Source: Fibrobacter succinogenes (GTDB taxonomy: Bacteria; Fibrobacterota; Fibrobacteria; Fibrobacterales; Fibrobacteraceae). From it: a stretch of 64,000 nt of DNA. Numbering within the stretch: position 1 is the stretch's first letter; each line of letters begins with the position of its first letter. A program made the position numbers and the translations under genes. The DNA is taken from positions 124,001-188,000 of the forward strand of contig CACWNW010000008.1 of the NCBI GenBank assembly GCA_902762305.1, written 5' to 3'. Positions 1 through 64,000 of the stretch are shown piece by piece. The notes beneath the pieces were generated by a model. The model was given only the letters and a program-made list of their open reading frames with translations. It ran no database searches and had not been told where the DNA came from.

Positions 1-2
1 TG

Positions 3-1085
3 GGCGAAGAAACTTTGTATGTGCAGCCCATGGAGTCCGTGCTGAAGGACTACCGCTCTCTGGACGACGGAAAGGTTGTCGTCCTCCAGAAAGACGGCAC
101 GCCTGCCGCCTATGCGACTGTCGCCCTCCGTGCTTCGGATGCGATGGTGGAAGAATATGCTGTACAGAACCAGATGGTCGATTCCTATTTCCGTACCGAT
201 ACGAACGGCAAGTTCACCATGAAATGGCCCAAGAAGGGCGATTACCGCCTGACGGTCGTTTCGGATGGCTTTGCGTTCTCGAAGGTGTTCAGCGCGAAGG
301 AACTGCCGGACCTTGATACCATCAAGCTTTCCGCAACGGCTTCGATTTCGAGTAAAGTAACGCTCCGCTCTTCTGCCGAATATGCGTGGGTGGGCGTATA
401 CGGGCTCGATGTGCTTGTGAAGACGAATAACGTGGGCGCCTACGTGCTTCCGAATGTGCCTGCGGGCGATACGCTTTCGCTGTACTTCTTGACCGCCGAC
501 AGCAATAGCCTCTATGCGGAATGGAAGACTGCCGCTGAACCTTACAGCACTCAGTTCTTGAGCCCTGTGATGGTCTTGCAGGATTTTGAAGCCGATGCTG
601 ATGGCTGGTACCTGAATATCGATTCCCTCAAGAAGGGCACCGAATTCAAGACGGCAAATGTGAAAGCTGGCATCGAGAAGGATTCTATCCGCGGCTCCAA
701 GGTGTTCCACGGCAAGTACAAGCTGGCCAACGACGATTACGCCTGGGCGCTTATCGGAACATCGTTCGAACATTACATGAACTTCGCCGCAATCGATTCC
801 ATTGTGTTCTACGCGAAGGGTAATGGAAGCATTAGGCTTTCGCTCGAGAACTGGGTTTCGCCGACAGTCAACCTGAAGGCGGCTACGGACTGGTACTCGC
901 TTTCTTCGAAGTGGAAACGCATCAGCGTGAACCCGGCGGAACTCTGCGTGGGCAGCGCTAACGAAGAAACCTGCTTTACCACGTGGAACGCGGTGAAGGG
1001 CGGCGTCAAGCAGTTCCACATATTCGTGGAAGGCGGCTCCGAGTTCTACGTCGACGACGTGACGCTCTACGGCGCATTGTTCTAA
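3..1085 (+). CDS. Secreted carbohydrate-binding-type protein, C-terminal part (5' end outside window)
   Basis: The reading frame is open at the left edge, so only the last 360 or so residues are seen and the true start lies upstream. The visible part starts with a carboxypeptidase-regulatory-like (Ig-type) beta domain (roughly the first 85 residues, with a DTNGKFTMKWPKKGDYRLTV stretch typical of that fold). A second short beta domain follows. The last 160 residues resemble a CBM11/CIA30-like jelly roll (starting DFEADADGW and ending FYVDDVTLYG). No catalytic motif is visible. By analogy with Fibrobacter cell-surface proteins it is probably exported and acts on or binds plant polysaccharide; this is inference. 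A terminator follows. Confidence 0.6.
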   Translation, partial: GEETLYVQPMESVLKDYRSLDDGKVVVLQKDGTPAAYATVALRASDAMVEEYAVQNQMVDSYFRTDTNGKFTMKWPKKGDYRLTVVSDGFAFSKVFSAKELPDLDTIKLSATASISSKVTLRSSAEYAWVGVYGLDVLVKTNNVGAYVLPNVPAGDTLSLYFLTADSNSLYAEWKTAAEPYSTQFLSPVMVLQDFEADADGWYLNIDSLKKGTEFKTANVKAGIEKDSIRGSKVFHGKYKLANDDYAWALIGTSFEHYMNFAAIDSIVFYAKGNGSIRLSLENWVSPTVNLKAATDWYSLSSKWKRISVNPAELCVGSANEETCFTTWNAVKGGVKQFHIFVEGGSEFYVDDVTLYGALF

Positions 1086-1095
1086 TACTCAATTG

Positions 1096-1166
1096 TCATT
1101 GCGGGCTTCGTAGAGGCGCGGCAACCGCGAACCTGTATTGTCATCCCCGCGCAGGCGGGGATCTCT
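1096..1166. repeat. Dispersed intergenic palindromic repeats (two motifs side by side)
   Basis: Two repeat-like units stand next to each other: GTCATTGCGGGCTTCGTAGA... and GTCATCCCCGCGCAGGCGGGGAT. Both start with GTCAT, like the copies at 22020 and 43225. The second unit doubles as the terminator hairpin of the upstream gene. Units of this GTCATCCC/GTCATTGCG type are common dispersed palindromes in many bacterial genomes. Confidence 0.55.
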
Positions 1167-1173
1167 TTTTTTT
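1143..1173 (+). terminator. Rho-independent terminator
   Basis: An 8-bp perfect stem ATCCCCGC/GCGGGGAT (1143-1150 with 1155-1162) with a GCAG loop is followed by CTC and a run of eight T. It ends transcription of the carbohydrate-binding-type gene. Confidence 0.85.
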
Positions 1174-1236
1174 ATAACCATTTCAAGCCCTTCGCAACTG
1201 CATAGGTTCTTTAATTTGTATATATTTTAGTATGCT

Positions 1237-2176
1237 ATGTTCAGGAAGATTTTTCTAGTCCTTGTCCTTTTCCAGATGTCCTTTGCGATGGACCCTTCTA
1301 TCGTGAAGGTCCTTGGGTGTCTGGAGAAAAAGCGGATGAGTGTCATTTCCGTCGAAAAAATAGACGGAAAAATCTATGTCAAGAAAGAGACCTGTAAGGA
1401 ATCGGATGTGATAGGCCCTGCTGCTTTTGACCCTGGAGTGTCTATCCTTGAATACAAACAAGACTGCTCGTTTCAGGAAAGGGATTATCTGAAAGGTGTA
1501 AAACACTCTCAAAGAAAGGGATTGCTGGGGGCGAAAAAAAAATAGCACTCGTGATTCTATAATCGTCCTTAAAAAGAATAAGGTCCTTTGGTCGTGTCCC
1601 CTGGGAGGGAAGAAAGTTGAAGACATTAGTGTTTTAGACCAAAGTAAGCTAGTGGTTGGCTGTTCTGACGATTTTGGCGAGCGCGATTTTATTGATACCC
1701 TCTGGCTATTGGATGATAAGTGCCGGTGGACTCTTTTTGAGCCTAACGCAAAAATGAATCCTGAAGGCTTTGTTGACGATTGTACCGTGTTTCCCGATAA
1801 ATTCGGGGCCAGTTCACGCTTTCTGTCGTATTACATAGGCAACCGAGATCCATATACGGTTGTTTTCGATTCGTCATGGAATAGACATTGGGGTACGTCC
1901 CTTTCATTTTGGGTAAACGCATCGGTGCGGGACGTTGGCTGCGGTTACCACTACGACTATGACTACTTCAATAATACGGATGATACGGATCCGTACAGGT
2001 GGGTCGTCAAATGCGCTAGATGGACCGGAAATAATTTTGTGGAGTTTACGTTGCCGTATGAGGTGCGTGACAAGCATGAACGCCATCCGGTTCTGGGGCT
2101 CCTGTTCCCGTGCGGCGACGGGATATGCGTGCAGGATCGTGAGACCAAGAAAATAGAGGTCTTGGTAGATGAGTAG
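1237..2176 (+). pseudogene. Hypothetical secreted protein, reading frame split at an A9 run
   Basis: The first frame (1237-1545, 102 codons) begins with a signal peptide (MFRKIFLVLVLFQMSFA) and stops directly after nine A (1534-1542). The second frame is open from before position 1502 through to 2176. Removing one A joins both into one 312-residue protein, so this is one gene with a +1-type shift at a homopolymer. The joined product has no domain I recognise; the second half is rich in acidic and aromatic residues with several Cys. The split may be a real inactivation, phase variation or transcriptional slippage at the A run, or a sequencing error. A TATATTTT box lies 8 bases before the ATG and no Shine-Dalgarno is seen. 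Confidence 0.65.
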
Positions 2177-2258
2177 GGCACGCTTGTTTTAGCCTTGCTT
2201 AAACGGCCCGTGGTGTGCAAAAATTGGTGATTTTATTGATATTTAGCCACTGCCGCCA

Positions 2259-2289
2259 TTGTTTGTAAACGCGAATTTAAGTATCTTTG
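2259..2289 (+). promoter_or_regulatory. Putative promoter of the ispA operon (leaderless type)
   Basis: TTG (2259-2261), 20 bases, then TATCTTTG (2282-2289) matches the Bacteroidetes/Fibrobacterota-type pattern TTG...TAnnTTTG. The ATG of ispA lies only 4 bases further on and has no Shine-Dalgarno, which suggests a transcript with almost no leader. Confidence 0.5.
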
Positions 2290-2293
2290 GACT

Positions 2294-3181
2294 ATGGAAA
2301 ATCTCGAAAAAGAATCTGGTATTGCCCAGGATTACCTCGCGCGCATTGCGAAAGAAGCTGAAGCGAAATTTGACGAACACCTCCCTCCTGTAAGCGACCG
2401 TCCGTGCCGCCTGCACGAGGCTATGCGTTATTCCATGTTTGCGGGCGGAAAGCGCCTGCGTCCGGGACTTGCCAAGGCCGCTTTCGATATGTTTGGCGGC
2501 AAGGGCGACAAGATCTGGCTTGCTACCAGCGCCCTCGAGATGCTCCACACGTTTAGCCTTATCCATGACGACCTCCCTTGCGTAGACAACGACGATTACC
2601 GCAGGGGCAAGCTCACGAGCCACAAGAAGTTTGGCGAGGCGACTGCCGTGATGGCGGGCGATGCACTCTGCGTGCAGGCCTTTGAGCTGATGGGCCGTGC
2701 GGGCGATGCCCGTGCCATCGAAGTGCTTGCCCACCTGTTGGGTACCTACGGCATGATCGGCGGCGAGATGACCGACATCGAGTGCGAAGGCAAGGCTGTC
2801 GACCTCGACGTTGTCGACTACATCCATTATCACAAGACTGCGGCCCTCATCGAGGCGTCTCTCCAGGTGGGCGCCATGCTCGCCGGCGCCGACGAGAAGT
2901 CCATCGCGGCCATCCGCAGTTATGGGCGCTCCATCGGGCTTGCCTTCCAGATTGTCGACGACATCCTGGATATCGTCTCCACGACCGAGGAACTGGGCAA
3001 GGATGCCGGTTCCGATATCGAGAAGGGCAAGGCAACCTACCCGTCTATTGTCGGGCTTGAAAATTCCCGCGCGAAGGCAAAGGAACTCTATTGCGAATCC
3101 CTGAAGGCCCTCGATGGCCTTGCATGCGATACGTCCATCCTGCGCGCCATAGCAGCTTTTATCATTACCCGGGTTAAGTAA
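2294..3181 (+). CDS. ispA: Polyprenyl (farnesyl) diphosphate synthase
   Basis: This is a trans-isoprenyl diphosphate synthase of 295 residues, the usual length for IspA. It condenses IPP with DMAPP/GPP to make farnesyl diphosphate in the cytoplasm. Both metal-binding motifs are present: the first aspartate-rich motif DDLPCVD at residues 92-98 and the second, DDILD, at 222-226; the GGKRLRPGL substrate-binding stretch is at 51-59. The stop codon overlaps the dxs start by one base (TAATG), so the two isoprenoid genes are almost certainly co-transcribed and translationally coupled. It could make a slightly longer chain (GGPP), as chain length cannot be fixed by eye. Confidence 0.93.
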   Translation: MENLEKESGIAQDYLARIAKEAEAKFDEHLPPVSDRPCRLHEAMRYSMFAGGKRLRPGLAKAAFDMFGGKGDKIWLATSALEMLHTFSLIHDDLPCVDNDDYRRGKLTSHKKFGEATAVMAGDALCVQAFELMGRAGDARAIEVLAHLLGTYGMIGGEMTDIECEGKAVDLDVVDYIHYHKTAALIEASLQVGAMLAGADEKSIAAIRSYGRSIGLAFQIVDDILDIVSTTEELGKDAGSDIEKGKATYPSIVGLENSRAKAKELYCESLKALDGLACDTSILRAIAAFIITRVK

Positions 3182-5052
3182 TGGATTTAAAAGACGTAAA
3201 GTCTCCAAAGGACATCAAGCACTGTTCCGTACAGGAACTGAACCGCCTCGCCTCGCAGGTTCGCGAGACGATTATCGGTCAGGTTTCCAAGCACGGCGGG
3301 CACTTGGCGTCTAGCCTTGGGGTCGTCGAGCTCACGCTTGCGCTCCATTACGTGTTCAACGCGCCCGACGACAAGATCGTGTGGGACGTTGGCCACCAGG
3401 CTTATGTGCACAAGCTTTTGACCGGGCGTTACGACCGGTTCGGCACGCTGCGCCAGCAGGGCGGTATTTCCGGGTTCCTCAAGCGTAACGAAAGCGAGTA
3501 CGACTGCTTCGGTGCGGGCCATGCGACTACGTCCATTTCGGCCGCTCTCGGCTTTGCCGTGGCGCGCAACCATTTCGAGCGCAAGAACAACGTGGTGGCC
3601 GTCATCGGTGACGGTTCCATGACCGGCGGTATGGCATACGAGGCCCTGAATAACGCTGGGCTTTCGAAGCAGAACATGACCATCATCTTGAACGATAACA
3701 AGATGAGCATCGCGCCCAACGTGGGCGGGTTCAGCAAGTACCTGAACCGCGTGATTTCGGACCCGGTTTACAACAAGATGCGTTCGGACCTGGACCGCCT
3801 GATGAGGCGTGTGCCCGGTATTTTGGGCAGCCGCTTCCGTGACCTCTTCTTGCAGGTGGAATCCGCCGCGAAGAACGCGGTGAAGCCCGGCGCCTTCTTC
3901 GAAGATCTCGGTGTGCGCTACTTCGGGCCCATCGACGGTCACGACATCAATGAACTTATCATGATTCTCGAGCGCGTGAAGTCGCAGCCCGGTCCGTGCA
4001 TCGTGCACGTGTTGACCGAGAAGGGCCGCGGTCTCGATGCCGCCGAGAAGAACCCGACCAAATTCCACGGATGCGGTCCGTTCGACCCGGAAAGCGGGCT
4101 CCCGCTTGCCCCAGGCAAGCCGAACCCCTCCCTCACGAGCGTCTTCGGCAAGACCTTGCTCGAACTCGCGAAGAAGGACAACCGCATCATGGGCATCACG
4201 GCTGCCATGCCCACGGGCTGCGGCATGGACATTGTCGCGAAGGAACTGCCCGACCGCGTGATAGACGTGGGCATCGCGGAAGAACATGCGGTGACGTTTG
4301 CCGCGGGCCTTGCCTGCGATGGCGTGGTACCGGTGGTCGCCATCTATTCGAGCTTTATGCAGCGCGCCTACGACCAGATTATGCACGACGTCGCGCTGCA
4401 GAACCTGCACGTGGTATTCGTGCTCGACCGCGCGGGACTTGTCGGTGCCGACGGGCCCACGCACCACGGTGCGTTCGACCTGTCGTTCCTGCGTACCGTA
4501 CCCGGCATGACGGTGCTTGCGCCTAGCGACGAGAACGAACTCCGCGACATGCTGGTCGCCTCCATCGACATGGAGGGGCCCGTCGCAATCCGTTACCCGC
4601 GCGGGACTGCCCTCGCCGAATCGCTCGCGCCTGCAAGCGACGCTCCCTTCGATGCGAAGCTCCCGAAGGTCATCGAGCAGGGCAAGGGAATCCTGCTGCT
4701 CGGTGCCGGGTTCATGACAAACGAACTGAAGAAGACCGCCGCGGTGCTGAAGGCGAACGGTTACAGCCCCACGCTGGTGGACGCCCGCATTGTCAAGCCC
4801 CTCGACGATGAATGCTACCGCGGGCTTCTCGCAAGCCACGATGTTATCGTGACGCTCGAAGACAATACCCGCATAGGCGGCTATGGTTCTGCGGTCATGG
4901 AACTCATGGCGGATTTGGGGATTACGGGAAAGAAGTTCTTCCGTTTTGGTCTGCCCGACCATTTCGTGGAACAGGGTGAAATCCAGAATCTGTACAAACT
5001 CTTGAAAATAGACGGCGAGTCTGTCGCCAAACAATTGATGGAAATACTATGA
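3181..5052 (+). CDS. dxs: 1-deoxy-D-xylulose-5-phosphate synthase
   Basis: DXS condenses pyruvate and glyceraldehyde 3-phosphate, the first step of the MEP isoprenoid pathway, using thiamine diphosphate. The protein is 623 residues, normal for the family. The ThDP site GDGSMTGGMAYEALNNAG begins at about residue 143; the transketolase-type pyrimidine-binding domain carries the GIAEEHAVTFAAGLA segment (about 360-375) and the RAGLVGADGPTHHG motif (about 418-431), followed by a C-terminal domain. The start overlaps the ispA stop by one base and its end overlaps the next gene by four bases (ATGA), placing it in the middle of a four-gene operon. Confidence 0.96.
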   Translation: MDLKDVKSPKDIKHCSVQELNRLASQVRETIIGQVSKHGGHLASSLGVVELTLALHYVFNAPDDKIVWDVGHQAYVHKLLTGRYDRFGTLRQQGGISGFLKRNESEYDCFGAGHATTSISAALGFAVARNHFERKNNVVAVIGDGSMTGGMAYEALNNAGLSKQNMTIILNDNKMSIAPNVGGFSKYLNRVISDPVYNKMRSDLDRLMRRVPGILGSRFRDLFLQVESAAKNAVKPGAFFEDLGVRYFGPIDGHDINELIMILERVKSQPGPCIVHVLTEKGRGLDAAEKNPTKFHGCGPFDPESGLPLAPGKPNPSLTSVFGKTLLELAKKDNRIMGITAAMPTGCGMDIVAKELPDRVIDVGIAEEHAVTFAAGLACDGVVPVVAIYSSFMQRAYDQIMHDVALQNLHVVFVLDRAGLVGADGPTHHGAFDLSFLRTVPGMTVLAPSDENELRDMLVASIDMEGPVAIRYPRGTALAESLAPASDAPFDAKLPKVIEQGKGILLLGAGFMTNELKKTAAVLKANGYSPTLVDARIVKPLDDECYRGLLASHDVIVTLEDNTRIGGYGSAVMELMADLGITGKKFFRFGLPDHFVEQGEIQNLYKLLKIDGESVAKQLMEIL

Positions 5053-6302
5053 GCGAAGAAAACAAGCGCACAGTGAGAAGCACTCTTACCCGCAAGTTCG
5101 GTGTGAGTGAAAAGAAAGACGAACGCCGCCCGCGCAAGGACGACGGCGAATCCAGAAAGTTCGGCGACCGTCCCGCCTTTGGCGGACGCCGCGATGGCGA
5201 ACACAGCGGTTTCCGTTCGGGCCGTCCGCGTGGACTGCGCGAAGATGGTTCCCGCAACGAGGATTCCGAAGGCCGTTTCGACCGCGAACGCCGCCCGCGT
5301 CGCTTTGGCGACCGCCCGTTTGGCCGCCGCGAAAGTGGCCGCTTCGGGGATCGTTTTGGCAAGCGCGGTGACCGCCCGTTCCGTGCCTTTGACGGCGCTT
5401 CCGAAAACACTCCGGTTTACCGCCAGCGTCCCGAACAGAAGGCTGAACGCGTCGACGAGAATATCGACGAGGCTACGCTCGAAGCACGCGCCGCTCAGAT
5501 TGAAAAGTCCGAAGACACCGTCGCCAATCCGCCTTGGTTCAAGAAGCTCCTCGCCATCACGACGGAAAAGGGCCGTGAACGCGAAGGCCGCTTCCTCGGT
5601 GAAGGCGTGCATGTTGTGGACGAACTCGTGTCCCGCCACCGCGAAATCGTTATCGCGGTCTACATGGTGGAAGGCTTCGAGAACGAACCGCTTATCGAAA
5701 AGATCAACGAGGCGGATGTCACCATTCACATGCTCACTGCCGACCAGATGAAGCAGCTTTCCTCTACGGTCACGACGCAGGGAATCATCGCACACTGCCG
5801 TATTGCTAACAAGAAGCCGGTGTACGAATCGAGCCGCAGCGTCATTACGCTCGTCGACGCCGTGCAGGATCCGGGTAACCTCGGTACGCTTTTCCGCACG
5901 AGCCTCGGTTTCGGTTCCGATGGCATGGTGCTCGGCCGCGGTACGGTGAGCCCGTTCAACCCGAAGGTTGTTCGCGGTTCCTCGGGAACGTTCCTCCGCG
6001 TGCCTTTCGAATTCGATATCGACATGGTCGACCATATCAACTTCCTGCGCAGCAAGGGTTACACCATCATCGCTACGGACTTGCACGCGAAGCAGAGCCT
6101 CCGCGACATCCCGAAGCACAAGCTCCGCAAGATGGCCTTCCTCGTGGGTAACGAGGGCGCGGGTACGAACCCGTACTTCATCGAGCTTGCCGACGAGACG
6201 GTGAAGATCCCGATGAGCAGCGAACTCGAATCGCTCAATGTTTCCGTGGCTCACGGCATCCTCAGCTACGAGGCCGCCCAGATCCAGGAGGAACTCAAGT
6301 AA
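5049..6302 (+). CDS. TrmH/SpoU-family RNA 2'-O-methyltransferase with an Arg-rich N-terminal extension
   Basis: The last 160 or so residues are a SPOUT methyltransferase domain with all three SpoU motifs: NLGTLFRT, VGNEGAG and SLNVSVAHGILSYEA. Before it lies a SpoU substrate-binding domain. Such enzymes methylate a ribose 2'-OH of rRNA or tRNA using S-adenosylmethionine; the closest type is RlmB/TrmH, but the target base cannot be told. The first 140 residues are unusual: low-complexity, dominated by Arg, Gly, Asp and Phe (repeated RFGDR, FGRRES blocks), like an RGG-type RNA-binding tail. The gene overlaps dxs by four bases and pyrF by one base. Confidence 0.88.
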   Translation: MSEENKRTVRSTLTRKFGVSEKKDERRPRKDDGESRKFGDRPAFGGRRDGEHSGFRSGRPRGLREDGSRNEDSEGRFDRERRPRRFGDRPFGRRESGRFGDRFGKRGDRPFRAFDGASENTPVYRQRPEQKAERVDENIDEATLEARAAQIEKSEDTVANPPWFKKLLAITTEKGREREGRFLGEGVHVVDELVSRHREIVIAVYMVEGFENEPLIEKINEADVTIHMLTADQMKQLSSTVTTQGIIAHCRIANKKPVYESSRSVITLVDAVQDPGNLGTLFRTSLGFGSDGMVLGRGTVSPFNPKVVRGSSGTFLRVPFEFDIDMVDHINFLRSKGYTIIATDLHAKQSLRDIPKHKLRKMAFLVGNEGAGTNPYFIELADETVKIPMSSELESLNVSVAHGILSYEAAQIQEELK

Positions 6303-7189
6303 TGGCTTGCTTCCACGAACGTCTCGAACAGCGTATCGCCCAGTGCGGGAACCCGGTGTGCCTGGGCATGGACCCGGTCCTGAAGCTTATCCCGCTCGAA
6401 GGGAGTGCCGAAGAAAAGATCAAGCGCTTCTACCTCGATATCCTGGAATGCGCTCTCAGGCGTAACGTGCAGCCCGCCGTGGTGAAGCCGAACAGCGCTT
6501 ACTACGAATGCGTGAGCGTGCAGGCGATGCTCGTGCTGCAGGAACTCATCGCCGCCTACAGGAACGCCGGCATTCCGGTGGTTCTCGATGCGAAGCGTGG
6601 CGATATCGGCAAGTCTAGCGCCGCCTATGCGACTGCCGCCTATGACGTTTACAAGGCCGACGCGGTTACGGTTTCGCCCTGGATGGGTTCTGATTCCGTT
6701 GGCCCGTTCATTCGCGAGAATTCCGAGAACGGCGCATACGTGTTGCTCCGCACGAGCAACAAGGGTGCGCATGACTTCCAGGACATGAACGTTGTCCGTA
6801 GCGACGACCCGCGCGACAATGCGCAGGCCTTCTATTCCGTCGCCGACAAGATTATGGAATGGGACGGCTCCCTCGGTTACCTGGGCGCTGTCGTCGGTGC
6901 GACGCACCCCGAAGAACTCGAGCAGATTACCGCCTACACGGTGGCCAAGAAGCACGAAATCCCGTTCCTCATTCCGGGCGTCTCGATTCCGGGTGTTCCC
7001 GGCGGTCAGGGCGGTGACGCGAAGACGGTGCTTACTGCAATCGCTAACGGCGGCGGCAAGCGCAAGTTCCACGTGCTCAACAGTTCTAGCGGCCTGAACT
7101 TTGCCTGGCAGCGCAACAATACTCCGGCGAACTTCGCGAACGATTGTATCGACGCGCTGGAACGCCTTGCCGAGGCCTGCGCGTTCTGA
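6302..7189 (+). CDS. pyrF: Orotidine 5'-phosphate decarboxylase (subfamily 2)
   Basis: OMP decarboxylase makes UMP, the last step of de novo pyrimidine synthesis. The catalytic signature DAKRGDIGKSSAAYA is present (about residues 96-110), as are the N-terminal CLGMDP substrate loop and the PFLIPGVSIPG phosphate-binding region. At 295 residues it matches the longer type-2 PyrF (TIGR02127-like) rather than the 230-residue enzyme of E. coli. The start overlaps the stop of the methyltransferase by one base (TAATG), so it is the last gene of the ispA-dxs-trmH-pyrF operon. Heptamer repeats begin at its stop codon. Confidence 0.94.
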   Translation: MACFHERLEQRIAQCGNPVCLGMDPVLKLIPLEGSAEEKIKRFYLDILECALRRNVQPAVVKPNSAYYECVSVQAMLVLQELIAAYRNAGIPVVLDAKRGDIGKSSAAYATAAYDVYKADAVTVSPWMGSDSVGPFIRENSENGAYVLLRTSNKGAHDFQDMNVVRSDDPRDNAQAFYSVADKIMEWDGSLGYLGAVVGATHPEELEQITAYTVAKKHEIPFLIPGVSIPGVPGGQGGDAKTVLTAIANGGGKRKFHVLNSSSGLNFAWQRNNTPANFANDCIDALERLAEACAF

Positions 7190-7223
7190 GTTCATAGTTC
7201 CGAGTTCTGAGTTACTAGTGATG
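7189..7223. repeat. Tandem heptamer repeat array 1 (5 units)
   Basis: Five consecutive 7-base units start with AGT: AGTTCAT, AGTTCCG, AGTTCTG, AGTTACT, AGTGATG. The array starts on the last base of the pyrF stop codon. It is one of four such five-unit arrays in the window. Confidence 0.7.
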
Positions 7224-7258
7224 CTGTTATGAAAAAGCTTCTTGACATTAGAAATTCT

Positions 7259-7293
7259 AGTAACCAGGAACTATTAACTAGTAACTAATAATT
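7259..7293. repeat. Tandem heptamer repeat array 2 (5 units)
   Basis: Units AGTAACC, AGGAACT, ATTAACT, AGTAACT and AATAATT lie directly before the start codon at 7298. The phase is strictly 7 bases. Together with array 1 it fills most of this 108-base intergenic space. Confidence 0.75.
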
Positions 7294-7297
7294 ACTT

Positions 7298-8143
7298 ATG
7301 CGCTTCTTGATTCCCATAGTTCTTGCGGTAGCGGTCATCGCGCTTGCTTTCCATAACGCGAAACCGCTGCCCAGTACGAACTTCGATGAATCCTTCTTGC
7401 CGAAGGCGTCATCGGTGAAGTACGTCGCCGCCGGGCATGATGCTTCCGTGGCAGGGCTTTTCTGGATCAAGGGACTTACCGAGCTGGGTGAAAGTTTTCT
7501 TACTGGCAAGGAATATACATACTTGAGCCATGTGGCGAACTTGTGCACCGAACTCGATTCCCTGTTCTATACTCCCTATTACTTTGTTAGCAGTATCACT
7601 CCGGTGGATTCTCCCGATACGACGGATTTCATCATTATGAGCCGCGCGCTTCGTGTGTATCCGGAGAAGTGGAGGGTTGCCGTCAGTTATGCGCTCAGGC
7701 TTGCGAACGGGCCTTATCCCGACAAGAAGGCTGCTGCCGATGTGATGCGCCCGTATTTCGACAGCAAGGACACGACTCTCCCGCAGCATATCCGCCTTAT
7801 GTACCGTACCTTCGAGTTGGACATGGAACAGACCGAGACTGCGGTCGAGATGATTCTGAACGACGTAATGCAGCCGCGGTTCAAGAAGTTCCGTGGCGGC
7901 TTCTACAACAAGACCTTCCGTGTTCTTGGATACAAGGGCCTGGGGGCGACCCGCGGTAGCGATTCCACTACATACAACGAGATCAAGAATACCATCGATG
8001 CGTTTGCCGATGGCAAGATTCCTCCGCAGTATGCCTATGCTCACTTGCTTTCGATGAAGAAGGTTGAGCCTGCTAAGGTCGAAGAACCTGCGGCTGCTGA
8101 AGCCGATACGACCGCGGCAGTTGCCGATTCGACGGCCCAGTAG
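7298..8143 (+). CDS. Exported hypothetical protein, TPR-like
   Basis: A single N-terminal hydrophobic segment (residues 2-18) acts as a signal anchor, so the 281-residue protein is likely periplasmic or tethered to the inner membrane. The segment AAGHDASVAGLFWIKGLTEL resembles a motif in TPR-like envelope proteins of other phyla (an Asp-rich turn followed by LFWI/LLWL), and the rest is mostly helical with pairs of helices ending in Pro, as in TPR arrays. The C-terminus is a low-complexity Ala/Glu/Thr tail. There is no catalytic motif. It is convergent with the gene at 8235 and lacks a clear Shine-Dalgarno; heptamer repeats lie immediately upstream. Function unknown. Confidence 0.6.
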   Translation: MRFLIPIVLAVAVIALAFHNAKPLPSTNFDESFLPKASSVKYVAAGHDASVAGLFWIKGLTELGESFLTGKEYTYLSHVANLCTELDSLFYTPYYFVSSITPVDSPDTTDFIIMSRALRVYPEKWRVAVSYALRLANGPYPDKKAAADVMRPYFDSKDTTLPQHIRLMYRTFELDMEQTETAVEMILNDVMQPRFKKFRGGFYNKTFRVLGYKGLGATRGSDSTTYNEIKNTIDAFADGKIPPQYAYAHLLSMKKVEPAKVEEPAAAEADTTAAVADSTAQ

Positions 8144-8196
8144 AAAGCCGGCCCGGCAATATACGTATTAGTTCCTGCGCCAAGCATCTGGCGCCC

Positions 8197-8231
8197 AATA
8201 ACTAATGACCAATGACTAGTGACCAATAACT
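8197..8231. repeat. Tandem heptamer repeat array 3 (5 units)
   Basis: Units AATAACT, AATGACC, AATGACT, AGTGACC and AATAACT sit between the convergent genes ending at 8143 and 8235. A small hairpin, GCGCCA/TGGCGC (8178-8195), lies just before the array and may act as a terminator, though no T run follows. Confidence 0.75.
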
Positions 8232-8234
8232 GGT

Positions 8235-9005
8235 CTATTCTCCGCAGCGCTTCGCGTTGTTCGGGAGTCCCATCAGTTCGAATGCGTTCTTGCAGCGCAG
8301 CTTCAGGTCGGCAGCGACGTCAGCCGGAGTGCCTTTCAGGAGCGAACGGTGGTAAAGGATTGTGGCCGTCATGTACGGCATGTTGTTCTTGATGGACATG
8401 GCTTCGGCCGCCTGGTACAGCGAATCCGCTTCGCGCTTGCCCTGCACGTCTGCCATGCGGGCTGCGGTCCAGGCGTAGAACCCGCCCTTCTTGCTTGTGC
8501 GCTTGCCGACCATCTTGAGCGATTCTTCGGCATCGTCGTTTTGGCCCTTGGCGGCCTGCGCGATGGCGCATTCGGAATAGAACGAAGCCTGGAGGGGCTT
8601 GTCGGACTTGCTTACGGAATCGGCATCCGCGGAGCGGCACACCTTGAGCGCCTCGTCGAAGTTGCCCTGCGCGTTGGCGAGCGCGGCCTTGCCCTGGAGG
8701 AGCATCAGGTTGGTGTTCTTGTCGAGAATTTCGGGACGCACCTGCGAAAGCAGGGTGTCGGCAAGTTCGAAATCGAGGCTCATCGTGCGGACTTGCGCCA
8801 TCGCCATGAGTACGCGGCCTTCGGAGCGCAGGTCCGCTTCCTTGCGGCTGGCGAGGAGTGCGCGTTCCAGCTGTCCGTAGCCTTTAGCGAACTTGCCCGC
8901 GTCGAGCGAACGCTGGGCGCGGGACGAAAGGATGCCCGACTCGGAGGCGCTTGCGATTGTGGCAAGCGAAAGCAGTGCTGCGATGCCGAACTTGCGCATT
9001 ACCAT
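8235..9005 (-). CDS. Periplasmic TPR-like hypothetical protein
   Basis: The 256-residue product starts with a signal peptide (MRKFGIAALLSLATIASASE) and continues as a series of Ala- and Leu-rich helical pairs (for example LMLLQGKAALANAQGNFDEA), typical of TPR folds. It is probably a periplasmic scaffold. The start at 9005 is preceded by GGTGGAG five bases upstream; an alternative ATG at 8999 overlaps the mlaD stop in the TAATG arrangement common in this genome. It is co-transcribed with, and directly follows, the MCE-domain gene, so a role in the same lipid-transport complex is possible but not shown. Confidence 0.65.
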   Translation of the reverse strand: MVMRKFGIAALLSLATIASASESGILSSRAQRSLDAGKFAKGYGQLERALLASRKEADLRSEGRVLMAMAQVRTMSLDFELADTLLSQVRPEILDKNTNLMLLQGKAALANAQGNFDEALKVCRSADADSVSKSDKPLQASFYSECAIAQAAKGQNDDAEESLKMVGKRTSKKGGFYAWTAARMADVQGKREADSLYQAAEAMSIKNNMPYMTATILYHRSLLKGTPADVAADLKLRCKNAFELMGLPNNAKRCGE

Positions 9006-10006
9006 AGGGTCTCCACCATGAACGGCACGGAATCCTTGTTAGGCATGTTCCTGCGGATAATCCACACGTTCGAAATGCCCGTCATGAGGTCGTCGGCGTT
9101 CTGCAGCGTCTGTTCCGTAGTTTCCATGAAGTCCGAAAGTCCGGAGGTGACCTGGCCGACATCCTTCAGGAGCCCGTCGACCTTTCCGATAGTCGTATCG
9201 ATGTTGTTCATCATACCGTCGACGTTGTCTATGAGGCGGTCGACTTTGCCCGGGAGGGGCTTGAGGTCGGTCATCATGCCGGAGACGTCGTCTGCGATAC
9301 CGTCTACGCGGTGCAGTAGCGGGGGCATGCTGCCCTGCAGCGTATCGACGAGGAGTGCCGCCTTGCGTATGGCGTTCTTGCCTGCGAGCGTGATGTCGTC
9401 GAGGCGGATGAGCTGGCGGTTCAGGTTGTCGTAGAGCCCGCGCGACCCGAACAGGGCGCCAACCGTGGTTCCCGTGTCCATGGCCATCGCCACGAGCGTG
9501 TCGGCCGCATCGATAAGGAGGTTCACGCGCCCGAGAAGTTCGTTGGTCGTCTCGAGGACGGTCTCGATATCCTGTGCCTTGCCGGGCGGAAGGAAGTCCC
9601 CGTCATCGAGCACGCGGCCCTTGCCGCGGTTCACGTCGATGTTGATGACGCGAGCCGAAATGAGGTTCTGGTCGCGGATGGCGAATACCTGGGCGCTGTC
9701 GGTAATCCAGTTCTGGAATTCCTTGCGGATGGTAAACTCGATATGCACGCCGTTCGCCTGGATTTCCATATTGGAAATCTGGCCTACGTCGACACCGCTA
9801 ATCTGGACGCGGGTGCCGGGGCGCAGGCCGAGTGCCTTTTCGAACGTACTGTGCAGCTTGTATTCCTCGACACCGATCATGCCGCTGGTGAAAAGCTTGG
9901 TGTAGAGGACGAGCCCGAAAATCATGACGGCAACTGTAAAGAACACGCCGACCAGGAGGCCGGAAACTTCCATCCAGTTGATTTGCTTGACGGGCTTTAT
10001 TATCAT
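8999..10006 (-). CDS. mlaD: MlaD/MCE-family ABC transporter substrate-binding protein
   Basis: This MCE-domain protein is anchored by one N-terminal transmembrane helix (residues 12-33) with the MCE beta domain following (about 38-120; GMIGVEEYKLHSTFEKALGL, GTRVQISGVDVGQI). The remaining 210 residues are long amphipathic helix/coiled coil containing repeated hydrophobic heptads (LLGRVNLLIDAADTLVAM, VDRLIDNVDGMMNNID), the part that in related proteins forms a tunnel across the periplasm. It is the membrane-bound subunit of a Mla-type phospholipid or lipid importer; MlaE and MlaF partners are not in the window. I set the start at the ATG at 10006 because the frame upstream codes for a sequence without protein character and runs into the divergent gene. 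Confidence 0.85.
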   Translation of the reverse strand: MIIKPVKQINWMEVSGLLVGVFFTVAVMIFGLVLYTKLFTSGMIGVEEYKLHSTFEKALGLRPGTRVQISGVDVGQISNMEIQANGVHIEFTIRKEFQNWITDSAQVFAIRDQNLISARVINIDVNRGKGRVLDDGDFLPPGKAQDIETVLETTNELLGRVNLLIDAADTLVAMAMDTGTTVGALFGSRGLYDNLNRQLIRLDDITLAGKNAIRKAALLVDTLQGSMPPLLHRVDGIADDVSGMMTDLKPLPGKVDRLIDNVDGMMNNIDTTIGKVDGLLKDVGQVTSGLSDFMETTEQTLQNADDLMTGISNVWIIRRNMPNKDSVPFMVETLW

Positions 10007-10088
10007 GTCAAGAAATATATAAATATTTATTTTCAATGTGCAAAATGTATTTAGTCTTTTTAATTTTGCTGTGATAAGGGAGGTTTTT

Positions 10089-11285
10089 ATGGAATTTCTG
10101 GAATTTTTAAACGAATCGGTGACTCCGTACCATACGGTTGCTGGGCTGAAAGCGCTCCTTTCGCAGCCTGCGGCCGGCGGCTTGAAACTCTGGGAACGCG
10201 GTGGCGCCCTCATTGCCGTGCGCATGCCGAAGTCCCCCTGCGCGGACTCCAAGTTCAGGATTGCGCTTGCCCATACCGATTTCCCGGCGCTCAAGATTAC
10301 TCCGAACCCGGACTGCCGGGCGGCAGGTATCCAGACGCTCCATCCCGAAATTTACGGCAGCCCGATTTATGCAAGCTGGCTTGACCGCGACCTGGGATAC
10401 GCAGGAATTCTCGCGTACGAGGCCTGCGGCAAGGTGGAGACCAGGGTGTTCCGCGGCGGCAGGCTTGTCCGCATCCCGCAACTCGCGGTCCACATGAACC
10501 GGGGCGTGAACCAGGATGGCCTGAAGGTGAACCCGCAGACGGACCTGAACGCGCTCTGGACATCCCGCGAAGGCGCGAAGTTCGTTGACGCGCTGAAGAA
10601 GGAACTGCCCGAGGGGGCGGAACTGCTCGATTTCGACGTGCAGCTGTTCGATGCCCAGCCCGCGCACCTGGGCGGACTTGACGACGAGTGGATTTATTCT
10701 GGGCGCCTGGACAACCTCTCGAGCTGCCATGCGATTGCAACCGCGCTGGCCTGCGCGCCTGTTCCCGAGAAGGACTTCTTGGTGGCCGCGTTCTTCAACA
10801 ACGAGGAAGTTGGTTCCGAGACCCGCGAAGGCGCCGCCGGGAACTTCCTGAAGTCTGTGCTGGAAGAGGTTGCGCCGGACGTTGACCGGAATGCGGTTCT
10901 TTCGTCTAGTTTGGCGCTGTCCATCGATATGGCGCATGCCGAACACCCGAACTTTACGCAGAAGCACGACCAGAACCATGCCCCGATTCTCGGCGAGGGT
11001 GTCGTGTTGAAGATAAACTCGCAAAAGCGTTACGCGAGCGACGTGTTCTCGAATGCGCAGTTCAAGTTGCTCTGCAAGCGCGCCGGCGTCCCGTACCAGA
11101 CTTTCGTGATGCGTAACGACATGCCCTGTGGCTCCACTGTTGGCCCCGCTGTTTCGGCAAGTCTCGGGATACCGACGGTCGATATCGGCGAACCCATGCT
11201 CAGCATGCACAGCATCCGCGAAATGACCTCCGTCAAGGATCACGGGAGCATGATCAAGCTTGTTTCGGGTTTCTTTTCCCTGTAA
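10089..11285 (+). CDS. apeB: M18-family metallo-aminopeptidase
   Basis: An aspartyl-aminopeptidase-like M18 enzyme of 398 residues that removes N-terminal residues using two metal ions in the cytoplasm. Recognisable active-site segments are HTDFPALKI (first His ligand), SGRLDNLSSCHA (bridging Asp), FNNEEVGSETREGA (catalytic Glu pair), SIDMAHAEHPN (Asp ligand) and the C-terminal HSIREM (His ligand). The start at 10089 is chosen because GGGAGG lies 6 bases upstream. It is divergent from mlaD with an 82-base spacer. The gene symbol is by family; substrate preference is not known. Confidence 0.88.
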   Translation: MEFLEFLNESVTPYHTVAGLKALLSQPAAGGLKLWERGGALIAVRMPKSPCADSKFRIALAHTDFPALKITPNPDCRAAGIQTLHPEIYGSPIYASWLDRDLGYAGILAYEACGKVETRVFRGGRLVRIPQLAVHMNRGVNQDGLKVNPQTDLNALWTSREGAKFVDALKKELPEGAELLDFDVQLFDAQPAHLGGLDDEWIYSGRLDNLSSCHAIATALACAPVPEKDFLVAAFFNNEEVGSETREGAAGNFLKSVLEEVAPDVDRNAVLSSSLALSIDMAHAEHPNFTQKHDQNHAPILGEGVVLKINSQKRYASDVFSNAQFKLLCKRAGVPYQTFVMRNDMPCGSTVGPAVSASLGIPTVDIGEPMLSMHSIREMTSVKDHGSMIKLVSGFFSL

Positions 11286-11313
11286 TTCCTTTTTTTACTA
11301 TCGTTTATAAGGA

Positions 11314-11763
11314 ATGTTCAGCAAGGTTGTGACAACGCTGCGCCATAAGTTCCCGAGGGGTGCCCTCGCGGGGCAGTTCCTGCGTTACCTGGTGACGGGC
11401 GGGCTTGCCTTTGTCGTGGATTTCGGGCTGTTTGCCTTGTGCCTGTATGTGTGCGGGTGGCATTACCTGCTCGCGAACCTGGTGGGGCTTGTCGCGGGTC
11501 TGGTGCTCAACTACGCCATGAGCATCGTGTGGGTGTTCACCGCCTGCAACCGCACGCTCGAAAAGCAGAAGACGGTGGAATTTATCCTGTTCGCGATTGT
11601 GGGGATTGCGGGTGTCGGAATCAACCAGCAGCTCATGTTCCTCATGGTCGACGGGCTTTCGCTGAACGAGATGCTTTCCAAGATGGTGGCCGCGGTCCTC
11701 GTGCTCATGTGGAACTTCGGTGCGCGGAAACTCATGCTGTTCCGCGGGAAGAAATCAGCCTGA
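11314..11763 (+). CDS. GtrA-like membrane protein
   Basis: At 149 residues with four predicted transmembrane helices (about 22-42, 48-68, 86-104, 114-134), this matches the GtrA/DPMS_TMD family. The FLRYLVTGGLAFVVDFGLFA opening and the LVLNYAMSIVWVF stretch are typical. GtrA proteins help move or anchor polyprenyl-phosphate-linked sugars used by membrane glycosyltransferases. It fits with the GT-C-type glycosyltransferases 4 and 8 kb downstream, although it is separated from them by the TIGR02147 pair. It has a short upstream AAGGA and no visible terminator. Confidence 0.85.
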   Translation: MFSKVVTTLRHKFPRGALAGQFLRYLVTGGLAFVVDFGLFALCLYVCGWHYLLANLVGLVAGLVLNYAMSIVWVFTACNRTLEKQKTVEFILFAIVGIAGVGINQQLMFLMVDGLSLNEMLSKMVAAVLVLMWNFGARKLMLFRGKKSA

Positions 11764-11899
11764 TTCGTTTTGGCCTGGGGGCTCGCCTGCGCGTTTTCCT
11801 ATATAATACACTTTTGTAGCATGAGTGGCTTATTTTTGTAAACATGTTGAAAAATTGTTGAAATAAATATAAAAATAGGGGTTTTGTAGTATAGAAAGG

Positions 11900-11929
11900 T
11901 TGTGTTCTAAAATAAAATAGTCTATATTG
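11900..11929 (+). promoter_or_regulatory. Putative promoter/operator of TIGR02147 gene 1
   Basis: TTG (11900-11902), 20 bases, TATATTG (11923-11929), then the ATG at 11936. The -33 region overlaps TGTGTTCTAAAAT (11901-11913), which recurs base for base upstream of the TIGR02147 gene at 60488. Three TTTTGTA-type direct repeats lie further upstream (11811, 11834 and 11882 regions). Confidence 0.5.
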
Positions 11930-11935
11930 CAGGCC

Positions 11936-12763
11936 ATGGAATCCATTTTTGCCTATTACGACTATCGCGAGTACATGCGTACGTTCTACGAGGAGCGCAA
12001 GCGCCTTTCGTCGTTTTCGTGGAGGGAATTTTCTCGGCTTTCGGGCTTCAGTTCGCCCAACTACCTGAAGGTCGTGTGCGACGGCAAGAGCCGCCTGAGC
12101 AGTATTGGCGCCGTGCAGGTCGCTGTCGCGATGGGGCTTGCCGGTTTCGAGAGCGACTATTTCGCGAAGATGGTTGCGTTCAACGAGTCGAAGGATGAAT
12201 CGCAGAAGCGGGAACTGCTTGCCGACATGCGCACGATTGCGCGCGAGAACAAGGTGCGCGTCTTGGACGGCGATGCCTATGCCTATTTCGATTCGTGGCT
12301 CCATCCCGTGATGCGCGAACTGTTGCCGATTGCCCCGGGAGCAAAGCCGCTGGAACTCGCGAGGATGTGCTACCCCGAGGTGAGTGCCGAGGAAACCCGC
12401 AAGTCGGCGGAATTCCTGGTGCATGCGGGGCTCCTGGAAAAGAAGGACGGGCTTTACGAGCAGACGGAGAAGGTGGTGACGGGATCCGCCGAAATCATCC
12501 CGCTCGCGATACGTTCCATGCACAGGCAGATGGCAAAATTCGCATACGAGGCCATCGACCGCGTGTCGCCTGCCGAAAGGAACTTTTCCGGTGTCACGCT
12601 CTCGGTCTCGAAGGATTCGTACGACCGTATCGTCGACGAGATGGAGGCCTTCCAGAAAAGGATAATTGCCATCGCTTGCGACGAGAAGAATGCCGACCGG
12701 GTATACCGAATAAATTTACAGCTTTTTCCGATGACGAAATTGATGGAGGAGAATCATGAATAA
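11936..12763 (+). CDS. TIGR02147-family protein (paralogue 1)
   Basis: The 275-residue product belongs to the TIGR02147 family, known almost only from Fibrobacter. The family's opening Y-x-DYREY-x(10)-RLSSFSWREFSRLSGFSS is present; this N-terminal 60 residues looks like a helix-turn-helix domain (REFSRLSGFSSPNYLKVVCDG), so a DNA-binding regulator is likely but unproven. A conserved middle segment (HPVMRELLP..PGAKPLELARM) and a C-terminal LQLFPMTKL tail are shared with the paralogues at 47085 and 60488. The ATG at 11936 is preferred over an upstream TTG by alignment with these. The last codons contain GGAGGAG, the ribosome-binding site of the lipoprotein gene that overlaps by 8 bases. Confidence 0.85.
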   Translation: MESIFAYYDYREYMRTFYEERKRLSSFSWREFSRLSGFSSPNYLKVVCDGKSRLSSIGAVQVAVAMGLAGFESDYFAKMVAFNESKDESQKRELLADMRTIARENKVRVLDGDAYAYFDSWLHPVMRELLPIAPGAKPLELARMCYPEVSAEETRKSAEFLVHAGLLEKKDGLYEQTEKVVTGSAEIIPLAIRSMHRQMAKFAYEAIDRVSPAERNFSGVTLSVSKDSYDRIVDEMEAFQKRIIAIACDEKNADRVYRINLQLFPMTKLMEENHE

Positions 12764-13601
12764 GCGTATGCTGCTTTTGGCACCGTTCCTTGCGGCCTTC
12801 TCGCTGTTCGCATCTTGTGCGGATTCCGATAAAATGAGCGGAGCTACGGCCGAAACGAATGCCTTTGCGCAGGGATCTTCTGACAGTGAGACGAAGGGGT
12901 CGTCCGACAGCAAGACGGTGGAATCGTCCGTGAGCGAGGAAAGAGACGTTTCCAGTCCTGTAAGTACGGAATCCTCCAGTTCCGGGAATAACGTTCTCGG
13001 GTTCGATACTACGCTTTCGCCCTCGTCCGATAAGAAACTGGCCTTGTGCGACAGCGTCCTTGCCGAATTTGCGAATCTCACGTCCGTTGAGGCGCCTGAC
13101 GGCGATACGAACGGGACTCCGACATCGTCTGGAACATCGTTCTTTTTCACGACGGCTCCGGATGTGTTCTTCGAATCGGGCGATTGCCGTGTGGAAGTGT
13201 TCGAGGAAGAGGGCGGTGTGCGCCAGGTCTATGGCGAGGTTGGCCTGCGCGAGAATATCTCGCTGTACTACCAGGAAAGTAGCGTTTTGTTGCAGGTGGC
13301 GAACGGCATTTATCAGGGTGACGGCTGCGAACAGGATCTTGACGCGTTCAGGCGAAAGTGCAGTAACGATGCCGGCGTGTTCAGGGACCTGAACGGTGAC
13401 GAGGGCTGCTCCGCCGGGAGGCTGTATCTGGCCTGCGTGTCCATCGTGGATGGCGCCAAGAAGGGTGTTCTCCAGAGGGAGGCGAATCTCTACAAAAGGG
13501 CGTGTGAAGGCGAAATGGCCCCGAAAAATATAGAATGCAATGCCCAATGCGAAATTGTTGGCGGTGAGCAGGTTTGCGATACGGCTTGTTGGGCCTTGTA
13601 A
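12756..13601 (+). CDS. Lipoprotein, Ser-rich, partner of TIGR02147 paralogue 1
   Basis: A type II signal peptide with lipobox FASC (Cys21) marks a 281-residue lipoprotein. Residues 25-90 are a Ser/Thr/Asp-rich linker; the remaining part has about ten Cys, mostly in the second half, and no domain I recognise. It lacks the FISUMP end and the QKGPF segment of the other TIGR02147-linked lipoproteins in this window, so the regulator is conserved while the cargo varies. It overlaps the regulator gene by 8 bases with the Shine-Dalgarno inside the regulator's end, indicating coupled translation. Confidence 0.75.
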   Translation: MNKRMLLLAPFLAAFSLFASCADSDKMSGATAETNAFAQGSSDSETKGSSDSKTVESSVSEERDVSSPVSTESSSSGNNVLGFDTTLSPSSDKKLALCDSVLAEFANLTSVEAPDGDTNGTPTSSGTSFFFTTAPDVFFESGDCRVEVFEEEGGVRQVYGEVGLRENISLYYQESSVLLQVANGIYQGDGCEQDLDAFRRKCSNDAGVFRDLNGDEGCSAGRLYLACVSIVDGAKKGVLQREANLYKRACEGEMAPKNIECNAQCEIVGGEQVCDTACWAL

Positions 13602-13625
13602 TTAAAACTTACTATATTCATTCGC

Positions 13626-15266
13626 ATGAAAGAGAATCAGAAAATCGCCGTAATTGCGGGCGCAGGCCCTGCGGGCTTGACTGCAGCGTTGGAACTTTTA
13701 CGTACGACCGACGTGAAGCCGGTCATCTACGAAGCAGAAGACGTCATCGGGGGTATTTCCCGTACGGCGCGCTACAACGGCAACCGCATGGATATTGGCG
13801 GGCACCGTTTCTTCAGCAAGAGTGATATCGTAATGGACTGGTGGCAGGGAATTCTGCCCTTGCAGGGTGTCGCGAGCAAGGACGACATCGCCATCGGGCG
13901 TAGCGTGCCGCTGGTGGCCGGCGGCCCTGACCCCGAGAAGACGGACTACGTGATGCTTTGCCGTAGCCGCCTCAGCCGCATCCTTTTCCTTCGCAAGCTT
14001 TTTGATTATCCGGTAAGCCTGAACGGCGACACCATCCGTAACCTTGGGCTGTGGCGCATGTTCAAGATTGGCATGAGCTACATCAAGGTGCAGCTCTTGC
14101 CCGCCCGCAAGGAAAAGAGTCTCGAAGATTTCATGATCAACCGCTTTGGCGTGGAACTCTACCGCACGTTCTTCCGCGACTACACCGAGAAGGTGTGGGG
14201 CGTGCCGTGCAGCAAGATTAGCCCCGACTGGGGTGGCCAGCGCATCAAGGGGCTTTCCATCACGAAGACCGTGGTGCACGCCTTGAAGCAGATTTTTGCC
14301 AGCAAGAAGAAGGCTTCGGCCGGTTCTGCCGATGGCGCCGACATCCGCCAGAAGGATACCGAGACAAGCCTTATCGGCCAGTTCCTCTACCCGAAATTCG
14401 GGCCCGGCCAGTTGTGGGAAACGGTTGCCGAAAAGGTGCAGGAGCTTGGTGGCGAAATCAACATGAACATGAAGGTCGTGGGCGTGAACCGCGATGCGAG
14501 CGGCAAGCGCGTCGAAAGCGTCGTCGTGGAAAGCATGGATTCTATGGGGGTCGTTTTGCGTGAAGCCGTTCCGTGCGATTACTTCCTCAGCACCATGCCG
14601 GTCAAGGAACTTGTCTCTGCGATGGACTGCGAAAAGAACCCCGTGCCTGCCGAAGTCAAGCGCGTCGCCGATGGCCTCGTGTACCGCGACTTCATCACTG
14701 TGGGCCTGCTCCTGGACAAGCTGCTCATCAAGAATCCGGCTAAGCCTGGCACTCCCGAAAGCAAGCTCAAGTTCGTGGCCGACAACTGGATTTACGTGCA
14801 GGAATCCGACGTGAAGCTCGGACGCATCCAGATTTTCAACAACTGGAGCCCCTACCTGGTGGCCGACCCCGAGAAGGTGTGGATTGGCCTCGAGTACTTT
14901 GCTACCGAAGGCGACGAGATGTGGCGCATGCCCGACAAGGACTTCATCAAGTTTGCGATTGAAGAGCTTGACAAGATTGACGTGGCCAGGCCCGAAGACG
15001 TGCGCGATTCCGTGGTGTTCCATATCCGGAAGGCGTATCCGGCCTACTTCGGCACCTACGGCGAGTTTGGCAAGATTCGCGAATACGTGGACCCGATTGA
15101 GAACCTTTTCTTGATGGGCCGTAACGGCATGCACAAGTACAACAACATGGACCATAGCATGCTTGCCGCCATGGAAGTCGTGAAGTGCATTCGCGAAGGG
15201 AATACCGACAAGACTGCCCTCTGGAACGTGAACTCCGAAGAGGAATACCACGAAGGCAAAAAGTAA
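13626..15266 (+). CDS. FAD-dependent oxidoreductase (amine oxidase / UDP-galactopyranose mutase-like)
   Basis: The N-terminus holds a Rossmann dinucleotide-binding motif ([17 protein letters not shown], residues 8-24), with the second FAD signature [12 protein letters not shown] and the [10 protein letters not shown] motif seen in amine-oxidase/protoporphyrinogen-oxidase-like flavoproteins. At 546 residues it is longer than UDP-galactopyranose mutase. A C-terminal [19 protein letters not shown] stretch is typical of the FAD-closing region of this group. Located directly before a membrane glycosyltransferase (overlap of one base, TAATG), it is likely involved in making or modifying a surface sugar or its lipid carrier. 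The TATATT box 5 bases before the ATG, without Shine-Dalgarno, suggests a leaderless mRNA. Confidence 0.8.
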
Positions 15267-17017
15267 TGCTTGCAAGGCTGATAAAATTCCGTGAACTAGT
15301 CCTGGTGCTGGGTGCTGCACTCGCGGTACTCCTGTACTGGATTGCGAGTCCGTCGATGGGCAATGCCGTCTTGCATCGCGATGGCGCTGGGAAGGCGGTC
15401 CCGATGCCGGTGAGCCTCCCGATGGGGCCGGGCGAACTCTTTGCTCTGGAATTTGATGTGACGTCGGGCTTTGGCGGCGACTTTACGCTCGATATCCATC
15501 CGGATGATTGCGTGACGCGCCTTAGGGTGAACGGAACCGATCTCCCGTTCCAGAAGTATCCGGGATTCTGCAGCTGGAATGCCGGATTCAAGTTGTCGAA
15601 ATCGGAAATTCAGAAGCATGTAGGCAAGGACGTCTCCAAGTTCCATATCGAGATGGATTTGCGCAATAACAATGGGCTCGGGGGCATGACCGCCACGCTT
15701 TTGGCGGATAGCATCTTGATGAGCGTCTTTGCTGTGCTGTTCTTCTTGTGCATTGGTGGCCTGGTGTTTTCTGTGGGTGCGCGCTTCAAGATTGATTCGC
15801 ACCTGCTGCTGATATTCTTCTTGGGGCTGCTCTTGCGCGTGGCCTATACGCAGGGGACGTTCTTCGACGAACGCGGCCACGATACGGGTGGACACATCCA
15901 CTATATCCATATTGTCGCGAATGACTACCGCATCCCTGCAGCAAGCGACTGCTGGACCTGTTACCATCCGCCGGTCTACTACATTGCGAGTGCGGGCGTA
16001 TGGAATGCGTCTAAATGGCTTGGCTTTGCTCCCCAGAATGCCGTGAAGTGGTTCGATTTCTTGATGTCGCTTGTCGCGCTTGGTTTTGGCCTCGCCTGTA
16101 TCCGTGAACTTCTCTGGGGTAAGCCCCGCTATATCGCAGCCTTGCTCTGGAGCCTGTGGCCGAGTTTTATCCTCGCCTCACCGCGTATAGGCAACGATAT
16201 CCTCTTCTACGCGATGCATGCTGTTACGATGTGGGGCTGCCTCCGTTATATCAGGACGAGTGCGGGCAAGTACCTGCTTACGGCAATCGTTGCCGCCGCT
16301 CTCGCTTACTGGACCAAGTCTACTGGGGCTATCGCATTCGGGCTTGTGGGGGTTACGGTGCTGGTCCATACGTTGCCGCGGGTGCTGCATAGGCTTTCTC
16401 GCATGGAGTGGGCGTCTCTTGCGGTATTGCTGGTCGTTGGCATAATCGTCATCGTCCGTGTGCTTGGTGGTGACATCGTCGCCAATGCCGGCGGCAACGA
16501 CAATACGGTCCTTGTGCAGAACAATCCTGGAAATTTCATGTTCTTCGATATCCGAACGTTTTTGACCCAGCCCTATACGGACCCGTGGCACGACGAACTC
16601 GGCCGTCAGTTCTTCTGGAATTACCTTGCCAAGACATCGCTGTTCGGAGAATTCAAATTGTGGATGGCGCCTGCGGGCCAATGGCTTGCGTGCATCGCGA
16701 GTCTCTGTTTCGTGCTCCTTGCTGGCTTCACATTCGCTGGCGTCTGGCGTAAGAAATGGAATAAGGTTGACTTTGTCCTGATAACGCAAGCGGTCGCATT
16801 CTTTGCTGCGATGATTGTACTCCGCCTCAAGTACCCGTTCTCTTGCAGCAATGATTTCCGCTACATTGTTCCGGTGCTCTTGTGCGTGCTTCCGTATACG
16901 GCGGAAGGTATCAGTGGGGATGGTACAAGCGTCAAGCGCCGTGTGTGCGGATGGATTACCGTCTTTGTTTTCGTTATCTCGACTTCTGTTGTCGTTCTGA
17001 ATGCGTGTGCTCGGTAA
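15266..17017 (+). CDS. GT-C-type membrane glycosyltransferase (GT39/ArnT-like)
   Basis: The 583-residue protein has an N-terminal transmembrane helix (about 11-27), a 120-residue extracytoplasmic beta domain, then about ten further hydrophobic helices. The segment FFDERGHDTGGHIHYIHI resembles the first extracytoplasmic acidic loop of dolichyl/undecaprenyl-phosphate sugar transferases, which use a lipid-phosphate sugar to glycosylate a lipid or protein outside the membrane. I set the start at the ATG overlapping the previous stop (15266); the longer upstream frame is a shadow of the oxidoreductase gene. The enzyme's acceptor is unknown. Confidence 0.75.
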   Translation: MLARLIKFRELVLVLGAALAVLLYWIASPSMGNAVLHRDGAGKAVPMPVSLPMGPGELFALEFDVTSGFGGDFTLDIHPDDCVTRLRVNGTDLPFQKYPGFCSWNAGFKLSKSEIQKHVGKDVSKFHIEMDLRNNNGLGGMTATLLADSILMSVFAVLFFLCIGGLVFSVGARFKIDSHLLLIFFLGLLLRVAYTQGTFFDERGHDTGGHIHYIHIVANDYRIPAASDCWTCYHPPVYYIASAGVWNASKWLGFAPQNAVKWFDFLMSLVALGFGLACIRELLWGKPRYIAALLWSLWPSFILASPRIGNDILFYAMHAVTMWGCLRYIRTSAGKYLLTAIVAAALAYWTKSTGAIAFGLVGVTVLVHTLPRVLHRLSRMEWASLAVLLVVGIIVIVRVLGGDIVANAGGNDNTVLVQNNPGNFMFFDIRTFLTQPYTDPWHDELGRQFFWNYLAKTSLFGEFKLWMAPAGQWLACIASLCFVLLAGFTFAGVWRKKWNKVDFVLITQAVAFFAAMIVLRLKYPFSCSNDFRYIVPVLLCVLPYTAEGISGDGTSVKRRVCGWITVFVFVISTSVVVLNACAR

Positions 17018-17178
17018 AGATGTTGATTTGTTTTATAGAAAAAATATTTTCTTTGTTTGTGCAGAAACAGTATTTTGTTTTTTATAAAGAAAATGAATAA
17101 AGTATCGGAATTGCAGATAAGCTGCAAAAAATATTTAGAATGAGATTAAAGACAATGTTAATAATCTATTTTTTTGTT

Positions 17179-17200
17179 GTTAAAGAAATGAATCTTTAAC
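17179..17200 (+). other. Hairpin in the leader of the C25-type peptidase gene
   Basis: GTTAAAGA/TCTTTAAC forms an 8-bp perfect stem with a six-base loop, 28 bases before the start codon. The whole spacer 17018-17227 is strongly AT-rich. It could be a protein-binding operator or an mRNA structure; no T run of terminator type follows. Confidence 0.35.
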
Positions 17201-17227
17201 TTAAAAAACAAGAAAAGGAGATAAAAC

Positions 17228-19357
17228 ATGATTAGCTTGAAACATAGATTTTATGTGAGGGGCTTTCTGTTAGTGCTGTTCGCAATACAAATCTGTTTTG
17301 CGAATATTGACCGCAGCGACAAAAAGGTGGAGTTTGTTATTGATGATAGATTCTACCAAGATGAAGAAGTTATGCAGGCTTTGAATCGGTATGCGCAGGT
17401 CGTGCATCAGAAATATGGTGTGAATATTAGAATGGTTTCATTCCCTTCTGAACCAATTCTAAGCAATGCTCCTTCATTGACAAGTGCGAAAGAACTAAAG
17501 AGACGCTTGACGGAAGCATATCAAGACAATCAGGGCGGAAAACTGGAAGGGACTCTTTTTATAGGAAGCTTGCCGCGAGCTTATATGGAGTATTCTTATT
17601 TTAATCCTGATCGTCAAGGTGGACGAAATGTGTATCAGCGCTGGGTCACAGAATATTATTTTATGGATTTAGATGGCGTATGGTTGGATTCGAAGAAATA
17701 CAGTGTTTGCGAGACGGATCCTGAAAATTGGACCTATTGTGATGAAGAAAGTGAAGAACCTAATGAAATTCTGGATGGACATTATTCTCCTGACGGAAAA
17801 GTGTCCGATCATTTTGAAATATGGATGTCTCGAGTCGATCCCTACTTAGCGGTGCTGTCCTCTGAAACTTTTGACCTTCTTTACGAATCAACGAATTCTG
17901 GCCAGGCGGGTGCTGGCTTGTATGCTTTAGCCAAGGGTTACCTTTTGAAATGGTTAAACAAAGCGTATGAGAATCAGGTGTCCTCGAATCATTCTCGCAA
18001 GGCTTTGTTTACGCATTTGACAAAGGTTTCTAATCGCGAATCAGATAACTTTCAAAAGTTTCCTAGAGGATTGGGTTCCATGTACCCATCAGTTGATGTT
18101 GAGTATCAATTAACAGCATCGGAATACATGAGTAGTATCACGCAGGATTACGATTGGGTTTCTTTTATGGGGCATGGCAATCCCACATGGTTGGAAAATG
18201 GCGTGATTGTAGATGATTTCTTGGACAATACGGTCTTTACTCCGGCTAGAGTATTTCATTTGGCGTCATGTAGTCCAACGGCTAATTACGGTGCTGACGG
18301 CTCTATAACATATCCGTCTATTGCTGCTGCTCACTTATTTATGACTAATGGTGGCGGAGTTGCTGTGGTTGGAGCTTCCAAAACTAGTGGTGATAATCAA
18401 TTTGATGATCAAATGTATGTCGCTGCACCGGGGAATTTCCTTGCAGAAGCATTTCTTAGGTGGGTGGATCATAGGGCAAATGAAGGGAACAATTACGGAG
18501 ATGAGTCAATATACGATTGGTTCTATGCAGAATCCTATTGGGGGGATCCGTTCGTTTCTGTGGACGAAGATGATTACTATGATGGAAGTAATTTGTTTAT
18601 GACTTTTGATGATCCGAACAAGGCCTGGACGAGTTCGGATGCGACACTTTCTTATGATGGGACGAATAAGATTGGCGACTATGGTTTTTCCCTTAAAATC
18701 GAGGGCAATGGCTATAAGGCTATAAGTTCTCCTGTTTTTGAAAATACGGATATTAATAACTTGACAAATCGTATTCTGCTGAATGTCTGGGTTCCGAATG
18801 ATGTTCCTAATCCATATTGGATGGGCGATGTTCAGCTGTTTGTCGATATTCCGTCTTCCGGAGTCTACAACGCATGGATTGGTATTGCCTCGTTGAACGG
18901 TTTGAATGAAGGCTGGAATACGGTTTCCTTTGATCTGAACGAAAATTTGTATAATGCGCTAAATGGTCAGTACAACGATGCTCGTTTCATAATTACTTTA
19001 AATACAAATCAAGGCTTGGAAAGTTTCCGCATAGATAATATGCGGTTCGCTCCGAGAGTTTTGGCGCGTTCAGTAAAAAAAGAATTGGATTCTTATAGCC
19101 TGAATAGTAAAGTTGAAACCATTGATGTGAAGGCCGTTGGGCGTGATGGCGTAAATGTAGTGGTTTCTGAAGCTGGTTGGGTAGATGTTACTTTAGCAGA
19201 TTTAAATGGACGTATTGTTGCAAAAGCACCGAAGTTTTATGCCCTGACTGGTGACAATTTCATTAATTGTGATTTTCAGAATGTTCGCCCTAATCGTTAT
19301 TTCCTTGTAGCAAAGCAAAGAAATAATTTTATAGGGAAAATGATTGAACTTAAGTAA
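17228..19357 (+). CDS. Secreted gingipain-like (C25/clan CD) cysteine peptidase with sorting-type C-terminus
   Basis: After a signal peptide (cleavage near residue 30, QICFA) comes a caspase/gingipain-like domain. The catalytic His lies in FMGHGNP (His316) and the Cys in LASCSP (Cys348), 32 residues apart, nearly the spacing known for gingipains. A second domain (about 460-620) resembles a jelly-roll carbohydrate-binding module. The last 80 residues (VDVTLADLNGRIVAK...YFLVAK...MIELK) look like a type IX secretion sorting domain. It is therefore likely secreted across the outer membrane and attached to the surface. The gene is much AT-richer than both neighbours, a sign of recent acquisition. 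AAAGGAG precedes the start. Confidence 0.75.
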   Translation: MISLKHRFYVRGFLLVLFAIQICFANIDRSDKKVEFVIDDRFYQDEEVMQALNRYAQVVHQKYGVNIRMVSFPSEPILSNAPSLTSAKELKRRLTEAYQDNQGGKLEGTLFIGSLPRAYMEYSYFNPDRQGGRNVYQRWVTEYYFMDLDGVWLDSKKYSVCETDPENWTYCDEESEEPNEILDGHYSPDGKVSDHFEIWMSRVDPYLAVLSSETFDLLYESTNSGQAGAGLYALAKGYLLKWLNKAYENQVSSNHSRKALFTHLTKVSNRESDNFQKFPRGLGSMYPSVDVEYQLTASEYMSSITQDYDWVSFMGHGNPTWLENGVIVDDFLDNTVFTPARVFHLASCSPTANYGADGSITYPSIAAAHLFMTNGGGVAVVGASKTSGDNQFDDQMYVAAPGNFLAEAFLRWVDHRANEGNNYGDESIYDWFYAESYWGDPFVSVDEDDYYDGSNLFMTFDDPNKAWTSSDATLSYDGTNKIGDYGFSLKIEGNGYKAISSPVFENTDINNLTNRILLNVWVPNDVPNPYWMGDVQLFVDIPSSGVYNAWIGIASLNGLNEGWNTVSFDLNENLYNALNGQYNDARFIITLNTNQGLESFRIDNMRFAPRVLARSVKKELDSYSLNSKVETIDVKAVGRDGVNVVVSEAGWVDVTLADLNGRIVAKAPKFYALTGDNFINCDFQNVRPNRYFLVAKQRNNFIGKMIELK

Positions 19358-19383
19358 TGCGTGATTAAGCAAAGGAGATTCGC

Positions 19384-21114
19384 ATGGAAAAACGTAATGT
19401 CAATACATTTGTCTTTTGGGGCATAATCTGCCTACTTGCGAATATCCTTTGTACTTTCGCCGATGGCTATGATGGTGACCAAAGCTTCTGGGTGGGCTGG
19501 ACGCAACAGCTCGTTGACGGGGGCTTTGGGAACTTCAAAGGCAATTACCCTCCTGTTTACGTTTTTTGGCTCTGGATAGTGGCGCATATTCATGACTTGT
19601 TCGGTATTGGTATCGGCAAGACGTTCTTCATGAAGTTCATGTGCCTCTGGCCTGTTTATTTTTCGCATGTGTTTTTGCTGGACTGGCTTTGCCGTTTCAT
19701 GGACAGGTTCCACTATCCTGAATGGAAGCGGCATGCGCTTGCGGGCTTTGTCGCCCTGAATCCGGCCCTTTTGCTCGCGGGTCCCGTATGGGGGCAGGTG
19801 GACCTGTTCCCGGTGATGCTCGCGGTCGTTTCCATCTACTGCATGGCGCGTCGCCGTACGGCTTTCTTTGCGCCGATGCTCTACGTACTTTCGCTCCTTG
19901 CGAAATTCCAGATGATTCTCTTCCTCCCGGTGTTCGGCGGGCTTTTCCTCAAGCACTGGCGTTATTCCTGGCGCGGTCTTGTACTCATAATCCCTGCGGT
20001 GGCTCTCGTGCTCTTGCCGTACGCCCTGGGCGGGAATATGCTCGACATGCTTTCGCGCGCCTATATCAAGACTGTTGGTCAATACCCTTACGCGACATAC
20101 AACGCGGCGAATTTGTGGTACATCTGGGCGGGTAATACGGCTTCCGATGCCGTTCCTGTATGGGGACTCGCCGAACACGGGCTTGGGTTCCTGTTCAAGC
20201 CGAGCATCATGGGCAAGGTGCTGTTTGTGCTGGTGTCCGTCTTTACGCTTGTCAAGACGCTGTTCAGCAGGAATATCCGTACCATATGGGGGCTCGCCTT
20301 CTTGAACGCGCTTGCCTTCTTTACGGTGCTCCCGGGCATGCATGAACGTTACCTGCTTTACGCCATCCCGGTGGGACTTTGCTGGCTTGTCTGGGACACG
20401 CGCCGTGCGGGCCTGTGGAGCGTTCTCGCGACCTTTGTTTCTGCCGTGAACGTTATGCTGATTGTTTCCTTCAAGGGACATTCCGTGTGGAACTTTGTTT
20501 CGGCGCTGTCGTGTGTGGTTCTTGTTCTTGCCGTGATTTCGTTCGCTTTCCCGAATCTCTGGCGCTGGGGCTATGCGAAAATCGCCCGCGTGAAATTCCC
20601 GCGCTTTGTGCCCTATGCGGTGTTGTCTGTGGTGCTCCTTGCGATGCTCGTGTCTCTTTTGGTGCAGATGCAGCCCGTCTCTGTTTCGAGAACGGATGAA
20701 AAGCAGATGTTGACAGAAATGTCTATGAAGGTTGTGCACCAGGATTACAAGAAACCCAAAATGAACCTTACTGTCGACGGGAGCCCCTTGCAGGTGCGCA
20801 ACAGGGTTTACCGCGATGGCATCGGAACGCATGCCGCGTCGTTGTTGCGCTTCCGCCTGCCCGAAAACGCCGAGAGTTTCCATTTCGGGGTTGCCATTGA
20901 CGATGAAACCTACGGAAATGGCGATTGTGAATTTTTTGTGAAGCTCGATGGCAGCGTTGTCTGGCAAAGCGGGCGCATGACGGGCAAGGACGCTCCCATA
21001 TTCGATTCTGTTGCGGTGGATGGACATTCTATTCTGGAACTCGTTACGGAAGACCTTGGCTCGAATTCGAGCGACCATGCTGATTGGCTATTGCCTTACA
21101 TAAAATTGCGATAA
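19384..21114 (+). CDS. GT-C-type glycosyltransferase fused to an NPCBM domain
   Basis: The first 440 residues form about ten transmembrane helices with an acidic first loop (DGYDGDQSFWVGWTQQLVDG), typical of polyprenyl-phosphate-dependent mannosyltransferase-like enzymes. Residues about 455-576 are a soluble beta domain with the NPCBM/NEW2 signature (DGIGTHAASLLRFRL...FHFGVAIDDE...FFVKLDG...LVTEDLG). NPCBM domains normally occur in secreted glycoside hydrolases, so its fusion to a glycosyltransferase is unusual; it may bind the growing glycan on the outer side. AAAGGAG lies 6 bases before the ATG. It follows the AT-rich peptidase gene by 26 bases. Confidence 0.78.
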   Translation: MEKRNVNTFVFWGIICLLANILCTFADGYDGDQSFWVGWTQQLVDGGFGNFKGNYPPVYVFWLWIVAHIHDLFGIGIGKTFFMKFMCLWPVYFSHVFLLDWLCRFMDRFHYPEWKRHALAGFVALNPALLLAGPVWGQVDLFPVMLAVVSIYCMARRRTAFFAPMLYVLSLLAKFQMILFLPVFGGLFLKHWRYSWRGLVLIIPAVALVLLPYALGGNMLDMLSRAYIKTVGQYPYATYNAANLWYIWAGNTASDAVPVWGLAEHGLGFLFKPSIMGKVLFVLVSVFTLVKTLFSRNIRTIWGLAFLNALAFFTVLPGMHERYLLYAIPVGLCWLVWDTRRAGLWSVLATFVSAVNVMLIVSFKGHSVWNFVSALSCVVLVLAVISFAFPNLWRWGYAKIARVKFPRFVPYAVLSVVLLAMLVSLLVQMQPVSVSRTDEKQMLTEMSMKVVHQDYKKPKMNLTVDGSPLQVRNRVYRDGIGTHAASLLRFRLPENAESFHFGVAIDDETYGNGDCEFFVKLDGSVVWQSGRMTGKDAPIFDSVAVDGHSILELVTEDLGSNSSDHADWLLPYIKLR

Positions 21115-21242
21115 TGTGTCTCGCGCTCGCCAATTTTGTATATTACTGGCTAAGTGAAGGATACGATTCCGTTCCCGTTGTCGTTTTGAAGCGACCGCGG
21201 GGGTTTCGGAGTTGTCCGGAGATGCTATCTGCTTGAGGAATT

Positions 21243-21980
21243 ATGCGATTATTTGTGCTACTTGTATGTTTGCTGTCGGTCGGCCTGTGGGCGCGGCCAA
21301 TAAATGACGGCAACAAGCTGTTTGCCAAGGGCGATTATGCCGGCGCTTTGGAAAAGTACATGAAGGCCCGCGAGGCCGAACCCGCGAACCCGCTCCTGTT
21401 CTACAATATCGGTACGTGCCAGTACAGGCTCGGCAACTACGAAGAGGCCAAGAAGGAACTGGAAAGCGCTGTGCGCATGCCCGACAAGAAGATGGCTGCG
21501 AAGGCCGCGTACAACCTGGCGAACACGCATTTCCGCATGGGCGAGAAGGCCGCCGAAGGCAGCGAACGCATTGCCGCGTGGCGCGAATCTGTGGCTTACT
21601 TGAAGAAGGCCATCGACCTCGACAATGGTTTCGAGAATGCGAAGAAGAACGTGGAAATCGTTCAGCGCAAGCTGAAGGAAGAACTCGACAAGCAGAAAGA
21701 GAACAAAGACCAGAATCAGGACCAGAACAACGACCAGAAACAGCCGCCGCTTTCCGAGAAGGCGAAGGAAGTCCTGGCGCGGGCACTCCAGCTCTGCAAG
21801 GACGGCAAGTACGCCGAAGCGAAGGAGATGCTCGAGAACCTGATTGCCGAAGACGAGACTGCGGGCCAGCTGAGCGGCCACGTGCAGCGCATCGACGACG
21901 TCATCGAAATCAAGGCCGGCCGCAAGCCCAAGGCCAAGATTGACGCGAGCAACACCGACAACGACCTGGAGGTAATCTAA
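21243..21980 (+). CDS. TPR protein, BatC-like
   Basis: A signal peptide (MRLFVLLVCLLSVGLWA) is followed by three to four TPRs (residues 20-150; GNKLFAKGDYAGALEKYMKA, YNIGTCQYRLGNYEEAKKEL). A Gln/Asp/Asn-rich stretch (about 155-180) precedes a last helical part. This is the layout of BatC-type proteins in Bacteroides/Leptospira aerotolerance (Bat) operons, periplasmic scaffolds of envelope complexes. The next gene overlaps by one base and is of the same type. BatA/BatB and MoxR are not visible here, so the Bat assignment is by layout only. Confidence 0.7.
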   Translation: MRLFVLLVCLLSVGLWARPINDGNKLFAKGDYAGALEKYMKAREAEPANPLLFYNIGTCQYRLGNYEEAKKELESAVRMPDKKMAAKAAYNLANTHFRMGEKAAEGSERIAAWRESVAYLKKAIDLDNGFENAKKNVEIVQRKLKEELDKQKENKDQNQDQNNDQKQPPLSEKAKEVLARALQLCKDGKYAEAKEMLENLIAEDETAGQLSGHVQRIDDVIEIKAGRKPKAKIDASNTDNDLEVI

Positions 21981-22738
21981 TGGCTATGAGCTATATGCCT
22001 TCTTGTCAATGTGAAAATCGTCATCCTGAGCGGCGAAACCGCGAAGGATCCAGACGTAATGTTCTTGTGTCTGTGTTGGTGGTTGTGTTCCTTTCCGTCG
22101 CGGCCTTTGCCGCCCCGAAGTCGGCGAGCGCCTACTACAGCGATGCCGCCTTCCAGTACATCGAAAACCGCCTGCCTTCTGCCGAGATTACCTGCAACGA
22201 GGGCCTGCAATACTACCCGAACGACCAGAAGTTGCAAATGCTCCTTGACCGCATCAAGGAAGCCAAGGACGAGCAGAAGAACGAGAACAAGAAGAACGAC
22301 AAGAACCAGGACAACAACCAGGACCAGAATCAAGATCAGAATCAAGATCAGAACCAGGATCAGGACAAGGACCAGAATAAAGACCAGCAGAACCAGGACC
22401 AGAACGGTGACGGCAATTCCAGCGGGTCGGAGAGTTCTTCAAGTCAGGGTGATGACCAGAATCAGGACCAGAATGGCGGCGGCCAGTCCAGCAGCAGCCA
22501 GGGCGGCGAAAGTTCCGACAGCAATGGCGGGCAACAGCCCGAACAGCAGCCCGAGCAACCGCAGGAGAACTCCAGCGACAGCCAGGGTGGCGAAGACGAG
22601 CAGGAACAGCCCGTGCAGATGGGCGAGATGAGCCCCGAAGAGGCCGCACAGCTCCTGAAGGATTTCGACGAACAGAACGGCGAACGCAAACCCTGGAAAC
22701 CCGTCCGCGGGCAAGCCAGACCTGTTAAGGACTGGTAA
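21980..22738 (+). CDS. TPR-like protein with NQDQ-repeat tail and a repeat-derived N-terminus
   Basis: GGAGG 7 bases upstream supports the ATG at 21980. The first 27 residues are not a normal signal peptide: codons 14-26 (HPERRNREGSRRN) are read from a dispersed DNA repeat (22020-22056). A hydrophobic segment then follows (VLVSVLVVVFLSVAAFAAP), and a short TPR-like region (about 50-90). The rest is low complexity: NQDQ repeats, then Ser/Gly/Gln/Glu-rich, ending with a conserved-looking EEAAQLLKDFDEQNGERKPW segment also found at the end of Bat-type proteins. Likely periplasmic, acting with the TPR protein encoded just before. A terminator hairpin follows. Confidence 0.65.
   Translation: MAMSYMPSCQCENRHPERRNREGSRRNVLVSVLVVVFLSVAAFAAPKSASAYYSDAAFQYIENRLPSAEITCNEGLQYYPNDQKLQMLLDRIKEAKDEQKNENKKNDKNQDNNQDQNQDQNQDQNQDQDKDQNKDQQNQDQNGDGNSSGSESSSSQGDDQNQDQNGGGQSSSSQGGESSDSNGGQQPEQQPEQPQENSSDSQGGEDEQEQPVQMGEMSPEEAAQLLKDFDEQNGERKPWKPVRGQARPVKDW
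22020..22056 (+). repeat. Dispersed palindromic repeat inside a coding region
   Basis: GTCATCCTGAGCGGCGAAAC... ending GCGAAGGATCCAGAC (22041-22055). The last 15 bases recur exactly at 43274-43288 in an intergenic copy. Here the element is read in frame and adds Arg-rich residues ahead of the export signal. Confidence 0.65.
22302..22407 (+). repeat. Coding 6/12-base tandem repeat (Asn-Gln-Asp-Gln)
   Basis: Units of the type CAAGATCAGAAT and CAGGACCAGAAT repeat through this part of the TPR-like gene and code for NQDQ. Copy number of such repeats can change by slippage without a frameshift, because the units are multiples of three. Confidence 0.7.
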
Positions 22739-22758
22739 GGGTCCAATTAACTTATTTC

Positions 22759-22786
22759 AAAGCCTTCGCCCTGTCGCGGAGGCTTT
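22759..22786. terminator. Terminator hairpin between convergent genes
   Basis: An 11-bp stem AAAGCCTTCGC/GCGGAGGCTTT with the loop CCTGTC lies between the Bat-type gene and the convergent HipB-like gene. The arms begin with A3 and end with T3, so it can serve both strands, although the T runs are short. Confidence 0.7.
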
Positions 22787-22788
22787 CG

Positions 22789-22995
22789 TTATTCATGAAT
22801 TACCCGTTCCTGCAAGGTGATGATAAGCCCGATGGGTTCGAGAACCCTCGAAAGCACGTCGATGCTCGGGTTTGCATTGCCATTCTCGATGGAGTTCACG
22901 GTCCGCAGGCTAACGCCCGACATTTCCGCAAGGTCCGCTTGCGTGATCTTCAGTTGCTTGCGCCTGTTGACGATTTGCTTTCCGAGGTTTGTCAT
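22789..22995 (-). CDS. HipB-like XRE-family repressor
   Basis: The 68-residue protein is one helix-turn-helix domain of the XRE type (GKQIVNRRKQLKITQADLAE, SGVSLRTVNSIENGNANPSI), close to the HipB-like family. No HipA kinase gene is near. It is divergent from hsdM, with a 259-base spacer holding two GCAA-N4-TTGC palindromes, so it probably represses itself and the restriction-modification operon, a role like that of control (C) proteins. That is inference from position. Confidence 0.85.
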   Translation of the reverse strand: MTNLGKQIVNRRKQLKITQADLAEMSGVSLRTVNSIENGNANPSIDVLSRVLEPIGLIITLQERVIHE

Positions 22996-23008
22996 ATCCG
23001 CTAGTTCG

Positions 23009-23098
23009 TTTGCAACGAAAAGTGCAATATGTTGCTTATTTTTGTTGCAAAATACAATTTTATGTGGCTGGTTGTCATCGGAATGTGCAAAATATTGC
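23009..23098. promoter_or_regulatory. Candidate operators between the XRE gene and hsdM
   Basis: Two palindromes of the form GCAA-N4-TTGC lie 63 bases apart, about six helical turns: GCAATATGTTGC (23024-23035) and GCAAAATATTGC (23087-23098). A further inverted pair, TTTGCAAC (23009-23016) and GTTGCAAA (23044-23051), flanks the first site. The placement fits binding by the adjacent XRE protein. Confidence 0.5.
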
Positions 23099-23254
23099 GT
23101 ATTTCGACGTCTGTTTTGTGGTGGAGTTCTTCCTGCGACCTCTCTTGGGTGCTCCGCCCTTAAAACCCAGACGCGACAAAAGTATCGTATCCGACTCCCC
23201 CATTTATATATATTTACGAAACAAACTAACCCCCTCTCTACCTAGCGTTTTTAT

Positions 23255-25663
23255 ATGGCTATCAAGAAGAACGAACTCTACTCTTCTCTCTGGGAATCTT
23301 GTGACAAACTGCGCGGCGGCATGGACGCAAGCCAGTACAAGGACTACATTCTGACGCTCGATATCAACGTCCCGGCAGGCGGTAGTTTTGACGACCTCGT
23401 CGCGCTCAAGAACAACAAGGACATTGGCGAAAAGATGGACAAGGCCATAGCGAAACTCGCCGAAGCAAACAACTTGACGGGTGTCATCGACAACGCAAAG
23501 TTCTTCGATAATTCCAAGTTCGGTAACGGCAAGGACATGGTCGATACCTTGACCGGCCTCGTGTCTATCTTTGAACGCCCGGAATTTAATTTCAGCAACA
23601 ACAAGGCGGGCGGCGACGACATTCTGGGCGATGCCTACGAATACCTGATGCGCAACTTCGCTACCGAAAGCGGCAAGAGCAAGGGCCAGTTCTACACCCC
23701 GGCAGAAGTGAGCCGCATCTTGGCGAAAGTCATCGGCCTTGGGAAAGTCAAGAACAGGAACACGACCATTTACGACCCCGCATGCGGTTCGGGCTCGCTC
23801 CTCATCCGCGCAGCAGACGAAGCTCCCTTCGATATCGCCATTTACGGCCAGGAAAAAGAAACCGCGACGGCGGGCCTTGCAAAAATGAACCTGGTTCTCC
23901 ACAACAAGGCAAGTGGCGAAATCAAGTCGGGCAACACGTTCTCGAACCCGCAATATTTGGACAACGGTGCACTGAAACGTTTCGACTTTGTGGTCGCGAA
24001 TCCTCCGTTCTCGCTCAAGAACTGGACCGATGGCTTGCAGGAATTTGGCCGCTTCGACGGCTATGACGATCGCCCGCCCGAAAAGAACGGCGACTACGCC
24101 TGGCTTTTGCACATTCTCAAGTCGCTCAAGCCCACCGGCAAGGCGGCGGTGATTTTGCCACACGGCGTGCTGTTCCGTGGCAACGCCGAAGAGACTCTCC
24201 GCAAGAACATCATCGACCGCGGCTACATCAAGGGCATTATCGGGCTCCCCGCGAACCTTTTCTACGGCACGGGCATTCCCGCCTGCATCATCGTGATGGA
24301 CAAGGAAGACGCTGCCGAACGCCAAGGGATGGGCGGCGGCATCTTCATGATTGACGCAAGCCACGACTTTGTGAAAGACGGCCCCAAGAACCGCCTGCGC
24401 GAACGCGACATCCACAAGATTGTGCAGACTTTCGTGAAACGCATCGAAGACGACCCCAAGTACGCGCGCTTTGTCCCGATGGAAGAAATCAAGGTCAAGA
24501 ACGGCTACAACCTGAACATCCCGCGTTACATCGACAGCGGCGACACCGAAGACGAGCAGTCCATCGACGCCCATTTGAACGGCGGCATTCCCGCAGGCGA
24601 CGTGGATTCCCTCAAGCGCTATTGGGATATTTTCCCGGGCCTCAAGGCAAAACTTTTCAAGAAATTCCGCGCGGGCTATTACCAGCTCAAGGTGGAAAAA
24701 GACGAAATCCGCAACGCCATCTTCAACGACGAAGAATTCAAAAACTACGCCGAACAGATAGACAACGCCTTTGACACTTGGCTCAAGAAATCTTCCAAGA
24801 AGTTGATGAACATCGACAACAAGGTGGACGCCAAGAAGTTTATCATTGAACTTTCGGAATCGTTGATAGACGAATTCCGCCACATTGAACTGGTGGACTT
24901 TTACGATGTTTACCAGGTGTTGCTCGCCTACTGGCAAGAGACCATGAGCGACGATGTTTTCGTGCTCAAGTACGACGGCTACATGGCCGGTGCCGAAATC
25001 GTGAAACTCTTTAAGAAAGAATCCAAGAAGGACGATGGCAAGAAAAAGGCCGAGCCCAAGGAAATCGGCTGGGAAGGCAAACTTTTGCCCAAGACCGTAA
25101 TTGAGCGCGTTTACTTTGCCAAGGAACAGGCCGAAATCGAGCGTGCCGAACAAGTTGTCGCCGAAAGCGAATCCAGGCTCGAAGAATTCGTGGAAGAAAA
25201 TAGCGGCGAAGGCAGTGTGCTGGCCGACTACGCCAAGGAAGGAAGCGAAGACCTGGACGCAAAGAAAATCGCCGTCAAACTGAAGGAACTGAAAAAGCAA
25301 AAGGCAAGCAACAAGAGCGAAGAATACGAAGTGCTCGCCAAATACACCGAACTTGCCACCACCGCGAAAAATCAGGCAGGCATTGTCAAGGAACTGAACA
25401 AGGCGCTGGACGAATCCGTCAAGAACAAGTATGCCGAACTCACCGAAAAAGAAATCAAGGACCTGCTCGTAAAACAGAAATGGAGCTTTGACATCTTCGA
25501 AGGAATCAAGAGCCTCTACGACACTACCAGCCACAAGATTGCAACCCGCGTGACCGAACTCGCCGACCGCTACGAAAACACGCTCCCGGACCTCGAAGCA
25601 ACCGTCGCCGACTACGAAACCAAAGTCAAAAACCACCTCAAAGAAATGGGATTTACCTTTTAA
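23255..25663 (+). CDS. hsdM: Type I restriction-modification DNA methyltransferase subunit
   Basis: HsdM supplies the adenine methyltransferase of the type I RM complex (HsdM2S for modification, with HsdR for cleavage). SAM motif I DPACGSG is at residues 174-180 and the catalytic NPPF at 249-252; GKSKGQFYTPAEVSRI (about 140-155) is the usual family segment. The 802 residues include a long helical Lys/Glu-rich C-terminal part that contacts HsdS. The N-terminal domain seems to lack about 18 residues: after YKDYILTL the usual LFxKYxSDK helix is missing and the sequence resumes at DINVPAGGSF. GC content is like the housekeeping genes, unlike the cargo genes that follow. Confidence 0.93.
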   Translation: MAIKKNELYSSLWESCDKLRGGMDASQYKDYILTLDINVPAGGSFDDLVALKNNKDIGEKMDKAIAKLAEANNLTGVIDNAKFFDNSKFGNGKDMVDTLTGLVSIFERPEFNFSNNKAGGDDILGDAYEYLMRNFATESGKSKGQFYTPAEVSRILAKVIGLGKVKNRNTTIYDPACGSGSLLIRAADEAPFDIAIYGQEKETATAGLAKMNLVLHNKASGEIKSGNTFSNPQYLDNGALKRFDFVVANPPFSLKNWTDGLQEFGRFDGYDDRPPEKNGDYAWLLHILKSLKPTGKAAVILPHGVLFRGNAEETLRKNIIDRGYIKGIIGLPANLFYGTGIPACIIVMDKEDAAERQGMGGGIFMIDASHDFVKDGPKNRLRERDIHKIVQTFVKRIEDDPKYARFVPMEEIKVKNGYNLNIPRYIDSGDTEDEQSIDAHLNGGIPAGDVDSLKRYWDIFPGLKAKLFKKFRAGYYQLKVEKDEIRNAIFNDEEFKNYAEQIDNAFDTWLKKSSKKLMNIDNKVDAKKFIIELSESLIDEFRHIELVDFYDVYQVLLAYWQETMSDDVFVLKYDGYMAGAEIVKLFKKESKKDDGKKKAEPKEIGWEGKLLPKTVIERVYFAKEQAEIERAEQVVAESESRLEEFVEENSGEGSVLADYAKEGSEDLDAKKIAVKLKELKKQKASNKSEEYEVLAKYTELATTAKNQAGIVKELNKALDESVKNKYAELTEKEIKDLLVKQKWSFDIFEGIKSLYDTTSHKIATRVTELADRYENTLPDLEATVADYETKVKNHLKEMGFTF

Positions 25664-25696
25664 ATAAATTCTATAATCAAAAAGGGCATTCACTAT

Positions 25697-27013
25697 ATGA
25701 ACGCATCACAAAGACAATCTATCCTTGATGTCATAGACGCTTTTTTTAGCGCCGAAAGCCAAAATCTTTTTGAAGAGGCTATGAGCAACAAGTATAAAGA
25801 CGGTCTTCCAGAAAATGAATACTTTCTAGATTATTCTGTCCCTGACTTACTAGCCTTAGCAAAGAGAGTCTGCAAAAACTTTGAAATTAGATTGAATAGC
25901 GATGATTGGCAGCTATTGCCGTTTAATAACATTCCTGGTCAAACGCCCCAAGCTAACCTGCAGAGCTATTTACAGATGATCGTTGTTCATTTGAAAAATG
26001 CTAAGTATAAGGAGGTTGCCCAACCGTTACGTAATTTGGTAAGATATCAAATAGATAATGGATTTTATGGCATTTCCAATAAAAATACAATAACATCCAC
26101 TGCGGATATAGAAAGCAAAAGCATTCAGATTTCAGAAAAATTGAAATCTATTGATGCTTTGAAAAAGGATGTAATGGATGTAAAAAACACAATAAACGAA
26201 GAATTAAAGAAGCAGGGGGATTTAAAAAAACAAATTCAAGATAATGTAAAATCAGCCAATGACAGCTTATTGAAAATCTCTGGAATTCAAAAAAATACGC
26301 AGACACTAGAACAATCCATCACCGATGCAAATACAAGATGCACAAATTTGATAACTGCGTTGCAAAATAAAGAGAACGAACTCCAAGAAAGGGAAAAAAC
26401 TATTTCAGAACATATTAGTAAAACTGAGGCCTTCATGGACTCGTCCAAAGCCGTTTTTGGTGAAATCGCAAGAAATAGGTCAGAAGCAGAAGGACATCTT
26501 GCAGAAATAAAAAAAATGATGGGCTATATTGCTGACGGCACATTAAGCCATAGTTTTAATATGCGGAAGCAACGCATAAGCAAAAAAGTCACATTCTGGT
26601 TGATAACAAGTCTCGTAACATTAATTTTGACAATCATTTGGATTTGTGTAGTATTTACTTGTTTGAAAGCGAATACTGGTATGATATGGGCAGACATTTT
26701 GATAAATGTCATTAAATCTTCCTTGATGGTATTTGCATTTGGATACTCTCTAAATGAATACAATAAAGAGCGAACTTTATACGAAGAATATGCCTTTAGA
26801 GAATCAGTCGCCATTACATTAACCGCATATTTGCAGCAACTGGAATCCTGCTCTAAGGAAGAAATGCAAAAATTACTGATGGATACTGTTGAAAAATTAT
26901 ACACGAAACCAATTATATCGACTAAAGAGTACAAATTTTCAAAGCTTGACGCGGAATCGATTGCCGAATTGGTCAAACCTATTGCACAAAGCATAAATGA
27001 GTTAAAAAAATAA
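25697..27013 (+). CDS. Coiled-coil membrane protein of unknown function between hsdM and hsdS
   Basis: The 438-residue protein has a globular helical N-terminal part (1-140), a long coiled coil (about 150-280; many Lys, Glu, Asn, Gln in heptads), two transmembrane helices (about 300-325 and 335-350), and a C-terminal helical part of 80 residues. I recognise no family. It is AT-rich and starts 33 bases after hsdM, and its stop overlaps the hsdS start by one base, so it is made together with the RM proteins. A membrane-anchored sensor or effector linked to the RM system, or a separate defence gene using the RM operon, are both possible. Confidence 0.75.
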   Translation: MNASQRQSILDVIDAFFSAESQNLFEEAMSNKYKDGLPENEYFLDYSVPDLLALAKRVCKNFEIRLNSDDWQLLPFNNIPGQTPQANLQSYLQMIVVHLKNAKYKEVAQPLRNLVRYQIDNGFYGISNKNTITSTADIESKSIQISEKLKSIDALKKDVMDVKNTINEELKKQGDLKKQIQDNVKSANDSLLKISGIQKNTQTLEQSITDANTRCTNLITALQNKENELQEREKTISEHISKTEAFMDSSKAVFGEIARNRSEAEGHLAEIKKMMGYIADGTLSHSFNMRKQRISKKVTFWLITSLVTLILTIIWICVVFTCLKANTGMIWADILINVIKSSLMVFAFGYSLNEYNKERTLYEEYAFRESVAITLTAYLQQLESCSKEEMQKLLMDTVEKLYTKPIISTKEYKFSKLDAESIAELVKPIAQSINELKK

Positions 27014-28221
27014 TGACTGATAAACCAAAATTAAAACAGACCGAAGTCGGGATGATACCAAGCGATTGGGAAGTGAAAACGCTGGGTGAACTTGTGGATA
27101 TGTCATCAGGAACAACGCCATCAAGGTTCAATGAAAAGAACTTTCAAGGCAATGTATGTTGGCTTTCTAGCGGAGAATTGAAATCTCATTATATATACAA
27201 TACAAAAGAAAAAATTAGTGAAGACGCAGCTTCTTCAATGCGACTTTATCCAAAGGGAACCGTTGTTATTGCTATGTATGGTCTTGAAGCTGAAGGTGTT
27301 CGCGGTACATCTTCCATTCTTGCAAAAGAATGTACAATAAGTCAGGCTTGTATGGCATTTACCAATTTGAGAGAAATCAACAATGAATATTTTTACTATT
27401 GGTATGCAGCAAATGGCAATGAAATTGGAACAAAGTATGCTCAAGGAACTAAACAGCAAAATTTAAGTCCAGAGGTAATGAAAAATGTTATTATACCTCT
27501 TCCACCCACAATTGAAGAACAACAACGCATTGCAAATGCCCTCTCCGACGTTGACACCCTAATCGCGAACCTAGAAAAACTCATCGCCAAAAAGAAAAAC
27601 ATCAAACAAGGCGCAATGCAACAACTCCTCACCGGCAAGAAACGCCTCCCCGGATTCGCCCCCGCCAAACCCACCTACAAACAAACCGAACTCGGAAAGA
27701 TTCCCACCGATTGGGAAGTGAAAAATGTCGGAAAGTTGTTAAAAATTGGACATGGACGAGACTACAAGAATTTAAAATCTGGCAACGTGCCTGTTTATGG
27801 AACGGGCGGTTATATGACTTCCGTTAACGATTGTCTTTATGATGGCGAAACGGTTTGTATTGGACGTAAAGGAACAATAGACAAGCCTTTTTATCACACA
27901 GGAAAGATTTGGACTGTTGATACGCTATTTTATACATACGGATTTAATAATTGCAATCCGAAATTTATCTACTACGCATTTTGCTTAGTTGATTGGTTTG
28001 CAATGAATGAGGCAAGTGGGGTTCCTAGCTTAACATCAAAAAATATTGAAGATGTTTTACTGCGAATTCCATCTTCAAAAGCAGAACAAACCGCCATCGC
28101 AAACATCCTCAGCGACATGGACACCGAAATCTCGGCCCTCGAAACCAAACTCGCAAAATACCGCACCCTCAAAACCGGCATGATGCAACAATTATTAACT
28201 GGAAAAGTGAGACTGAAATGA
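27013..28221 (+). CDS. hsdS: Type I restriction-modification specificity subunit
   Basis: HsdS reads the two halves of the target sequence. The 402 residues form two half-repeats, each with a target-recognition domain followed by a conserved helix: KQTEVGMIPSDWEVKTLGEL / KQTELGKIPTDWEVKNVGKL start the halves and ANALSDVDTLIANLEKLIAK / ANILSDMDTEISALETKLAK are the helices, each ending in MQQLLTGK. DNA composition switches inside the gene: conserved parts (27530-27720, 28080-28180) are GC-richer, and the recognition domains are AT-rich, which suggests replacement of recognition domains by recombination. The end overlaps the next gene by four bases (ATGA). Confidence 0.93.
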   Translation: MTDKPKLKQTEVGMIPSDWEVKTLGELVDMSSGTTPSRFNEKNFQGNVCWLSSGELKSHYIYNTKEKISEDAASSMRLYPKGTVVIAMYGLEAEGVRGTSSILAKECTISQACMAFTNLREINNEYFYYWYAANGNEIGTKYAQGTKQQNLSPEVMKNVIIPLPPTIEEQQRIANALSDVDTLIANLEKLIAKKKNIKQGAMQQLLTGKKRLPGFAPAKPTYKQTELGKIPTDWEVKNVGKLLKIGHGRDYKNLKSGNVPVYGTGGYMTSVNDCLYDGETVCIGRKGTIDKPFYHTGKIWTVDTLFYTYGFNNCNPKFIYYAFCLVDWFAMNEASGVPSLTSKNIEDVLLRIPSSKAEQTAIANILSDMDTEISALETKLAKYRTLKTGMMQQLLTGKVRLK

Positions 28222-29774
28222 CAAAGAAGAAAAAGGACAACGAACAAGGTTCTGTAAATCCGAATAAAAATCGAAATGATGTAGATTCTTATGTAACCAA
28301 GGAAATGAAAGATCAAAAGAATTCTTTCCCTCAGTTCTTTTCGGGTATAAAATTTGATTCTTTTCGTCATATAAAAAACATTAGGTTGGACTTTATCCAT
28401 CCAATAACAGTAATCGCAGGCTCAAATAAATCCGGCAAAACAACAATTTTGCTGTCTATTGCTTGTAGTCATTATAATTTTATGCGAAGAAACGTAGTGT
28501 CAGGCAATATGTGTAGAAATACATGGGGAAACGTTTTGCGTTTTGTTTCGGGGGATGTTCAGGAGGATGATTGGACTTATTTTGTAGATTATCGAGAAGG
28601 TGACAAAATTGAAACGGAGAAAAGAGGACGAAGAAATAAAGATTCGAAAAAATGGAGCGGTGTTGCAAAAAAAGAAAATCAAATAGGGACACCGGAAGGT
28701 GGTAAAATAAATGGAGGTCGTCACGCATATTTAATAGATATGGATAGGATAATTCCTGCTCGTCATCTTTCTGATACAGAATATAAGAAGGTTAGAAAAA
28801 AGAATGGCGGAGAGGGAAATGAAGAGGTTAATGAATATCTATCATATATATTTGAGGACGAATATATTGTTAATAAAATAGCCTCTTCGGCAGATCGTGA
28901 TTTATATTCTTTTTCAACGGAAAATAAATATTCTAGTTATAATTCGGCTTCGGGAGAGGATGCATTAACGAGAATTCTTCAAGATATAGTTTCGGCACCA
29001 AATGGGTCATTAATATTGATTGAAGAGATTGAAGTGGGCTTGCATCCTAAAATTCAAAGACGATTAATGGATGTATTATTTTATGAAGCATCAAAGAAAC
29101 AAAAACAATTTATTGCGACCACACATTCCGCTACGATTCTTTCATCTGTTAGACCTGAATCAAGAATCTTTATAGATGCTTCAAATGGAATGCATAAAGT
29201 TATTCCTCAGATTAGTATTAATGCGGCTTTAACAAAAATGGATGCGGAGAATTATCCTATAGCGGATATATATGTTGAAGACGAACTCTCTCAAGCCATG
29301 GTTCAGTTAGCAATTGATGAGATAAATAAAACAAGGCCTGGTTTTACAAAATTAATAAAAGTAATTGTCGTTGGAAATGCGCAACTAACGTTTGATTTTT
29401 TTATGACTCGTAAAAAAATATATCGTGAGGATTGCATAAACAGAGGCTTTGCCTGTATTTTAGATGGGGATATGCGCCATATGGGCTCCGATGAGTTGCT
29501 TTTTTTCCATTATTCAGACAAATCTCCTGAAAAAATGCTAGTTACGGAATTTTTAAACCAATATAAAAACCCGCAATTGGCCTATCATTTAAAGAAAACT
29601 GATAATCATGCTTTATTTAAAAAAATGGTGGAATGGGATTTGGCTTCTTCTGAGAAAAATGCATTTGATGTTTGTTGGAAGGCTCTTTTAAGCACTTCTG
29701 GTGGACAAGAATATTTTCAGAATATGCAGGCTTTTATTATAAAGGTCTATCAATATTTTTCTAAAGAATTGTGA
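28218..29774 (+). CDS. OLD-like AAA ATPase with TOPRIM-type nuclease domain
   Basis: Residues about 40-350 are an ABC-type ATPase: Walker A AGSNKSGKTT at 67-76, Walker B LILIEEIEVGLHP near 270 and the switch His in ATTHSATIL. The C-terminal part has the acidic residues expected of a TOPRIM fold: VEDE at 353-356 and DGDMR at 416-420. This order (ATPase then TOPRIM) is that of OLD-family nucleases such as the GajA-type defence proteins. A long insertion (about 110-210) rich in Lys and Gly lies inside the ATPase. It overlaps hsdS by four bases and is followed after 32 bases by a TIR gene, suggesting one co-expressed defence unit. AT-rich. AriA-like ATPases without TOPRIM are the main alternative. 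Confidence 0.72.
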   Translation: MTKKKKDNEQGSVNPNKNRNDVDSYVTKEMKDQKNSFPQFFSGIKFDSFRHIKNIRLDFIHPITVIAGSNKSGKTTILLSIACSHYNFMRRNVVSGNMCRNTWGNVLRFVSGDVQEDDWTYFVDYREGDKIETEKRGRRNKDSKKWSGVAKKENQIGTPEGGKINGGRHAYLIDMDRIIPARHLSDTEYKKVRKKNGGEGNEEVNEYLSYIFEDEYIVNKIASSADRDLYSFSTENKYSSYNSASGEDALTRILQDIVSAPNGSLILIEEIEVGLHPKIQRRLMDVLFYEASKKQKQFIATTHSATILSSVRPESRIFIDASNGMHKVIPQISINAALTKMDAENYPIADIYVEDELSQAMVQLAIDEINKTRPGFTKLIKVIVVGNAQLTFDFFMTRKKIYREDCINRGFACILDGDMRHMGSDELLFFHYSDKSPEKMLVTEFLNQYKNPQLAYHLKKTDNHALFKKMVEWDLASSEKNAFDVCWKALLSTSGGQEYFQNMQAFIIKVYQYFSKEL

Positions 29775-29806
29775 TGATTGTTATTCGGGGGTAGAAAACC
29801 GTATAT

Positions 29807-30532
29807 ATGGGCTACAAAATATTCGTTTCATACAAGTATAAAGATAATAGCGTCTACCCTTTGAGTTCGTCTCGAAGCGGCTTTACTTTCCCATATGGAA
29901 ATCATACTACAGTTCGCGACTATGTGGATAAACTGGAAACGTATTTTGACCATACGAGTAACATTTACAAAGGCGAATCTGACAATGAAGATTTGTCAAA
30001 CTATTCCGAAGATGCAATTTGGGAAAAATTAAAGGATCGAATTTTTGATAGCTCCGTCACTATTGTAATGATTTCGCCGGGTATGAGAGAACCCTATCGA
30101 TCAGAAAAGTCTCAATGGATCCCTTGGGAAATCTCATATTCATTACGTGAAACAACAAGGGGAGATAGAACTAGCCATTCTAACGCTATTTTAGCCGTTA
30201 TACTTCCCGATTTCCACCATCGATATAATTACTTCACTGAGCCCCACTCATACCAACGACTAGACGGTCAAGGCATTCATCAAGACCCTGTATTCCCTAT
30301 AATTCGAAAGAATATGAATAACAATCGGTGGGTTAAACCGTCTCCATTTTTGCATATGGGATTTCATTCTATTACAATAGACGACTCTTCATACATTCCG
30401 AGCGTAAAATGGGATGATTTTATTCAACATCCAATGGCTTATATTGAACACGTAATCAAGCGCAAAGAAAACATATCTCGCTATAATATATGCACAGATG
30501 TTGAATTTTATCGATGGAACTCATTGTTTTAA
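29807..30532 (+). CDS. TIR-like (ThsB/MTH538-type) domain protein
   Basis: The 241-residue protein starts GYKIFVSYKYKD, the first beta strand of a TIR-like fold of the ThsB/MTH538 type. The segment VTIVMISPGM and then SQWIPWEISYSL follow, with the Trp-Glu pair where such proteins carry the catalytic Glu. Bacterial TIR proteins of this type make NAD-derived signal molecules upon phage infection. There is no ThsA-like (SIR2/SLOG or macro) partner here; the neighbours are an OLD-like ATPase before and a small three-TM protein after. The rest of the sequence (120-241) has no known domain. AT-rich. Confidence 0.78.
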   Translation: MGYKIFVSYKYKDNSVYPLSSSRSGFTFPYGNHTTVRDYVDKLETYFDHTSNIYKGESDNEDLSNYSEDAIWEKLKDRIFDSSVTIVMISPGMREPYRSEKSQWIPWEISYSLRETTRGDRTSHSNAILAVILPDFHHRYNYFTEPHSYQRLDGQGIHQDPVFPIIRKNMNNNRWVKPSPFLHMGFHSITIDDSSYIPSVKWDDFIQHPMAYIEHVIKRKENISRYNICTDVEFYRWNSLF

Positions 30533-30557
30533 ATGATATTAAAAATAGGAGCAAATA

Positions 30558-30983
30558 ATGGAAATAGAAAAAGAAGACGAACGCCTGTATTTGCAGTTCC
30601 TGCAAAATAATATCGCCAGAATGAATACTAATTCCGCCCAAGCCAAAGGATGGTGCATTGCAATTGTGGCTGCGTTATTGGCAATCTTTTCCGAAACGAA
30701 AAATGAACTGTTTACTTGGATATGCTTAATACCAACTGTTCTATTCTGTATTCTGGATACATTATATTTGCAGCAAGAACACAAGTTTGTTGCAATGTAT
30801 AATGATTATATAAGTGGTAAAGATTGTAAGCCCACTGTGTATACAATGCCCATGAAGTCTTATGAAAAAGGTTTCTGTGGTTTTCTTAAGGCTTTAAAAT
30901 CCTGGTCTGTATTACTTGTGTATGGCCCGTTATTAGCCGTCATAATTACAATCATCTGTATGATTAAAGCGAATTGTTGTTAG
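30558..30983 (+). CDS. Small three-TM protein next to the TIR gene, candidate membrane effector
   Basis: The 141-residue protein has an amphipathic N-terminal helix (1-28), transmembrane helices at about 33-47, 52-71 and 114-136, and a short cytoplasmic loop between the second and third. AGGAG precedes the ATG by 6 bases. It lies 25 bases after the TIR gene and is AT-rich like it. I see no signal-binding domain (macro, SLOG or STALD). Position next to a TIR enzyme suggests a pore-forming effector of abortive infection. This is inference; the family is unknown to me. Confidence 0.75.
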   Translation: MEIEKEDERLYLQFLQNNIARMNTNSAQAKGWCIAIVAALLAIFSETKNELFTWICLIPTVLFCILDTLYLQQEHKFVAMYNDYISGKDCKPTVYTMPMKSYEKGFCGFLKALKSWSVLLVYGPLLAVIITIICMIKANCC

Positions 30984-31034
30984 TACGTAAAATGCTCAAC
31001 AACTGCTGAATTTTGAATATAACGAATTTGAATG

Positions 31035-31060
31035 CCATTTTGCCGACATCGGTAAAATGG
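31035..31060. terminator. Hairpin, probable terminator between convergent genes
   Basis: CCATTTTGCCG/CGGTAAAATGG forms an 11-bp stem (one G-T pair) with the loop ACAT, directly downstream of the three-TM gene and before the convergent AbiE-like genes. T and A runs lie in the arms. Confidence 0.55.
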
Positions 31061-31066
31061 TTATTT

Positions 31067-31089
31067 AGGTAAAAATTGAATTTTTACCT
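31067..31089. terminator. Second hairpin, overlapping the end of the 53-aa gene
   Basis: AGGTAAAAATT/AATTTTTACCT is an 11-base perfect palindrome around a single G. It covers the stop codon of the small reverse-strand gene. Together with the hairpin at 31035-31060 it separates the two convergent transcription units. Confidence 0.5.
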
Positions 31090-31245
31090 ACAATTACTGA
31101 ATTCCGACATAAAGGATTCCGCCCCCTGACGGATGTCTTCCAGAATTTCCTTGTGAGTCATTTTGGAATGCCTCAGAGAGTTGTATTCGCGCAGTTTACG
31201 GATGTCTTCTGCATCAAAGCGGTTACTTATGTTAGGGAACTTCAT
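31084..31245 (-). CDS. Small 53-aa protein coupled to the AbiEi-like gene
   Basis: The ATG at 31245 overlaps the stop codon of the AbiEi-like gene by four bases (ATGA), so translation is likely coupled. The product starts MKFPNISNRFDAEDIRKLRE and ends FMSEFSNCR; it is charged and looks helical. A canonical AbiEii toxin in this position would be an approximately 250-300-residue nucleotidyltransferase; this is far smaller and shows no nucleotidyltransferase motif. It may be a small partner of the AbiEi-like protein or the rest of a lost gene. Confidence 0.55.
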   Translation of the reverse strand: MKFPNISNRFDAEDIRKLREYNSLRHSKMTHKEILEDIRQGAESFMSEFSNCR

Positions 31246-31820
31246 AGTTCAATCTCCAAATATGTTTTCAGGGTGGCGGCGACTCTAAGCTTTTTTGCAT
31301 ATTCTATAAGTTTCGCGATGTTCCTGTCGGTGCGATGCAGATATGTCTTGAGAATTTCGGCACATACATCCAGGCCGATTTTGTTGCGGTATTTGATGGC
31401 GTCGCAGACGGAGCGTTCCAGGTCGGTAACGCGCACCTTGTGGCCATGGACTTCCGCCGCTGTGGTTCCGAACTCCAGCAGATGATCTGACCAGTAGTAA
31501 AGCGTCACGGGAGGGAATTCGGGCAATACGAGTTTGCGTTTGCGCGGGATGGCGATGCAAAATGCGGAGGGAATTTGCGTTGTCAGCTCGTAATGCTCCC
31601 ATGCGGAATACATGCACAGCACGCCGCCGGGCACAAGAACATCTATGTCGAGTATCGTATCTGCCAGAGTGGCGGGTTCTGCAAACACTCCGGGGCGCAG
31701 GCGGAGCAGTTCGCCGGACTGGACTTTTTGCAATGCCTGGTGATACTGATAGGCGCTCATGTTTTCGCGAACCATGAAGCCTTCGGTATAGCCAATTTCT
31801 TTTCCGTCGTATTTGGGCAT
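31242..31820 (-). CDS. AbiEi-like antitoxin/transcriptional regulator
   Basis: The 192-residue protein has a short winged-helix N-terminal part (QYHQALQKVQSGELLRLRPGV) followed by the AbiEi-type domain (YSAWEHYELTTQIPSAFCIA, VTDLERSVCDAIKYRNKIGL). AbiEi proteins are antitoxins of type IV toxin-antitoxin systems that repress their own promoter. The usual toxin gene (AbiEii) is absent; a 53-aa gene overlaps the end instead. It is the only reverse-strand gene inside the RM block, separating the TIR unit from the Septu pair, and its codon use is GC-richer than that of its neighbours. Confidence 0.8.
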   Translation of the reverse strand: MPKYDGKEIGYTEGFMVRENMSAYQYHQALQKVQSGELLRLRPGVFAEPATLADTILDIDVLVPGGVLCMYSAWEHYELTTQIPSAFCIAIPRKRKLVLPEFPPVTLYYWSDHLLEFGTTAAEVHGHKVRVTDLERSVCDAIKYRNKIGLDVCAEILKTYLHRTDRNIAKLIEYAKKLRVAATLKTYLEIEL

Positions 31821-32030
31821 ATCTCTAATATAATAAAATTACGGCGATTTTGCAAATATGCCGTAGAAAATTTAACATTTGAGGGCGATTTTCGCTTTAA
31901 TGTTGCGTTTTGTCGGGATTTCGTCCAATTCTAACATTGTGTTTTGTTAAAATCGTTGCCAAAGAGATGTGTAGAAAAATGCTAGAAAAAAATTTTTCTT
32001 AGATAATTATATATTTATGTCGAGGTTCCT

Positions 32031-33341
32031 ATGAGACTGACAAGAGTAAAGTATCGCAATTTTCGAGGATTTGAGGAAAAGGAATTTTCCCTGGATAGTC
32101 CGTTGGTGCTTTTTGTCGGCGACAATGCCAAAGGTAAGACCAGCGTCTTAAAGGGTATTGCTTTGGCTCTCTCATCATGGACATCAGCTTTCCCTGAAAT
32201 TAAATTGCTCAAATATACATTGGATGATGTTCGTAAAGTTGCTGATCGTGAAGGTTCAGAGATTCCGACTTTTAACCCCTGCTCGGTATCAAACGTGCAA
32301 TGCTGGATGAAAACAGATAGATTGCCCTTCCTTATGCCGGATTTTTTTGATTGGGTTCGTCCATACGGTCGCCATTCATACATGAATAAACTGAAACAAA
32401 TAGCTAAAGAATATTTGGGGGTTATTGAAGAAGGAGGGGATGTTTCTTTACCTTATTTTGGCTTTTATGGAACGGGTCGCCTTTGGCATGTTGATAAACG
32501 TTGGATGGCTTTGAGGGGAAAAGACTTTTCTCGCGATTCTCGCTACAAAGCTTACCAAAATGCTCTTGATGCATCTTCGTCAGATGAAATGCTGCGAAAA
32601 TGGATTGCCAAGCTAAGTCATGCTGAATTTATTGAATGGAAAAAATCATCTGTTTTAGCTTCTGTATGGACCTGCCTAAAGAAAATTATCCCTGATGTTA
32701 CAAATGTTTATTGGAATCCAAAAGAAGACGATCTCGTTTTTGAATTCAAAAATGGCAAATCACTTCCACTGAGCAATTTGAGTGAAGGTCAAAGAATTGT
32801 TGCATCTTTGGTGACCGACTTGTGCATTCGCATTAGCTTGTTGAATCCTCATTTGAATGGAGAAGCTCGAAAGCTGACAGAGGGCGTAGTTTTAATTGAC
32901 GAGATTGACTTGCATTTGCACCCGAAGTGGCAAAAGACGATTGTTCCTAATTTGAAGGACCTTTTCCCGAATATTCAGTTTATCCTGACTTCGCATTCTC
33001 CGTTTATTATTCAGTCTTTAGAAGGGGTTGATGGCGCGCGAATTATCAACCTGGATGACGATGAAAATCCATATGACTTCACACGTAGAAACAGCCGCAG
33101 CATAGAAGATATTGCAGAAAATGTGATGAACGTTAGTTTGCCGCAACGGAGTGAAAAATACCTTGCGATGAAGAGCGCTGCAAGAGAATATTTTGAGTTG
33201 CTGAGAAATGCGTCTGCATCTGAGGAACAAAAGAACTTGGCTCGAAATAAACTAAGAGAACTTACAATAAAATATGGATCTGACAATCCCGCCTATGCAG
33301 CATACCTTGAATCAAAAGCTGAATCTGCAGGAGTCGTCTAA
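32031..33341 (+). CDS. ptuA: Septu ATPase PtuA-like
   Basis: The 436-residue protein is an AAA/ABC-type ATPase with Walker A VGDNAKGKTS (29-38), an ABC-signature-like NLSEGQRI and Walker B VLIDEIDLHLHP with Asp290/Glu291, then the switch His in LTSHSPFI. Paired with an HNH nuclease encoded by the next gene (overlap of one base), it matches the Septu anti-phage system (PtuA-PtuB), in which the ATPase senses infection and unleashes the nuclease. It is AT-rich. TATATTTA lies upstream and GAGG just before the ATG. A Retron-associated PtuAB is the alternative, but no reverse transcriptase is near. Confidence 0.82.
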   Translation: MRLTRVKYRNFRGFEEKEFSLDSPLVLFVGDNAKGKTSVLKGIALALSSWTSAFPEIKLLKYTLDDVRKVADREGSEIPTFNPCSVSNVQCWMKTDRLPFLMPDFFDWVRPYGRHSYMNKLKQIAKEYLGVIEEGGDVSLPYFGFYGTGRLWHVDKRWMALRGKDFSRDSRYKAYQNALDASSSDEMLRKWIAKLSHAEFIEWKKSSVLASVWTCLKKIIPDVTNVYWNPKEDDLVFEFKNGKSLPLSNLSEGQRIVASLVTDLCIRISLLNPHLNGEARKLTEGVVLIDEIDLHLHPKWQKTIVPNLKDLFPNIQFILTSHSPFIIQSLEGVDGARIINLDDDENPYDFTRRNSRSIEDIAENVMNVSLPQRSEKYLAMKSAAREYFELLRNASASEEQKNLARNKLRELTIKYGSDNPAYAAYLESKAESAGVV

Positions 33342-33985
33342 TGCGTCCGGTAAAAAAAGGCAAATGGCCTACAAATCAATTTGGATATATAAAGCTGCCT
33401 GCTGACTATCGAGATTTCCTTCCTGATTTGAAAGCAGATATTGGTCATTATTGTTCTTATTGTGAGTGCAGAACGCGGTCTTTAGATGTTGAACACGTAA
33501 TCCCCAAATCAATAAACCCACAAAAATTGGAATATAATTGGTACAATTTACTTCTTTCATGTCCCAAATGTAATAGAGATTATAAAAAAGATTGGAATCC
33601 ATCCCGTAGAGGTTATGTATGGCCTGATACGCACGATACCTTTGATATATATGAATATCATTGTGATGGTTCGATGTCCGTAAATAGTTCCGTTTCTCCA
33701 TATGTTCAAATCATGGCTCAAAATACAATAAATTTGATGCATCTAAATTCAGAGAACTCGTCAGATGATGAACTTGTTGATATGAGAGCTGAAATGTGGG
33801 AAACTGCCAACGAAGATTTGGAAGATTATAACATTGGAAAGAAATTACCGGATCAAGTTGCCAAACATGCGAAAAAAACGGGTTACTGGTCTGTATGGAT
33901 GACTGTTTTCAAGGATCATCCAGAGGTAACTCAAAAGATTGCGGACGCATTCCCAGGAACATTGCCAAAATACTGTACGCCATAG
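33341..33985 (+). CDS. ptuB: Septu HNH nuclease PtuB-like
   Basis: The 214-residue protein has an HNH fold with a zinc knuckle: Cys38-x2-Cys41, DVEHVIPKS with Glu51-His52, NLLLSCPKCN with Asn69 and Cys74-x2-Cys77. All key residues are present. It follows PtuA with a one-base overlap (TAATG) and is AT-rich like it. The C-terminal 100 residues are helical and probably bind the ATPase. In Septu systems this nuclease degrades DNA when phage infects. Confidence 0.84.
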   Translation: MRPVKKGKWPTNQFGYIKLPADYRDFLPDLKADIGHYCSYCECRTRSLDVEHVIPKSINPQKLEYNWYNLLLSCPKCNRDYKKDWNPSRRGYVWPDTHDTFDIYEYHCDGSMSVNSSVSPYVQIMAQNTINLMHLNSENSSDDELVDMRAEMWETANEDLEDYNIGKKLPDQVAKHAKKTGYWSVWMTVFKDHPEVTQKIADAFPGTLPKYCTP

Positions 33986-34004
33986 GGTATCCTTAAGGTG
34001 ATTT

Positions 34005-37000
34005 ATGGCCGAACCGAATATCAACATTCCCGAACGCAAGACGCAGGCGAAGGTAATCAAGTTCTTCAAGGACGAATTGCATTACGATTACCTGGGCAAT
34101 TTGTGCGAAGTGGCGAACAAGAACATTCGCGATGATGATCTGTTTGCGTTCTTGGTGCGCAAGCGGCACTATTCGGAAACGGTTGCACGCAAGGCCATCG
34201 CCGATTTGCAACATGCGGCGGGCGACCTGCAGCAAGGTTTATATTCTGCGAACAAGACGGTTTACAATTTGCTGAAGTATTCGCATCCGGTTTCTGATGC
34301 GGATGGCGAAAATATCAGCGTCTATTACATTGATTTTAAAAATCCGGCCAACAACCATTTTGCCATTGCCGAAGAGGTGACCGTTAGCAGTTCTTTCGGT
34401 TCCAAACGCCCGGACCTTGTCGTTTATATAAACGGCATTGCGGTCGCAGTAATTGAACTCAAGAAGAGTTCCGTTTCTGTTGCTGATGGTATTCGCCAGA
34501 ACCTGACGAACCAGAAGCATGATTTCATTGAGTCGTTCTTTACCACAATTCAGTATTGCCTGGCGGCAAACGAAAGCGAAGGTGTCCGCTACGGGACAAT
34601 CGCCACGCCAGAGAAGAAGTACTTGACCTGGAAGCAGGAGGCATTCCGTGAACGCTTGCAGGAACTGGACGACAACGATTTGATTATCGATGATAAGAGT
34701 TCGTCGTTTGACGGCGTTCTCTTCGAGAGTCTTTATTCGCTGTTCAACAAGGTCCGCTTCCTAGACTTGATTCATAACTTTATCATTTTTGATAATGGTG
34801 TAAAGAAGGTCTGCCGCTACAATCAGTATTACGCAATTCACCGCACGTACAACAGGATTACCACGCAAAAGAAGGGCGGTATTGTATGGCACACGCAGGG
34901 TTCGGGCAAATCGCTCACGATGGTCTGGCTTGCCAAGCGCCTGCTGCTGAACAATCCGAGTCGCAGAATTTTGATTGTCACTGACCGCGATGAGTTAGAC
35001 GACCAGATAGAACAGTTGTTCAAGGGTGTGGAAGAAAAGATTATTCGCACCAAGAGCGGTCGCGATTTGTTGGACCGTTTGAATTCTACCGAAGGTTCTA
35101 TCATTTGTTCGCTGGTTCACAAGTTCGGTCGCCGTGGCGGTGAAGTTACTGACGGTGATTACGAAAAGTTCTTGAAAGAAATCAAGGATTCGTTGCCGCC
35201 GAACTTCAGCGTGAAAGGTGATTTTGTCGTATTCGTGGATGAGTGCCACCGCACGCAATCGGGCAAGTTGCACAAGGCGATGACGGCTTTGATGCCTAAG
35301 GCGATTTTCGTGGGCTTTACCGGCACGCCACTTTTGAAGAAAGACAAGAAGACGAGTCTGGAAGTTTTTGGAAGCTACATTCATACATACAAATTCGACG
35401 AAGGTGTGCGCGATCACGTGATTCTTGACTTGCGTTACGAAGGCCGCGATGTTCCGCAAGATCTCCGCTCTCGCGAAAAGATTGATGAATGGTTTGATCT
35501 GAAAACTCGTGGCATGACGCCTGTCGCGAAGGCAAAACTGAAAGCCCGTTGGGCGAATATGCGCACGGTTTATTCGTCTTACGACCGCCTGAAAGCGATT
35601 GCGAACGATATCATCCTTGATTTTGCAAAGGACGCCCGTTTGGCGGAAGGTCGCGGGAATGCTATCCTTGTCGCGGATTCCATTTTTACGGCTTGCCGCT
35701 TCTACGAAATTTTTCAGGCATTGGGTTTTAAGAAATGCGCTATCATTTCTTCTTATACGCCGAATCCGGGCGACCTGCGTACCGATACGGTGAGCCTCGA
35801 TGAGGATACGGAAACTTTCAGGAAATACCAGATTTACCTGAAGATGGTCGGAGTCGAGGAAGGCGATGATACTTCTCGCATCGACAAGAAGGTGGAAGCT
35901 TTTGAGAAGGAAGCCAAACGCAAGTTCGTTGATGAACCGGCTAACATGAAGTTGCTCATTGTAGTCGATAAGCTGTTGACTGGTTTTGATGCTCCTCATT
36001 GCACATATCTGTATATCGACAAAAAGATGCAGGACCATGGCCTGTTCCAGGCGATTTGCCGCGTGAACCGTTTGGATGACGAGACGAAGCCCTTCGGTAT
36101 CATTATCGACTACAAGGAACTTTTCGACGATGTGACCGACAGTATGAACAAATACACATCGGGTGCATTCGAAGGCTACGATGACAGCGATGTTGATGGC
36201 TTGATTAAGGACCGTGCGACTGAAGCCGAGAAATATTTCAACAAGATTCTTGAAGAAATCGAGACGCTTTGTGAAGACGTGAAGCCGCCTAAAGATGAGT
36301 CGGACTACATTCACTTTTTCTGTGGCGAAAATATCAGTTGGTTGAACAATCCGGAAGAATTTGAGGCACTTGCCCGCCTGCGTGAGCGGTTCTATTCGTT
36401 GGCGAGTAGCTTGGCCCGTGCGTTTGCCGAATTGAAATCACAGATTTTGTCGTTGCCCTATACCGAAGCCGAGTGGAACGAAAAAGAAAAGTGTACCAAT
36501 GATTACGTGAATTTGCGTCAGGTGATTATGCAGGCGAGTGGTGACTTTGTTGATTTGAAAGCTTGCGAACCCGATATGCGGCATCTCATTGACAACTACA
36601 TTGCCGCCGGTGATTCCACAAAGATTATTGAATTTGACGACACGACCTTGCTGGATATCATTGAACTCTGCAAGTTTGATTTGACGGCAGGCAAAAAGAA
36701 AGTTCGCGAAAGCGCCGCAGAAAAGATCGAAAACAACATCCGCCGCAAAATCGTTGACCAGATAAACGTCAACCCTGCGTACTACAACAAAATGTCAGAA
36801 ATTCTTGACCAGTTGATTGAAGAACGCAAGAATGGGTTGATTGAATACAAAAAGTTGCTGGAACGCTATATTGAGCTTGCCAAGAAGGTAAATTCATCGG
36901 CTGCAAGCGAAGATTATCCGGTCTCCGTCAAGGGAAGTGCCGCAAAGCGTGCGATTTACGATAACTGCGGAAATGATGAGAAATTGACGAATAGAATTTA

Positions 37001-37148
37001 TGACGCCGTCATGAGTAGCATGCAGGCCGATTTCCGCAACAGCCCGGTGAAAATCAACAAGATTAAGCGCGCTCTTTCCGAGGTCTTGGACGATGATGCC
37101 GAAGTTGACCGCGTTTATGAACTCATCAGCAAGCAGAGTGAGTTCTAA
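34005..37148 (+). CDS. hsdR: Type I restriction endonuclease subunit R
   Basis: HsdR (1047 residues) carries the DNA-cleaving and translocating activity of the RM complex. An N-terminal PD-(D/E)xK nuclease region holds RPDLVVYINGIAVAVIELKK (about 133-152); the SF2 helicase part follows with TQGSGKSLTM (Walker A, about 300), VTDRDELDDQ, VDECHRTQ (motif II, about 410) and GFTGTPL (motif III). The C-terminal 200 residues are helical. It lies after the Septu pair and is GC-richer than it, matching hsdM. Its stop overlaps the start of the metallopeptidase gene by one base. Confidence 0.94.
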   Translation: MAEPNINIPERKTQAKVIKFFKDELHYDYLGNLCEVANKNIRDDDLFAFLVRKRHYSETVARKAIADLQHAAGDLQQGLYSANKTVYNLLKYSHPVSDADGENISVYYIDFKNPANNHFAIAEEVTVSSSFGSKRPDLVVYINGIAVAVIELKKSSVSVADGIRQNLTNQKHDFIESFFTTIQYCLAANESEGVRYGTIATPEKKYLTWKQEAFRERLQELDDNDLIIDDKSSSFDGVLFESLYSLFNKVRFLDLIHNFIIFDNGVKKVCRYNQYYAIHRTYNRITTQKKGGIVWHTQGSGKSLTMVWLAKRLLLNNPSRRILIVTDRDELDDQIEQLFKGVEEKIIRTKSGRDLLDRLNSTEGSIICSLVHKFGRRGGEVTDGDYEKFLKEIKDSLPPNFSVKGDFVVFVDECHRTQSGKLHKAMTALMPKAIFVGFTGTPLLKKDKKTSLEVFGSYIHTYKFDEGVRDHVILDLRYEGRDVPQDLRSREKIDEWFDLKTRGMTPVAKAKLKARWANMRTVYSSYDRLKAIANDIILDFAKDARLAEGRGNAILVADSIFTACRFYEIFQALGFKKCAIISSYTPNPGDLRTDTVSLDEDTETFRKYQIYLKMVGVEEGDDTSRIDKKVEAFEKEAKRKFVDEPANMKLLIVVDKLLTGFDAPHCTYLYIDKKMQDHGLFQAICRVNRLDDETKPFGIIIDYKELFDDVTDSMNKYTSGAFEGYDDSDVDGLIKDRATEAEKYFNKILEEIETLCEDVKPPKDESDYIHFFCGENISWLNNPEEFEALARLRERFYSLASSLARAFAELKSQILSLPYTEAEWNEKEKCTNDYVNLRQVIMQASGDFVDLKACEPDMRHLIDNYIAAGDSTKIIEFDDTTLLDIIELCKFDLTAGKKKVRESAAEKIENNIRRKIVDQINVNPAYYNKMSEILDQLIEERKNGLIEYKKLLERYIELAKKVNSSAASEDYPVSVKGSAAKRAIYDNCGNDEKLTNRIYDAVMSSMQADFRNSPVKINKIKRALSEVLDDDAEVDRVYELISKQSEF

Positions 37149-37843
37149 TGCGGATGCAAGTGTCGGGCATTACAGTTGCCGTTACAAAAAAGGATATCAA
37201 GAACATTCACCTCTCGGTGATGCCGCCCGATGGTGCTGTGCGAATTTCTGCACCGCTGAATCTTTCCGACGAATCTATCAAGATTTTTGTGCGCACCAAG
37301 GTTGCCTGGATTAAACGCCAGCAAGAGAAATTTGCAAATCAGGCGCGCTTGAGCGAGCGCGAGTACGTTTCTGGTGAATCCATCTTTATTTTCGGTCGCC
37401 AGTATTATTTGCGTGTAGAACATGACCGTGCAAATGGATTTGTAATAGACGGGCAAAGTGTGGTTCTGACTGTTCGCGAAGCAAGTACCGCACAACAGCG
37501 CGAAAACTACGTGAACGAAAAACTCCGTGAAATGCTTGTCGCCGAAATTGAAAAACGCTTACCCGCATGGGAAAAGAAAACGCATTTAAAATGCAACGGC
37601 TGGCAAACCAAAATCATGCAGAACAAATGGGGCAGTTGCAACCCAGTAGGGAAACTTTGGTTTAATTTGCATTTGGCGCATACGCCTATCCGCTGCCTGG
37701 ATTATGTGATTCTGCACGAACTCTTGCACCTGAAAGTTCGCCACCACAATAAAGATTATATCGCGCTACTTGACAAGTACATGCCCTTCTGGCAAGAAGT
37801 CCGCAAGGAACTCAATGATTTTGTCTTGATGCCGATGAAATAG
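37148..37843 (+). CDS. YgjP/WLM-type metallopeptidase
   Basis: The 231-residue protein belongs to the YgjP-like (DUF45/M48-related) metal-dependent hydrolases. The zinc motif HELLHLKVRHHNKDY starts at His190 (HExxH: His190, Glu191, His194), with a KWGSC box ahead of it, both diagnostic. Members frequently lie beside hsdR in type I RM operons; their role there is not known. The start overlaps the hsdR stop by one base, so it is part of that operon. Confidence 0.87.
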   Translation: MRMQVSGITVAVTKKDIKNIHLSVMPPDGAVRISAPLNLSDESIKIFVRTKVAWIKRQQEKFANQARLSEREYVSGESIFIFGRQYYLRVEHDRANGFVIDGQSVVLTVREASTAQQRENYVNEKLREMLVAEIEKRLPAWEKKTHLKCNGWQTKIMQNKWGSCNPVGKLWFNLHLAHTPIRCLDYVILHELLHLKVRHHNKDYIALLDKYMPFWQEVRKELNDFVLMPMK

Positions 37844-37855
37844 AAGGTTGCAAGA

Positions 37856-38482
37856 TTATTGTATTCTGAACCTATAGACGTTTTTGACTAGGGTTGTAAT
37901 TGGCTTTAGTACTTGCTTCTCGGTTAATTGTTGCACAATCGTGGATAGCTTGGGAATAATCGATTGGGCTTGAAGTGCGTTTGAAAAACTATTTAGGGAG
38001 ACGTTTTTCCTTGCATTTGAAAAAATTACCTTAAAGAGCTCTTCGAATTTTTTTGCGTCACTTAATTCTGGAGACAAGTCGATTACAATTTTTTCAGCGA
38101 TGGAAAGATCTTTTTCTCCATGTTCAAATAGAACTAAGGTGGGGCTATAAGTTGGCTCAATGCCGGTTTTCTGGAAAAAATCTTTGCAATAGTCCATGAA
38201 AGCGTTCTCATCGAAGACGTATTCGTTGTTTTCGAAAATATATTTTAAACCATCTTCTGATGATCCATTTACATATCCGGGAAGATAAAGGTTAATATCT
38301 TTGCCTGAAAATGTATTGAACCATTTTAGTGCGGGATGGATGATTTCTTTTGCTTTGGAAAATGAGAAGTCGACTAACAGAACCCCTATAGTTGATTTGA
38401 CGATTTTTGATTCTCGCTTGTTGAGTTCTTTGTGCATTGATTCTAAGGAGTCTGTTGGAATCAGTAGGTTTTCGATATTCAT
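37856..38482 (-). CDS. Hypothetical protein at the end of the defence island
   Basis: The 208-residue product (or 218 if it starts at 38512) is AT-rich, charged and mostly helical in the second half. It starts MNIENLLIPTDSLESMHKEL and contains a beta-type segment (STIGVLLVDFSFSKA). I recognise no domain. It is convergent with the metallopeptidase gene, 12 bases away, and marks the right end of the low-GC block. Neither start has a convincing ribosome-binding site; I prefer the ATG at 38482. Confidence 0.55.
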   Translation of the reverse strand: MNIENLLIPTDSLESMHKELNKRESKIVKSTIGVLLVDFSFSKAKEIIHPALKWFNTFSGKDINLYLPGYVNGSSEDGLKYIFENNEYVFDENAFMDYCKDFFQKTGIEPTYSPTLVLFEHGEKDLSIAEKIVIDLSPELSDAKKFEELFKVIFSNARKNVSLNSFSNALQAQSIIPKLSTIVQQLTEKQVLKPITTLVKNVYRFRIQ

Positions 38483-38687
38483 TTTTTTGTGATTTTGGAG
38501 TTTGTGTAACATCGTAAAATATACTCTGTTTGATGAATTGATGAAAAGTTATTTTATTCTTATTTCTCTGGCCGAATGGATATTTGTTTTTATTGCTTGC
38601 GTAGAAACAACGCTTTTCTCATTGAGTTTTGGCTTTAAAACATTTTGAACCCCTTTCCCGTTGTCTATTTTAAGTATATTCCCCCGT

Positions 38688-39764
38688 ATGAAACTCGTCC
38701 CGCTTGCACTTTTTGCCATTTCTGCGGTGTTCCTTGCCGCCTGTAGCGATAATCCTGCCTTGCCGAGGGAGGAGCCCGCGTCTTCTTCCGAGAGGTCGCT
38801 GTCCTCGGCTCGGAATGTGCAGTCTTCTTCCCAGGGCAATTTGTCTTCGGCTCGAGATCCGCAGTCTTCGTCCAGCGAGAACGGGGCGGCTTCGTCGAGT
38901 GAAGGCGGGGTTTCGGCCGGCAGTTCCGCCGTCGAACCGGTTTCGAGCGCGGTGCCGGAATCTAGTGCGGGCGAGGCGTCCAGTTCCAGCGTGGCTCCGG
39001 CTTCTTCCGATGATGACGACGGGGACGACGGCAAGTGTACGGATTGCGACAGTTTCACTGCGGCCGACCCGACGCTCACCGAGAATGGGGGAAAGGGCTC
39101 CGTGACGACTTACGGGAGCATTACCGCGAAGGAGACCAGCCTGGGCGGTGCTTGCAACTACGGACAAACGAATATCCAGTATTACGCTGCCATCCATGTG
39201 AATGTCTCGCCGGGCGATAACAAGGGCCCGTGGCAGGGAGGTGCTGCCTGCGGTGGCTGCGTGCGCGTGAAGGCGAGGACTCCCGATGGCTGGAAGCGCG
39301 TGACGGTGCGCATCACCGACCGTTGCCCTGATGCGAATTGTGGTGTGGACCTGGGCGGTGCTCCGGCGGCCGACATCATGGGCGACCGCGTGGGCCGTTA
39401 CTCGGGCGAATGGGAGTTCGTGAGCTGCGAGGGGGTCGAGGGCGTATGGGGCGATTCCACGTCGCTCTGGGTCAAGGAGGGCGCGAGCAAGTACTGGAGC
39501 ATTGTCCAGGTGCGCAACCCGAGGGACATGGTGGATTCCATCGCGATTTACGGCGTGGACACGCAGGATTCCTATGGGCTCGAAATGGTCGTGGGCACCG
39601 AGAACTTCTGGACGGTCCCGCCGGAGGTCTTGCAGGCAGATGGCCGTTACCGCGTCGTGGTGAAGTACCGCACGGGCAGGGACGACGAATGGCTTGTTAA
39701 GGGCTCCGAGCTAGCCGTGCCCGAGGCGAACCTTTACCTCTACGAACACCGCGCGGCTCAGTAG
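38688..39764 (+). CDS. Secreted lipoprotein expansin (EXLX-type)
   Basis: A lipoprotein signal peptide with lipobox LAAC (Cys19) is followed by a long Ser-rich linker (about 25-115) and an expansin module. Its first half is a double-psi barrel: GACNYGQTNIQYYAA, GAACGGCVRVK, VRITDRCPDANCGVDLGG, then a second carbohydrate-binding beta domain (about 260-355). Bacterial expansins loosen cellulose and plant cell walls without hydrolysis; the DRCPD Asp and the Cys pairs of active family members are here. Surface display as a lipoprotein would suit a fibre-degrading gut bacterium. A TATATT box lies 5 bases ahead of the start region with no Shine-Dalgarno. Confidence 0.85.
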   Translation: MKLVPLALFAISAVFLAACSDNPALPREEPASSSERSLSSARNVQSSSQGNLSSARDPQSSSSENGAASSSEGGVSAGSSAVEPVSSAVPESSAGEASSSSVAPASSDDDDGDDGKCTDCDSFTAADPTLTENGGKGSVTTYGSITAKETSLGGACNYGQTNIQYYAAIHVNVSPGDNKGPWQGGAACGGCVRVKARTPDGWKRVTVRITDRCPDANCGVDLGGAPAADIMGDRVGRYSGEWEFVSCEGVEGVWGDSTSLWVKEGASKYWSIVQVRNPRDMVDSIAIYGVDTQDSYGLEMVVGTENFWTVPPEVLQADGRYRVVVKYRTGRDDEWLVKGSELAVPEANLYLYEHRAAQ

Positions 39765-39880
39765 TGGCCGCAAAAGCTCGCTGTTCTTTTTGTAAAAAAA
39801 ATCTCATTTGAGGGGACTGCTGTAGAATATTTAGTTTGTTCGTGCTATATTTTCTATGTATTTGTTTAAGGAGGTTACGC

Positions 39881-40402
39881 ATGAAAAAGATACTCTTGAT
39901 ACTCTGCATTCTTGCAGGGGCTAGTTTTGCCCAGATTAGTGTTTCGCTCGGGTTCGGACAGTCTCAGGGCATAGTCGGTGTCGGGTACACCATGTTGGAT
40001 GGTCATCTATCCGCTAACGTCCATTTGGCGGCCTACAACTCAGATTACGATTTTATGGGGGGTATCGGGGTTGCCTATCGTTTTACAGGTTTGACTGGCC
40101 CTTACGTATTCCATTCTTCGGAATGGATAACCGGTGAAATTGTTGGCTTCTCGGTAACGAATGTGGGCACGGAGGATGCGGAATACACTGAGCATAGGAG
40201 GGATATCAATTACTGGCGATTGGTATTTGGTTTGGGGTATCAGCACATGTTCTTTAAGCATTTCGGTGCGTATTTCGAGATGGGCTTCGAGTTCTATGCT
40301 GGCAATGGCGGCTATTACACCCATTTCGGTGCTGACTATGGAACGCTTGATAACGACCAATTCGTTTCCCCTGCCGGTATCGGCATAGTCTTCGAATTCT
40401 AA
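39881..40402 (+). CDS. Small outer-membrane beta-barrel-like protein
   Basis: A signal peptide (MKKILLILCILAGASFAQ) precedes about 155 residues made of short alternating strands (VSLGFGQSQGIVGVGYTMLD, FGAYFEMGFEFYAGNGG) ending in Phe (GIGIVFEF), as in outer-membrane beta-barrels. AAGGAGG lies 6 bases before the ATG at 39881, which sets the start. No family is recognised. A TATATTTT box lies 28 bases upstream and a strong terminator follows. Confidence 0.7.
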   Translation: MKKILLILCILAGASFAQISVSLGFGQSQGIVGVGYTMLDGHLSANVHLAAYNSDYDFMGGIGVAYRFTGLTGPYVFHSSEWITGEIVGFSVTNVGTEDAEYTEHRRDINYWRLVFGLGYQHMFFKHFGAYFEMGFEFYAGNGGYYTHFGADYGTLDNDQFVSPAGIGIVFEF

Positions 40403-40425
40403 AAAAAAGCGAAAAAAACAACAAA

Positions 40426-40456
40426 AAAAGCCGGTTTCGCGAGGAAATCGGCTTTT
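40426..40456. terminator. Bidirectional terminator between the barrel gene and tRNA-Lys
   Basis: A 13-bp stem AAAAGCCGGTTTC/GAAATCGGCTTTT with the loop GCGAG lies between convergent units. On the plus strand it ends the gene before it; on the minus strand, tRNA-Lys reads into the same stem followed by two T-rich runs. Confidence 0.8.
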
Positions 40457-40458
40457 CG

Positions 40459-40531
<73 letters not shown>

Positions 40532-40653
40532 ATTGTCGCTTGGACGTGCCCAATTATAGCAAAATCATGCCGTATGGCAAGGGTTTTGGCGGCATGTTCT
40601 AAAAATAAAACGTTTTGACCCGTCTTTCATCTAAAAGGAACCCTTTCCTGCAT

Positions 40654-40688
40654 ATTCACTAGTAACTAGTAACTAGTAACTGACAACT
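40654..40688. repeat. Tandem heptamer repeat array 4 (5 units)
   Basis: Units ATTCACT, AGTAACT, AGTAACT, AGTAACT and GACAACT lie in the spacer between tRNA-Lys and the decarboxylase operon. The three identical units show the consensus AGTAACT most clearly. Confidence 0.8.
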
Positions 40689-40756
40689 AAATTACTATAT
40701 TCTCCCGCGTTGATTTTTATCAAACAGTTCACTTAATTAAATGGACACATTCCTAT

Positions 40757-41620
40757 ATGAATGAAACAGTACAGAATGCAGCCGATTCCGCAGTAGCCCC
40801 GGCCCCCGCCGCGGCCCCTGTCGCCGAAGAAGCTGTGCAGCAACCGGCTATCGTTGCAAGCGAACCGGCTGCCAAGGTGAAGGGCAAGTTCGACGAACAG
40901 CTCGGGCTCATGCTCCCCTCCGACGCAGCCCAGGTCCAGGCGCAGCTTTCTATGCCGGGCATGAGCGATGACATGGTTTACAAGATCGTGGAAACCCACG
41001 GTGGTAACCATGCGGTTCTCTACAAGACTTACGACCAGGCAGTGCTTGCCCGCGACGTGCGCGATTCCATCGAGAACGCCGCCGGCCACAAGGTTCTCCC
41101 CATCGCGAAGGCGAAGCTCGGGACCACCTACTGCAAGGGCGAATACTCCACCGAACAGGGCTGCAAGGGCGAATCCGACACGTTCGGCATCGGCTCCCTG
41201 GTTGAATTCCAGGCTACCGGCCTCATCGTGGTGATGTGCGTCATCATCGGTCTCACGGTGCTCTGCTACCTCATGAACTTCATCATGGCGAAGCTCGGCC
41301 TCAACAAGATCAAGGCTCCGGCCCCCGCGGTCAAGGCTGCTCCGGCTGCCGCCGCTGCTCCGGCCGCACCTCAAGCGATCGCCCCGGCCCACTGTGACTG
41401 GGACCCGAACGCCAAGAGCGTCCACCCGGGCTTCACCAACAAGCAGCTCCAGGCCTTCCTCGGCATTGCCGCCGTGGCCGCCTTGGAAGAACACCCCGGC
41501 ATGAGCAACGACACGTTCCTTGCCCTGGTGACCGCCGCTGCGACCCAGGCCATCGGTCAGCCCTGCCGCGTGACCGCCTACAGAAACATTAACTCCCCTG
41601 CTTGGACGATCGTCAAGTAA
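40757..41620 (+). CDS. OadG-like gamma subunit of a Na+-translocating decarboxylase, with extensions
   Basis: A single transmembrane helix (about 155-178, LVEFQATGLIVVMCVIIGLT) followed by an Ala/Pro-rich linker is typical of OadG/MmdD-type gamma/delta subunits. The protein is unusual in length (287 residues against about 80-120): it has a 150-residue N-terminal extension and a C-terminal domain (about 220-287, PAHCDWDPNAKSVHPGFTNK ... VTAYRNINSPAWTIVK). It is the first gene of a three-gene operon with a biotin carrier and the beta subunit. The complex would use decarboxylation of a carboxylic acid (oxaloacetate or methylmalonyl-CoA) to pump Na+. Confidence 0.75.
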   Translation: MNETVQNAADSAVAPAPAAAPVAEEAVQQPAIVASEPAAKVKGKFDEQLGLMLPSDAAQVQAQLSMPGMSDDMVYKIVETHGGNHAVLYKTYDQAVLARDVRDSIENAAGHKVLPIAKAKLGTTYCKGEYSTEQGCKGESDTFGIGSLVEFQATGLIVVMCVIIGLTVLCYLMNFIMAKLGLNKIKAPAPAVKAAPAAAAAPAAPQAIAPAHCDWDPNAKSVHPGFTNKQLQAFLGIAAVAALEEHPGMSNDTFLALVTAAATQAIGQPCRVTAYRNINSPAWTIVK

Positions 41621-41666
41621 GGCAAACTTTTAAAACTTAACAGGCTTATAGCCAGGAAAAATCAAA

Positions 41667-42026
41667 ATGAAGAAAACAGTCCGTATCAGTTTCGAAGGCA
41701 AGACCTACGACGTCGAAGTTGAAGTTCTTGATTCCGCCGTCGCCGCCGCTCCGGCAGCTCCGGTCGCCGCTGCCCCCGCTGCCGCTCCTGCCGCAGCTCC
41801 CGCCGCAGCCGGTGGTACCGAAGTGAAGTGCCCGCTCGCCGGTTCTGTGTTCAAGCTGAAGGTCAAGGTTGGCGACAAGGTTGAAGCCAACCAGGAAGTG
41901 GCCATCATCGAAGCCCTCAAGATGGAAAACCCGGTCGTCGCTCCGTGCGCCGGCACCGTCAACTCCATCTCCGTCAAGGAAACCGATACCGTCGTCGACG
42001 GCCAGACCCTCATGACCATCGCCTAA
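41667..42026 (+). CDS. Biotin carboxyl carrier protein (decarboxylase biotin subunit)
   Basis: The 119-residue protein has a short N-terminal part, a Ala/Pro linker (about 28-50), and a biotinyl domain with EALKMENP, where the Lys is the biotinylated residue. The canonical motif is EAMKM; here the second residue is Leu. It matches the MmdC/GcdC-type biotin subunit, carrying CO2 from the alpha subunit to the beta pump. AGGA lies 8 bases before the ATG. It lies between the gamma- and beta-like subunit genes. Confidence 0.88.
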   Translation: MKKTVRISFEGKTYDVEVEVLDSAVAAAPAAPVAAAPAAAPAAAPAAAGGTEVKCPLAGSVFKLKVKVGDKVEANQEVAIIEALKMENPVVAPCAGTVNSISVKETDTVVDGQTLMTIA

Positions 42027-42039
42027 GAGGTACAGATAA

Positions 42040-43200
42040 ATGAGTTCACTCTTAAATTCGGTCGTCGAGTTCGCGTGCGATACCGGATTCGCATATGTCA
42101 CCGGCCCCATGGTGATTATGTGGATCGTGAGTTTCGTGCTGATGTACTTGGCGATTGTCAAAAAGTATGAGCCGCTGCTGCTCTTGCCGATTTCTCTCGG
42201 CGCGCTGGCGGTGAATATCCCGAGCGCCGGGTTCTACGATGGCGGCTGGAGCATCGAAGGTATGTTCACGCCGACTGCCGGCCTCTACTACTACATCAGC
42301 CAGGGTATCCACCTGGAACTCTTCCCGCCCATCATCTTCTTGGGCGTGGGGGCCATGACGGACTTCGGACCGCTTATCGCCAACCCGCGTACGCTGCTCC
42401 TCGGCGGTGGCGCTCAGTTCGGCGTGTTCGCGACCATGTTCTGTGCCGTGGCTCTCGGTGGCTTTACTCTCGGTGAAGCAGCCTCCATCGGTATCATCGG
42501 CGGCGCCGACGGTCCGACCTCCATCTTCACTGCGAACAAACTTGCAAAGCACCTCATCGGACCTATCGCCGTGGCGGCCTACACCTACATGGCTCTCGTT
42601 CCGCTCATCCAGCCGCCTATCATGCGCCTGATGACCAACGACAAGGAAAGGAAGATTCGCATGAAGGCTCTCCGTCAGGTGAGCAAGGCCGAACGTATCG
42701 TGTTCGCCGTGATGGTGATGATCGTGTGCATCCTCGTGGTGCCCGATGCTTCTGCACTTATCATCATGCTTATGCTCGGTAACATCTTCAAGGAAGCCGG
42801 CGTCGTGGAACGTCTCGTGAAGACCTCTTCCAACGAACTCATGAACATCGTGACCATCTTCCTCGGTACTTCCGTGGGCCTCACGATGTCTGCCGACATC
42901 TTCCTGAAGCCGCAGACCCTCATGATTATCGCCATGGGCGTTGTCGCCTTCGGTTTCTCGACCGCTGCCGGCCTCTTCCTCGCGAAGATCATGAACTGGT
43001 GCTCTCCGAAGAACCCCGTGAACCCGCTCATCGGTTCTGCCGGCGTGTCCGCCGTGCCGATGGCTGCACGTGTTTCCCAGGTGGAAGGTGCCAAGTATGA
43101 CCCGCAGAACTTCCTCTTGATGCACGCCATGGGCCCGAACGTGGCCGGCGTTATCGGTACCGCAGTCTGCGCCGGTTACATGATTTCCAGACTCTCGTAG
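42040..43200 (+). CDS. Na+-translocating decarboxylase beta subunit
   Basis: The 386-residue protein has about nine to eleven hydrophobic helices and the OadB/MmdB/GcdB signature [19 protein letters not shown], with conserved Asp of the Na+ path. It decarboxylates carboxybiotin and pumps Na+ outward. GAGG lies 8 bases before the start. The alpha carboxyltransferase subunit is not in this operon and must be encoded elsewhere. In a succinate-forming Fibrobacter, methylmalonyl-CoA decarboxylase is a likely identity, but oxaloacetate decarboxylase is possible. Confidence 0.9.
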
Positions 43201-43290
43201 CCTGGACCCTATCGCCACAAGTGGCTCCAGGGTGACATGTCATTCTGGAGGGGCGAAGCCCCGATAGAATCAGGCGAAGGATCCAGACCA
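43201..43290. repeat. Dispersed palindromic repeat, intergenic copy
   Basis: GTCATTCTGGAGGGGCGAAG... contains a GGGGCGAAGCCCC hairpin (start 43237 region) and ends GCGAAGGATCCAGAC (43274-43288), identical to 22041-22055. It starts immediately after the beta-subunit gene. The first half also contains its own inverted pair CTGGACCCT/AGGGTGAC-type segment. Confidence 0.55.
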
Positions 43291-43304
43291 GCAATATAAG
43301 GAAT

Positions 43305-43334
43305 GCCCCCGGCAATCGCCGGGGGCTTCTTTGT
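43305..43334 (+). terminator. Rho-independent terminator of the decarboxylase operon
   Basis: A 9-bp GC stem GCCCCCGGC/GCCGGGGGC (43305-43313, 43318-43326) with the loop AATC is followed by TTCTTTGTTG. Confidence 0.85.
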
Positions 43335-43393
43335 TGACATTCTCCAGAATAAAATATATTTTCCTGTTGTTATCTGTAGGAGGAGGCGCATCC

Positions 43394-46300
43394 ATGAAAA
43401 AATTGCTGCTTGTTGTTGTTTCCGTGCTTGCCGTGTATGCAAATGCGGCGAGGGAAATTGTTATGCAGGTGCCAAAACTTGTTGACGGCTGCTACCTGAT
43501 TTCGAATGCTGCGGAACTCTATAAAGTAGCCTTTTCTTTTATGGATCCGAAGACGGATTGTGTTAAACTCACTGCCGATATCGTGGTGAACGAGAATGTT
43601 ATTAAGGACGGTACGCTGAATGTGGCCGACACGGCGAATTTTGCAGTATGGCAGAGAAGCGCCTTCTTTGATTTTGGAGGCGTTTTTGACGGTCAAGGGC
43701 ACACGATTTCGGGCCTGTACTTCAATGATTCCTCAATGGATCGAGTCGGCTTGTTTGGGAAGGTCGGCGTTTTTCGATCGGGAGGAATCATCGAGAATAT
43801 CGTCATCAAGGACGTCCATCTTGTTGATACCTATTTTAAGGCTGGTAGCAATGTAGGGGGGCTTGTTGGAGAGGCTGAAGATGGAATAAACCTGGTCATA
43901 GAACGCAGTAGTGTTGACGGCATTATTGAGGGAGATGATCATGCAGGGGGATTGATTGGCTATCTGGACGATTCAAGATTTGTTTCTATATATGATAGTT
44001 ACAATGCTGCCAGCGTAACGGCTACTTATTATACCGGAGGAATCGCGGGCTGCATGCTCTGGGGCGGTCATCTCAGGATTGCGAATGCGTACAATGTAGG
44101 TACGGTATCTGGCCAGAGGAAAATCGGTGGCATTATTGCGTACGTCGACGAAGATGCTGATGGACTGGAACTGATAAACGTATTTAATGTCGGACAGGTG
44201 GTTGCGTCGGAAGAAAATTCGTCAGATATAAACTCTTTTGGGTATATTGATGTTTATTCCCTTGACTCGTATGTCCTCGATAACGTATTCTTCCTTGGTT
44301 CAAATAAGGAAGGTGTAGGTACCTCCGTGACAGAAGAGCTGTTCGCTAACGGCACTGTCGCTTCGATAATGCACGGTTACAACTATGATGGTGTAGACGG
44401 CTCGATATGGGGACAGGGGGTCGGTGTTGACCCGTTGCCCAATTTTAGCGGAGTCGTGTCTGGTGCGGTGACATTGCCTTCGATTACGCTCAGCCTCGAT
44501 ACAGGCAGTGCGGAACTTTGGACGATGGAACTCCCGATTGGCTACCGCCATAGGATTCCCGATGTCAAGCGTGAAAATTACGAACTTTTTGGCTGGTACG
44601 ACAATGCGGCGCTGACAGGTGAAAAAGTGACGCATGTACCCGAAACGCAAACGACCGACGTGAAGTTCTGGGGCCACTATGAGCCTGTGTACAAAGTCGT
44701 ACTCGAGACGAGCGGAGGAACGGTTCCCGTAGACAGTATGGGATCTTATATACGCTCTGTGGGTGCGAAACTTCCGAACGGGGCCTTGCGTGAAGGTTAT
44801 GTGTTTGCGGGCTGGTATACCAGTAGCGATTATAGCGGGAGTCCTGTTGATTCTATTGCTGCGACGGACGAAGGCGACAAGACCTTCTATGCAAAGTGGA
44901 TAGAGATGCGCGCCCCGAAAAAGAATGCTGATGGCTGTTATGCCATTTCGGATGCTGGCGAACTCTACGGCTTTGCCGCAATCGTGAACGCGGAAGAGAC
45001 GCTTGGCCCCAATAAGGCGGCATGTGCCGTCCTCACGCAGGATATCGTTGTCAACAGGAATGTGCTGGACTCAGCAGGCAAACTCAATGAGAAAGATGCC
45101 CTTGCGTTTGTGCCGTGGAACCCGATAGACAGCTTTATGGGAACCTTTGATGGGCAGATGCACACGATTTCGGGCTTGTACTTTATGAATTCCCTGAATA
45201 CACAAGAGAGGGAAAGTGTTGGCTTTATTGCCAGCATGGGATACCTCGAGGAAGAGCCTGCCACTGTAAAGAATGTCGGTATTGTTGGTTCCTATTTCAA
45301 GAGCGGTGCGCGCTATGTGAGTGCGGTTGTCGGCAACGTGTTTGCTTATACCGAGACAGCAATTTGGGGCATAACGATTCCGCTATATGCGGAAGTCAGG
45401 AATACATACAGTACGTCTACGGTGTATTCTACCAATGAAAATGGTTATGCTGCGGGTTTAGTAGGCGGCCTCAGTTCTTATTCATATCTGCTCGTGGAAA
45501 ATAGCTATAACGTTGGCGGAGTGGATGCCAAGTACGGTGCAGCCGGATTGGTCGGATATGCCGATGATAAACGAGTCCGTGTTGTGAACAGCTATAATGT
45601 CGGAAATGTCTATGGCGAGATGAGGAACCGCCTTGTTCTGAATACTTGTTATGGTTGTGAGTACGATGGAAGTAGTATCATAAACAGTTATTACCTCTAC
45701 ATAAAATCCTATGGAAAGAGCAATGGCGAAATTGGCGGTTATGCTGTAGATGAAGAGGAATTCGCCGATGGACGTGTTGCCCTTGCGTTGCACAATGGCG
45801 AAAATGGCGCTGTATGGGGCCAGAATGTCGGAGTGGACCCGTATCCCGTATTCTCTGGTACAGTTGAAAATTCTACTGCTACGTGGTACAACGTAACATT
45901 CCATACCTTTGAGGGCGATACGGCGACCTATTTCGATTACTACGTGGCCGGGTTTTACATAAATCTTCCCGTGGCGTCTTCGCCTATAGAACACATGCAG
46001 TTTGTCGGCTGGTACGGGACATCTGATTTTAGCGGTTCCGTGCAGACGTATATTTCTAGCAATGCGACAGGCGACAAGGAATTCTATGCCAAGTACGAGC
46101 CGAAATCGTATACCGTTCGTGTTGAAGCGAATGATCCCTATTGTGGTTATGTGGCTGGCTTCCCGAACGATGCGGAAGAGGCTGAGTATCCGTTCGGCAG
46201 CAGTGTGACCATAAAGGCGGTAGCGCTTGATTGCTTCTTCGATGAATGCTACGAGTTCAGGTATTGGGAAGATGCCCCTTCGATTACGAACCCCATCCGT

Positions 46301-46849
46301 ACGGTCCTCGTTATGGGGGATACGACATTTGTCGCTCACTTCGAGATCGTCCCGGCAAGTTCGAGTTCCGGCGTCACATCGTCTAGCTCCAGTGCGAAGT
46401 CCTCCTCCAGCGTCACACCAAAATCTAGCAGCAGTGCGAGGTCTTCTTCTAGCGTCACACCAAAATCTAGCAGTAGCGTGAAGTCTAGTTCTAGCGTCAC
46501 ACCGAAGTCGAGCAGTAGCGCGAAGTCCAGTAGCTCTGCGAAGTCCTCTTCGAGCAAGGCGCCCAAGTCGTCCAGCTCGTGCAAGAACTGCTTTAACGTG
46601 GGCCTGCCTGTCGCTTCTGTCGCTCCGCAGTTCAATGTGGAAGTTGCCGGACGCAACATCTGGGTGACGGGTGCGGCCGATGCTGTGCGCGGTTCCCGAG
46701 ACGGCGGCACCTATGTGCTGCTCGACATGCAGGGCCGCGTGCTCCGTAGGGGTGCGGTCGATGGCGCGAACTTCGCCATCCCGGTTGCGCGTGCGGGCGA
46801 GTACCTGGTGCGTATCGGCGACCGTGTGCGGCGCGTATCCGTGAAATAA
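43394..46849 (+). CDS. Giant secreted GLUG-repeat protein 1 with Ser-rich linker and sorting-type C-terminus
   Basis: The ATG at 43394 follows AGGAGG (7-base gap) and encodes a signal peptide (MKKLLLVVVSVLAVYANAA). The 1151-residue protein has two GLUG-type modules (about 25-330 and 530-800): each opens with a DGCYxISxAxELYxFA..T-type segment and D-IVVNxN, then GTFDGQxHTISGLYF and several VGGLVG-type motifs. Two InlB-type repeat segments (GYVFAGWYTSSD, HMQFVGWYGTSD) each follow a module. A Ser-rich linker (about 988-1063) leads into a 75-residue C-terminal domain (NIWVTGAADA ... DMQGRVLRRG) of type IX sorting type. Likely a beta-solenoid surface adhesin. Confidence 0.75.
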   Translation: MKKLLLVVVSVLAVYANAAREIVMQVPKLVDGCYLISNAAELYKVAFSFMDPKTDCVKLTADIVVNENVIKDGTLNVADTANFAVWQRSAFFDFGGVFDGQGHTISGLYFNDSSMDRVGLFGKVGVFRSGGIIENIVIKDVHLVDTYFKAGSNVGGLVGEAEDGINLVIERSSVDGIIEGDDHAGGLIGYLDDSRFVSIYDSYNAASVTATYYTGGIAGCMLWGGHLRIANAYNVGTVSGQRKIGGIIAYVDEDADGLELINVFNVGQVVASEENSSDINSFGYIDVYSLDSYVLDNVFFLGSNKEGVGTSVTEELFANGTVASIMHGYNYDGVDGSIWGQGVGVDPLPNFSGVVSGAVTLPSITLSLDTGSAELWTMELPIGYRHRIPDVKRENYELFGWYDNAALTGEKVTHVPETQTTDVKFWGHYEPVYKVVLETSGGTVPVDSMGSYIRSVGAKLPNGALREGYVFAGWYTSSDYSGSPVDSIAATDEGDKTFYAKWIEMRAPKKNADGCYAISDAGELYGFAAIVNAEETLGPNKAACAVLTQDIVVNRNVLDSAGKLNEKDALAFVPWNPIDSFMGTFDGQMHTISGLYFMNSLNTQERESVGFIASMGYLEEEPATVKNVGIVGSYFKSGARYVSAVVGNVFAYTETAIWGITIPLYAEVRNTYSTSTVYSTNENGYAAGLVGGLSSYSYLLVENSYNVGGVDAKYGAAGLVGYADDKRVRVVNSYNVGNVYGEMRNRLVLNTCYGCEYDGSSIINSYYLYIKSYGKSNGEIGGYAVDEEEFADGRVALALHNGENGAVWGQNVGVDPYPVFSGTVENSTATWYNVTFHTFEGDTATYFDYYVAGFYINLPVASSPIEHMQFVGWYGTSDFSGSVQTYISSNATGDKEFYAKYEPKSYTVRVEANDPYCGYVAGFPNDAEEAEYPFGSSVTIKAVALDCFFDECYEFRYWEDAPSITNPIRTVLVMGDTTFVAHFEIVPASSSSGVTSSSSSAKSSSSVTPKSSSSARSSSSVTPKSSSSVKSSSSVTPKSSSSAKSSSSAKSSSSKAPKSSSSCKNCFNVGLPVASVAPQFNVEVAGRNIWVTGAADAVRGSRDGGTYVLLDMQGRVLRRGAVDGANFAIPVARAGEYLVRIGDRVRRVSVK
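46357..46580 (+). repeat. Ser-rich linker coding repeats, including 42-base tandem units
   Basis: Three 42-base units begin AGCGTCACACC at 46409, 46451 and 46493 and encode SVTPKSSSS-[AV]-[RK]-SSS. Shorter SSSSAK units surround them. Serine codons mix TCN and AGY, so the DNA is less repetitive than the protein except in these units. Confidence 0.8.
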
Positions 46850-46868
46850 GCGGCTCGCCATGCTTGTC

Positions 46869-46902
46869 CTCCCCGGTAAATTTGCCGGGGATTCTTTTTT
46901 TT
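46869..46902 (+). terminator. Rho-independent terminator of GLUG gene 1
   Basis: CCCCGGTA/TGCCGGGG (one T-G pair, loop AATT) is followed by ATTC and eight T. Confidence 0.85.
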
Positions 46903-47030
46903 ATGTTCGACCGGTTTTGTTTTATATAATCGCCTTTTTGTTTTATGAAACGCGAATTTTGTTTTTTACTTTTGTGAAAATCTTTTATGATATCAAGAAA
47001 TTGGCTAAATTTGTTTAAAAACTCCATTTT

Positions 47031-47077
47031 TGTTTTTTAGAAAATGTTGCAAAGGCGCGCGCGATTATCTAAATTTA
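47031..47077 (+). promoter_or_regulatory. Putative promoter/operator of TIGR02147 gene 2
   Basis: TTG (47047-47049), 20 bases, TAAATTTA (47070-47077), then the ATG at 47085. TGTTTTTTAGAAAAT (47031-47045), similar to TGTGTTCTAAAAT of the other two TIGR02147 genes, lies just upstream. Four TTTTGTTTT-type repeats occupy 46913-47040. Confidence 0.45.
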
Positions 47078-47084
47078 AAGCAGA

Positions 47085-47936
47085 ATGAAGTCGGTTATCG
47101 AATACAGGGATTACCGCGAGTACGTGCTCGAGTATTACCGCGAACGCAAGCGTTGTTCGGCGTTTACGTGGCGTGAGTTTGCACGGCTGGCCGGTTTTGC
47201 CTCGGGATCGTACTTGAAGCTTGTTTGCGACGGCAAGACGCGTCTCTTGGAAGAAGGAGCAAGGAAGACTGCGCTTGCGATGGGGTTGCTTGACTTCGAG
47301 TACGATTACTTCATTCTGATGGTGCGTTACGAGAACGCGAAGACGGAGGAGCATAAAAAGAAATGCTTCGAAGAGATGCAGGCGATTGCCGAGGCGAGCC
47401 ACGTGAAAGTTCTGGGGAGCGAACTTTACGCCTATTACGAGACGTGGAAGCATTCCGTGGTGCGTGAGCTTGCAGTTGCTATGCCCGGCGCGAAGCCGCT
47501 CGAGATGGCGAAGGCCTGCCGGTACCCGATTTCTGCTGCCGACGTGAGCGAAAGCCTGCGTTTCCTTGTGCGCGAGGGCTTCTTGGTGCTTGAACCCGAT
47601 GGCGGGTATAGGCAGACGAGCCGTTCGCTTTCTACGGGGCGCCTGAAGGTCGTCTCGGTGGCGGTTCATTCCATGCTGCGGCAGATGGGCGAGTTCGCGC
47701 TCGAGGCCTTCGATTCGCTCCCGATTTCGGAGCGGCATTTTAGCGGGATTACGATGGGCGTGACTGCCGAAAGCTACGAGAAGGTCCTGGACGAACTGGC
47801 GCGATGCCGCCAGCGTATCGTGTCGATTGTCGCATCAGAAAAGCATCCGGACAAGATTTGTCGCTTGAACATGCAGGTGTTCCCGTTGACAGAAAATTTA
47901 AATAGGGGTCCGGCCGAGCCGGAAAAAGGAGTGTAA
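47085..47936 (+). CDS. TIGR02147-family protein (paralogue 2)
   Basis: 283 residues, with the family opening VIEYRDYREYVLEYYRERKR and the helix-turn-helix-like REFARLAGFASGSYLKLVCDG (about 27-47). The middle HSVVRELAVAMPGAKPLEMA and the C-terminal NMQVFPLTENLN match the paralogues at 11936 and 60488. It is probably a DNA-binding regulator. The C-terminal codons contain AAAAGGAGTG, the Shine-Dalgarno of the lipoprotein gene beginning 3 bases after its stop. It follows the GLUG gene 1 terminator. Confidence 0.86.
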   Translation: MKSVIEYRDYREYVLEYYRERKRCSAFTWREFARLAGFASGSYLKLVCDGKTRLLEEGARKTALAMGLLDFEYDYFILMVRYENAKTEEHKKKCFEEMQAIAEASHVKVLGSELYAYYETWKHSVVRELAVAMPGAKPLEMAKACRYPISAADVSESLRFLVREGFLVLEPDGGYRQTSRSLSTGRLKVVSVAVHSMLRQMGEFALEAFDSLPISERHFSGITMGVTAESYEKVLDELARCRQRIVSIVASEKHPDKICRLNMQVFPLTENLNRGPAEPEKGV

Positions 47937-47939
47937 GGT

Positions 47940-49373
47940 ATGTCTATGCAAGGGATACCGGTGACAAAGTGGATTCGAGTTTTGCCTGCTGTCGTGCTTG
48001 GCGCGATGTTCTGGGCGTGTGCCGACAAGAATACCGCGGGTACGAGCGAAGAGAGCGAAGGCCTCTACGCCGTCAAGGACCTGGAAGTTGCGGGTGTCAC
48101 GCAGAAGGGGCCCTTCGTGAAGGGTTCCTCCGTGACGGTGCGGGGAATCGATTGCCAGACGATGAAGCTCTCGGACGAAATTTTCGAAGGCACGGTCAAG
48201 AGCGACAAGGGCGACTTTGCCATCGGTGGCGTGACGCTCAAGTCGTCGTGCGCGGTGCTCGAGGTGACGGGCCGGTACTTGAACGAACTTTCCGGCAAGG
48301 AATCGTCTGAGGAGTTTACGCTCCATGTGCTGACGGATTTGAAGAAGCACAAGACGGTCAACGTCAACATCCTTACGCATCTGGAATACAATCGCGTGAA
48401 GTCGCTTGTGACCGGGAAGAATTTGTCTTTGGCAGAAGCGAAGGTGCAAGCGGAGCGCGAAGTGCTTGCCGCGTTTGACATTGCTTCGACCGCTACGGAA
48501 TTCGAGGACATGAACATCCTGGAATCGGGCAGCGACAATGCGGCTCTCCTTGCCGTGAGCGTGCTGATGCAGGCGGATGCCGATGCGGCAGAAGTCGCTG
48601 AACGCACATACAAGGCCGCGGCTTCCATCGCGAGGAACGGCCTGTGGGATGATTCCGAAACGAAGAAGGAAATAGCAGAGTGGGCGCTCGGTGCCGAGGC
48701 TAGTGGCGAACTCGAGGCAATCCGCAAGAATGTCGAAAGCTGGAGCGATGCAGGTGTGGCTCCCGCTTTCGAAAATATCGTGGAGGATTTTGGCGAGGCG
48801 GCCGGCAGGAATCCTTATCTGAATCCTGAGGTGGAATACGATTCCCTTGTAGACATGCGCGATGGACAAATCTACGGCGCCGTGAAAATCGGAGGCCTGG
48901 TTTGGATGGCCGAGAACTTGAACTACTACGACACCGTGGCTGTGCCGAGCCTCAGGGACAGCAGCTGGTGCTACGACAAGAACCTTGCAAAATGTGCGGA
49001 GATGGGCCGGCTTTATGCGTGGGCGGTTGCCGGTTCGGTCTGCCCCGATGGCTGGCATTTGCCCGATACGACGGAGTGGAACGCGCTGTTTGATGCGGTG
49101 GGTGGCGATGCCTCTGCGCTCAAGTCGCAGGGCGGCTGGGACGACGGAAGTGGCATGAACGGTTCGGGATTCTCTGTTGTCGCCGGCGGGGAACGCTACC
49201 GCAGCGGCTCGTTTGATTCCGAGGGCCTCAAGGCCTATATATGGAGTTCCGTGGAAATTCCGGACGTAGAAGATGAATCTGCCTACGCGGTGTTTTTCGG
49301 GAGCGACGGCCAGGTGTCTTTCAAGAACTCGTCCAAGAATAACGGGCATTCGGTACGTTGCGTCAAGGACTAG
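47940..49373 (+). CDS. FISUMP lipoprotein with QKGPF domain
   Basis: Lipobox FWAC (Cys27) makes this a 477-residue lipoprotein. Residues 45-300 hold a domain shared with the lipoproteins at 61335 and 63119: VAGVTQKGPFVKGSSVTV, TVKSDKGDFAIGGVTLKSS, and NVNILTHLEYNRVKSLVTGK, then a helical part with AEREVLAAFDI. The C-terminal 170 residues (from DMRDGQIYGAVKIG) are a FISUMP domain (TIGR02145) with VWMAENLNY, GRLYAWAVAG, CPDGWHLPDTTEWNAL and the closing SVRCVKD. FISUMP resembles C-type-lectin/sulfatase-modifying folds; its role is not known. It is paired with TIGR02147 paralogue 2 and followed by GLUG gene 2. Confidence 0.85.
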   Translation: MSMQGIPVTKWIRVLPAVVLGAMFWACADKNTAGTSEESEGLYAVKDLEVAGVTQKGPFVKGSSVTVRGIDCQTMKLSDEIFEGTVKSDKGDFAIGGVTLKSSCAVLEVTGRYLNELSGKESSEEFTLHVLTDLKKHKTVNVNILTHLEYNRVKSLVTGKNLSLAEAKVQAEREVLAAFDIASTATEFEDMNILESGSDNAALLAVSVLMQADADAAEVAERTYKAAASIARNGLWDDSETKKEIAEWALGAEASGELEAIRKNVESWSDAGVAPAFENIVEDFGEAAGRNPYLNPEVEYDSLVDMRDGQIYGAVKIGGLVWMAENLNYYDTVAVPSLRDSSWCYDKNLAKCAEMGRLYAWAVAGSVCPDGWHLPDTTEWNALFDAVGGDASALKSQGGWDDGSGMNGSGFSVVAGGERYRSGSFDSEGLKAYIWSSVEIPDVEDESAYAVFFGSDGQVSFKNSSKNNGHSVRCVKD

Positions 49374-49414
49374 GATAATATATATTGATTAAAAGGGTTG
49401 AGGCGAGAAGTATC

Positions 49415-52400
49415 ATGAAGAAGTTCATTTTTACAGCAATCCTGTCGCTGCTTGCGGCTTACTCGTTTGCGGCGAACGGTACCATGAAGGGTGAAGGTAC
49501 CATCGAAAGCCCGTTCCAGATCGAAGATTACGAAGACCTGAAGGCGATTGGCAAGGGCGCCTACCTGTATTCTTCGGCCTATGAGCTCATGGCCGATATC
49601 GACGCTTCGGCCTCGTATGGCGAATGGTGCAGCGACGGCGTGTGCAACGGGTTCATTCCCTTGGGACTCCAGAAGGATGCCGCGGGCGCTTCCGTTTTTA
49701 CGGGCTATTTTTGGGGGCACGGATTTACGATCAGGAATATGCGTATATGGACGCCCTGTGCGCACAACGTGGGTTTTTTCGCGAACCTGGGTGGATTGGT
49801 CTCACATTTGAACTTTGATTCCCTTGTGGTGTGGGGCGGCCTGGATGATATCTATGCACCCCATTCGAAATATGTCGGTGCCGTTGCGGGCGCGGCTACC
49901 GGGTATATCCTCGATGTGCACGTTACAAAAGGCGAAGTGCAGGGCCTGCAGTATGTGGGCGGCATCGTGGGCAACATGGAAAAGACGACGGCCAATTTGG
50001 ATAATGTCTCGTATGAGGGTGTTGTCCGTGGCGGATCCGCCGTAGGGGGGTTGGCCGGAGGATCCTATGGCACGATTGCCAAAAGCTCTGCGAATGTCAA
50101 GATATATGCGAAGGGAAACACAATTGGAGGTCTGGTTGGCTCAAATAAAGGAAATATTAAAAGAAGCGAAGCGACAGGTTCGATCCACCCCATCGGAAGT
50201 TCAATCTTCGATGTCGGCGGGCTTGTGGGGTATAACATAAGCGGTGGCCACATCTTCGCATCGAGGGCATCCGTGGATATTCTGCCTTTGACCACTGGGA
50301 TTCCCGGAACTGATTTGGGCGGCCTGGTTGGAGACAACTATGGTACAATCGAACAGTCGTATGCTACGGGAAACGTGATTGGCAAAAATGGTGTCGGCGG
50401 CCTGGTTGGTAGCATCTATGGTGGGACTATCCGTAATTGCTTTGCCACGGGAGCGGTGAAGGGAAATAGGTATGTGGGCGGACTCGTTGGCGATGTAGAG
50501 GGATCGGTAAGTACATCGTACTCGGTCGGGCCTGTCGAAATCCTGGATACGACGGAAGTCGTGGATGTGGGTGGCCTGGTCGGTTGGGGAGAAGCGGATA
50601 GTTCCTACTGGAACGTGGAATTCTCCGGATTGGATACAAGCAGCGGCGGGACGGGGCTTTCCGATGCCGCCATGAAAAAGTTCGAAAGCTTTTTCGGATG
50701 GGACACCGAAATCTGGACTATCGACGAGGGGGAATCGTACCCCTACCTGGCCGTGTTCGGCAAGAAGCCCGATGCTGTCGTCTATGCGATTCCCACGGCG
50801 GCATCAAAGTGGCAGGAGAATCCGGTTGTCGCCGCGAACGTCGATACCGGCCGTGAATTGTTCGGCAAATGGACTGGCGCGAACTACCTGAATGCGGCGC
50901 GCGATTCCATCTACTACGGCTACAAGATCGGCTACGTCAAGGAATCCGATACCGTCTGGAGCACTTCGAGCTACATGGCTGTCCCGAACCGGATCGAGAT
51001 TGCGACCCTCGAAGACCTGCAGAAGATCGGCAGGCATGTCGGATTCCCGCTGTTTGCAAATTACGAGTTGACGGCCGATATCGATGCGTCCGGTGCTGAT
51101 TTTGAACCCATCGGTGACGAGCGTGTCTTGTTTACGGGTGGCTTCGACGGCAAGAACCATACCATCAGTGGATTCAGGATTGATGGCCGCAGTAAGGATT
51201 ATTCCGGACTTTTCGGGAAGGCGGAAAAGGCTGTCTTCAGGAACATAGTCTTCAGGAACGCGAATGTCAGCGCGAAGAAAATGGTTGGCGTGCTTGCAGG
51301 CCGGATCGATAAGTCGATTGTGAGCAACGTTGTCTCATACAACGCGACGGTCAAGGGCCATAGCAATGTCGGTGGACTTATCGGTATAGCGTACACGAAC
51401 GTCATGGATCGCCTCGCGAGTACGGGCGCCGTCACGGGAGATACCTGTGTCGGAGGTCTTTTCGGGGCGTTCGCGTCGAAGTTGACAGATGCCTATTCCG
51501 TGAATGTCGTCAAGGGTCATTATTGGGTTGGGGGCGTTATGGGCGGTGCGAATTTGGATTTCCATAATGCCGATACCGTCCTCAATGTTTACTCCGCGAG
51601 CCTTGTGAAGGGCCCCCGCAAGCGTATCGAGGGAATTGCCGGATCCGTGGAGGATTCCTACTACGACGAGAAGTATGCGGACATATACTTCGACAGCACG
51701 CTTATGCCTTCCGAATGGCAGGTCGATCGGTACGAGTTGGGTGAAGCGCTCCCGACTGATTCCCTGCTGAAGCGGGCCACGTTCAAGGGGTTCGACTTTG
51801 AGTCCGTGTGGACTATTCAGGAAGGCGTGTCGTATCCTTATTTCAAGGAAATGGACCCCTCGCTTCCGGGAACATTGGTCGATGACGGAACGAGCTATGC
51901 CCTGGTGGGCGAAGGTACGGCGGAAAAACCGTTCCTGATTACCTGCTACGACGATCTCAAGAATGTCGGCAAGCATGAATTCGGCCTGGACGCCCATTAC
52001 GAATTGCAGGGATTTTATGCAAGCGAATCCGCGACGGACAACTGCGTCGACGGCGTGTGCGCCGGTTTTGAGCCTATCGGCGGAACCGAAGGTTTCAGCG
52101 GGACGTTTACCGGAAACAGGGCCGGCATTTTCAATCTGACCATCAACCGCCCCGACGAGGATTATGTCGGCCTGTTCACGAAACTCAATCCCGGTGCCAA
52201 GGTTTCGGGAATAGGGTTGGCCCAGAGCACCATTGTCGGCAGGAACTATGTGGGTAGCATTGCCGGACTGGACAAGGGTGCCGACCTTGAGCGCGTGGGT
52301 GCGGAAAAAGACCTGGTCGTTCGCGGCAACAACTATGTCGGCATGGTTGTCGGGGCGAAGGAAGGTGGCTCTGCGAAATACAACCATGTCAACGGTACGG

Positions 52401-54457
52401 TCGAAGGCAACGATTATGTCGGATCCTTTGCCGGAAGCTCCAAGAACGCTTCCTATACAGACAACCTTTCCTGGGCGAGTGTTCAGGGCAACGCCAATGT
52501 CGGCGGCTTTGTCGGTATCGATTCCGCTTCGGCGTACACGAACATCTACAGCGTAAGCCATGTGCTCGGTAACGCGAATGTCGGGAACCTGGCGGGGGCG
52601 AGCGAGAAGTCGACCTACAAGTCGGTCTACTACGATGGCGAAGTGTGGCAGTTCGACAACAGCAGTGTCGGAAAGTCGCTCACGACGGCCGAAATGCTGG
52701 ATTCGGCTTCTTACGAGGGCTGGGAATTCGGGACGGTGTGGCTGAAACATGCCGCAGATGCCTATCCCATCCTCGCATGGACAGACGGTGTCAAGTTGAT
52801 TTACCCTGTCAGGACACACGATGTGAAATTCCAGATGGAAGGTTCCGGCACCGAGGAAGACCCGTTCCTCGTCAAGACATACGACGATCTCAAGGCGATC
52901 GGCTACGGGAAATACAAGCTGTCGGCTGTTTATCGTCTTGCAAACGATATCGATGCGTCGGCCTCCTCGAATGAATTGTATTACGTGGATTCTGCCGAGA
53001 GCTATTCGCAGGTGAATTTCGCCAATGGTTTCCCGTCTATCGGGAAGTATCGCGAAAATTCCAAGGGCCTATTCGGAGGCTCCTATGAACACGGGACGGA
53101 TACGACCTTTACTGGCAAATTCCACGGGAACGGTCATGTGATATACGACCTATCCACGAGCACGCACCAAGCGTACCACAATTCGGGATTCTTCCTTGCT
53201 ATCGATTCTTTGGCAATCGTGGATAGCCTTGAAATAAGGTTTGTGGAGTTCTCCGGCGTTACAGCAGGCCTTGCCTATGTGAACAGGGGAACTGTAGATA
53301 ACGTAGCTGTCAAGTGCGATAATCTGGAGGCCGATGTGGGACTTGTCTACCGGAACGAGGGCACCATCCGGCAGAGTTCTTTCGAGGGTTTCTTCGGCGG
53401 TTACGGAATCTACGGGCGTTTCGGCCCTCGCGGGGGTGGCCTGGTCTATATCAACGAGGGAACCATATCGGAATGCTACGTCAATGCGGATGTCGAACGG
53501 GATATGCCGTATGTCATAGCCGGCTTTGCCGTGGAGAATCACGGAATAATCGAAAATTCGTTCTCGATGGGTGATGTACTCGGAATGAACGATTCCGCCT
53601 ATTCGGCTGTTTATCTGAATACGGGTGTCATCAGCAAGTCTTATTCTGTCGGAAAGGGCTATCGCGCCTTTGCATACGAGAACAAGGGTTCCATCGAAAA
53701 TTCGTACGCTCTCAAGACGAGGTATTTTGTGGAACAGTCCGACAACGGGAAGCTTGTCAACGGCACGAATTACCATACGTCCCAGGAGGCCTCCATGGGA
53801 GCTATGTACATGCGTAATGAATACAGCGATTTTGATTTCGATTCCGTGTGGTTCATCAAGGAAGGTTTCTCGACACCGATGCTGCGCGGCATGCCGAACA
53901 TGCCTGTGCCTATGAGCGTGACTCTGCGGTTCGAAGGGAACGAGTCGCTTGAAAAGAGGGTTTGCGATAAAATTATCGAAGATACCTTCGTGATGGATTC
54001 GTCGGCGACGAAATTGGTCAAGCTGAACGTCGCGACCATTGTCCGACTTGATTCCTTGGAAAAGGCTAAGAATCCCTCTGGAACGTTCGTCATCCTGTAT
54101 AACGTGGGAATGGTGCTCGGAAATGACACGCTCTGGAGCGATGAGACCCTTGCGGTACTGGAGCTCGAGAAATCTGTTGGCTTGCGTAAGGTTGCCACCC
54201 CGTCGGGAGCCCGCTTCGGTGCCGCCTTCCGAGGCTCGAATGTGGCGCTCCGTTTCGAGATTCCTGCCGCGGGTGCAGTGAAGTTTATGCTCATGGACAT
54301 GCAGGGCCGTGCCGTTTACGCGGCTGACCTTGGAAAGCGAGCGGCGGGCACCCATTCCGAAACGATTGCCGCCGAAGGAATCGCCCGTGGCCGCTACGTC
54401 GGCGTGTTGCAGGTGAACGGCAAGGTGACCGAAAAAATTTTGATGGCTAGAGACTAG
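49415..54457 (+). CDS. Giant secreted GLUG-repeat protein 2 (1680 aa)
   Basis: The start at 49415 encodes a signal peptide (MKKFIFTAILSLLAAYSFAA); a longer upstream frame does not fit. After NGTMKGEGTIESPFQIEDYE the protein runs through four modules, beginning about residues 22, 520, 835 and 1145, each with an SPF/DLK-IG opening, YELTADIDAS-type segment, a GxFDGKNHTI motif and then VGGLVG-type GLUG motifs (about fifteen in all). The last 80 residues (VALRFEIPAAGAVKFMLMDM ... GRYVGVLQVNGK) resemble a type IX sorting domain. It is a tandem paralogue of the next gene, and probably a beta-solenoid surface protein. Confidence 0.78.
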   Translation: MKKFIFTAILSLLAAYSFAANGTMKGEGTIESPFQIEDYEDLKAIGKGAYLYSSAYELMADIDASASYGEWCSDGVCNGFIPLGLQKDAAGASVFTGYFWGHGFTIRNMRIWTPCAHNVGFFANLGGLVSHLNFDSLVVWGGLDDIYAPHSKYVGAVAGAATGYILDVHVTKGEVQGLQYVGGIVGNMEKTTANLDNVSYEGVVRGGSAVGGLAGGSYGTIAKSSANVKIYAKGNTIGGLVGSNKGNIKRSEATGSIHPIGSSIFDVGGLVGYNISGGHIFASRASVDILPLTTGIPGTDLGGLVGDNYGTIEQSYATGNVIGKNGVGGLVGSIYGGTIRNCFATGAVKGNRYVGGLVGDVEGSVSTSYSVGPVEILDTTEVVDVGGLVGWGEADSSYWNVEFSGLDTSSGGTGLSDAAMKKFESFFGWDTEIWTIDEGESYPYLAVFGKKPDAVVYAIPTAASKWQENPVVAANVDTGRELFGKWTGANYLNAARDSIYYGYKIGYVKESDTVWSTSSYMAVPNRIEIATLEDLQKIGRHVGFPLFANYELTADIDASGADFEPIGDERVLFTGGFDGKNHTISGFRIDGRSKDYSGLFGKAEKAVFRNIVFRNANVSAKKMVGVLAGRIDKSIVSNVVSYNATVKGHSNVGGLIGIAYTNVMDRLASTGAVTGDTCVGGLFGAFASKLTDAYSVNVVKGHYWVGGVMGGANLDFHNADTVLNVYSASLVKGPRKRIEGIAGSVEDSYYDEKYADIYFDSTLMPSEWQVDRYELGEALPTDSLLKRATFKGFDFESVWTIQEGVSYPYFKEMDPSLPGTLVDDGTSYALVGEGTAEKPFLITCYDDLKNVGKHEFGLDAHYELQGFYASESATDNCVDGVCAGFEPIGGTEGFSGTFTGNRAGIFNLTINRPDEDYVGLFTKLNPGAKVSGIGLAQSTIVGRNYVGSIAGLDKGADLERVGAEKDLVVRGNNYVGMVVGAKEGGSAKYNHVNGTVEGNDYVGSFAGSSKNASYTDNLSWASVQGNANVGGFVGIDSASAYTNIYSVSHVLGNANVGNLAGASEKSTYKSVYYDGEVWQFDNSSVGKSLTTAEMLDSASYEGWEFGTVWLKHAADAYPILAWTDGVKLIYPVRTHDVKFQMEGSGTEEDPFLVKTYDDLKAIGYGKYKLSAVYRLANDIDASASSNELYYVDSAESYSQVNFANGFPSIGKYRENSKGLFGGSYEHGTDTTFTGKFHGNGHVIYDLSTSTHQAYHNSGFFLAIDSLAIVDSLEIRFVEFSGVTAGLAYVNRGTVDNVAVKCDNLEADVGLVYRNEGTIRQSSFEGFFGGYGIYGRFGPRGGGLVYINEGTISECYVNADVERDMPYVIAGFAVENHGIIENSFSMGDVLGMNDSAYSAVYLNTGVISKSYSVGKGYRAFAYENKGSIENSYALKTRYFVEQSDNGKLVNGTNYHTSQEASMGAMYMRNEYSDFDFDSVWFIKEGFSTPMLRGMPNMPVPMSVTLRFEGNESLEKRVCDKIIEDTFVMDSSATKLVKLNVATIVRLDSLEKAKNPSGTFVILYNVGMVLGNDTLWSDETLAVLELEKSVGLRKVATPSGARFGAAFRGSNVALRFEIPAAGAVKFMLMDMQGRAVYAADLGKRAAGTHSETIAAEGIARGRYVGVLQVNGKVTEKILMARD

Positions 54458-54468
54458 GAGAGAGAAAG

Positions 54469-57400
54469 ATGATGAAGTTGCGTTTTGTTTTCGCTGCCGT
54501 TCTGTCGCTGCTTGCGATCCATTCGTTCGCGGCGAACGGCACCATGAAGGGTGAGGGTTCTGCCGAAAAGCCTTTCCAGATCGAGGATTACGAAGACCTG
54601 AAGGCGATAGGCAAGGGCGCCTACCTGTATTCATCGAATTATGTGCTGACTGCCGATATCGACGCTTCGGCATCGGAGCATGAGATGTGCAGTGACGAGG
54701 GCGGTTGCAACGGCTTTATCCCTATCGGCAAGTACAAGGACGCCGCCGACAGTACTGCGTTCTGGGGTACCATCGACGGCCAGAACCATACGATCAGCAA
54801 CTTGAAAATCTGGATGCCTTGTAGAAGCGATGTCGGCTTTATCGTTTACTTGGTAGGAACAGTCCGCAATTTAAATTTTGACCGTCTGGTGGTGACGGGG
54901 GGGGTCAAGGAATCTCGGCATGTCGGTAGCGTAACGCCTAGGCTTATCGGCTCTATAGAAAACGTGCACGTCACGAATGGATTTGTGCAGGGGGAGGAAC
55001 GCGTGGGTGGCATCGTTGGGGGGGCATTAAAGGCCATTGGGTATGGCAATGTCAAGGGGAGTGTTTACAACGTATCGTTCCAAGGCGAGATCAAGGGTAA
55101 GACCTGCGTGGGAGGCATTGTCGGCGAATCGGGTATCTCGGTGAACGAAGCTGTTGCGAATGTGGATATCATTGCTACGAACGCATACATCGGCGGCATT
55201 GTCGGGTATAATTCTGGCTATGTAACGAATAGCCGTGCGAGTGGCACTATAACGCCTGCTTACGAGGAAGTGGATGATGTCGGCGGCATTGCTGGGTATT
55301 CTGGCCGATGGGCGACGATTTCACGGTGTGTTTCGGAAATGGATTTGCTGAACGTAACCCGTTCATCGATGATTTGCCACCTTGACGAAGGCGTGGGCGG
55401 AATTGTTGGAACCAATCATGGTTCTGTGAGTGAATCGTATGCCAAGGGTACTATAGAAGGTACGGAGGATGTGGGCGGAATTGCTGGGGTGAGTTATGGC
55501 AGTATTCAGAATACTTTTGCCTTAGGTAGCGTCAAGGGCGTAGAATCTGTCGGCGGCCTTGTCGGTGGAAATGCGTATCATGCCTACGATGATAGCCATG
55601 GGTCTATTCTCAACAGCTATGCCGCCAATGTGGTCAAGGGCGAATTGGATGTTGGCGGGCTTGTCGGCTTCAATAGCGAAATGGTAGAGAGTTCCTATTG
55701 GAATACTGAAATTTCGGGACTCGATACGAGTGCGGGCGGTACGGGACTTACTACTGCAAAGATGATGAAGTTCTCTTCGTTTGCTGGTTGGGATACTCTC
55801 GGTTATGACGGGTATTTTCCGGTCTATCTGGATACGTGCGATTACTATTCGCTTTTCCGATATTGCTTTCATGTTACCGGCAGCTATGTCAATATCTGGA
55901 AAATAGACGAAGGTAAATCTTTCCCGTATCTTGGAATAATTTCTACTGTACCGGCGTCCACGGTTCCGGTCGCAGTTCCCACATTTGCTTCGAAGTGGCA
56001 GGAACAGCCGAAGGTTGCTGCGATGGTAGATATCGGCGAGGAACTGTTCGGCAAATGGCTGGATTTAGCTCAGGTAAACGAAACGAAGGATTCAATTTAT
56101 TATTGGTACCGAATCGGCTATGCGGTTGGTTCCGATACGGTCTGGGGAACGTCTAGCTACATGGCCGTACCGAATAAAATTGAAATTTCGACTTATGCCC
56201 AGCTCAAGAAAATCGGTCGTGATGTTGCGTATCCGCTGATGGCCAATTATGAACTGACGGCGGATATCGATGCGTCTTCGTCGAAGTTCGAACCTATCGG
56301 TGACAGTATACGTGCATTTACGGGAATGTTTGACGGTAAGAACCATACCATCAGGAATCTGGAAATCGATGAACCCGATCGCGATTTTACGGGCTTGTTC
56401 GGATATGTCGAGGATGCCATAATCGAGAATTTGACGCTAGAAAATGCGAAAGTGACTGGCTCTTGGATGGTCGGTGCTTTGGCTGGTGAAATACGTACTT
56501 CTATTGTTCTCCATGTTGTTTCGTTGAACGGCGATGTCCAGGGTGAGGAGTCTGTCGGTGGCTTGATTGGCTCCTGTATTGCCGATAGCATTAGATTTGT
56601 CGGGACTACAGGGAAAGTCAAGGGAAGAGAAGAAGTTGGTGGCCTAATCGGTTATATGGATGGTCGCTTTAGGTTGTCCGATGCATTCTCGGTCAATGTT
56701 GTCAAGGGCTATGAGGATGTTGGTGGTGCTATTGGCTACAATTACGAATTTGGTTCACAAGAAGGAAGTAGATCTATTTTGCGCATCTATTCGGCAAGCA
56801 TGATCAAGGCTCCGGAAAATGAGAGAGAAGGGCTTTCCGGGCATGACTACTACATGCTGGACGAAGGGACATGCTTCTTTGATAGTACCGTTGCGCACGC
56901 GAGAAGGGGTGGACTTCCGACTGCGACAATGCTGAAAAAATCTACCTATGCGGGTTACGATTTTGATTCTGTGTGGGAAATCCAGGAAGGCGTTTCTTAC
57001 CCGTATTTCAAGGGCATGGCCCCGATATTGCCCGGCACGCTCATAGACGATGGTACGGTAAATGTGCTCGCCGGCGCCGGTACCGAAAGGAGTCCCTACA
57101 AGATTGGCAGCTATGATGAACTCAAGTACATTGGCAAGTACGAATACGGACTCGACAAGTACTACAAACTTGTCGGCAATATCAATGCCCAGTCTTCGTT
57201 CAAGGAAAACTGCAATGCTGATAGCAGCCTGTGCAAGGGATTCGAACCGATTGGCGAATTCAGCGGCGTGTTCATTGGGAACAATAAGGTGATTGCGGGC
57301 CTGAATATCAACCGACCCGACGAGGATTCGGTTGGCCTGTTCCGCGTATTGGCAAGTGGCGCCAAGGTGACTGGAATAGTGTTTGATACGGCCTCGTATT

Positions 57401-60285
57401 TTGGGGAAAATTATTCACTCAGTTATAGCCATGATAAGGGCTTCATTCGCGGCAAGAACTACGTCGGCGCTCTCGCCGGTGTCGATAAGGGCGGTGAGGT
57501 TGAAAGAATTTTCATGAAATATGATGTCTCCGGTGAAAATTATGTGGGCGGAATTGTCGGAAAGAAAACGGCGGGTTCCATTTCCTTGAGTGCATCGAGG
57601 TTCAAGGTGCTCGGCGAGGAATATGTGGGTGGTCTTGCGGGCTTACTGTATAAGGCCGATGTGACGGATTGCTATTCTATTGCGAATGTAGTGGGAACGA
57701 AGTATGTTGGCGGTTTGGCAGGTTATTCCGACAATGCAAATGTGAAAAATTCCTTTGCCGCAGGTAATATCGAAGGTGGGTCGAAATGGGGAGGCCTTGC
57801 TGGTGCCGACAATAAATCGATGTACGCTTCGGCCTATTATGATTCGTCTCTCTGGTGTGTCAATACGACTGCCGCAGGGGAACTTCGCAGTACACAGCAG
57901 ATGGTCAAAAAGGAAAACTACAAAGGATGGGATTTCGATACAACATGGAATATCGCCGCAGATACAACTTATCCCTATTTGGCATGGCTTACTAAAGCTT
58001 ACTACTTATCCAAAACAATGAAGGAAAAAATTTATCCGAATTTAAATGTGGATCAGACTATGCTGAAAATGGTGGGGTCCGGTACAGAGCAAGATCCGTT
58101 CCTGATTAAGACTTACGGTGACCTCAAATCCATTGGCTTCGGCAAATATAAGCTTTCGTCTGTATATCGCCTTGCTAATGATATCGACGCCTCTGTATCT
58201 AAGACTGATTCCCTTTTTAGCGGACGCGGGATAGGGTTTAAGCCTATTGGTAAAAAGGAAAATTTGGAAGAATATTGTAACTGTTATGGAGTTGTTCTTG
58301 GCGGTTATTCGAGTCAGGACTCTTCAAGATTGTTTACCGGAAAGATTTATGGCGGTGGCTACAGTATCGACGGCCTCTTTATGAGTTATTATGACAGTGA
58401 ACCGAAGGGCTTTATAGACACAATTGCAAAAACGGGTGTTGTTGATAGTCTGACTTTTAAGAATTATAATATAATCGCGAACGGTGGTTCCGAATATCTT
58501 GGGGCTCTAGCTTCTGTGAATATGGGCTTGGTAAGCCACATTGATATGGATGTTTCTCTGGGAAATTATTATAAAGGAGCCGGCCTTGTATATGACAATA
58601 AGGGACGTATTGAAAGTTGCTCGGTCAAGGGAACATTTGATGGAGGTGGTATTGCAGGTGTCTCTGTAATGAATGACGGAGATATTGTCAATACGAAAGT
58701 TGACGCAGAATGGATTGACTCTTCGTCGTTTGCCAGCGGAATTACGTTGGTCAACAGGGGCCTTATCGAAAATGTTTCCGCTAATGTATCGATATATGGC
58801 GGCTCTGGTCCGATAGCGGGAATTGCGACGCTGAATACGGGTAAAGGGCAAATTGTTGATGCGTCTGCAAATATTGATGCGAAGGTGGTTAGGCGAAATG
58901 GTGTCGTGTCTTATTCCGTTGAACACAAAATAATGGATTACGAATACGAGTACTATGATGTCGATGGAATAGGTGGCCTTGTCGCAATTGATAGCGGAAT
59001 CATCAGGAACTCTACGGCATCCGGTGTTATTGACGCTCCGCAATCGGCCTATGTTGGCGGTTTGGTTGGCAAGGCTTATGGCGGGGAGCTGAAAGGCCTG
59101 CATGCGTCTGTCGATATTACAGGAATGAGTGCTATTGGCGGATTGGTTGGCCTGAATCAAACAAGTATTTCTGAAAGCTATGCGACAGGAAATGTCAAGG
59201 GAGTTTCGGCATATGGATCTTCTGGGGCTTTTGTTGGGCAAAATGATGGTCGGATTGATCGTTCGTTTGCAATAGGAGATGTGGAAAGTGGTAGTGGTTT
59301 TGTCGGCATGAATAATGGTGTCATCAAACAATCCTATTCAACAGGAGATGTTGAGGGTCGTGGCAGCTTTGCTGGAATAAATCAGTCTGTAATTGAAGAT
59401 TGCTATTCGACAGGTGATGTGTATCTGAGAGATGATGCTTATGGTTTTGGTTTTGTTGTTGTTAATGGCAATGATGCTTTGGTTCGTGGATACGCTTCTG
59501 GTAATGTTAAAAATGGAATGCTCCTTTGTGGGGGCTTGCCGTCGATTTCGCAGCCTTCGGACGAGTTCTACTACCTTGCCGACAACTGCATCGATTCTTT
59601 GTCGAAGGGCGTGGGGCTTACGTCGAGTCAGATGACGCAGAAAAAATCCTTCTCCGCGTTCGATTTCGATTCCGTGTGGTACATGAAGGAGGGTGTGACC
59701 TACCCGCTGCTCCGCGGTATGCCGAACCCGCCGATGGTTGCGGATGAGAAGGCCGTGTACAAGGACAATGTTGGACTTACGAAGGATATCCACGTCAGGC
59801 TGCTCGAAGATGCCTTCGTGATGGATACGACGGCAACGAAGGTGCTCGCGCTGGATTACGCAAGCGAGGCCCTGCTCGATTCCCTCGAGAAAGCAAAGTC
59901 ACCGTTCGGGAAATTTGAGGTCTCCTACCGCGTGGGTATTTTGCTTGACTCCGACACGCTCTGGAGCAGGCCCGCCACGATGCGGCTTGAACTCGAGAAA
60001 ACCATCGGAATTCCCGAAATTGCTTCTGCGCATGGTCGCGGGTTCGGTGCCGCGTTCCGTGGCCCGCATGTGGCGCTTCGCTTCGAGATTCCTGCTGCGG
60101 GTGCTGTGAAATTCTCGCTTATGGATTTGCAGGGGCGCGTCGTTTATGCGATGGACCTCGGCAACCGTGCGGTGGGCGCCTACTTCGAGACTCTCGCTGC
60201 TGCCGGAATTTCCCGCGGCCGTTATGTCGGCGTGCTGCAGGTGGACGGCCGTGTCACCGACAAGGTCTTGATGCTCAGAAAATAG
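54469..60285 (+). CDS. Giant secreted GLUG-repeat protein 3 (1938 aa), paralogue of the previous gene
   Basis: AGGAG lies 8 bases before the ATG at 54469 (a second ATG is next to it). Signal peptide MMKLRFVFAAVLSLLAIHSFAA is followed by the same opening as gene 2 (NGTMKGEGSAEKPFQIEDYE). Four modules repeat, with about eighteen VGG-[LI]-VG motifs, and one longer GLUG block in the C-terminal third (about 1330-1680). The C-terminal 80 residues match gene 2 nearly position by position (VALRFEIPAAGAVKFSLMDL). The stretch 58200-59500 is AT-richer than the flanks, so this gene seems to be a mosaic. It follows gene 2 by 11 bases and ends in a terminator. Confidence 0.78.
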   Translation: MMKLRFVFAAVLSLLAIHSFAANGTMKGEGSAEKPFQIEDYEDLKAIGKGAYLYSSNYVLTADIDASASEHEMCSDEGGCNGFIPIGKYKDAADSTAFWGTIDGQNHTISNLKIWMPCRSDVGFIVYLVGTVRNLNFDRLVVTGGVKESRHVGSVTPRLIGSIENVHVTNGFVQGEERVGGIVGGALKAIGYGNVKGSVYNVSFQGEIKGKTCVGGIVGESGISVNEAVANVDIIATNAYIGGIVGYNSGYVTNSRASGTITPAYEEVDDVGGIAGYSGRWATISRCVSEMDLLNVTRSSMICHLDEGVGGIVGTNHGSVSESYAKGTIEGTEDVGGIAGVSYGSIQNTFALGSVKGVESVGGLVGGNAYHAYDDSHGSILNSYAANVVKGELDVGGLVGFNSEMVESSYWNTEISGLDTSAGGTGLTTAKMMKFSSFAGWDTLGYDGYFPVYLDTCDYYSLFRYCFHVTGSYVNIWKIDEGKSFPYLGIISTVPASTVPVAVPTFASKWQEQPKVAAMVDIGEELFGKWLDLAQVNETKDSIYYWYRIGYAVGSDTVWGTSSYMAVPNKIEISTYAQLKKIGRDVAYPLMANYELTADIDASSSKFEPIGDSIRAFTGMFDGKNHTIRNLEIDEPDRDFTGLFGYVEDAIIENLTLENAKVTGSWMVGALAGEIRTSIVLHVVSLNGDVQGEESVGGLIGSCIADSIRFVGTTGKVKGREEVGGLIGYMDGRFRLSDAFSVNVVKGYEDVGGAIGYNYEFGSQEGSRSILRIYSASMIKAPENEREGLSGHDYYMLDEGTCFFDSTVAHARRGGLPTATMLKKSTYAGYDFDSVWEIQEGVSYPYFKGMAPILPGTLIDDGTVNVLAGAGTERSPYKIGSYDELKYIGKYEYGLDKYYKLVGNINAQSSFKENCNADSSLCKGFEPIGEFSGVFIGNNKVIAGLNINRPDEDSVGLFRVLASGAKVTGIVFDTASYFGENYSLSYSHDKGFIRGKNYVGALAGVDKGGEVERIFMKYDVSGENYVGGIVGKKTAGSISLSASRFKVLGEEYVGGLAGLLYKADVTDCYSIANVVGTKYVGGLAGYSDNANVKNSFAAGNIEGGSKWGGLAGADNKSMYASAYYDSSLWCVNTTAAGELRSTQQMVKKENYKGWDFDTTWNIAADTTYPYLAWLTKAYYLSKTMKEKIYPNLNVDQTMLKMVGSGTEQDPFLIKTYGDLKSIGFGKYKLSSVYRLANDIDASVSKTDSLFSGRGIGFKPIGKKENLEEYCNCYGVVLGGYSSQDSSRLFTGKIYGGGYSIDGLFMSYYDSEPKGFIDTIAKTGVVDSLTFKNYNIIANGGSEYLGALASVNMGLVSHIDMDVSLGNYYKGAGLVYDNKGRIESCSVKGTFDGGGIAGVSVMNDGDIVNTKVDAEWIDSSSFASGITLVNRGLIENVSANVSIYGGSGPIAGIATLNTGKGQIVDASANIDAKVVRRNGVVSYSVEHKIMDYEYEYYDVDGIGGLVAIDSGIIRNSTASGVIDAPQSAYVGGLVGKAYGGELKGLHASVDITGMSAIGGLVGLNQTSISESYATGNVKGVSAYGSSGAFVGQNDGRIDRSFAIGDVESGSGFVGMNNGVIKQSYSTGDVEGRGSFAGINQSVIEDCYSTGDVYLRDDAYGFGFVVVNGNDALVRGYASGNVKNGMLLCGGLPSISQPSDEFYYLADNCIDSLSKGVGLTSSQMTQKKSFSAFDFDSVWYMKEGVTYPLLRGMPNPPMVADEKAVYKDNVGLTKDIHVRLLEDAFVMDTTATKVLALDYASEALLDSLEKAKSPFGKFEVSYRVGILLDSDTLWSRPATMRLELEKTIGIPEIASAHGRGFGAAFRGPHVALRFEIPAAGAVKFSLMDLQGRVVYAMDLGNRAVGAYFETLAAAGISRGRYVGVLQVDGRVTDKVLMLRK

Positions 60286-60314
60286 ACCGCGCAAAACCGT
60301 TTGCGAATAGATTC

Positions 60315-60338
60315 AGGCCCGCTTGCGTGGGCCTTTTT
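60315..60338 (+). terminator. Rho-independent terminator of GLUG genes 2-3
   Basis: AGGCCCGC/GTGGGCCT with the loop TTGC is followed by five T. Confidence 0.85.
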
Positions 60339-60378
60339 GTATCCTGGCGCTCATCCTGTATTCCTGGAATACAGACTT

Positions 60379-60482
60379 TGTGTTCCAATATTGCTAAAAT
60401 TGTAAAATTTACACAAAAATGGTAAAATCTGCTCAAAAACAGCATTTTTGTGTTCTAAAATTGTGAAAACAACCTATATTTG
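60379..60482 (+). promoter_or_regulatory. Putative operator and promoter of TIGR02147 gene 3
   Basis: TGTGTTCTAAAAT (60449-60461) is identical to the motif upstream of TIGR02147 gene 1; a second related copy starts TGTGTTCCAATAT at 60379. TATATTTG (60475-60482), matching TAnnTTTG, lies 5 bases before the ATG at 60488, so the mRNA would be almost leaderless. Confidence 0.5.
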
Positions 60483-60487
60483 TGTAC

Positions 60488-61348
60488 ATGAAGGAAATCA
60501 TTGAATATACAGATTACCGCAAGTTCATTCAGGATTACTACGATGAACGCAAGCGCAGCTCGGCATTCACGTGGCGCGATTTCGCGCGTGAGGCCGGGTT
60601 CTCGTCGGCAGTTTACCTGAAGTACGTTTGTGAGGGGAAGAAGAACCTGAGCGTAGGGGCCGCCGGTTCTGTCGCAAGCGCCATGGGCCTCGCCGGTTTC
60701 GAAAGCACATACTTTGTCCTGATGGTTTCGTATGCCCATGCAAAGGGGGATGAGGCGAAGCGGGCCGCGTTCGAGGAAAGGTGTGCGCTGGCGAGAGCCC
60801 ATAAGGTGCGCGTGCTCGGGAACGAGGAATTCGACTATTTCAAGTCGTGGAAGAATCCGGTTCTGCGCGAACTTGCCCCGCATATGCCGGGCGCAAAACC
60901 GCTCGAGATGGCGCACGCCTGCAAACAGAAGATTTCTGCTGCCGAAGTGAGCGAGACGCTCGACTTTCTGGTGCGTTCAAAACTCCTGAAGAAGGACAGG
61001 GAAGGGAACTACCGCCAGACGGATAAGTCCATTTCTATGGGCCCGGTGGATGCGGTTCCCGTGGCGGCCCGCGACATGCAGCGGCAAATGGGGGAGTTCG
61101 CGGTGAAGGCCCTGGACCTGCCGCTTTCTGAACGCGACATGTCGGGGCTTACCCTCGGGCTTACGCGCCGTGCGTACGAACGGATTCGGAAGGAACTGGC
61201 TGATTGCCGCCGCCGCATCGTGGCCATTGCCGCGGAAGACGACGAGACGGAACAGGTGTATCGCCTGAACTTGCAGCTGTTCCCGATGAGCGAGAAATTG
61301 AATACTGAAAATAAAATTGATAAGGAGGAAAAAAATGAAAAGGTTTAA
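60488..61348 (+). CDS. TIGR02147-family protein (paralogue 3)
   Basis: The 286-residue protein starts MKEIIEYTDYRKFIQDYYDE, aligning with MKSVIEYRDYREY of paralogue 2; an upstream GTG at 60482 is rejected for that reason. The helix-turn-helix-like DFAREAGFSSAVYLKYVCEG, NPVLRELAPHMPGAKPLEMA and LNLQLFPMSEKLN segments are all present. Its last codons contain AAGGAGG (61322-61328), the ribosome-binding site of the overlapping lipoprotein gene at 61335. Probably a DNA-binding regulator of its cassette. Confidence 0.86.
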   Translation: MKEIIEYTDYRKFIQDYYDERKRSSAFTWRDFAREAGFSSAVYLKYVCEGKKNLSVGAAGSVASAMGLAGFESTYFVLMVSYAHAKGDEAKRAAFEERCALARAHKVRVLGNEEFDYFKSWKNPVLRELAPHMPGAKPLEMAHACKQKISAAEVSETLDFLVRSKLLKKDREGNYRQTDKSISMGPVDAVPVAARDMQRQMGEFAVKALDLPLSERDMSGLTLGLTRRAYERIRKELADCRRRIVAIAAEDDETEQVYRLNLQLFPMSEKLNTENKIDKEEKNEKV

Positions 61349-63107
61349 GTACAAGTTTTTTGGGGAGTGTTTGGTTTTTTCGTTGGTGTTTGCCATCCTG
61401 TTGACTTTCTTTGCCGCCTGTTCCAAGGACGTAGCTGGCGGTTCATCGGAAGATGCTGGCTTCCTTGCGCTTATAAACAAGAAAATCTCGGGTGCCGTGC
61501 AGAAGGGACCCTTTGTAACGGGCTCCAGTGTGGTCCTCAGGGAAACGTCGGCAGCGGGGAACCTTGAACCTACGGGTAGGGAATTTGAGACAACGGTCGT
61601 CAATGACGAGGGTAAATTTAAGTTTGGAGATCTTGATCTGGAATGCCAGTATGTGCTGCTTTCTGCCGAGGGCTACTATACCCGCGAATCTGACGGTTCT
61701 CGTTCTGAATGCCCTGTGCGCCTTGATGCGGCTACTAATTTGAACAAACGCAATACGGCGAACATCAACCTCCTGACGCATTTTGAGTACAAGCGAGTTC
61801 TGAAATTGGTCGAGGAAGGTAAGACTTTCGCCGAAGCCAAGAAACAGGCTTCCCGGGAAGTTCTCGGTGCGTTCGGGGTCGAGATAGAAGTCTCTTCTGC
61901 GGAGGACCTGGATATATTCAATACATCGGAAGGCGACAGGATCCTTTACATCATCAGTCAATATGTTGATAACAGTATATGGGAGCCTTGGGACGGCGAA
62001 GGCGGCGATTCTGCCTTTTGGGCCTATCTTTATGGCGAAGATAGTGACAATCGCAATATAGACTGTTCTAGATTGCAGGCCTTTATTGACGGGTTCGCTG
62101 ACGATTATGCCGATGACGGTGTCCTCAGCGATACCATTATGCAATGGCTCGCGTCGGATGCCTATTTTGACATTCGGGAATACCGCCGCCTGGAAGGCTT
62201 CGATTATGAAACGTGGGAAAAGGATGAGTATTCGCTAGAGGCTTATGAGAAATTTAACGATAGGAAACAAAGATACGAATTCGGCAAGTCCCTGTTCTTG
62301 AACTATATGGGGCTCGAGATGTGCACAGAAGACCTTTTAGGGGAATATAGGGAATTCTACAAGCCGATCAAGGGTTTGGATACCACTGATTATTCGCGGG
62401 TGCTCAGGGATGGTTATTTCCTTTGCGACGGTTCTATTTGGAAATTGACGACGAAAGGATACTTGGATTCGCTCAAGATGAAAATTGACCATGAATCCGG
62501 AATGATGACGGATCCGCGAGATGGAAGGACTTACAAGACGGTCGGCTTTGAGTTCAATGGAATAAAGTATGAATGGATGGCGGAAGACCTCAAGTACAAA
62601 TCCTCTTCAGGGCTCTACAGTTGGACGACAGCCTTGCAAATTGACAAAAAATACATGAAGAAGGCTGTTGAAGAAGGTGTGGTTGGATCGAAACATCAAG
62701 GAATCTGCCCTGACGGTTGGCATGTGTCCAATGACTTGGAATGGAGAGCCTTGGTTGGTTATGTCGGGGATTATCATAACTTGTTCACTGGAAGATGGGA
62801 TGGCTTTGGTATGCTCTATAATCGATTTGACTTCAACCTTGAACTTCCTAAGGGCGAAAAGGAAATTATAGAATATCACACATATCCGGCTGTTTATGTT
62901 GCTCAAGATGTTTCCGAAGACATTGAATTTTGGATGAGTGTGTATGAAGATTCCCATGATGAAGAACTTTTGGAAATGGTTGAGAGCCTTCGTGAGAATG
63001 GGAGGCATGGTTATGCCAATGTCTTCTTTGCTGTCGCGTATAATTGGGGATCTTATATATCAAATGAACCGCAAAAATCGGGTCGTATCCGTTGCGTGAA
63101 GGATTAG
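61335..63107 (+). CDS. QKGPF-domain lipoprotein with a divergent FISUMP end
   Basis: Lipobox FAAC (Cys29) is preceded by a typical lipoprotein signal. AAGGAGG 6 bases before the ATG fixes the start; it overlaps the regulator gene by 14 bases. Residues about 50-220 carry SGAVQKGPFVTGSSVVL, NDEGKFKFGDLDL, and NINLLTHFEYKRVLKLVEEG, homologous to the lipoproteins at 47940 and 63119. A long middle part (about 200-380) is acidic and helical. The C-terminal 200 residues (from TDPRDGRTYKTVGFEF) are a FISUMP domain with YEWMAEDLKY and ICPDGWHVSNDLEWRAL and the closing RIRCVKD, but with a larger insertion than usual. Confidence 0.82.
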   Translation: MKRFKYKFFGECLVFSLVFAILLTFFAACSKDVAGGSSEDAGFLALINKKISGAVQKGPFVTGSSVVLRETSAAGNLEPTGREFETTVVNDEGKFKFGDLDLECQYVLLSAEGYYTRESDGSRSECPVRLDAATNLNKRNTANINLLTHFEYKRVLKLVEEGKTFAEAKKQASREVLGAFGVEIEVSSAEDLDIFNTSEGDRILYIISQYVDNSIWEPWDGEGGDSAFWAYLYGEDSDNRNIDCSRLQAFIDGFADDYADDGVLSDTIMQWLASDAYFDIREYRRLEGFDYETWEKDEYSLEAYEKFNDRKQRYEFGKSLFLNYMGLEMCTEDLLGEYREFYKPIKGLDTTDYSRVLRDGYFLCDGSIWKLTTKGYLDSLKMKIDHESGMMTDPRDGRTYKTVGFEFNGIKYEWMAEDLKYKSSSGLYSWTTALQIDKKYMKKAVEEGVVGSKHQGICPDGWHVSNDLEWRALVGYVGDYHNLFTGRWDGFGMLYNRFDFNLELPKGEKEIIEYHTYPAVYVAQDVSEDIEFWMSVYEDSHDEELLEMVESLRENGRHGYANVFFAVAYNWGSYISNEPQKSGRIRCVKD

Positions 63108-63118
63108 GAGAATAGGGT

Positions 63119-64000
63119 ATGTTTAAGCAAAAGGATTTGAATATGAAAAAATGGTTTTTGCCGGCATTTGCTTCTACGGCACTCTTTATGGCCGCGTGTA
63201 CCAGCTCCGACGGGGAAAACCTTGCGGGGGGCACCTCGGAAGATGCGGGAATCACCGCGGTCAAGGACTGGGAAGTGGCGGGTGTGTCGCAGAAGGGGCC
63301 GTTCGTTACGGGTTCCGCAGTAACGGTGCAGGAACTTGACGGCATCACGCTCAAGCAGACGGGCAAGAGCTTCAAGGGCACCATCAAGAGCGACAAGGGC
63401 GACTTCGCCATCAAGGATATCAATCTGCAGTCGCAGTATGCTATCCTCGAGGCCTCGGGTTACTACCGCGATGAGATTACGGGCAAGAAGTCCACGGGTA
63501 CGGTGACGCTCCGCGCGCTGACCGATCTCAGCAACCGCAAGATGGTGAACATCAACCTGCTCACGCACCTGGAATACGAGCGCGTGATGTACCTCGTAAC
63601 CGAGAAGAAGAAATCTATTGCAGCGGCAAAGGCGCAGGCGGACGAGGAAATCCTTGCGGCGTTCGGCATCGAGGGCGACTTCGGGAATTCCGAAGACCTG
63701 AATATCTTCGAGTCGGGCGACGGCAACGCGGCACTGCTTGCAATAAGCGTGCTGATGCATGCGGATGCCGACGTGGCGGGCCTTACCGAGCGCATGGGCG
63801 AGTTCAGTATCGCGATTGCGGAAGGCGGTGACTGGGAAGATGCCGATACCAAGGCCGTGATTGCGGACTGGGCGTGCGATGCCGACCTCAAGGGGACTCT
63901 CGCGAATGTGCGGGGGAATGTCGAAGACTGGAAGTATGCGGATTCCGTGCCCGCCTTCGAGAAGTACGTGACGAACTTCTGGTGGGACAACTACGGACTC
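63119..64000 (+). CDS. QKGPF-domain lipoprotein, 3' end outside window
   Basis: The frame is open from the ATG at 63119 to the right edge (294 codons). AGGAG lies 8 bases before this ATG; an ATG at 63143 with AAGGA 7 bases ahead is a possible second start. The lipobox is FMAAC (Cys27). The visible part holds VAGVSQKGPFVTGSAVTV, IKSDKGDFAIKDINLQS and NINLLTHLEYERVMYLVTEK, followed by the ADEEILAAFGIEGDF and GNAALLAISVLMHADADVAG segments, and thus matches the protein at 47940 along its length. A FISUMP end outside the window is expected. It follows the previous gene by 11 bases, so the cassette holds two such lipoproteins. Confidence 0.85.
   Translation, partial: MFKQKDLNMKKWFLPAFASTALFMAACTSSDGENLAGGTSEDAGITAVKDWEVAGVSQKGPFVTGSAVTVQELDGITLKQTGKSFKGTIKSDKGDFAIKDINLQSQYAILEASGYYRDEITGKKSTGTVTLRALTDLSNRKMVNINLLTHLEYERVMYLVTEKKKSIAAAKAQADEEILAAFGIEGDFGNSEDLNIFESGDGNAALLAISVLMHADADVAGLTERMGEFSIAIAEGGDWEDADTKAVIADWACDADLKGTLANVRGNVEDWKYADSVPAFEKYVTNFWWDNYGL

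Follow-up and report, generated by a model that had tools for sequence, protein, structure and literature searches.

A QKGPF domain in Fibrobacter lipoproteins and its place in candidate autoregulated two-gene cassettes headed by TIGR02147 genes

Three lipoproteins encoded within 64,000 nucleotides of a Fibrobacter succinogenes genome (GenBank assembly GCA_902762305.1, contig CACWNW010000008.1, positions 124,001 to 188,000), the whole stretch being called here the window, carry the same region behind their signal peptides, named QKGPF after one of its motifs. What is this region, and with which other elements of the genome does it belong? A preliminary description, made from the sequence alone, had read it as an unnamed domain of some 250 residues, with a surface role linked to FISUMP. 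The features that bear on the question are listed below, a cassette being a TIGR02147 regulator gene together with the lipoprotein gene or genes behind it.

46957..46968, + strand: candidate twin operator of cassette 1, upstream copy TTTTGTTTTTTA; the identical 12-mer recurs 71 bp downstream
47028..47039, + strand: candidate twin operator of cassette 1, downstream copy (12-mer repeat)
47085..47936, + strand: regulator of cassette 1, TIGR02147 (DUF4423); TIGR02147 268.8 bits, PF14394 80 bits
47940..49373, + strand: lipoprotein 1 (477 aa), with signal peptide, tag, QKGPF domain and FISUMP
48036..48062, + strand: tag of lipoprotein 1, AGTSEESEG, soon after the lipobox cysteine
48072..48794, + strand: QKGPF domain of lipoprotein 1, limits approximate
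48843..49370, + strand: FISUMP domain of lipoprotein 1, residues 302-477; TIGR02145 166.3 bits
60377..60388, + strand: candidate twin operator of cassette 2, upstream copy TTTGTGTTCCAA; second copy 70 bp on
60447..60458, + strand: candidate twin operator of cassette 2, downstream copy TTTGTGTTCTAA
60488..61348, + strand: regulator of cassette 2, TIGR02147 (DUF4423); TIGR02147 326.4 bits
61335..63107, + strand: lipoprotein 2 (590 aa), with signal peptide, tag, QKGPF domain and diverged FISUMP; TIGR02145 57.7 bits
61434..61460, + strand: tag of lipoprotein 2, AGGSSEDAG
61482..61979, + strand: QKGPF domain of lipoprotein 2, covering the beta part and the first helices; the remaining helices have diverged
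63119..64000, + strand: lipoprotein 3 (744 aa), the second lipoprotein gene of cassette 2, running past the window edge
63224..63250, + strand: tag of lipoprotein 3, AGGTSEDAG
63269..63991, + strand: QKGPF domain of lipoprotein 3, the confident part of the modelled copy; AlphaFold2 pLDDT 88.3, pTM 0.85

Lipoprotein 1 starts 3 nt past the stop of its TIGR02147 gene, and the gene for lipoprotein 2 overlaps its own by 14 nt; lipoprotein 3, whose reading frame starts at 63119 or 63143 and ends beyond 64000, stands second in such an operon. The two regulators share 55% identity with each other. The feature list of the preliminary description omits both TIGR02147 genes (47085-47936 and 60488-61348).

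The three reading frames (47940, 61335 and 63119) are present and do share the QKGPF region, with BLASTP E values from 6e-82 to 7e-32: lipoproteins 1 and 3 are 51% identical over 281 columns (E 6e-82), lipoproteins 2 and 3 are 43% identical over 199 columns (E 3e-45), and lipoproteins 1 and 2 are 38% identical over 195 columns (E 7e-32). The motif QKGPFVxGS[SA]V occurs exactly in all three, whereas KGDFAI is found in lipoproteins 1 and 3 and is represented by GKFKFGD in lipoprotein 2; the helical motif is there too, although it had been quoted loosely and in fact reads EVLAAFDI, EVLGAFGV and EILAAFGI. A length of 250 residues holds for lipoproteins 1 and 3, but in lipoprotein 2 only about the first 195 residues align, the helical part having diverged. 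A terminal FISUMP domain, ascribed earlier to two of the proteins, is carried by all three, because lipoprotein 3 extends to 744 aa past the window, where residues 380-569 match PF09603 at 101.4 bits (cut-off 33.9); the TIGR02145 scores of lipoproteins 1 and 2, 166.3 and 57.7 bits, both exceed the cut-off of 41.65, the PF09603 score of lipoprotein 2 lying just below its own (33.8 against 33.9). That QKGPF has no named family was borne out: Pfam and NCBIfam hold no model covering the region, and at E<=1 the lipoproteins matched FISUMP and, beyond that, weak noise alone, while sequence searches of the PDB with QKGPF profiles of 12 and 20 sequences gave chance matches only, so that membership in a known family was rejected.

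Within this genome, a three-sequence QKGPF profile gives 20 matches in 19 proteins, whose C termini comprise FISUMP in 15, a GH5 cellulase in one, a histidine phosphatase in two (one of them assigned by likeness to the other) and nothing recognised by eye in one. FISUMP (TIGR02145/PF09603), with 113 matches in the genome, mostly outside QKGPF proteins, is a separate domain. The proposed link to it holds in so far as FISUMP is the C-terminal companion in 15/19 proteins, but GH5 cellulase and histidine phosphatase partners also occur, as does a SusD-family one on a contig that looks non-Fibrobacter. A passage of PMC4704652 presents FISUMP, or Fib_succ_major, as putatively cellulose-binding and as a possible analogue of cohesins; a literature search on the word FISUMP itself found no paper. 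The profile search of Fibrobacterota that had been proposed found QKGPF in 98/167 genomes and 9/40 genera. In a scan of genome contigs, the best 80 of 270 confirmed stretches (76 loci) were all titled Fibrobacter or Fibrobacterales, and other phyla may stand among the rest. Restriction to Fibrobacterota was rejected on a scan of viral contigs, which gave a relative with 38% identity at the N-terminal end of a lipoprotein of the SusD family, on a contig that looks non-Fibrobacter; a plasmid scan gave two matches, both at chance level.

The structure prediction also proposed earlier yielded a confident AlphaFold2 model (12-sequence alignment; pLDDT 88.3, pTM 0.85), in which seven strands forming a transthyretin-like beta sandwich are followed by seven helices. 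The expected carboxypeptidase-regulatory-like beta domain with a helical bundle is thus reflected in the predicted architecture, but the carboxypeptidase-regulatory part only as a loose fold resemblance, with none of the three lipoproteins matching PF13620 (CarboxypepD_reg) at E<=1. By VIA-align, the model superposes on the non-heme domain of PgcA with Z 11.6 (167/201 residues, rmsd 4.2) and on a second PDB entry of PgcA with Z 9.4, whereas the next unrelated row has Z 5.0 and transthyretin-like folds reach Z about 4. Foldseek with the same model listed nothing at E<=0.001 and PgcA at E 0.047; in hmmsearch at E<=10, neither the 12- nor the 20-sequence profile picked up PgcA, a miss that does not exclude kinship. 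The predicted fold is thus not new but resembles a solved domain, and QKGPF provisionally has the same fold as the PgcA-type non-heme domain over most of its length, provisionally because its structure is a predicted model. On its own, QKGPF would be an unremarkable further relative of a fold that is already known. PgcA of Geobacter is a lipid-anchored cytochrome with a cofactor-free first domain followed by three heme domains, as set out in passages of PMC11520253 and PMC5732950. Its non-heme domain (Geobacter sulfurreducens; PDB 9i0d, 9i0e) is, like QKGPF, the lipid-proximal part of a lipid-anchored extracellular protein, with heme domains beyond it in PgcA and FISUMP in the QKGPF proteins. 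Since both lie next to the lipid anchor, the two domains hold the same place. We know of no TIGR02147 partner of PgcA. KGP-like domains occur in other deltaproteobacterial lipoproteins.

The strongest link of QKGPF is with the predicted DNA-binding regulator encoded upstream, which the preliminary description, otherwise partly supported in its interpretation, did not contain. Both regulators of the window exceed the curated TIGR02147 cut-off of 50 (residues 1-270 and 3-271, respectively); TIGR02147 (Fsuc_second/DUF4423) is without an assigned function in the Pfam and NCBIfam libraries, and no sigma-factor family matched the two proteins at E<=1 in these libraries, only DUF4423/TIGR02147. A structure model (pLDDT 85, pTM 0.56) combines an N-terminal HigA/XRE-like HTH (Z 8.4) with an ArsR-like winged helix (Z about 8). 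DNA binding is likely from this model but we infer it, because scores of Z about 8 are no higher than what common arrangements give.

Pairing of this regulator with a lipoprotein is general. All 34 TIGR02147 genes of the genome are directly followed by a lipoprotein gene, at gaps of -35 to +20 nt and with lipobox-like signal peptides in 34/34 by simple in-house rules rather than SignalP, against 68/327 lipoprotein-like genes in a 400-kb background sample under a similar permissive rule. TIGR02147 is present in 156/167 genomes of the phylum, and beyond this genome a lipoprotein adjoins it at 58 of the 59 readable loci among 60, which were drawn half from other Fibrobacter species and half from 18 genomes, each of another genus; the 30 loci from within the genus include many orthologues and thus fewer independent cases. 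One locus (L156) was dropped at a contig end, those missed by the lipobox rule (L141, L150, L160, L161 and L168-L171) were read by eye, and L159 is the exception, a regulator without a lipoprotein. The partner ectodomains of this genome form 12 groups that are unrelated to one another in sequence. In the 20/34 partners scanned for families, together with the window proteins, they include Pectate_lyase_4, Laminin_G_3, CBM_4_9 and Fib_succ_major, a variable repertoire of putatively polysaccharide-binding type, and no anti-sigma domain was found in the same set. A text search of the literature on the family names did not find the pairing of TIGR02147 with a tagged lipoprotein; the passage of a Bdellovibrio proteome table that holds Bd3700, a DUF4423 protein, is silent on pairing. 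These two-gene units of rumen Fibrobacter apparently form a large, undescribed set, of which QKGPF is one interchangeable part.

A short sequence of about AGGTxExxN, just past the lipidated cysteine, is common to the unrelated ectodomain groups. Nearly all partners carry this tag no more than about 15 residues from the cysteine, about as [AS]-G-[GTA]-x-[ST]-E-x-x-N, and in QKGPF proteins it ends in D-x-G. Because the QKGPF domain occurs both with and without a regulator, its proteins are a natural control. A regular expression, composed after viewing the QKGPF proteins and matching only 25/34 of the genome's own partners, found the tag in 62/63 QKGPF lipoproteins directly after TIGR02147, in 9/12 that stand second in the operon, in 2/13 that are unpaired and in 3/68 background lipoproteins, with five 'noinfo' loci excluded from the contrast and no readable cysteine in L235 and L245; in the one adjacent miss (L179) the cysteine was wrongly chosen and the tag is visible. 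A PSSM built from non-QKGPF lipoproteins alone still scored at least 8 in 31/63 adjacent proteins against 0/13 unpaired ones (Mann-Whitney p 3e-7 on the scores, the rows being non-independent and uncorrected for relatedness), and is weaker on QKGPF proteins because their tag ends in D-x-G rather than T-x-N. In other genera, the tag is present in 4/4 adjacent and, by eye, in 0/19 readable unpaired proteins; from the 30-locus set, L314, L322 (in-frame stop) and L330 were left out, and L306, L317 and L331 were uncounted for want of upstream sequence or a readable cysteine. The clear exception is L311, a QKGPF lipoprotein 153 nt after TIGR02147 that lacks the tag; L169 has no clear tag, C9:19739 has none, and C2:260867 and L216 are unpaired yet tag-like. 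The contrast among QKGPF proteins therefore means that the tag goes with the TIGR02147 regulator rather than with the type of ectodomain. Across unrelated ectodomains, covariation of tag and regulator is marginal (rho 0.18, p 0.05).

A short, cassette-specific site, about TTTTGT-N6-AAA, occurs twice upstream of the TIGR02147 genes, its copies 70-73 bp apart and the second often immediately ahead of a TTGAC/TATATT promoter; promoter-like sequence is found in 15/34 cassettes against 11/157 background regions. At this spacing, which was picked after viewing the first cassette set, twin repeats occur in 19/34 cassettes and are lacking in the other 15/34, against 14/157 background upstream regions and only 2/46 of those with similar GC (AT-matched). 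Non-redundant cassettes of other Fibrobacter species have them in 9/30 cases against a mean of 2.3 (maximum 5) in other spacing bins, whereas outside the genus the count, 2/30 against 1.8, is not above background. In the window, the pair of 12-mers of cassette 1 is weak by itself because it is T-rich; the site pair of cassette 2 occurs a single time in the genome, and a palindrome with 9-bp arms, CTGTATTCC-T-GGAATACAG, stands just ahead of its upstream copy (60377..60388). Likeness between sites tracks likeness between regulators (Mantel rho 0.34-0.38, p 0.001), but covariation specific to the HTH, with the rest of the regulator allowed for, was not found (partial 0.07, p 0.18). Four sites searched genome-wide were confined to TIGR02147 promoters except for three one-mismatch matches, which look like chance, and for these four no wider regulon was found.

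We consider it probable, with some reserve, that the cassettes are self-contained, autoregulated surface-binding units in which QKGPF is a membrane-proximal spacer domain. The cytoplasmic double-HTH regulator would bind the twin sites that precede its promoter and are specific to each cassette, regulator and lipoprotein would be co-translated and produced together, each regulator would determine how much of its surface protein is made, and the lipoprotein would display its ectodomain on the cell surface. QKGPF would form the membrane-proximal module that separates the lipid anchor from the exchangeable domains, binding or catalytic, at the C terminus and, in Fibrobacter, would mainly be one ectodomain type of the two-gene cassette. 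Partner domains such as pectate lyase, laminin-G, CBM4/9 and FISUMP suggest plant polymers or similar surfaces as ligands. Gene pairing, the association of the tag with it, the predicted fold and the twin repeats are what the analysis itself shows; DNA binding, autoregulation, co-translation, surface location and ligands go beyond it, as would any contact between tag and regulator or any signal back from the lipoprotein. Plain autoregulation leaves the dependence of the tag on the regulator unexplained. The tag is either a read-out element between lipoprotein and regulator, which would account for its going with the regulator, or a sorting signal of this class, which requires no unseen transmembrane step.

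The latter choice leads to a reading that is possible, if tentative, namely that the tag directs sorting or export by a special surface-lipoprotein route and TIGR02147 merely switches adhesin display on and off. The ectodomains are adhesin-like, the four sites searched genome-wide do not occur outside cassettes, and known lipoprotein sorting signals occupy the position of the tag; a general surface signal should, however, persist in QKGPF-FISUMP lipoproteins without a regulator, which are mostly untagged, and the tag appears in just 3/68 sampled lipoproteins. With the former choice the lipoprotein would be an input, the binding of a ligand to the ectodomain altering the tagged lipid-proximal end and the change being relayed to TIGR02147 through a step as yet unseen, either proteolytic or in the inner membrane, rather as SigI is controlled by the ectodomains of RsgI. 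The regulator-first order and the polymer-binding repertoire resemble sigI-rsgI (as outlined in part of PMC4711584), and a read-out element is expected to follow the regulator and not the ectodomain, as the tag does, yet nothing of the lipoprotein lies in the cytoplasm, no third gene regularly accompanies the pair, the tested sites lie at cassette promoters only, so that no wider regulon is visible, and tag-regulator covariation among unrelated ectodomains is marginal; we hold sensing by this analogy to be rather doubtful. The bolder claim of a new class of one-to-one surface-sensing units, with private regulators, twin operators and a tag read out across the envelope, seems unlikely. If it were true, each outer lipoprotein would sense a different polymer, Fibrobacter would run 34 parallel self-contained circuits, and QKGPF would be the spacer through which ectodomain and tag communicate.

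Two further readings concern QKGPF itself and the origin of the pairs. By analogy with PgcA, cleavage in or after QKGPF might free the C-terminal domains from the lipid anchor; the fold match speaks for such a release domain, as does the cutting of PgcA between Met252 and Pro253, where the non-heme domain ends (reported in a passage of PMC11520253), and its recovery cut at residue 127 (in one of PMC5732950), but no sequence similarity between QKGPF and PgcA was detected with the 12- and 20-sequence profiles, and we regard release as quite unlikely. That the lipoproteins are ordinary surface adhesins beside unrelated regulators, paired by mere duplication of one ancestral gene pair, is very improbable: TIGR02147 (34 genes) and FISUMP (113 matches) are indeed both expanded paralogue families, but the pairing spans many genera and families of the phylum, 12 unrelated ectodomain groups occur in one genome, and most unpaired QKGPF copies lack the tag.

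Under the preferred reading, that of autoregulated surface-binding units, one genome of a phylum central to fibre digestion holds 34 dedicated regulator-lipoprotein cassettes, many with candidate operators and some with putative polymer-binding ectodomains. TIGR02147, a named family, gains a partner and a candidate DNA site, and the unnamed QKGPF domain gains a predicted fold and a context. In the genome paper of F. succinogenes S85, the relevant passage treats transcriptional control of the cellulases as an unanswered question and mentions few recognisable regulators near them (PMC3079729).

The closest known parallel in layout is with the SigI/RsgI systems of Clostridium thermocellum, which comprise many paralogous pairs with the regulator gene first and autoregulation, and whose RsgI ectodomains are polysaccharide-binding or enzyme-like (CBM3, CBM42, PA14 and GH10), according to passages of PMC4711584 and PMC12203970. 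The TIGR02147 cassettes likewise appear as many paralogous pairs with the regulator first and variable, putatively polymer-binding ectodomains, but two defining features of SigI/RsgI are lacking: the cassette regulator is a double-HTH protein and not a sigma factor, and its partner is a lipoprotein without a cytoplasmic anti-sigma domain and not a transmembrane protein. Where autoregulation is part of SigI/RsgI, the cassettes have candidate operators only, and their resemblance to sigI-rsgI is one of layout.

Lipoproteins that adjoin a TIGR02147 (DUF4423) regulator gene (paired), or that carry QKGPF, the lipid-proximal domain of the window lipoproteins, do not all end in a FISUMP domain:

L081, 4166-5839 (this genome): lipoprotein paired with TIGR02147; it matches the pectate-lyase family PF00544 at 76.8 bits and may be either an enzyme or an inactive binding protein
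L112, 3087-5411, and L113, 1448-3763 (this genome): unpaired QKGPF lipoproteins, in which FISUMP is replaced by a cellulase domain of family GH5 and by a histidine-phosphatase domain
L272, 2914-5076 (IMG/VR contig): SusD-family (PF07980) lipoprotein with QKGPF at the N terminus

The L272 contig may be of bacterial, not viral, origin. A methyltransferase-like gene is also found on it. TIGR02147 matches are absent from all eight genomes of genus g21 of the phylum (G007-G014); a QKGPF lipoprotein is still present in one of them (G007, L312), without the tag (~AGGTxExxN) that follows the lipidated cysteine of paired lipoproteins.

Two further features lie in the window:

60357-60375: perfect palindrome with 9-bp arms, CTGTATTCC-T-GGAATACAG, directly upstream of the cassette 2 twin sites (candidate operator repeats)
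49385-60285: two giant GLUG-repeat proteins (PF07581; ~1690 and ~1938 aa), after lipoprotein 1

The palindrome arms are similar to the cassette 2 twin site itself, and a repeat with 20-22 bp spacing is also present in several cassettes. The GLUG-repeat genes follow lipoprotein 1 with gaps of about a dozen nucleotides and may form one operon with it; both proteins have similar C-terminal tails, which we take to resemble secretion-sorting domains.

Follow-up and report, generated by a model that had tools for sequence, protein, structure and literature searches.

Two giant genes stand in tandem in a Fibrobacter genome, their ends conserved and their interiors far apart, and they raise the question of how such a locus changes: by variation within one lineage, or by exchange of DNA with other genomes? 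The initial annotation read the pair as a duplicated surface-protein gene with an interior remodelled by recombination, in the manner of antigenic-variation loci. The stretch analysed here, referred to as the window, comprises 64,000 nucleotides (G000:C8:124001-188000) of an assembly of the genus Fibrobacter (3.6 Mb in 57 contigs, ~95% complete). We compared its two genes, A and B, across about twenty relatives and surveyed their orthologs among 36 congeneric genomes.

Architecture, predicted export and setting of the two genes

The open reading frames and the alignment bear out the pair as first described, with 1680 residues in A, 1938 residues in B, a spacing of 11 bases and four modules in each protein (Table 1); an in-frame TTG at 49385 provides an alternative start for gene A. 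A and B are collinear over their whole length, at 45% (BLASTP) to 50% amino acid identity (E = 0). This identity reaches 77-78% over the first 80 and 75% over the last 80 residues, and ranges from 29 to 68% per 80-residue window between the ends. At the DNA level, blastn aligns the first ~220 bp at 80.5%, the last ~470 bp at 69% and a few short interior stretches, the interiors being ~55% identical. The likeness of the A and B ends that had been reported initially holds, with the qualification that the same ends are conserved throughout the genus, where the first 80 residues are 56-83% identical. The modules (~434/799/1109/1479 in A, ~477/836/1160/1737 in B) carry caps (e.g. Y-D-L-K-x-I-G ... 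DIDA) and ends (e.g. W-x-I-x-E-G-x-S-Y-P-Y-L) that are found in both proteins, and module 4 of B exceeds that of A by ~190 residues.

Table 1. Features of the tandem GLUG locus and its borders (window positions)
Feature	Position	Strand	Basis or remark
Intrinsic-terminator-like hairpin with T run, upstream operon border	46870..46891	+	Pattern scan, predicted
TIGR02147 / DUF4423 protein, first gene of putative operon	47085..47936	+	TIGR02147 E 5e-80, PF14394
FISUMP-domain protein (TIGR02145), putative envelope lipoprotein	47940..49373	+	TIGR02145 E 1e-48
Gene A, four-module GLUG protein, A type, 1680 aa	49415..54457	+	ORF, GLUG profile, alignment to B
A conserved 5' end: signal peptide and first cap, codons 1-77	49415..49645	+	
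A module 1	49646..50710	+	Alignment to B
A module 2	50711..51898	+	Alignment to B
A module 3	51899..52792	+	Nearest is module 3 of G001 (100 in module tree)
A module 4, ~190 aa shorter than in B-type genes	52793..53770	+	
A module-4 end and C-terminal sorting-like domain	53771..54454	+	Tail profile match
Gene B, four-module GLUG protein, B type, 1938 aa	54469..60285	+	ORF, GLUG profile, alignment to A
B conserved 5' end, codons 1-80	54469..54708	+	
B module 1	54709..55893	+	Alignment, module tree
B module 2	55894..57063	+	Alignment, module tree
B module 3, predicted parallel beta-helix	57064..58023	+	AlphaFold2, Foldseek
B module 4 body, AT-rich, groups with module 4 of G022	58024..59568	+	Module tree, GC3
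B module-4 end and C-terminal sorting-like domain	59569..60282	+	GC3 jump at codon ~1700
Strong intrinsic-terminator-like hairpin, 3' border of putative operon	60315..60334	+	Pattern scan, predicted

At 57.9 bits (A) and 122.2 bits (B), both proteins exceed the curated cut-off of 20.5 bits for the GLUG motif (PF07581), and eight single repeats pass the cut-off across both genes. Module 3 of B was modelled as a parallel beta-helix (AlphaFold2 prediction, pTM 0.81). Among solved structures, Foldseek ranks highest for this model 3n6z, a putative Bacteroides ovatus IgA1 protease (E 1.8e-7), and 6xja, a streptococcal IgA1 protease (E 4.8e-4). A protease function was rejected because the M26/ZmpA similarity is restricted to the GLUG region: the scores for M26_N (20.5 and 27.2 of 27.7 bits) and ZmpA (33.9 of 3000) are sub-threshold and cover the GLUG stretch alone, and Pfam and NCBIfam scans detected no zinc-metalloprotease domain in A or B.

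The C-terminal 70-85 residues are profile-related to type IX sorting domains that this genome encodes, with an hhalign probability of 97% (E 4.8e-11) when 15 tails were aligned to 18 of its TIGR04183 tails. Given that the tails of A and B lie under the curated Por_Secre_tail cut-offs (TIGR04183 / PF18962; A scores 13.4 of 27 bits) and are not among the 39 TIGR04183 tail matches of the genome, type IX secretion is read from this relative profile. The tail was modelled as beta strands (pLDDT 85-96), and weak Foldseek hits on the Ig-like domains DUF3244 and FlgD point to an Ig-like beta sandwich. SprA is present in the genome (G000:C19:23558-30133), and type IX secretion has been proposed for Fibrobacter envelope enzymes from proteomics (PMC6851124). 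Taken together, the tail profile and SprA make it likely that A and B are exported to the cell surface or outside.

A TIGR02147 gene, a FISUMP gene, A and B make up, in this order, a putative four-gene operon. The order TIGR02147, FISUMP, GLUG gene is seen repeatedly in many congeners, and the FISUMP gene lies directly 5' of the GLUG gene in G001, G014, G019, G006, G027, G018, L108, L112 and L116. The TIGR02147 / DUF4423 protein belongs to a Fibrobacter paralogous family and is a possible regulator. A TIGR02147 (DUF4423) gene stands directly 5' of a FISUMP gene twice in the window (47085-49373 and 60482-63107), with a 3-base gap or a 32-bp overlap between the partners, and such pairs also occur in L054, L056, L059, L108, L116 and L117; FISUMP copies are numerous in Fibrobacter, and the pairs look like regulator-effector pairs.

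Two further features of the surroundings deserve mention. Between the operon and the gene for oxaloacetate decarboxylase beta, which is conserved at 92-99% amino acid identity, lies a 1172-residue protein with Listeria-Bacteroides repeats (PF09479, Flg_new; 43331-46849); it is only 26-42% identical between species and is thus another hypervariable large protein at the same place. An AT-rich multi-gene block at 25697-33985 (GC 0.34-0.41 and GC3 0.26-0.37, with surroundings at GC 0.55-0.60) lacks a counterpart in the syntenic DNA of RUG11683 and UBA7003 and is a possible genomic island.

Two allele types of one locus

A full-length ortholog occurs in about one-third of the 36 congeneric genomes, nearly always as a single gene, and in most congeners this gene is orthologous to B (56-63% amino acid identity). 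In the interior tree, A joins the only copy of G001 (RUG13674) with support of 100/100, the two forming a deep clade outside the B-type genes, and an A+B grouping is rejected (p-AU 8e-10). Since the interior tree links A to the sole copy of another species and rejects A+B, the two genes represent ancient allele types of a single locus, now in tandem; a recent duplication of A into B is rejected by the same tree, and the initial view of a duplicated gene with diverged interiors is not supported. The two types are found at the same place in sister species: G001 and G014, whose flanking DNA is mostly 86-95% identical (median 0.90, 200-bp windows), carry the A type and the B type, respectively, with nucleotide identity of at most 0.74 in the few gene windows that can be aligned.

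The tandem is not restricted to the window, as Fibrobacter sp. UBA7003 (L112) possesses the same A-B arrangement with the same 11-bp gap. Its A gene (L112:5442-10514) is 91% identical to that of the window at the nucleotide level, with 97% falling to 70-87% at the module-4 end and tail (53771..54454), and its B gene is 70% identical, with 95% over codons 1-88 and 62% in the interior after that.

The ends of A and B have a history of their own. DNA trees of the first 80 codons (support 88/58) and of the last 110 codons (85/94) place A with B, which conflicts with the interior at moderate support. Fourfold sites of A and B are identical at 23 of 29 positions at the 5' end and at 35 of 105 in module 1, and dS is 0.64 at the 5' end compared with 2.0 in module 1. 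Because synonymous identity is high only at the 5' end, the 5' ends of the two genes have likely been homogenised; the corresponding signal at the 3' end is weaker, given that base composition accounts for part of it.

Module exchange between Fibrobacter genomes

Identity of the flanking DNA, rather than an rpoB species tree, served as the baseline for comparisons between genomes, since rpoB is missing from the window's own assembly and from several others. Many of the compared genomes are metagenome-assembled, and a few junctions lie near contig ends. Within pairs of genomes, tracts of 92-99% nucleotide identity alternate with tracts of 45-75%, with breakpoints near codons 40-95, 603, 837-876, 942, ~1300, ~1697 and ~1882; in this small count, most of them lie close to conserved caps or junctions.

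The sharpest exchange involves G003, G005 and G014. G003 and G005 are 70-91% identical over codons 1-960, 42-68% over codons 960-1790 and 72-82% at the end. G003 and G014, in turn, are 94-99% identical over codons 920-1240 (module 3), except for one window at 86%, with flanks at ~73%, and none of 458 windows outside the gene reaches 94% in this pair; dS along the gene changes about tenfold, from 1.45 to 0.13 and back to 1.03. A test on the triple identifies G005 as the closest partner of G003 up to codon 872 and G014 beyond it, with a return to G005 near the end; none of 2000 permutations reached the observed value. The module trees conflict with strong support: modules 1 and 2 unite G003 with G005 (support 100), modules 3 and 4 unite G003 with G014 (100), and module 4 unites G005 with G019 (97).

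Other pairs are mosaic in other places. G014 and RUG12208 are 100% identical over codons 1-50, 63% over codons 110-876 (modules 1-2) and 96% over codons 877-1883 (modules 3-4); G014 and G006 share their last 240 codons at 92% and the stretch just upstream at 47-60%; B of UBA7003 and the gene of RUG11683 are 92% identical over codons 74-603, followed by 68% and 48%. In some pairs regions outside the gene also reach 94%, and recombination is therefore not confined to the GLUG gene.

Comparison of strains revealed that the locus is not stable and collinear everywhere, most congeners holding one gene of either type. Interiors differ even where the flanks are 96-97% identical: G005 and RUG13981 agree at 96.5% and 96.3% in the two flanks and at 97% over the first 940 codons, and possess different module 3-4 interiors. 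The downstream junction of this pair lies inside one contig, and the RUG13981 gene is divided between two contigs. RUG831 and UBA4375, a very close pair, are 99% identical over the entire gene. Set side by side, these two comparisons indicate a locus that holds steady on very short timescales and undergoes block replacement on longer ones. The initial proposal that the interior recombines between conserved ends is thus supported by the identity tracts, the conflicting module trees, the triple tests and the near-conspecific interiors. Nearly all pairwise dN/dS values are between 0.08 and 0.41, which shows the pattern of purifying selection on the sequence of the locus; for point changes, there is no indication of positive selection.

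The profiles of GC and GC3 confirm that the interior of B is AT-richer, as stated initially: GC is 0.40-0.47 over 58000-59700 compared with 0.55-0.59 at the 3' end, and GC3 is 0.30-0.44 for codons 1200-1700 before it jumps from 0.30 to 0.76 at codon ~1700; conserved neighbours, e.g. the oxaloacetate decarboxylase beta gene, have a GC3 of ~0.70-0.78. As proof of recent import, the AT-rich interior is only partial, since module 4 of several orthologs also has a lowered GC3, less strongly than in B. The GC3 jump of B coincides with a breakpoint in the pairs G014-G006 and L108-G006, and this coincidence is better evidence of import than AT-richness. Module 4 (58024-59568 in B) is also the most length-variable part of the family, its central GLUG stretch ranging from 178 aa in A to 598 aa in G005 (L056), with repeats expanding and contracting in addition to module exchange.

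Several observations stand apart from these comparisons. L116 had appeared conspecific from a 96% match over 4 kb; a wider comparison gave flanks of 82-92%, and we treat it as no more than a close relative. RUG13981 (L118, L119, L126) has a further GLUG gene of ~1300 aa at the edge of a third contig (L126), ~44% identical to the gene of G006; this further gene may belong to a second tandem or to an additional locus. Contigs L121 and L129 (5.7-7.4 kb), labelled Bacteroidales, carry GLUG genes 41-47% identical to Fibrobacter ones and represent either misbinned Fibrobacter contigs or real transfer.

A mosaic locus and its known parallels

Conserved ends around a variable interior, with a tandem partner as a potential donor, are features that an expressed gene recombining with silent partial copies within its lineage would also have, as in pilE/pilS- or vlsE-type antigenic variation. 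For the present locus, this idea, raised by the initial annotation, is very improbable. A search with gene A for silent partial copies in the DNA of the window's own 3.6-Mb genome (~95% complete) returned A and B alone, the interiors of the two genes are too diverged for recent exchange, and the only other GLUG proteins of the genome are distant (28-34% amino acid identity). A repeat scan found no slippage-type phase-variation repeats of note at the locus, both frames are open, the RUG831-UBA4375 pair is stable, and exchange takes place between genomes. The mosaics themselves are highly unlikely to be artefacts of assembly or binning, with chimeric contigs joined at the conserved caps. While several genomes are metagenome-assembled and the RUG13981 gene is broken at a contig edge, the assemblies of G003, G005 and G014 are 99-100% complete, have 10-20 contigs and hold the gene far from the ends of contigs measuring 0.45-1.09 Mb, and mosaics recur across many independent assemblies, all with open reading frames.

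An ordinary fast-evolving repeat protein, changing by mutation and repeat expansion or contraction only, would fit the variable centre of module 4 and repeats that are diverged copies; as an account of the locus it has hardly any probability, given that near-identical blocks lie next to highly diverged ones within one pair and that the tenfold change of dS along the same pair excludes mutation rate alone. It is refuted for several pairs by dS and triple tests, and may hold for the length changes inside module 4. More weight is due to differential loss from an ancient A-B tandem in the Fibrobacter ancestor, most lineages having kept B, G001 having kept A, and the window's genome and UBA7003 both, with the ends held constant by functional constraint on signal peptide and sorting domain, and now and then by gene conversion. 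This is a genuine possibility, albeit short of probable. It agrees with the deep position of A and G001 outside the B-type genes, the identical gap of the tandem in two species, the ends conserved over the whole genus and the low A-B dS at the 5' end relative to the interior, as from gene conversion. However, it leaves unexplained the interior tracts of 94-99% nucleotide identity between species with flanks of 65-85%, as well as the replaced interiors between genomes with flanks of 96-97%. Differential loss can hold for the origin of the pair, yet recombination is needed on top.

We consider it probable that A and B are exported multi-module GLUG proteins at a locus that evolves by module replacement with DNA of other Fibrobacter. 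Each protein, with its signal-peptide-like N-terminus, four GLUG beta-helix modules and type IX sorting-like C-terminal domain, would most likely be delivered to the cell surface or outside. Homologous recombination with DNA taken up from other Fibrobacter would drive change at the locus, using the conserved N-terminal cap, the module junctions and the C-terminal domain as crossover points and replacing one or more whole modules between them. The genome encodes a ComEC/Rec2 homolog that scores over its cut-off in a profile search, with DprA-like proteins below theirs, and this homolog would permit natural transformation. By analogy with other GLUG proteins, and from the module architecture, the beta-helix modules may bind ligands in adhesion or recognition; the exposed modules would most likely contact gut targets, i.e. 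plant fibre, other cells, or host or protozoan surfaces, and shifting ligands, or evasion of phages and grazers, could maintain their diversity.

A broader and rather doubtful extension is that the GLUG locus forms a genus-wide pool, in which cohabiting Fibrobacter reassort modules 1-2, module 3, module 4 and the C-terminal end through the caps, and some keep both types in tandem. If this were true, one outward-facing protein would provide a combinatorial recognition layer that evolves by horizontal exchange rather than mutation, for example to recognise kin or partners, or to evade phages and grazing protists. Among the microbes of the rumen and hindgut, Fibrobacter are key degraders of fibre. 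The data presented here provide direct evidence, at one locus, for the movement of modules between species, and the natural chimeras are ready-made for testing the recognition target of each module. They also make such genes unsuitable as species markers, and illustrate that adjacent collinear giant paralogs can be long-separated allele types instead of recent duplicates.

In the literature we found no account of the GLUG motif in Fibrobacter and, among the matches listed, no paper about recombining surface genes of Fibrobacter. A report on the archaeon Methanimicrococcus blatticola describes large exported GLUG proteins, for which an adhesion role is proposed, beside Flg_new proteins (PMC9723798). 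This organism is likewise a digestive-tract microbe, and a Flg_new protein (43331-46849) adjoins the Fibrobacter operon too; the domain contexts of the archaeal proteins differ, and module exchange is not described in the parts consulted (PMC9723798). Known GLUG proteins (PF07581; the beta-helix of M26 IgA1 proteases; BACOVA_03286, PDB 3n6z) resemble A and B in the motif and in the predicted fold of module 3, whereas A and B, in contrast to the M26 proteases, lack a protease domain and have four self-capped modules and a sorting-like tail. With type IX cargo (TIGR04183 / PF18962) they share the tail profile, the Ig-like beta sandwich and SprA in the genome, although their tails, individually below the family cut-offs, represent a diverged subfamily.

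Mosaic surface-protein genes are established in naturally recombining bacteria, as in the pneumococcal PspA/PspC and neisserial transferrin-binding protein genes. There, too, interior blocks are recombined between conserved ends, also across species, and we regard the Fibrobacter GLUG locus as a mosaic surface-protein locus of this kind. In contrast to these systems, Fibrobacter is a commensal of gut and rumen, with no adaptive-immune explanation at hand; whole beta-helix modules are exchanged, and two allele types of the locus stand in tandem.
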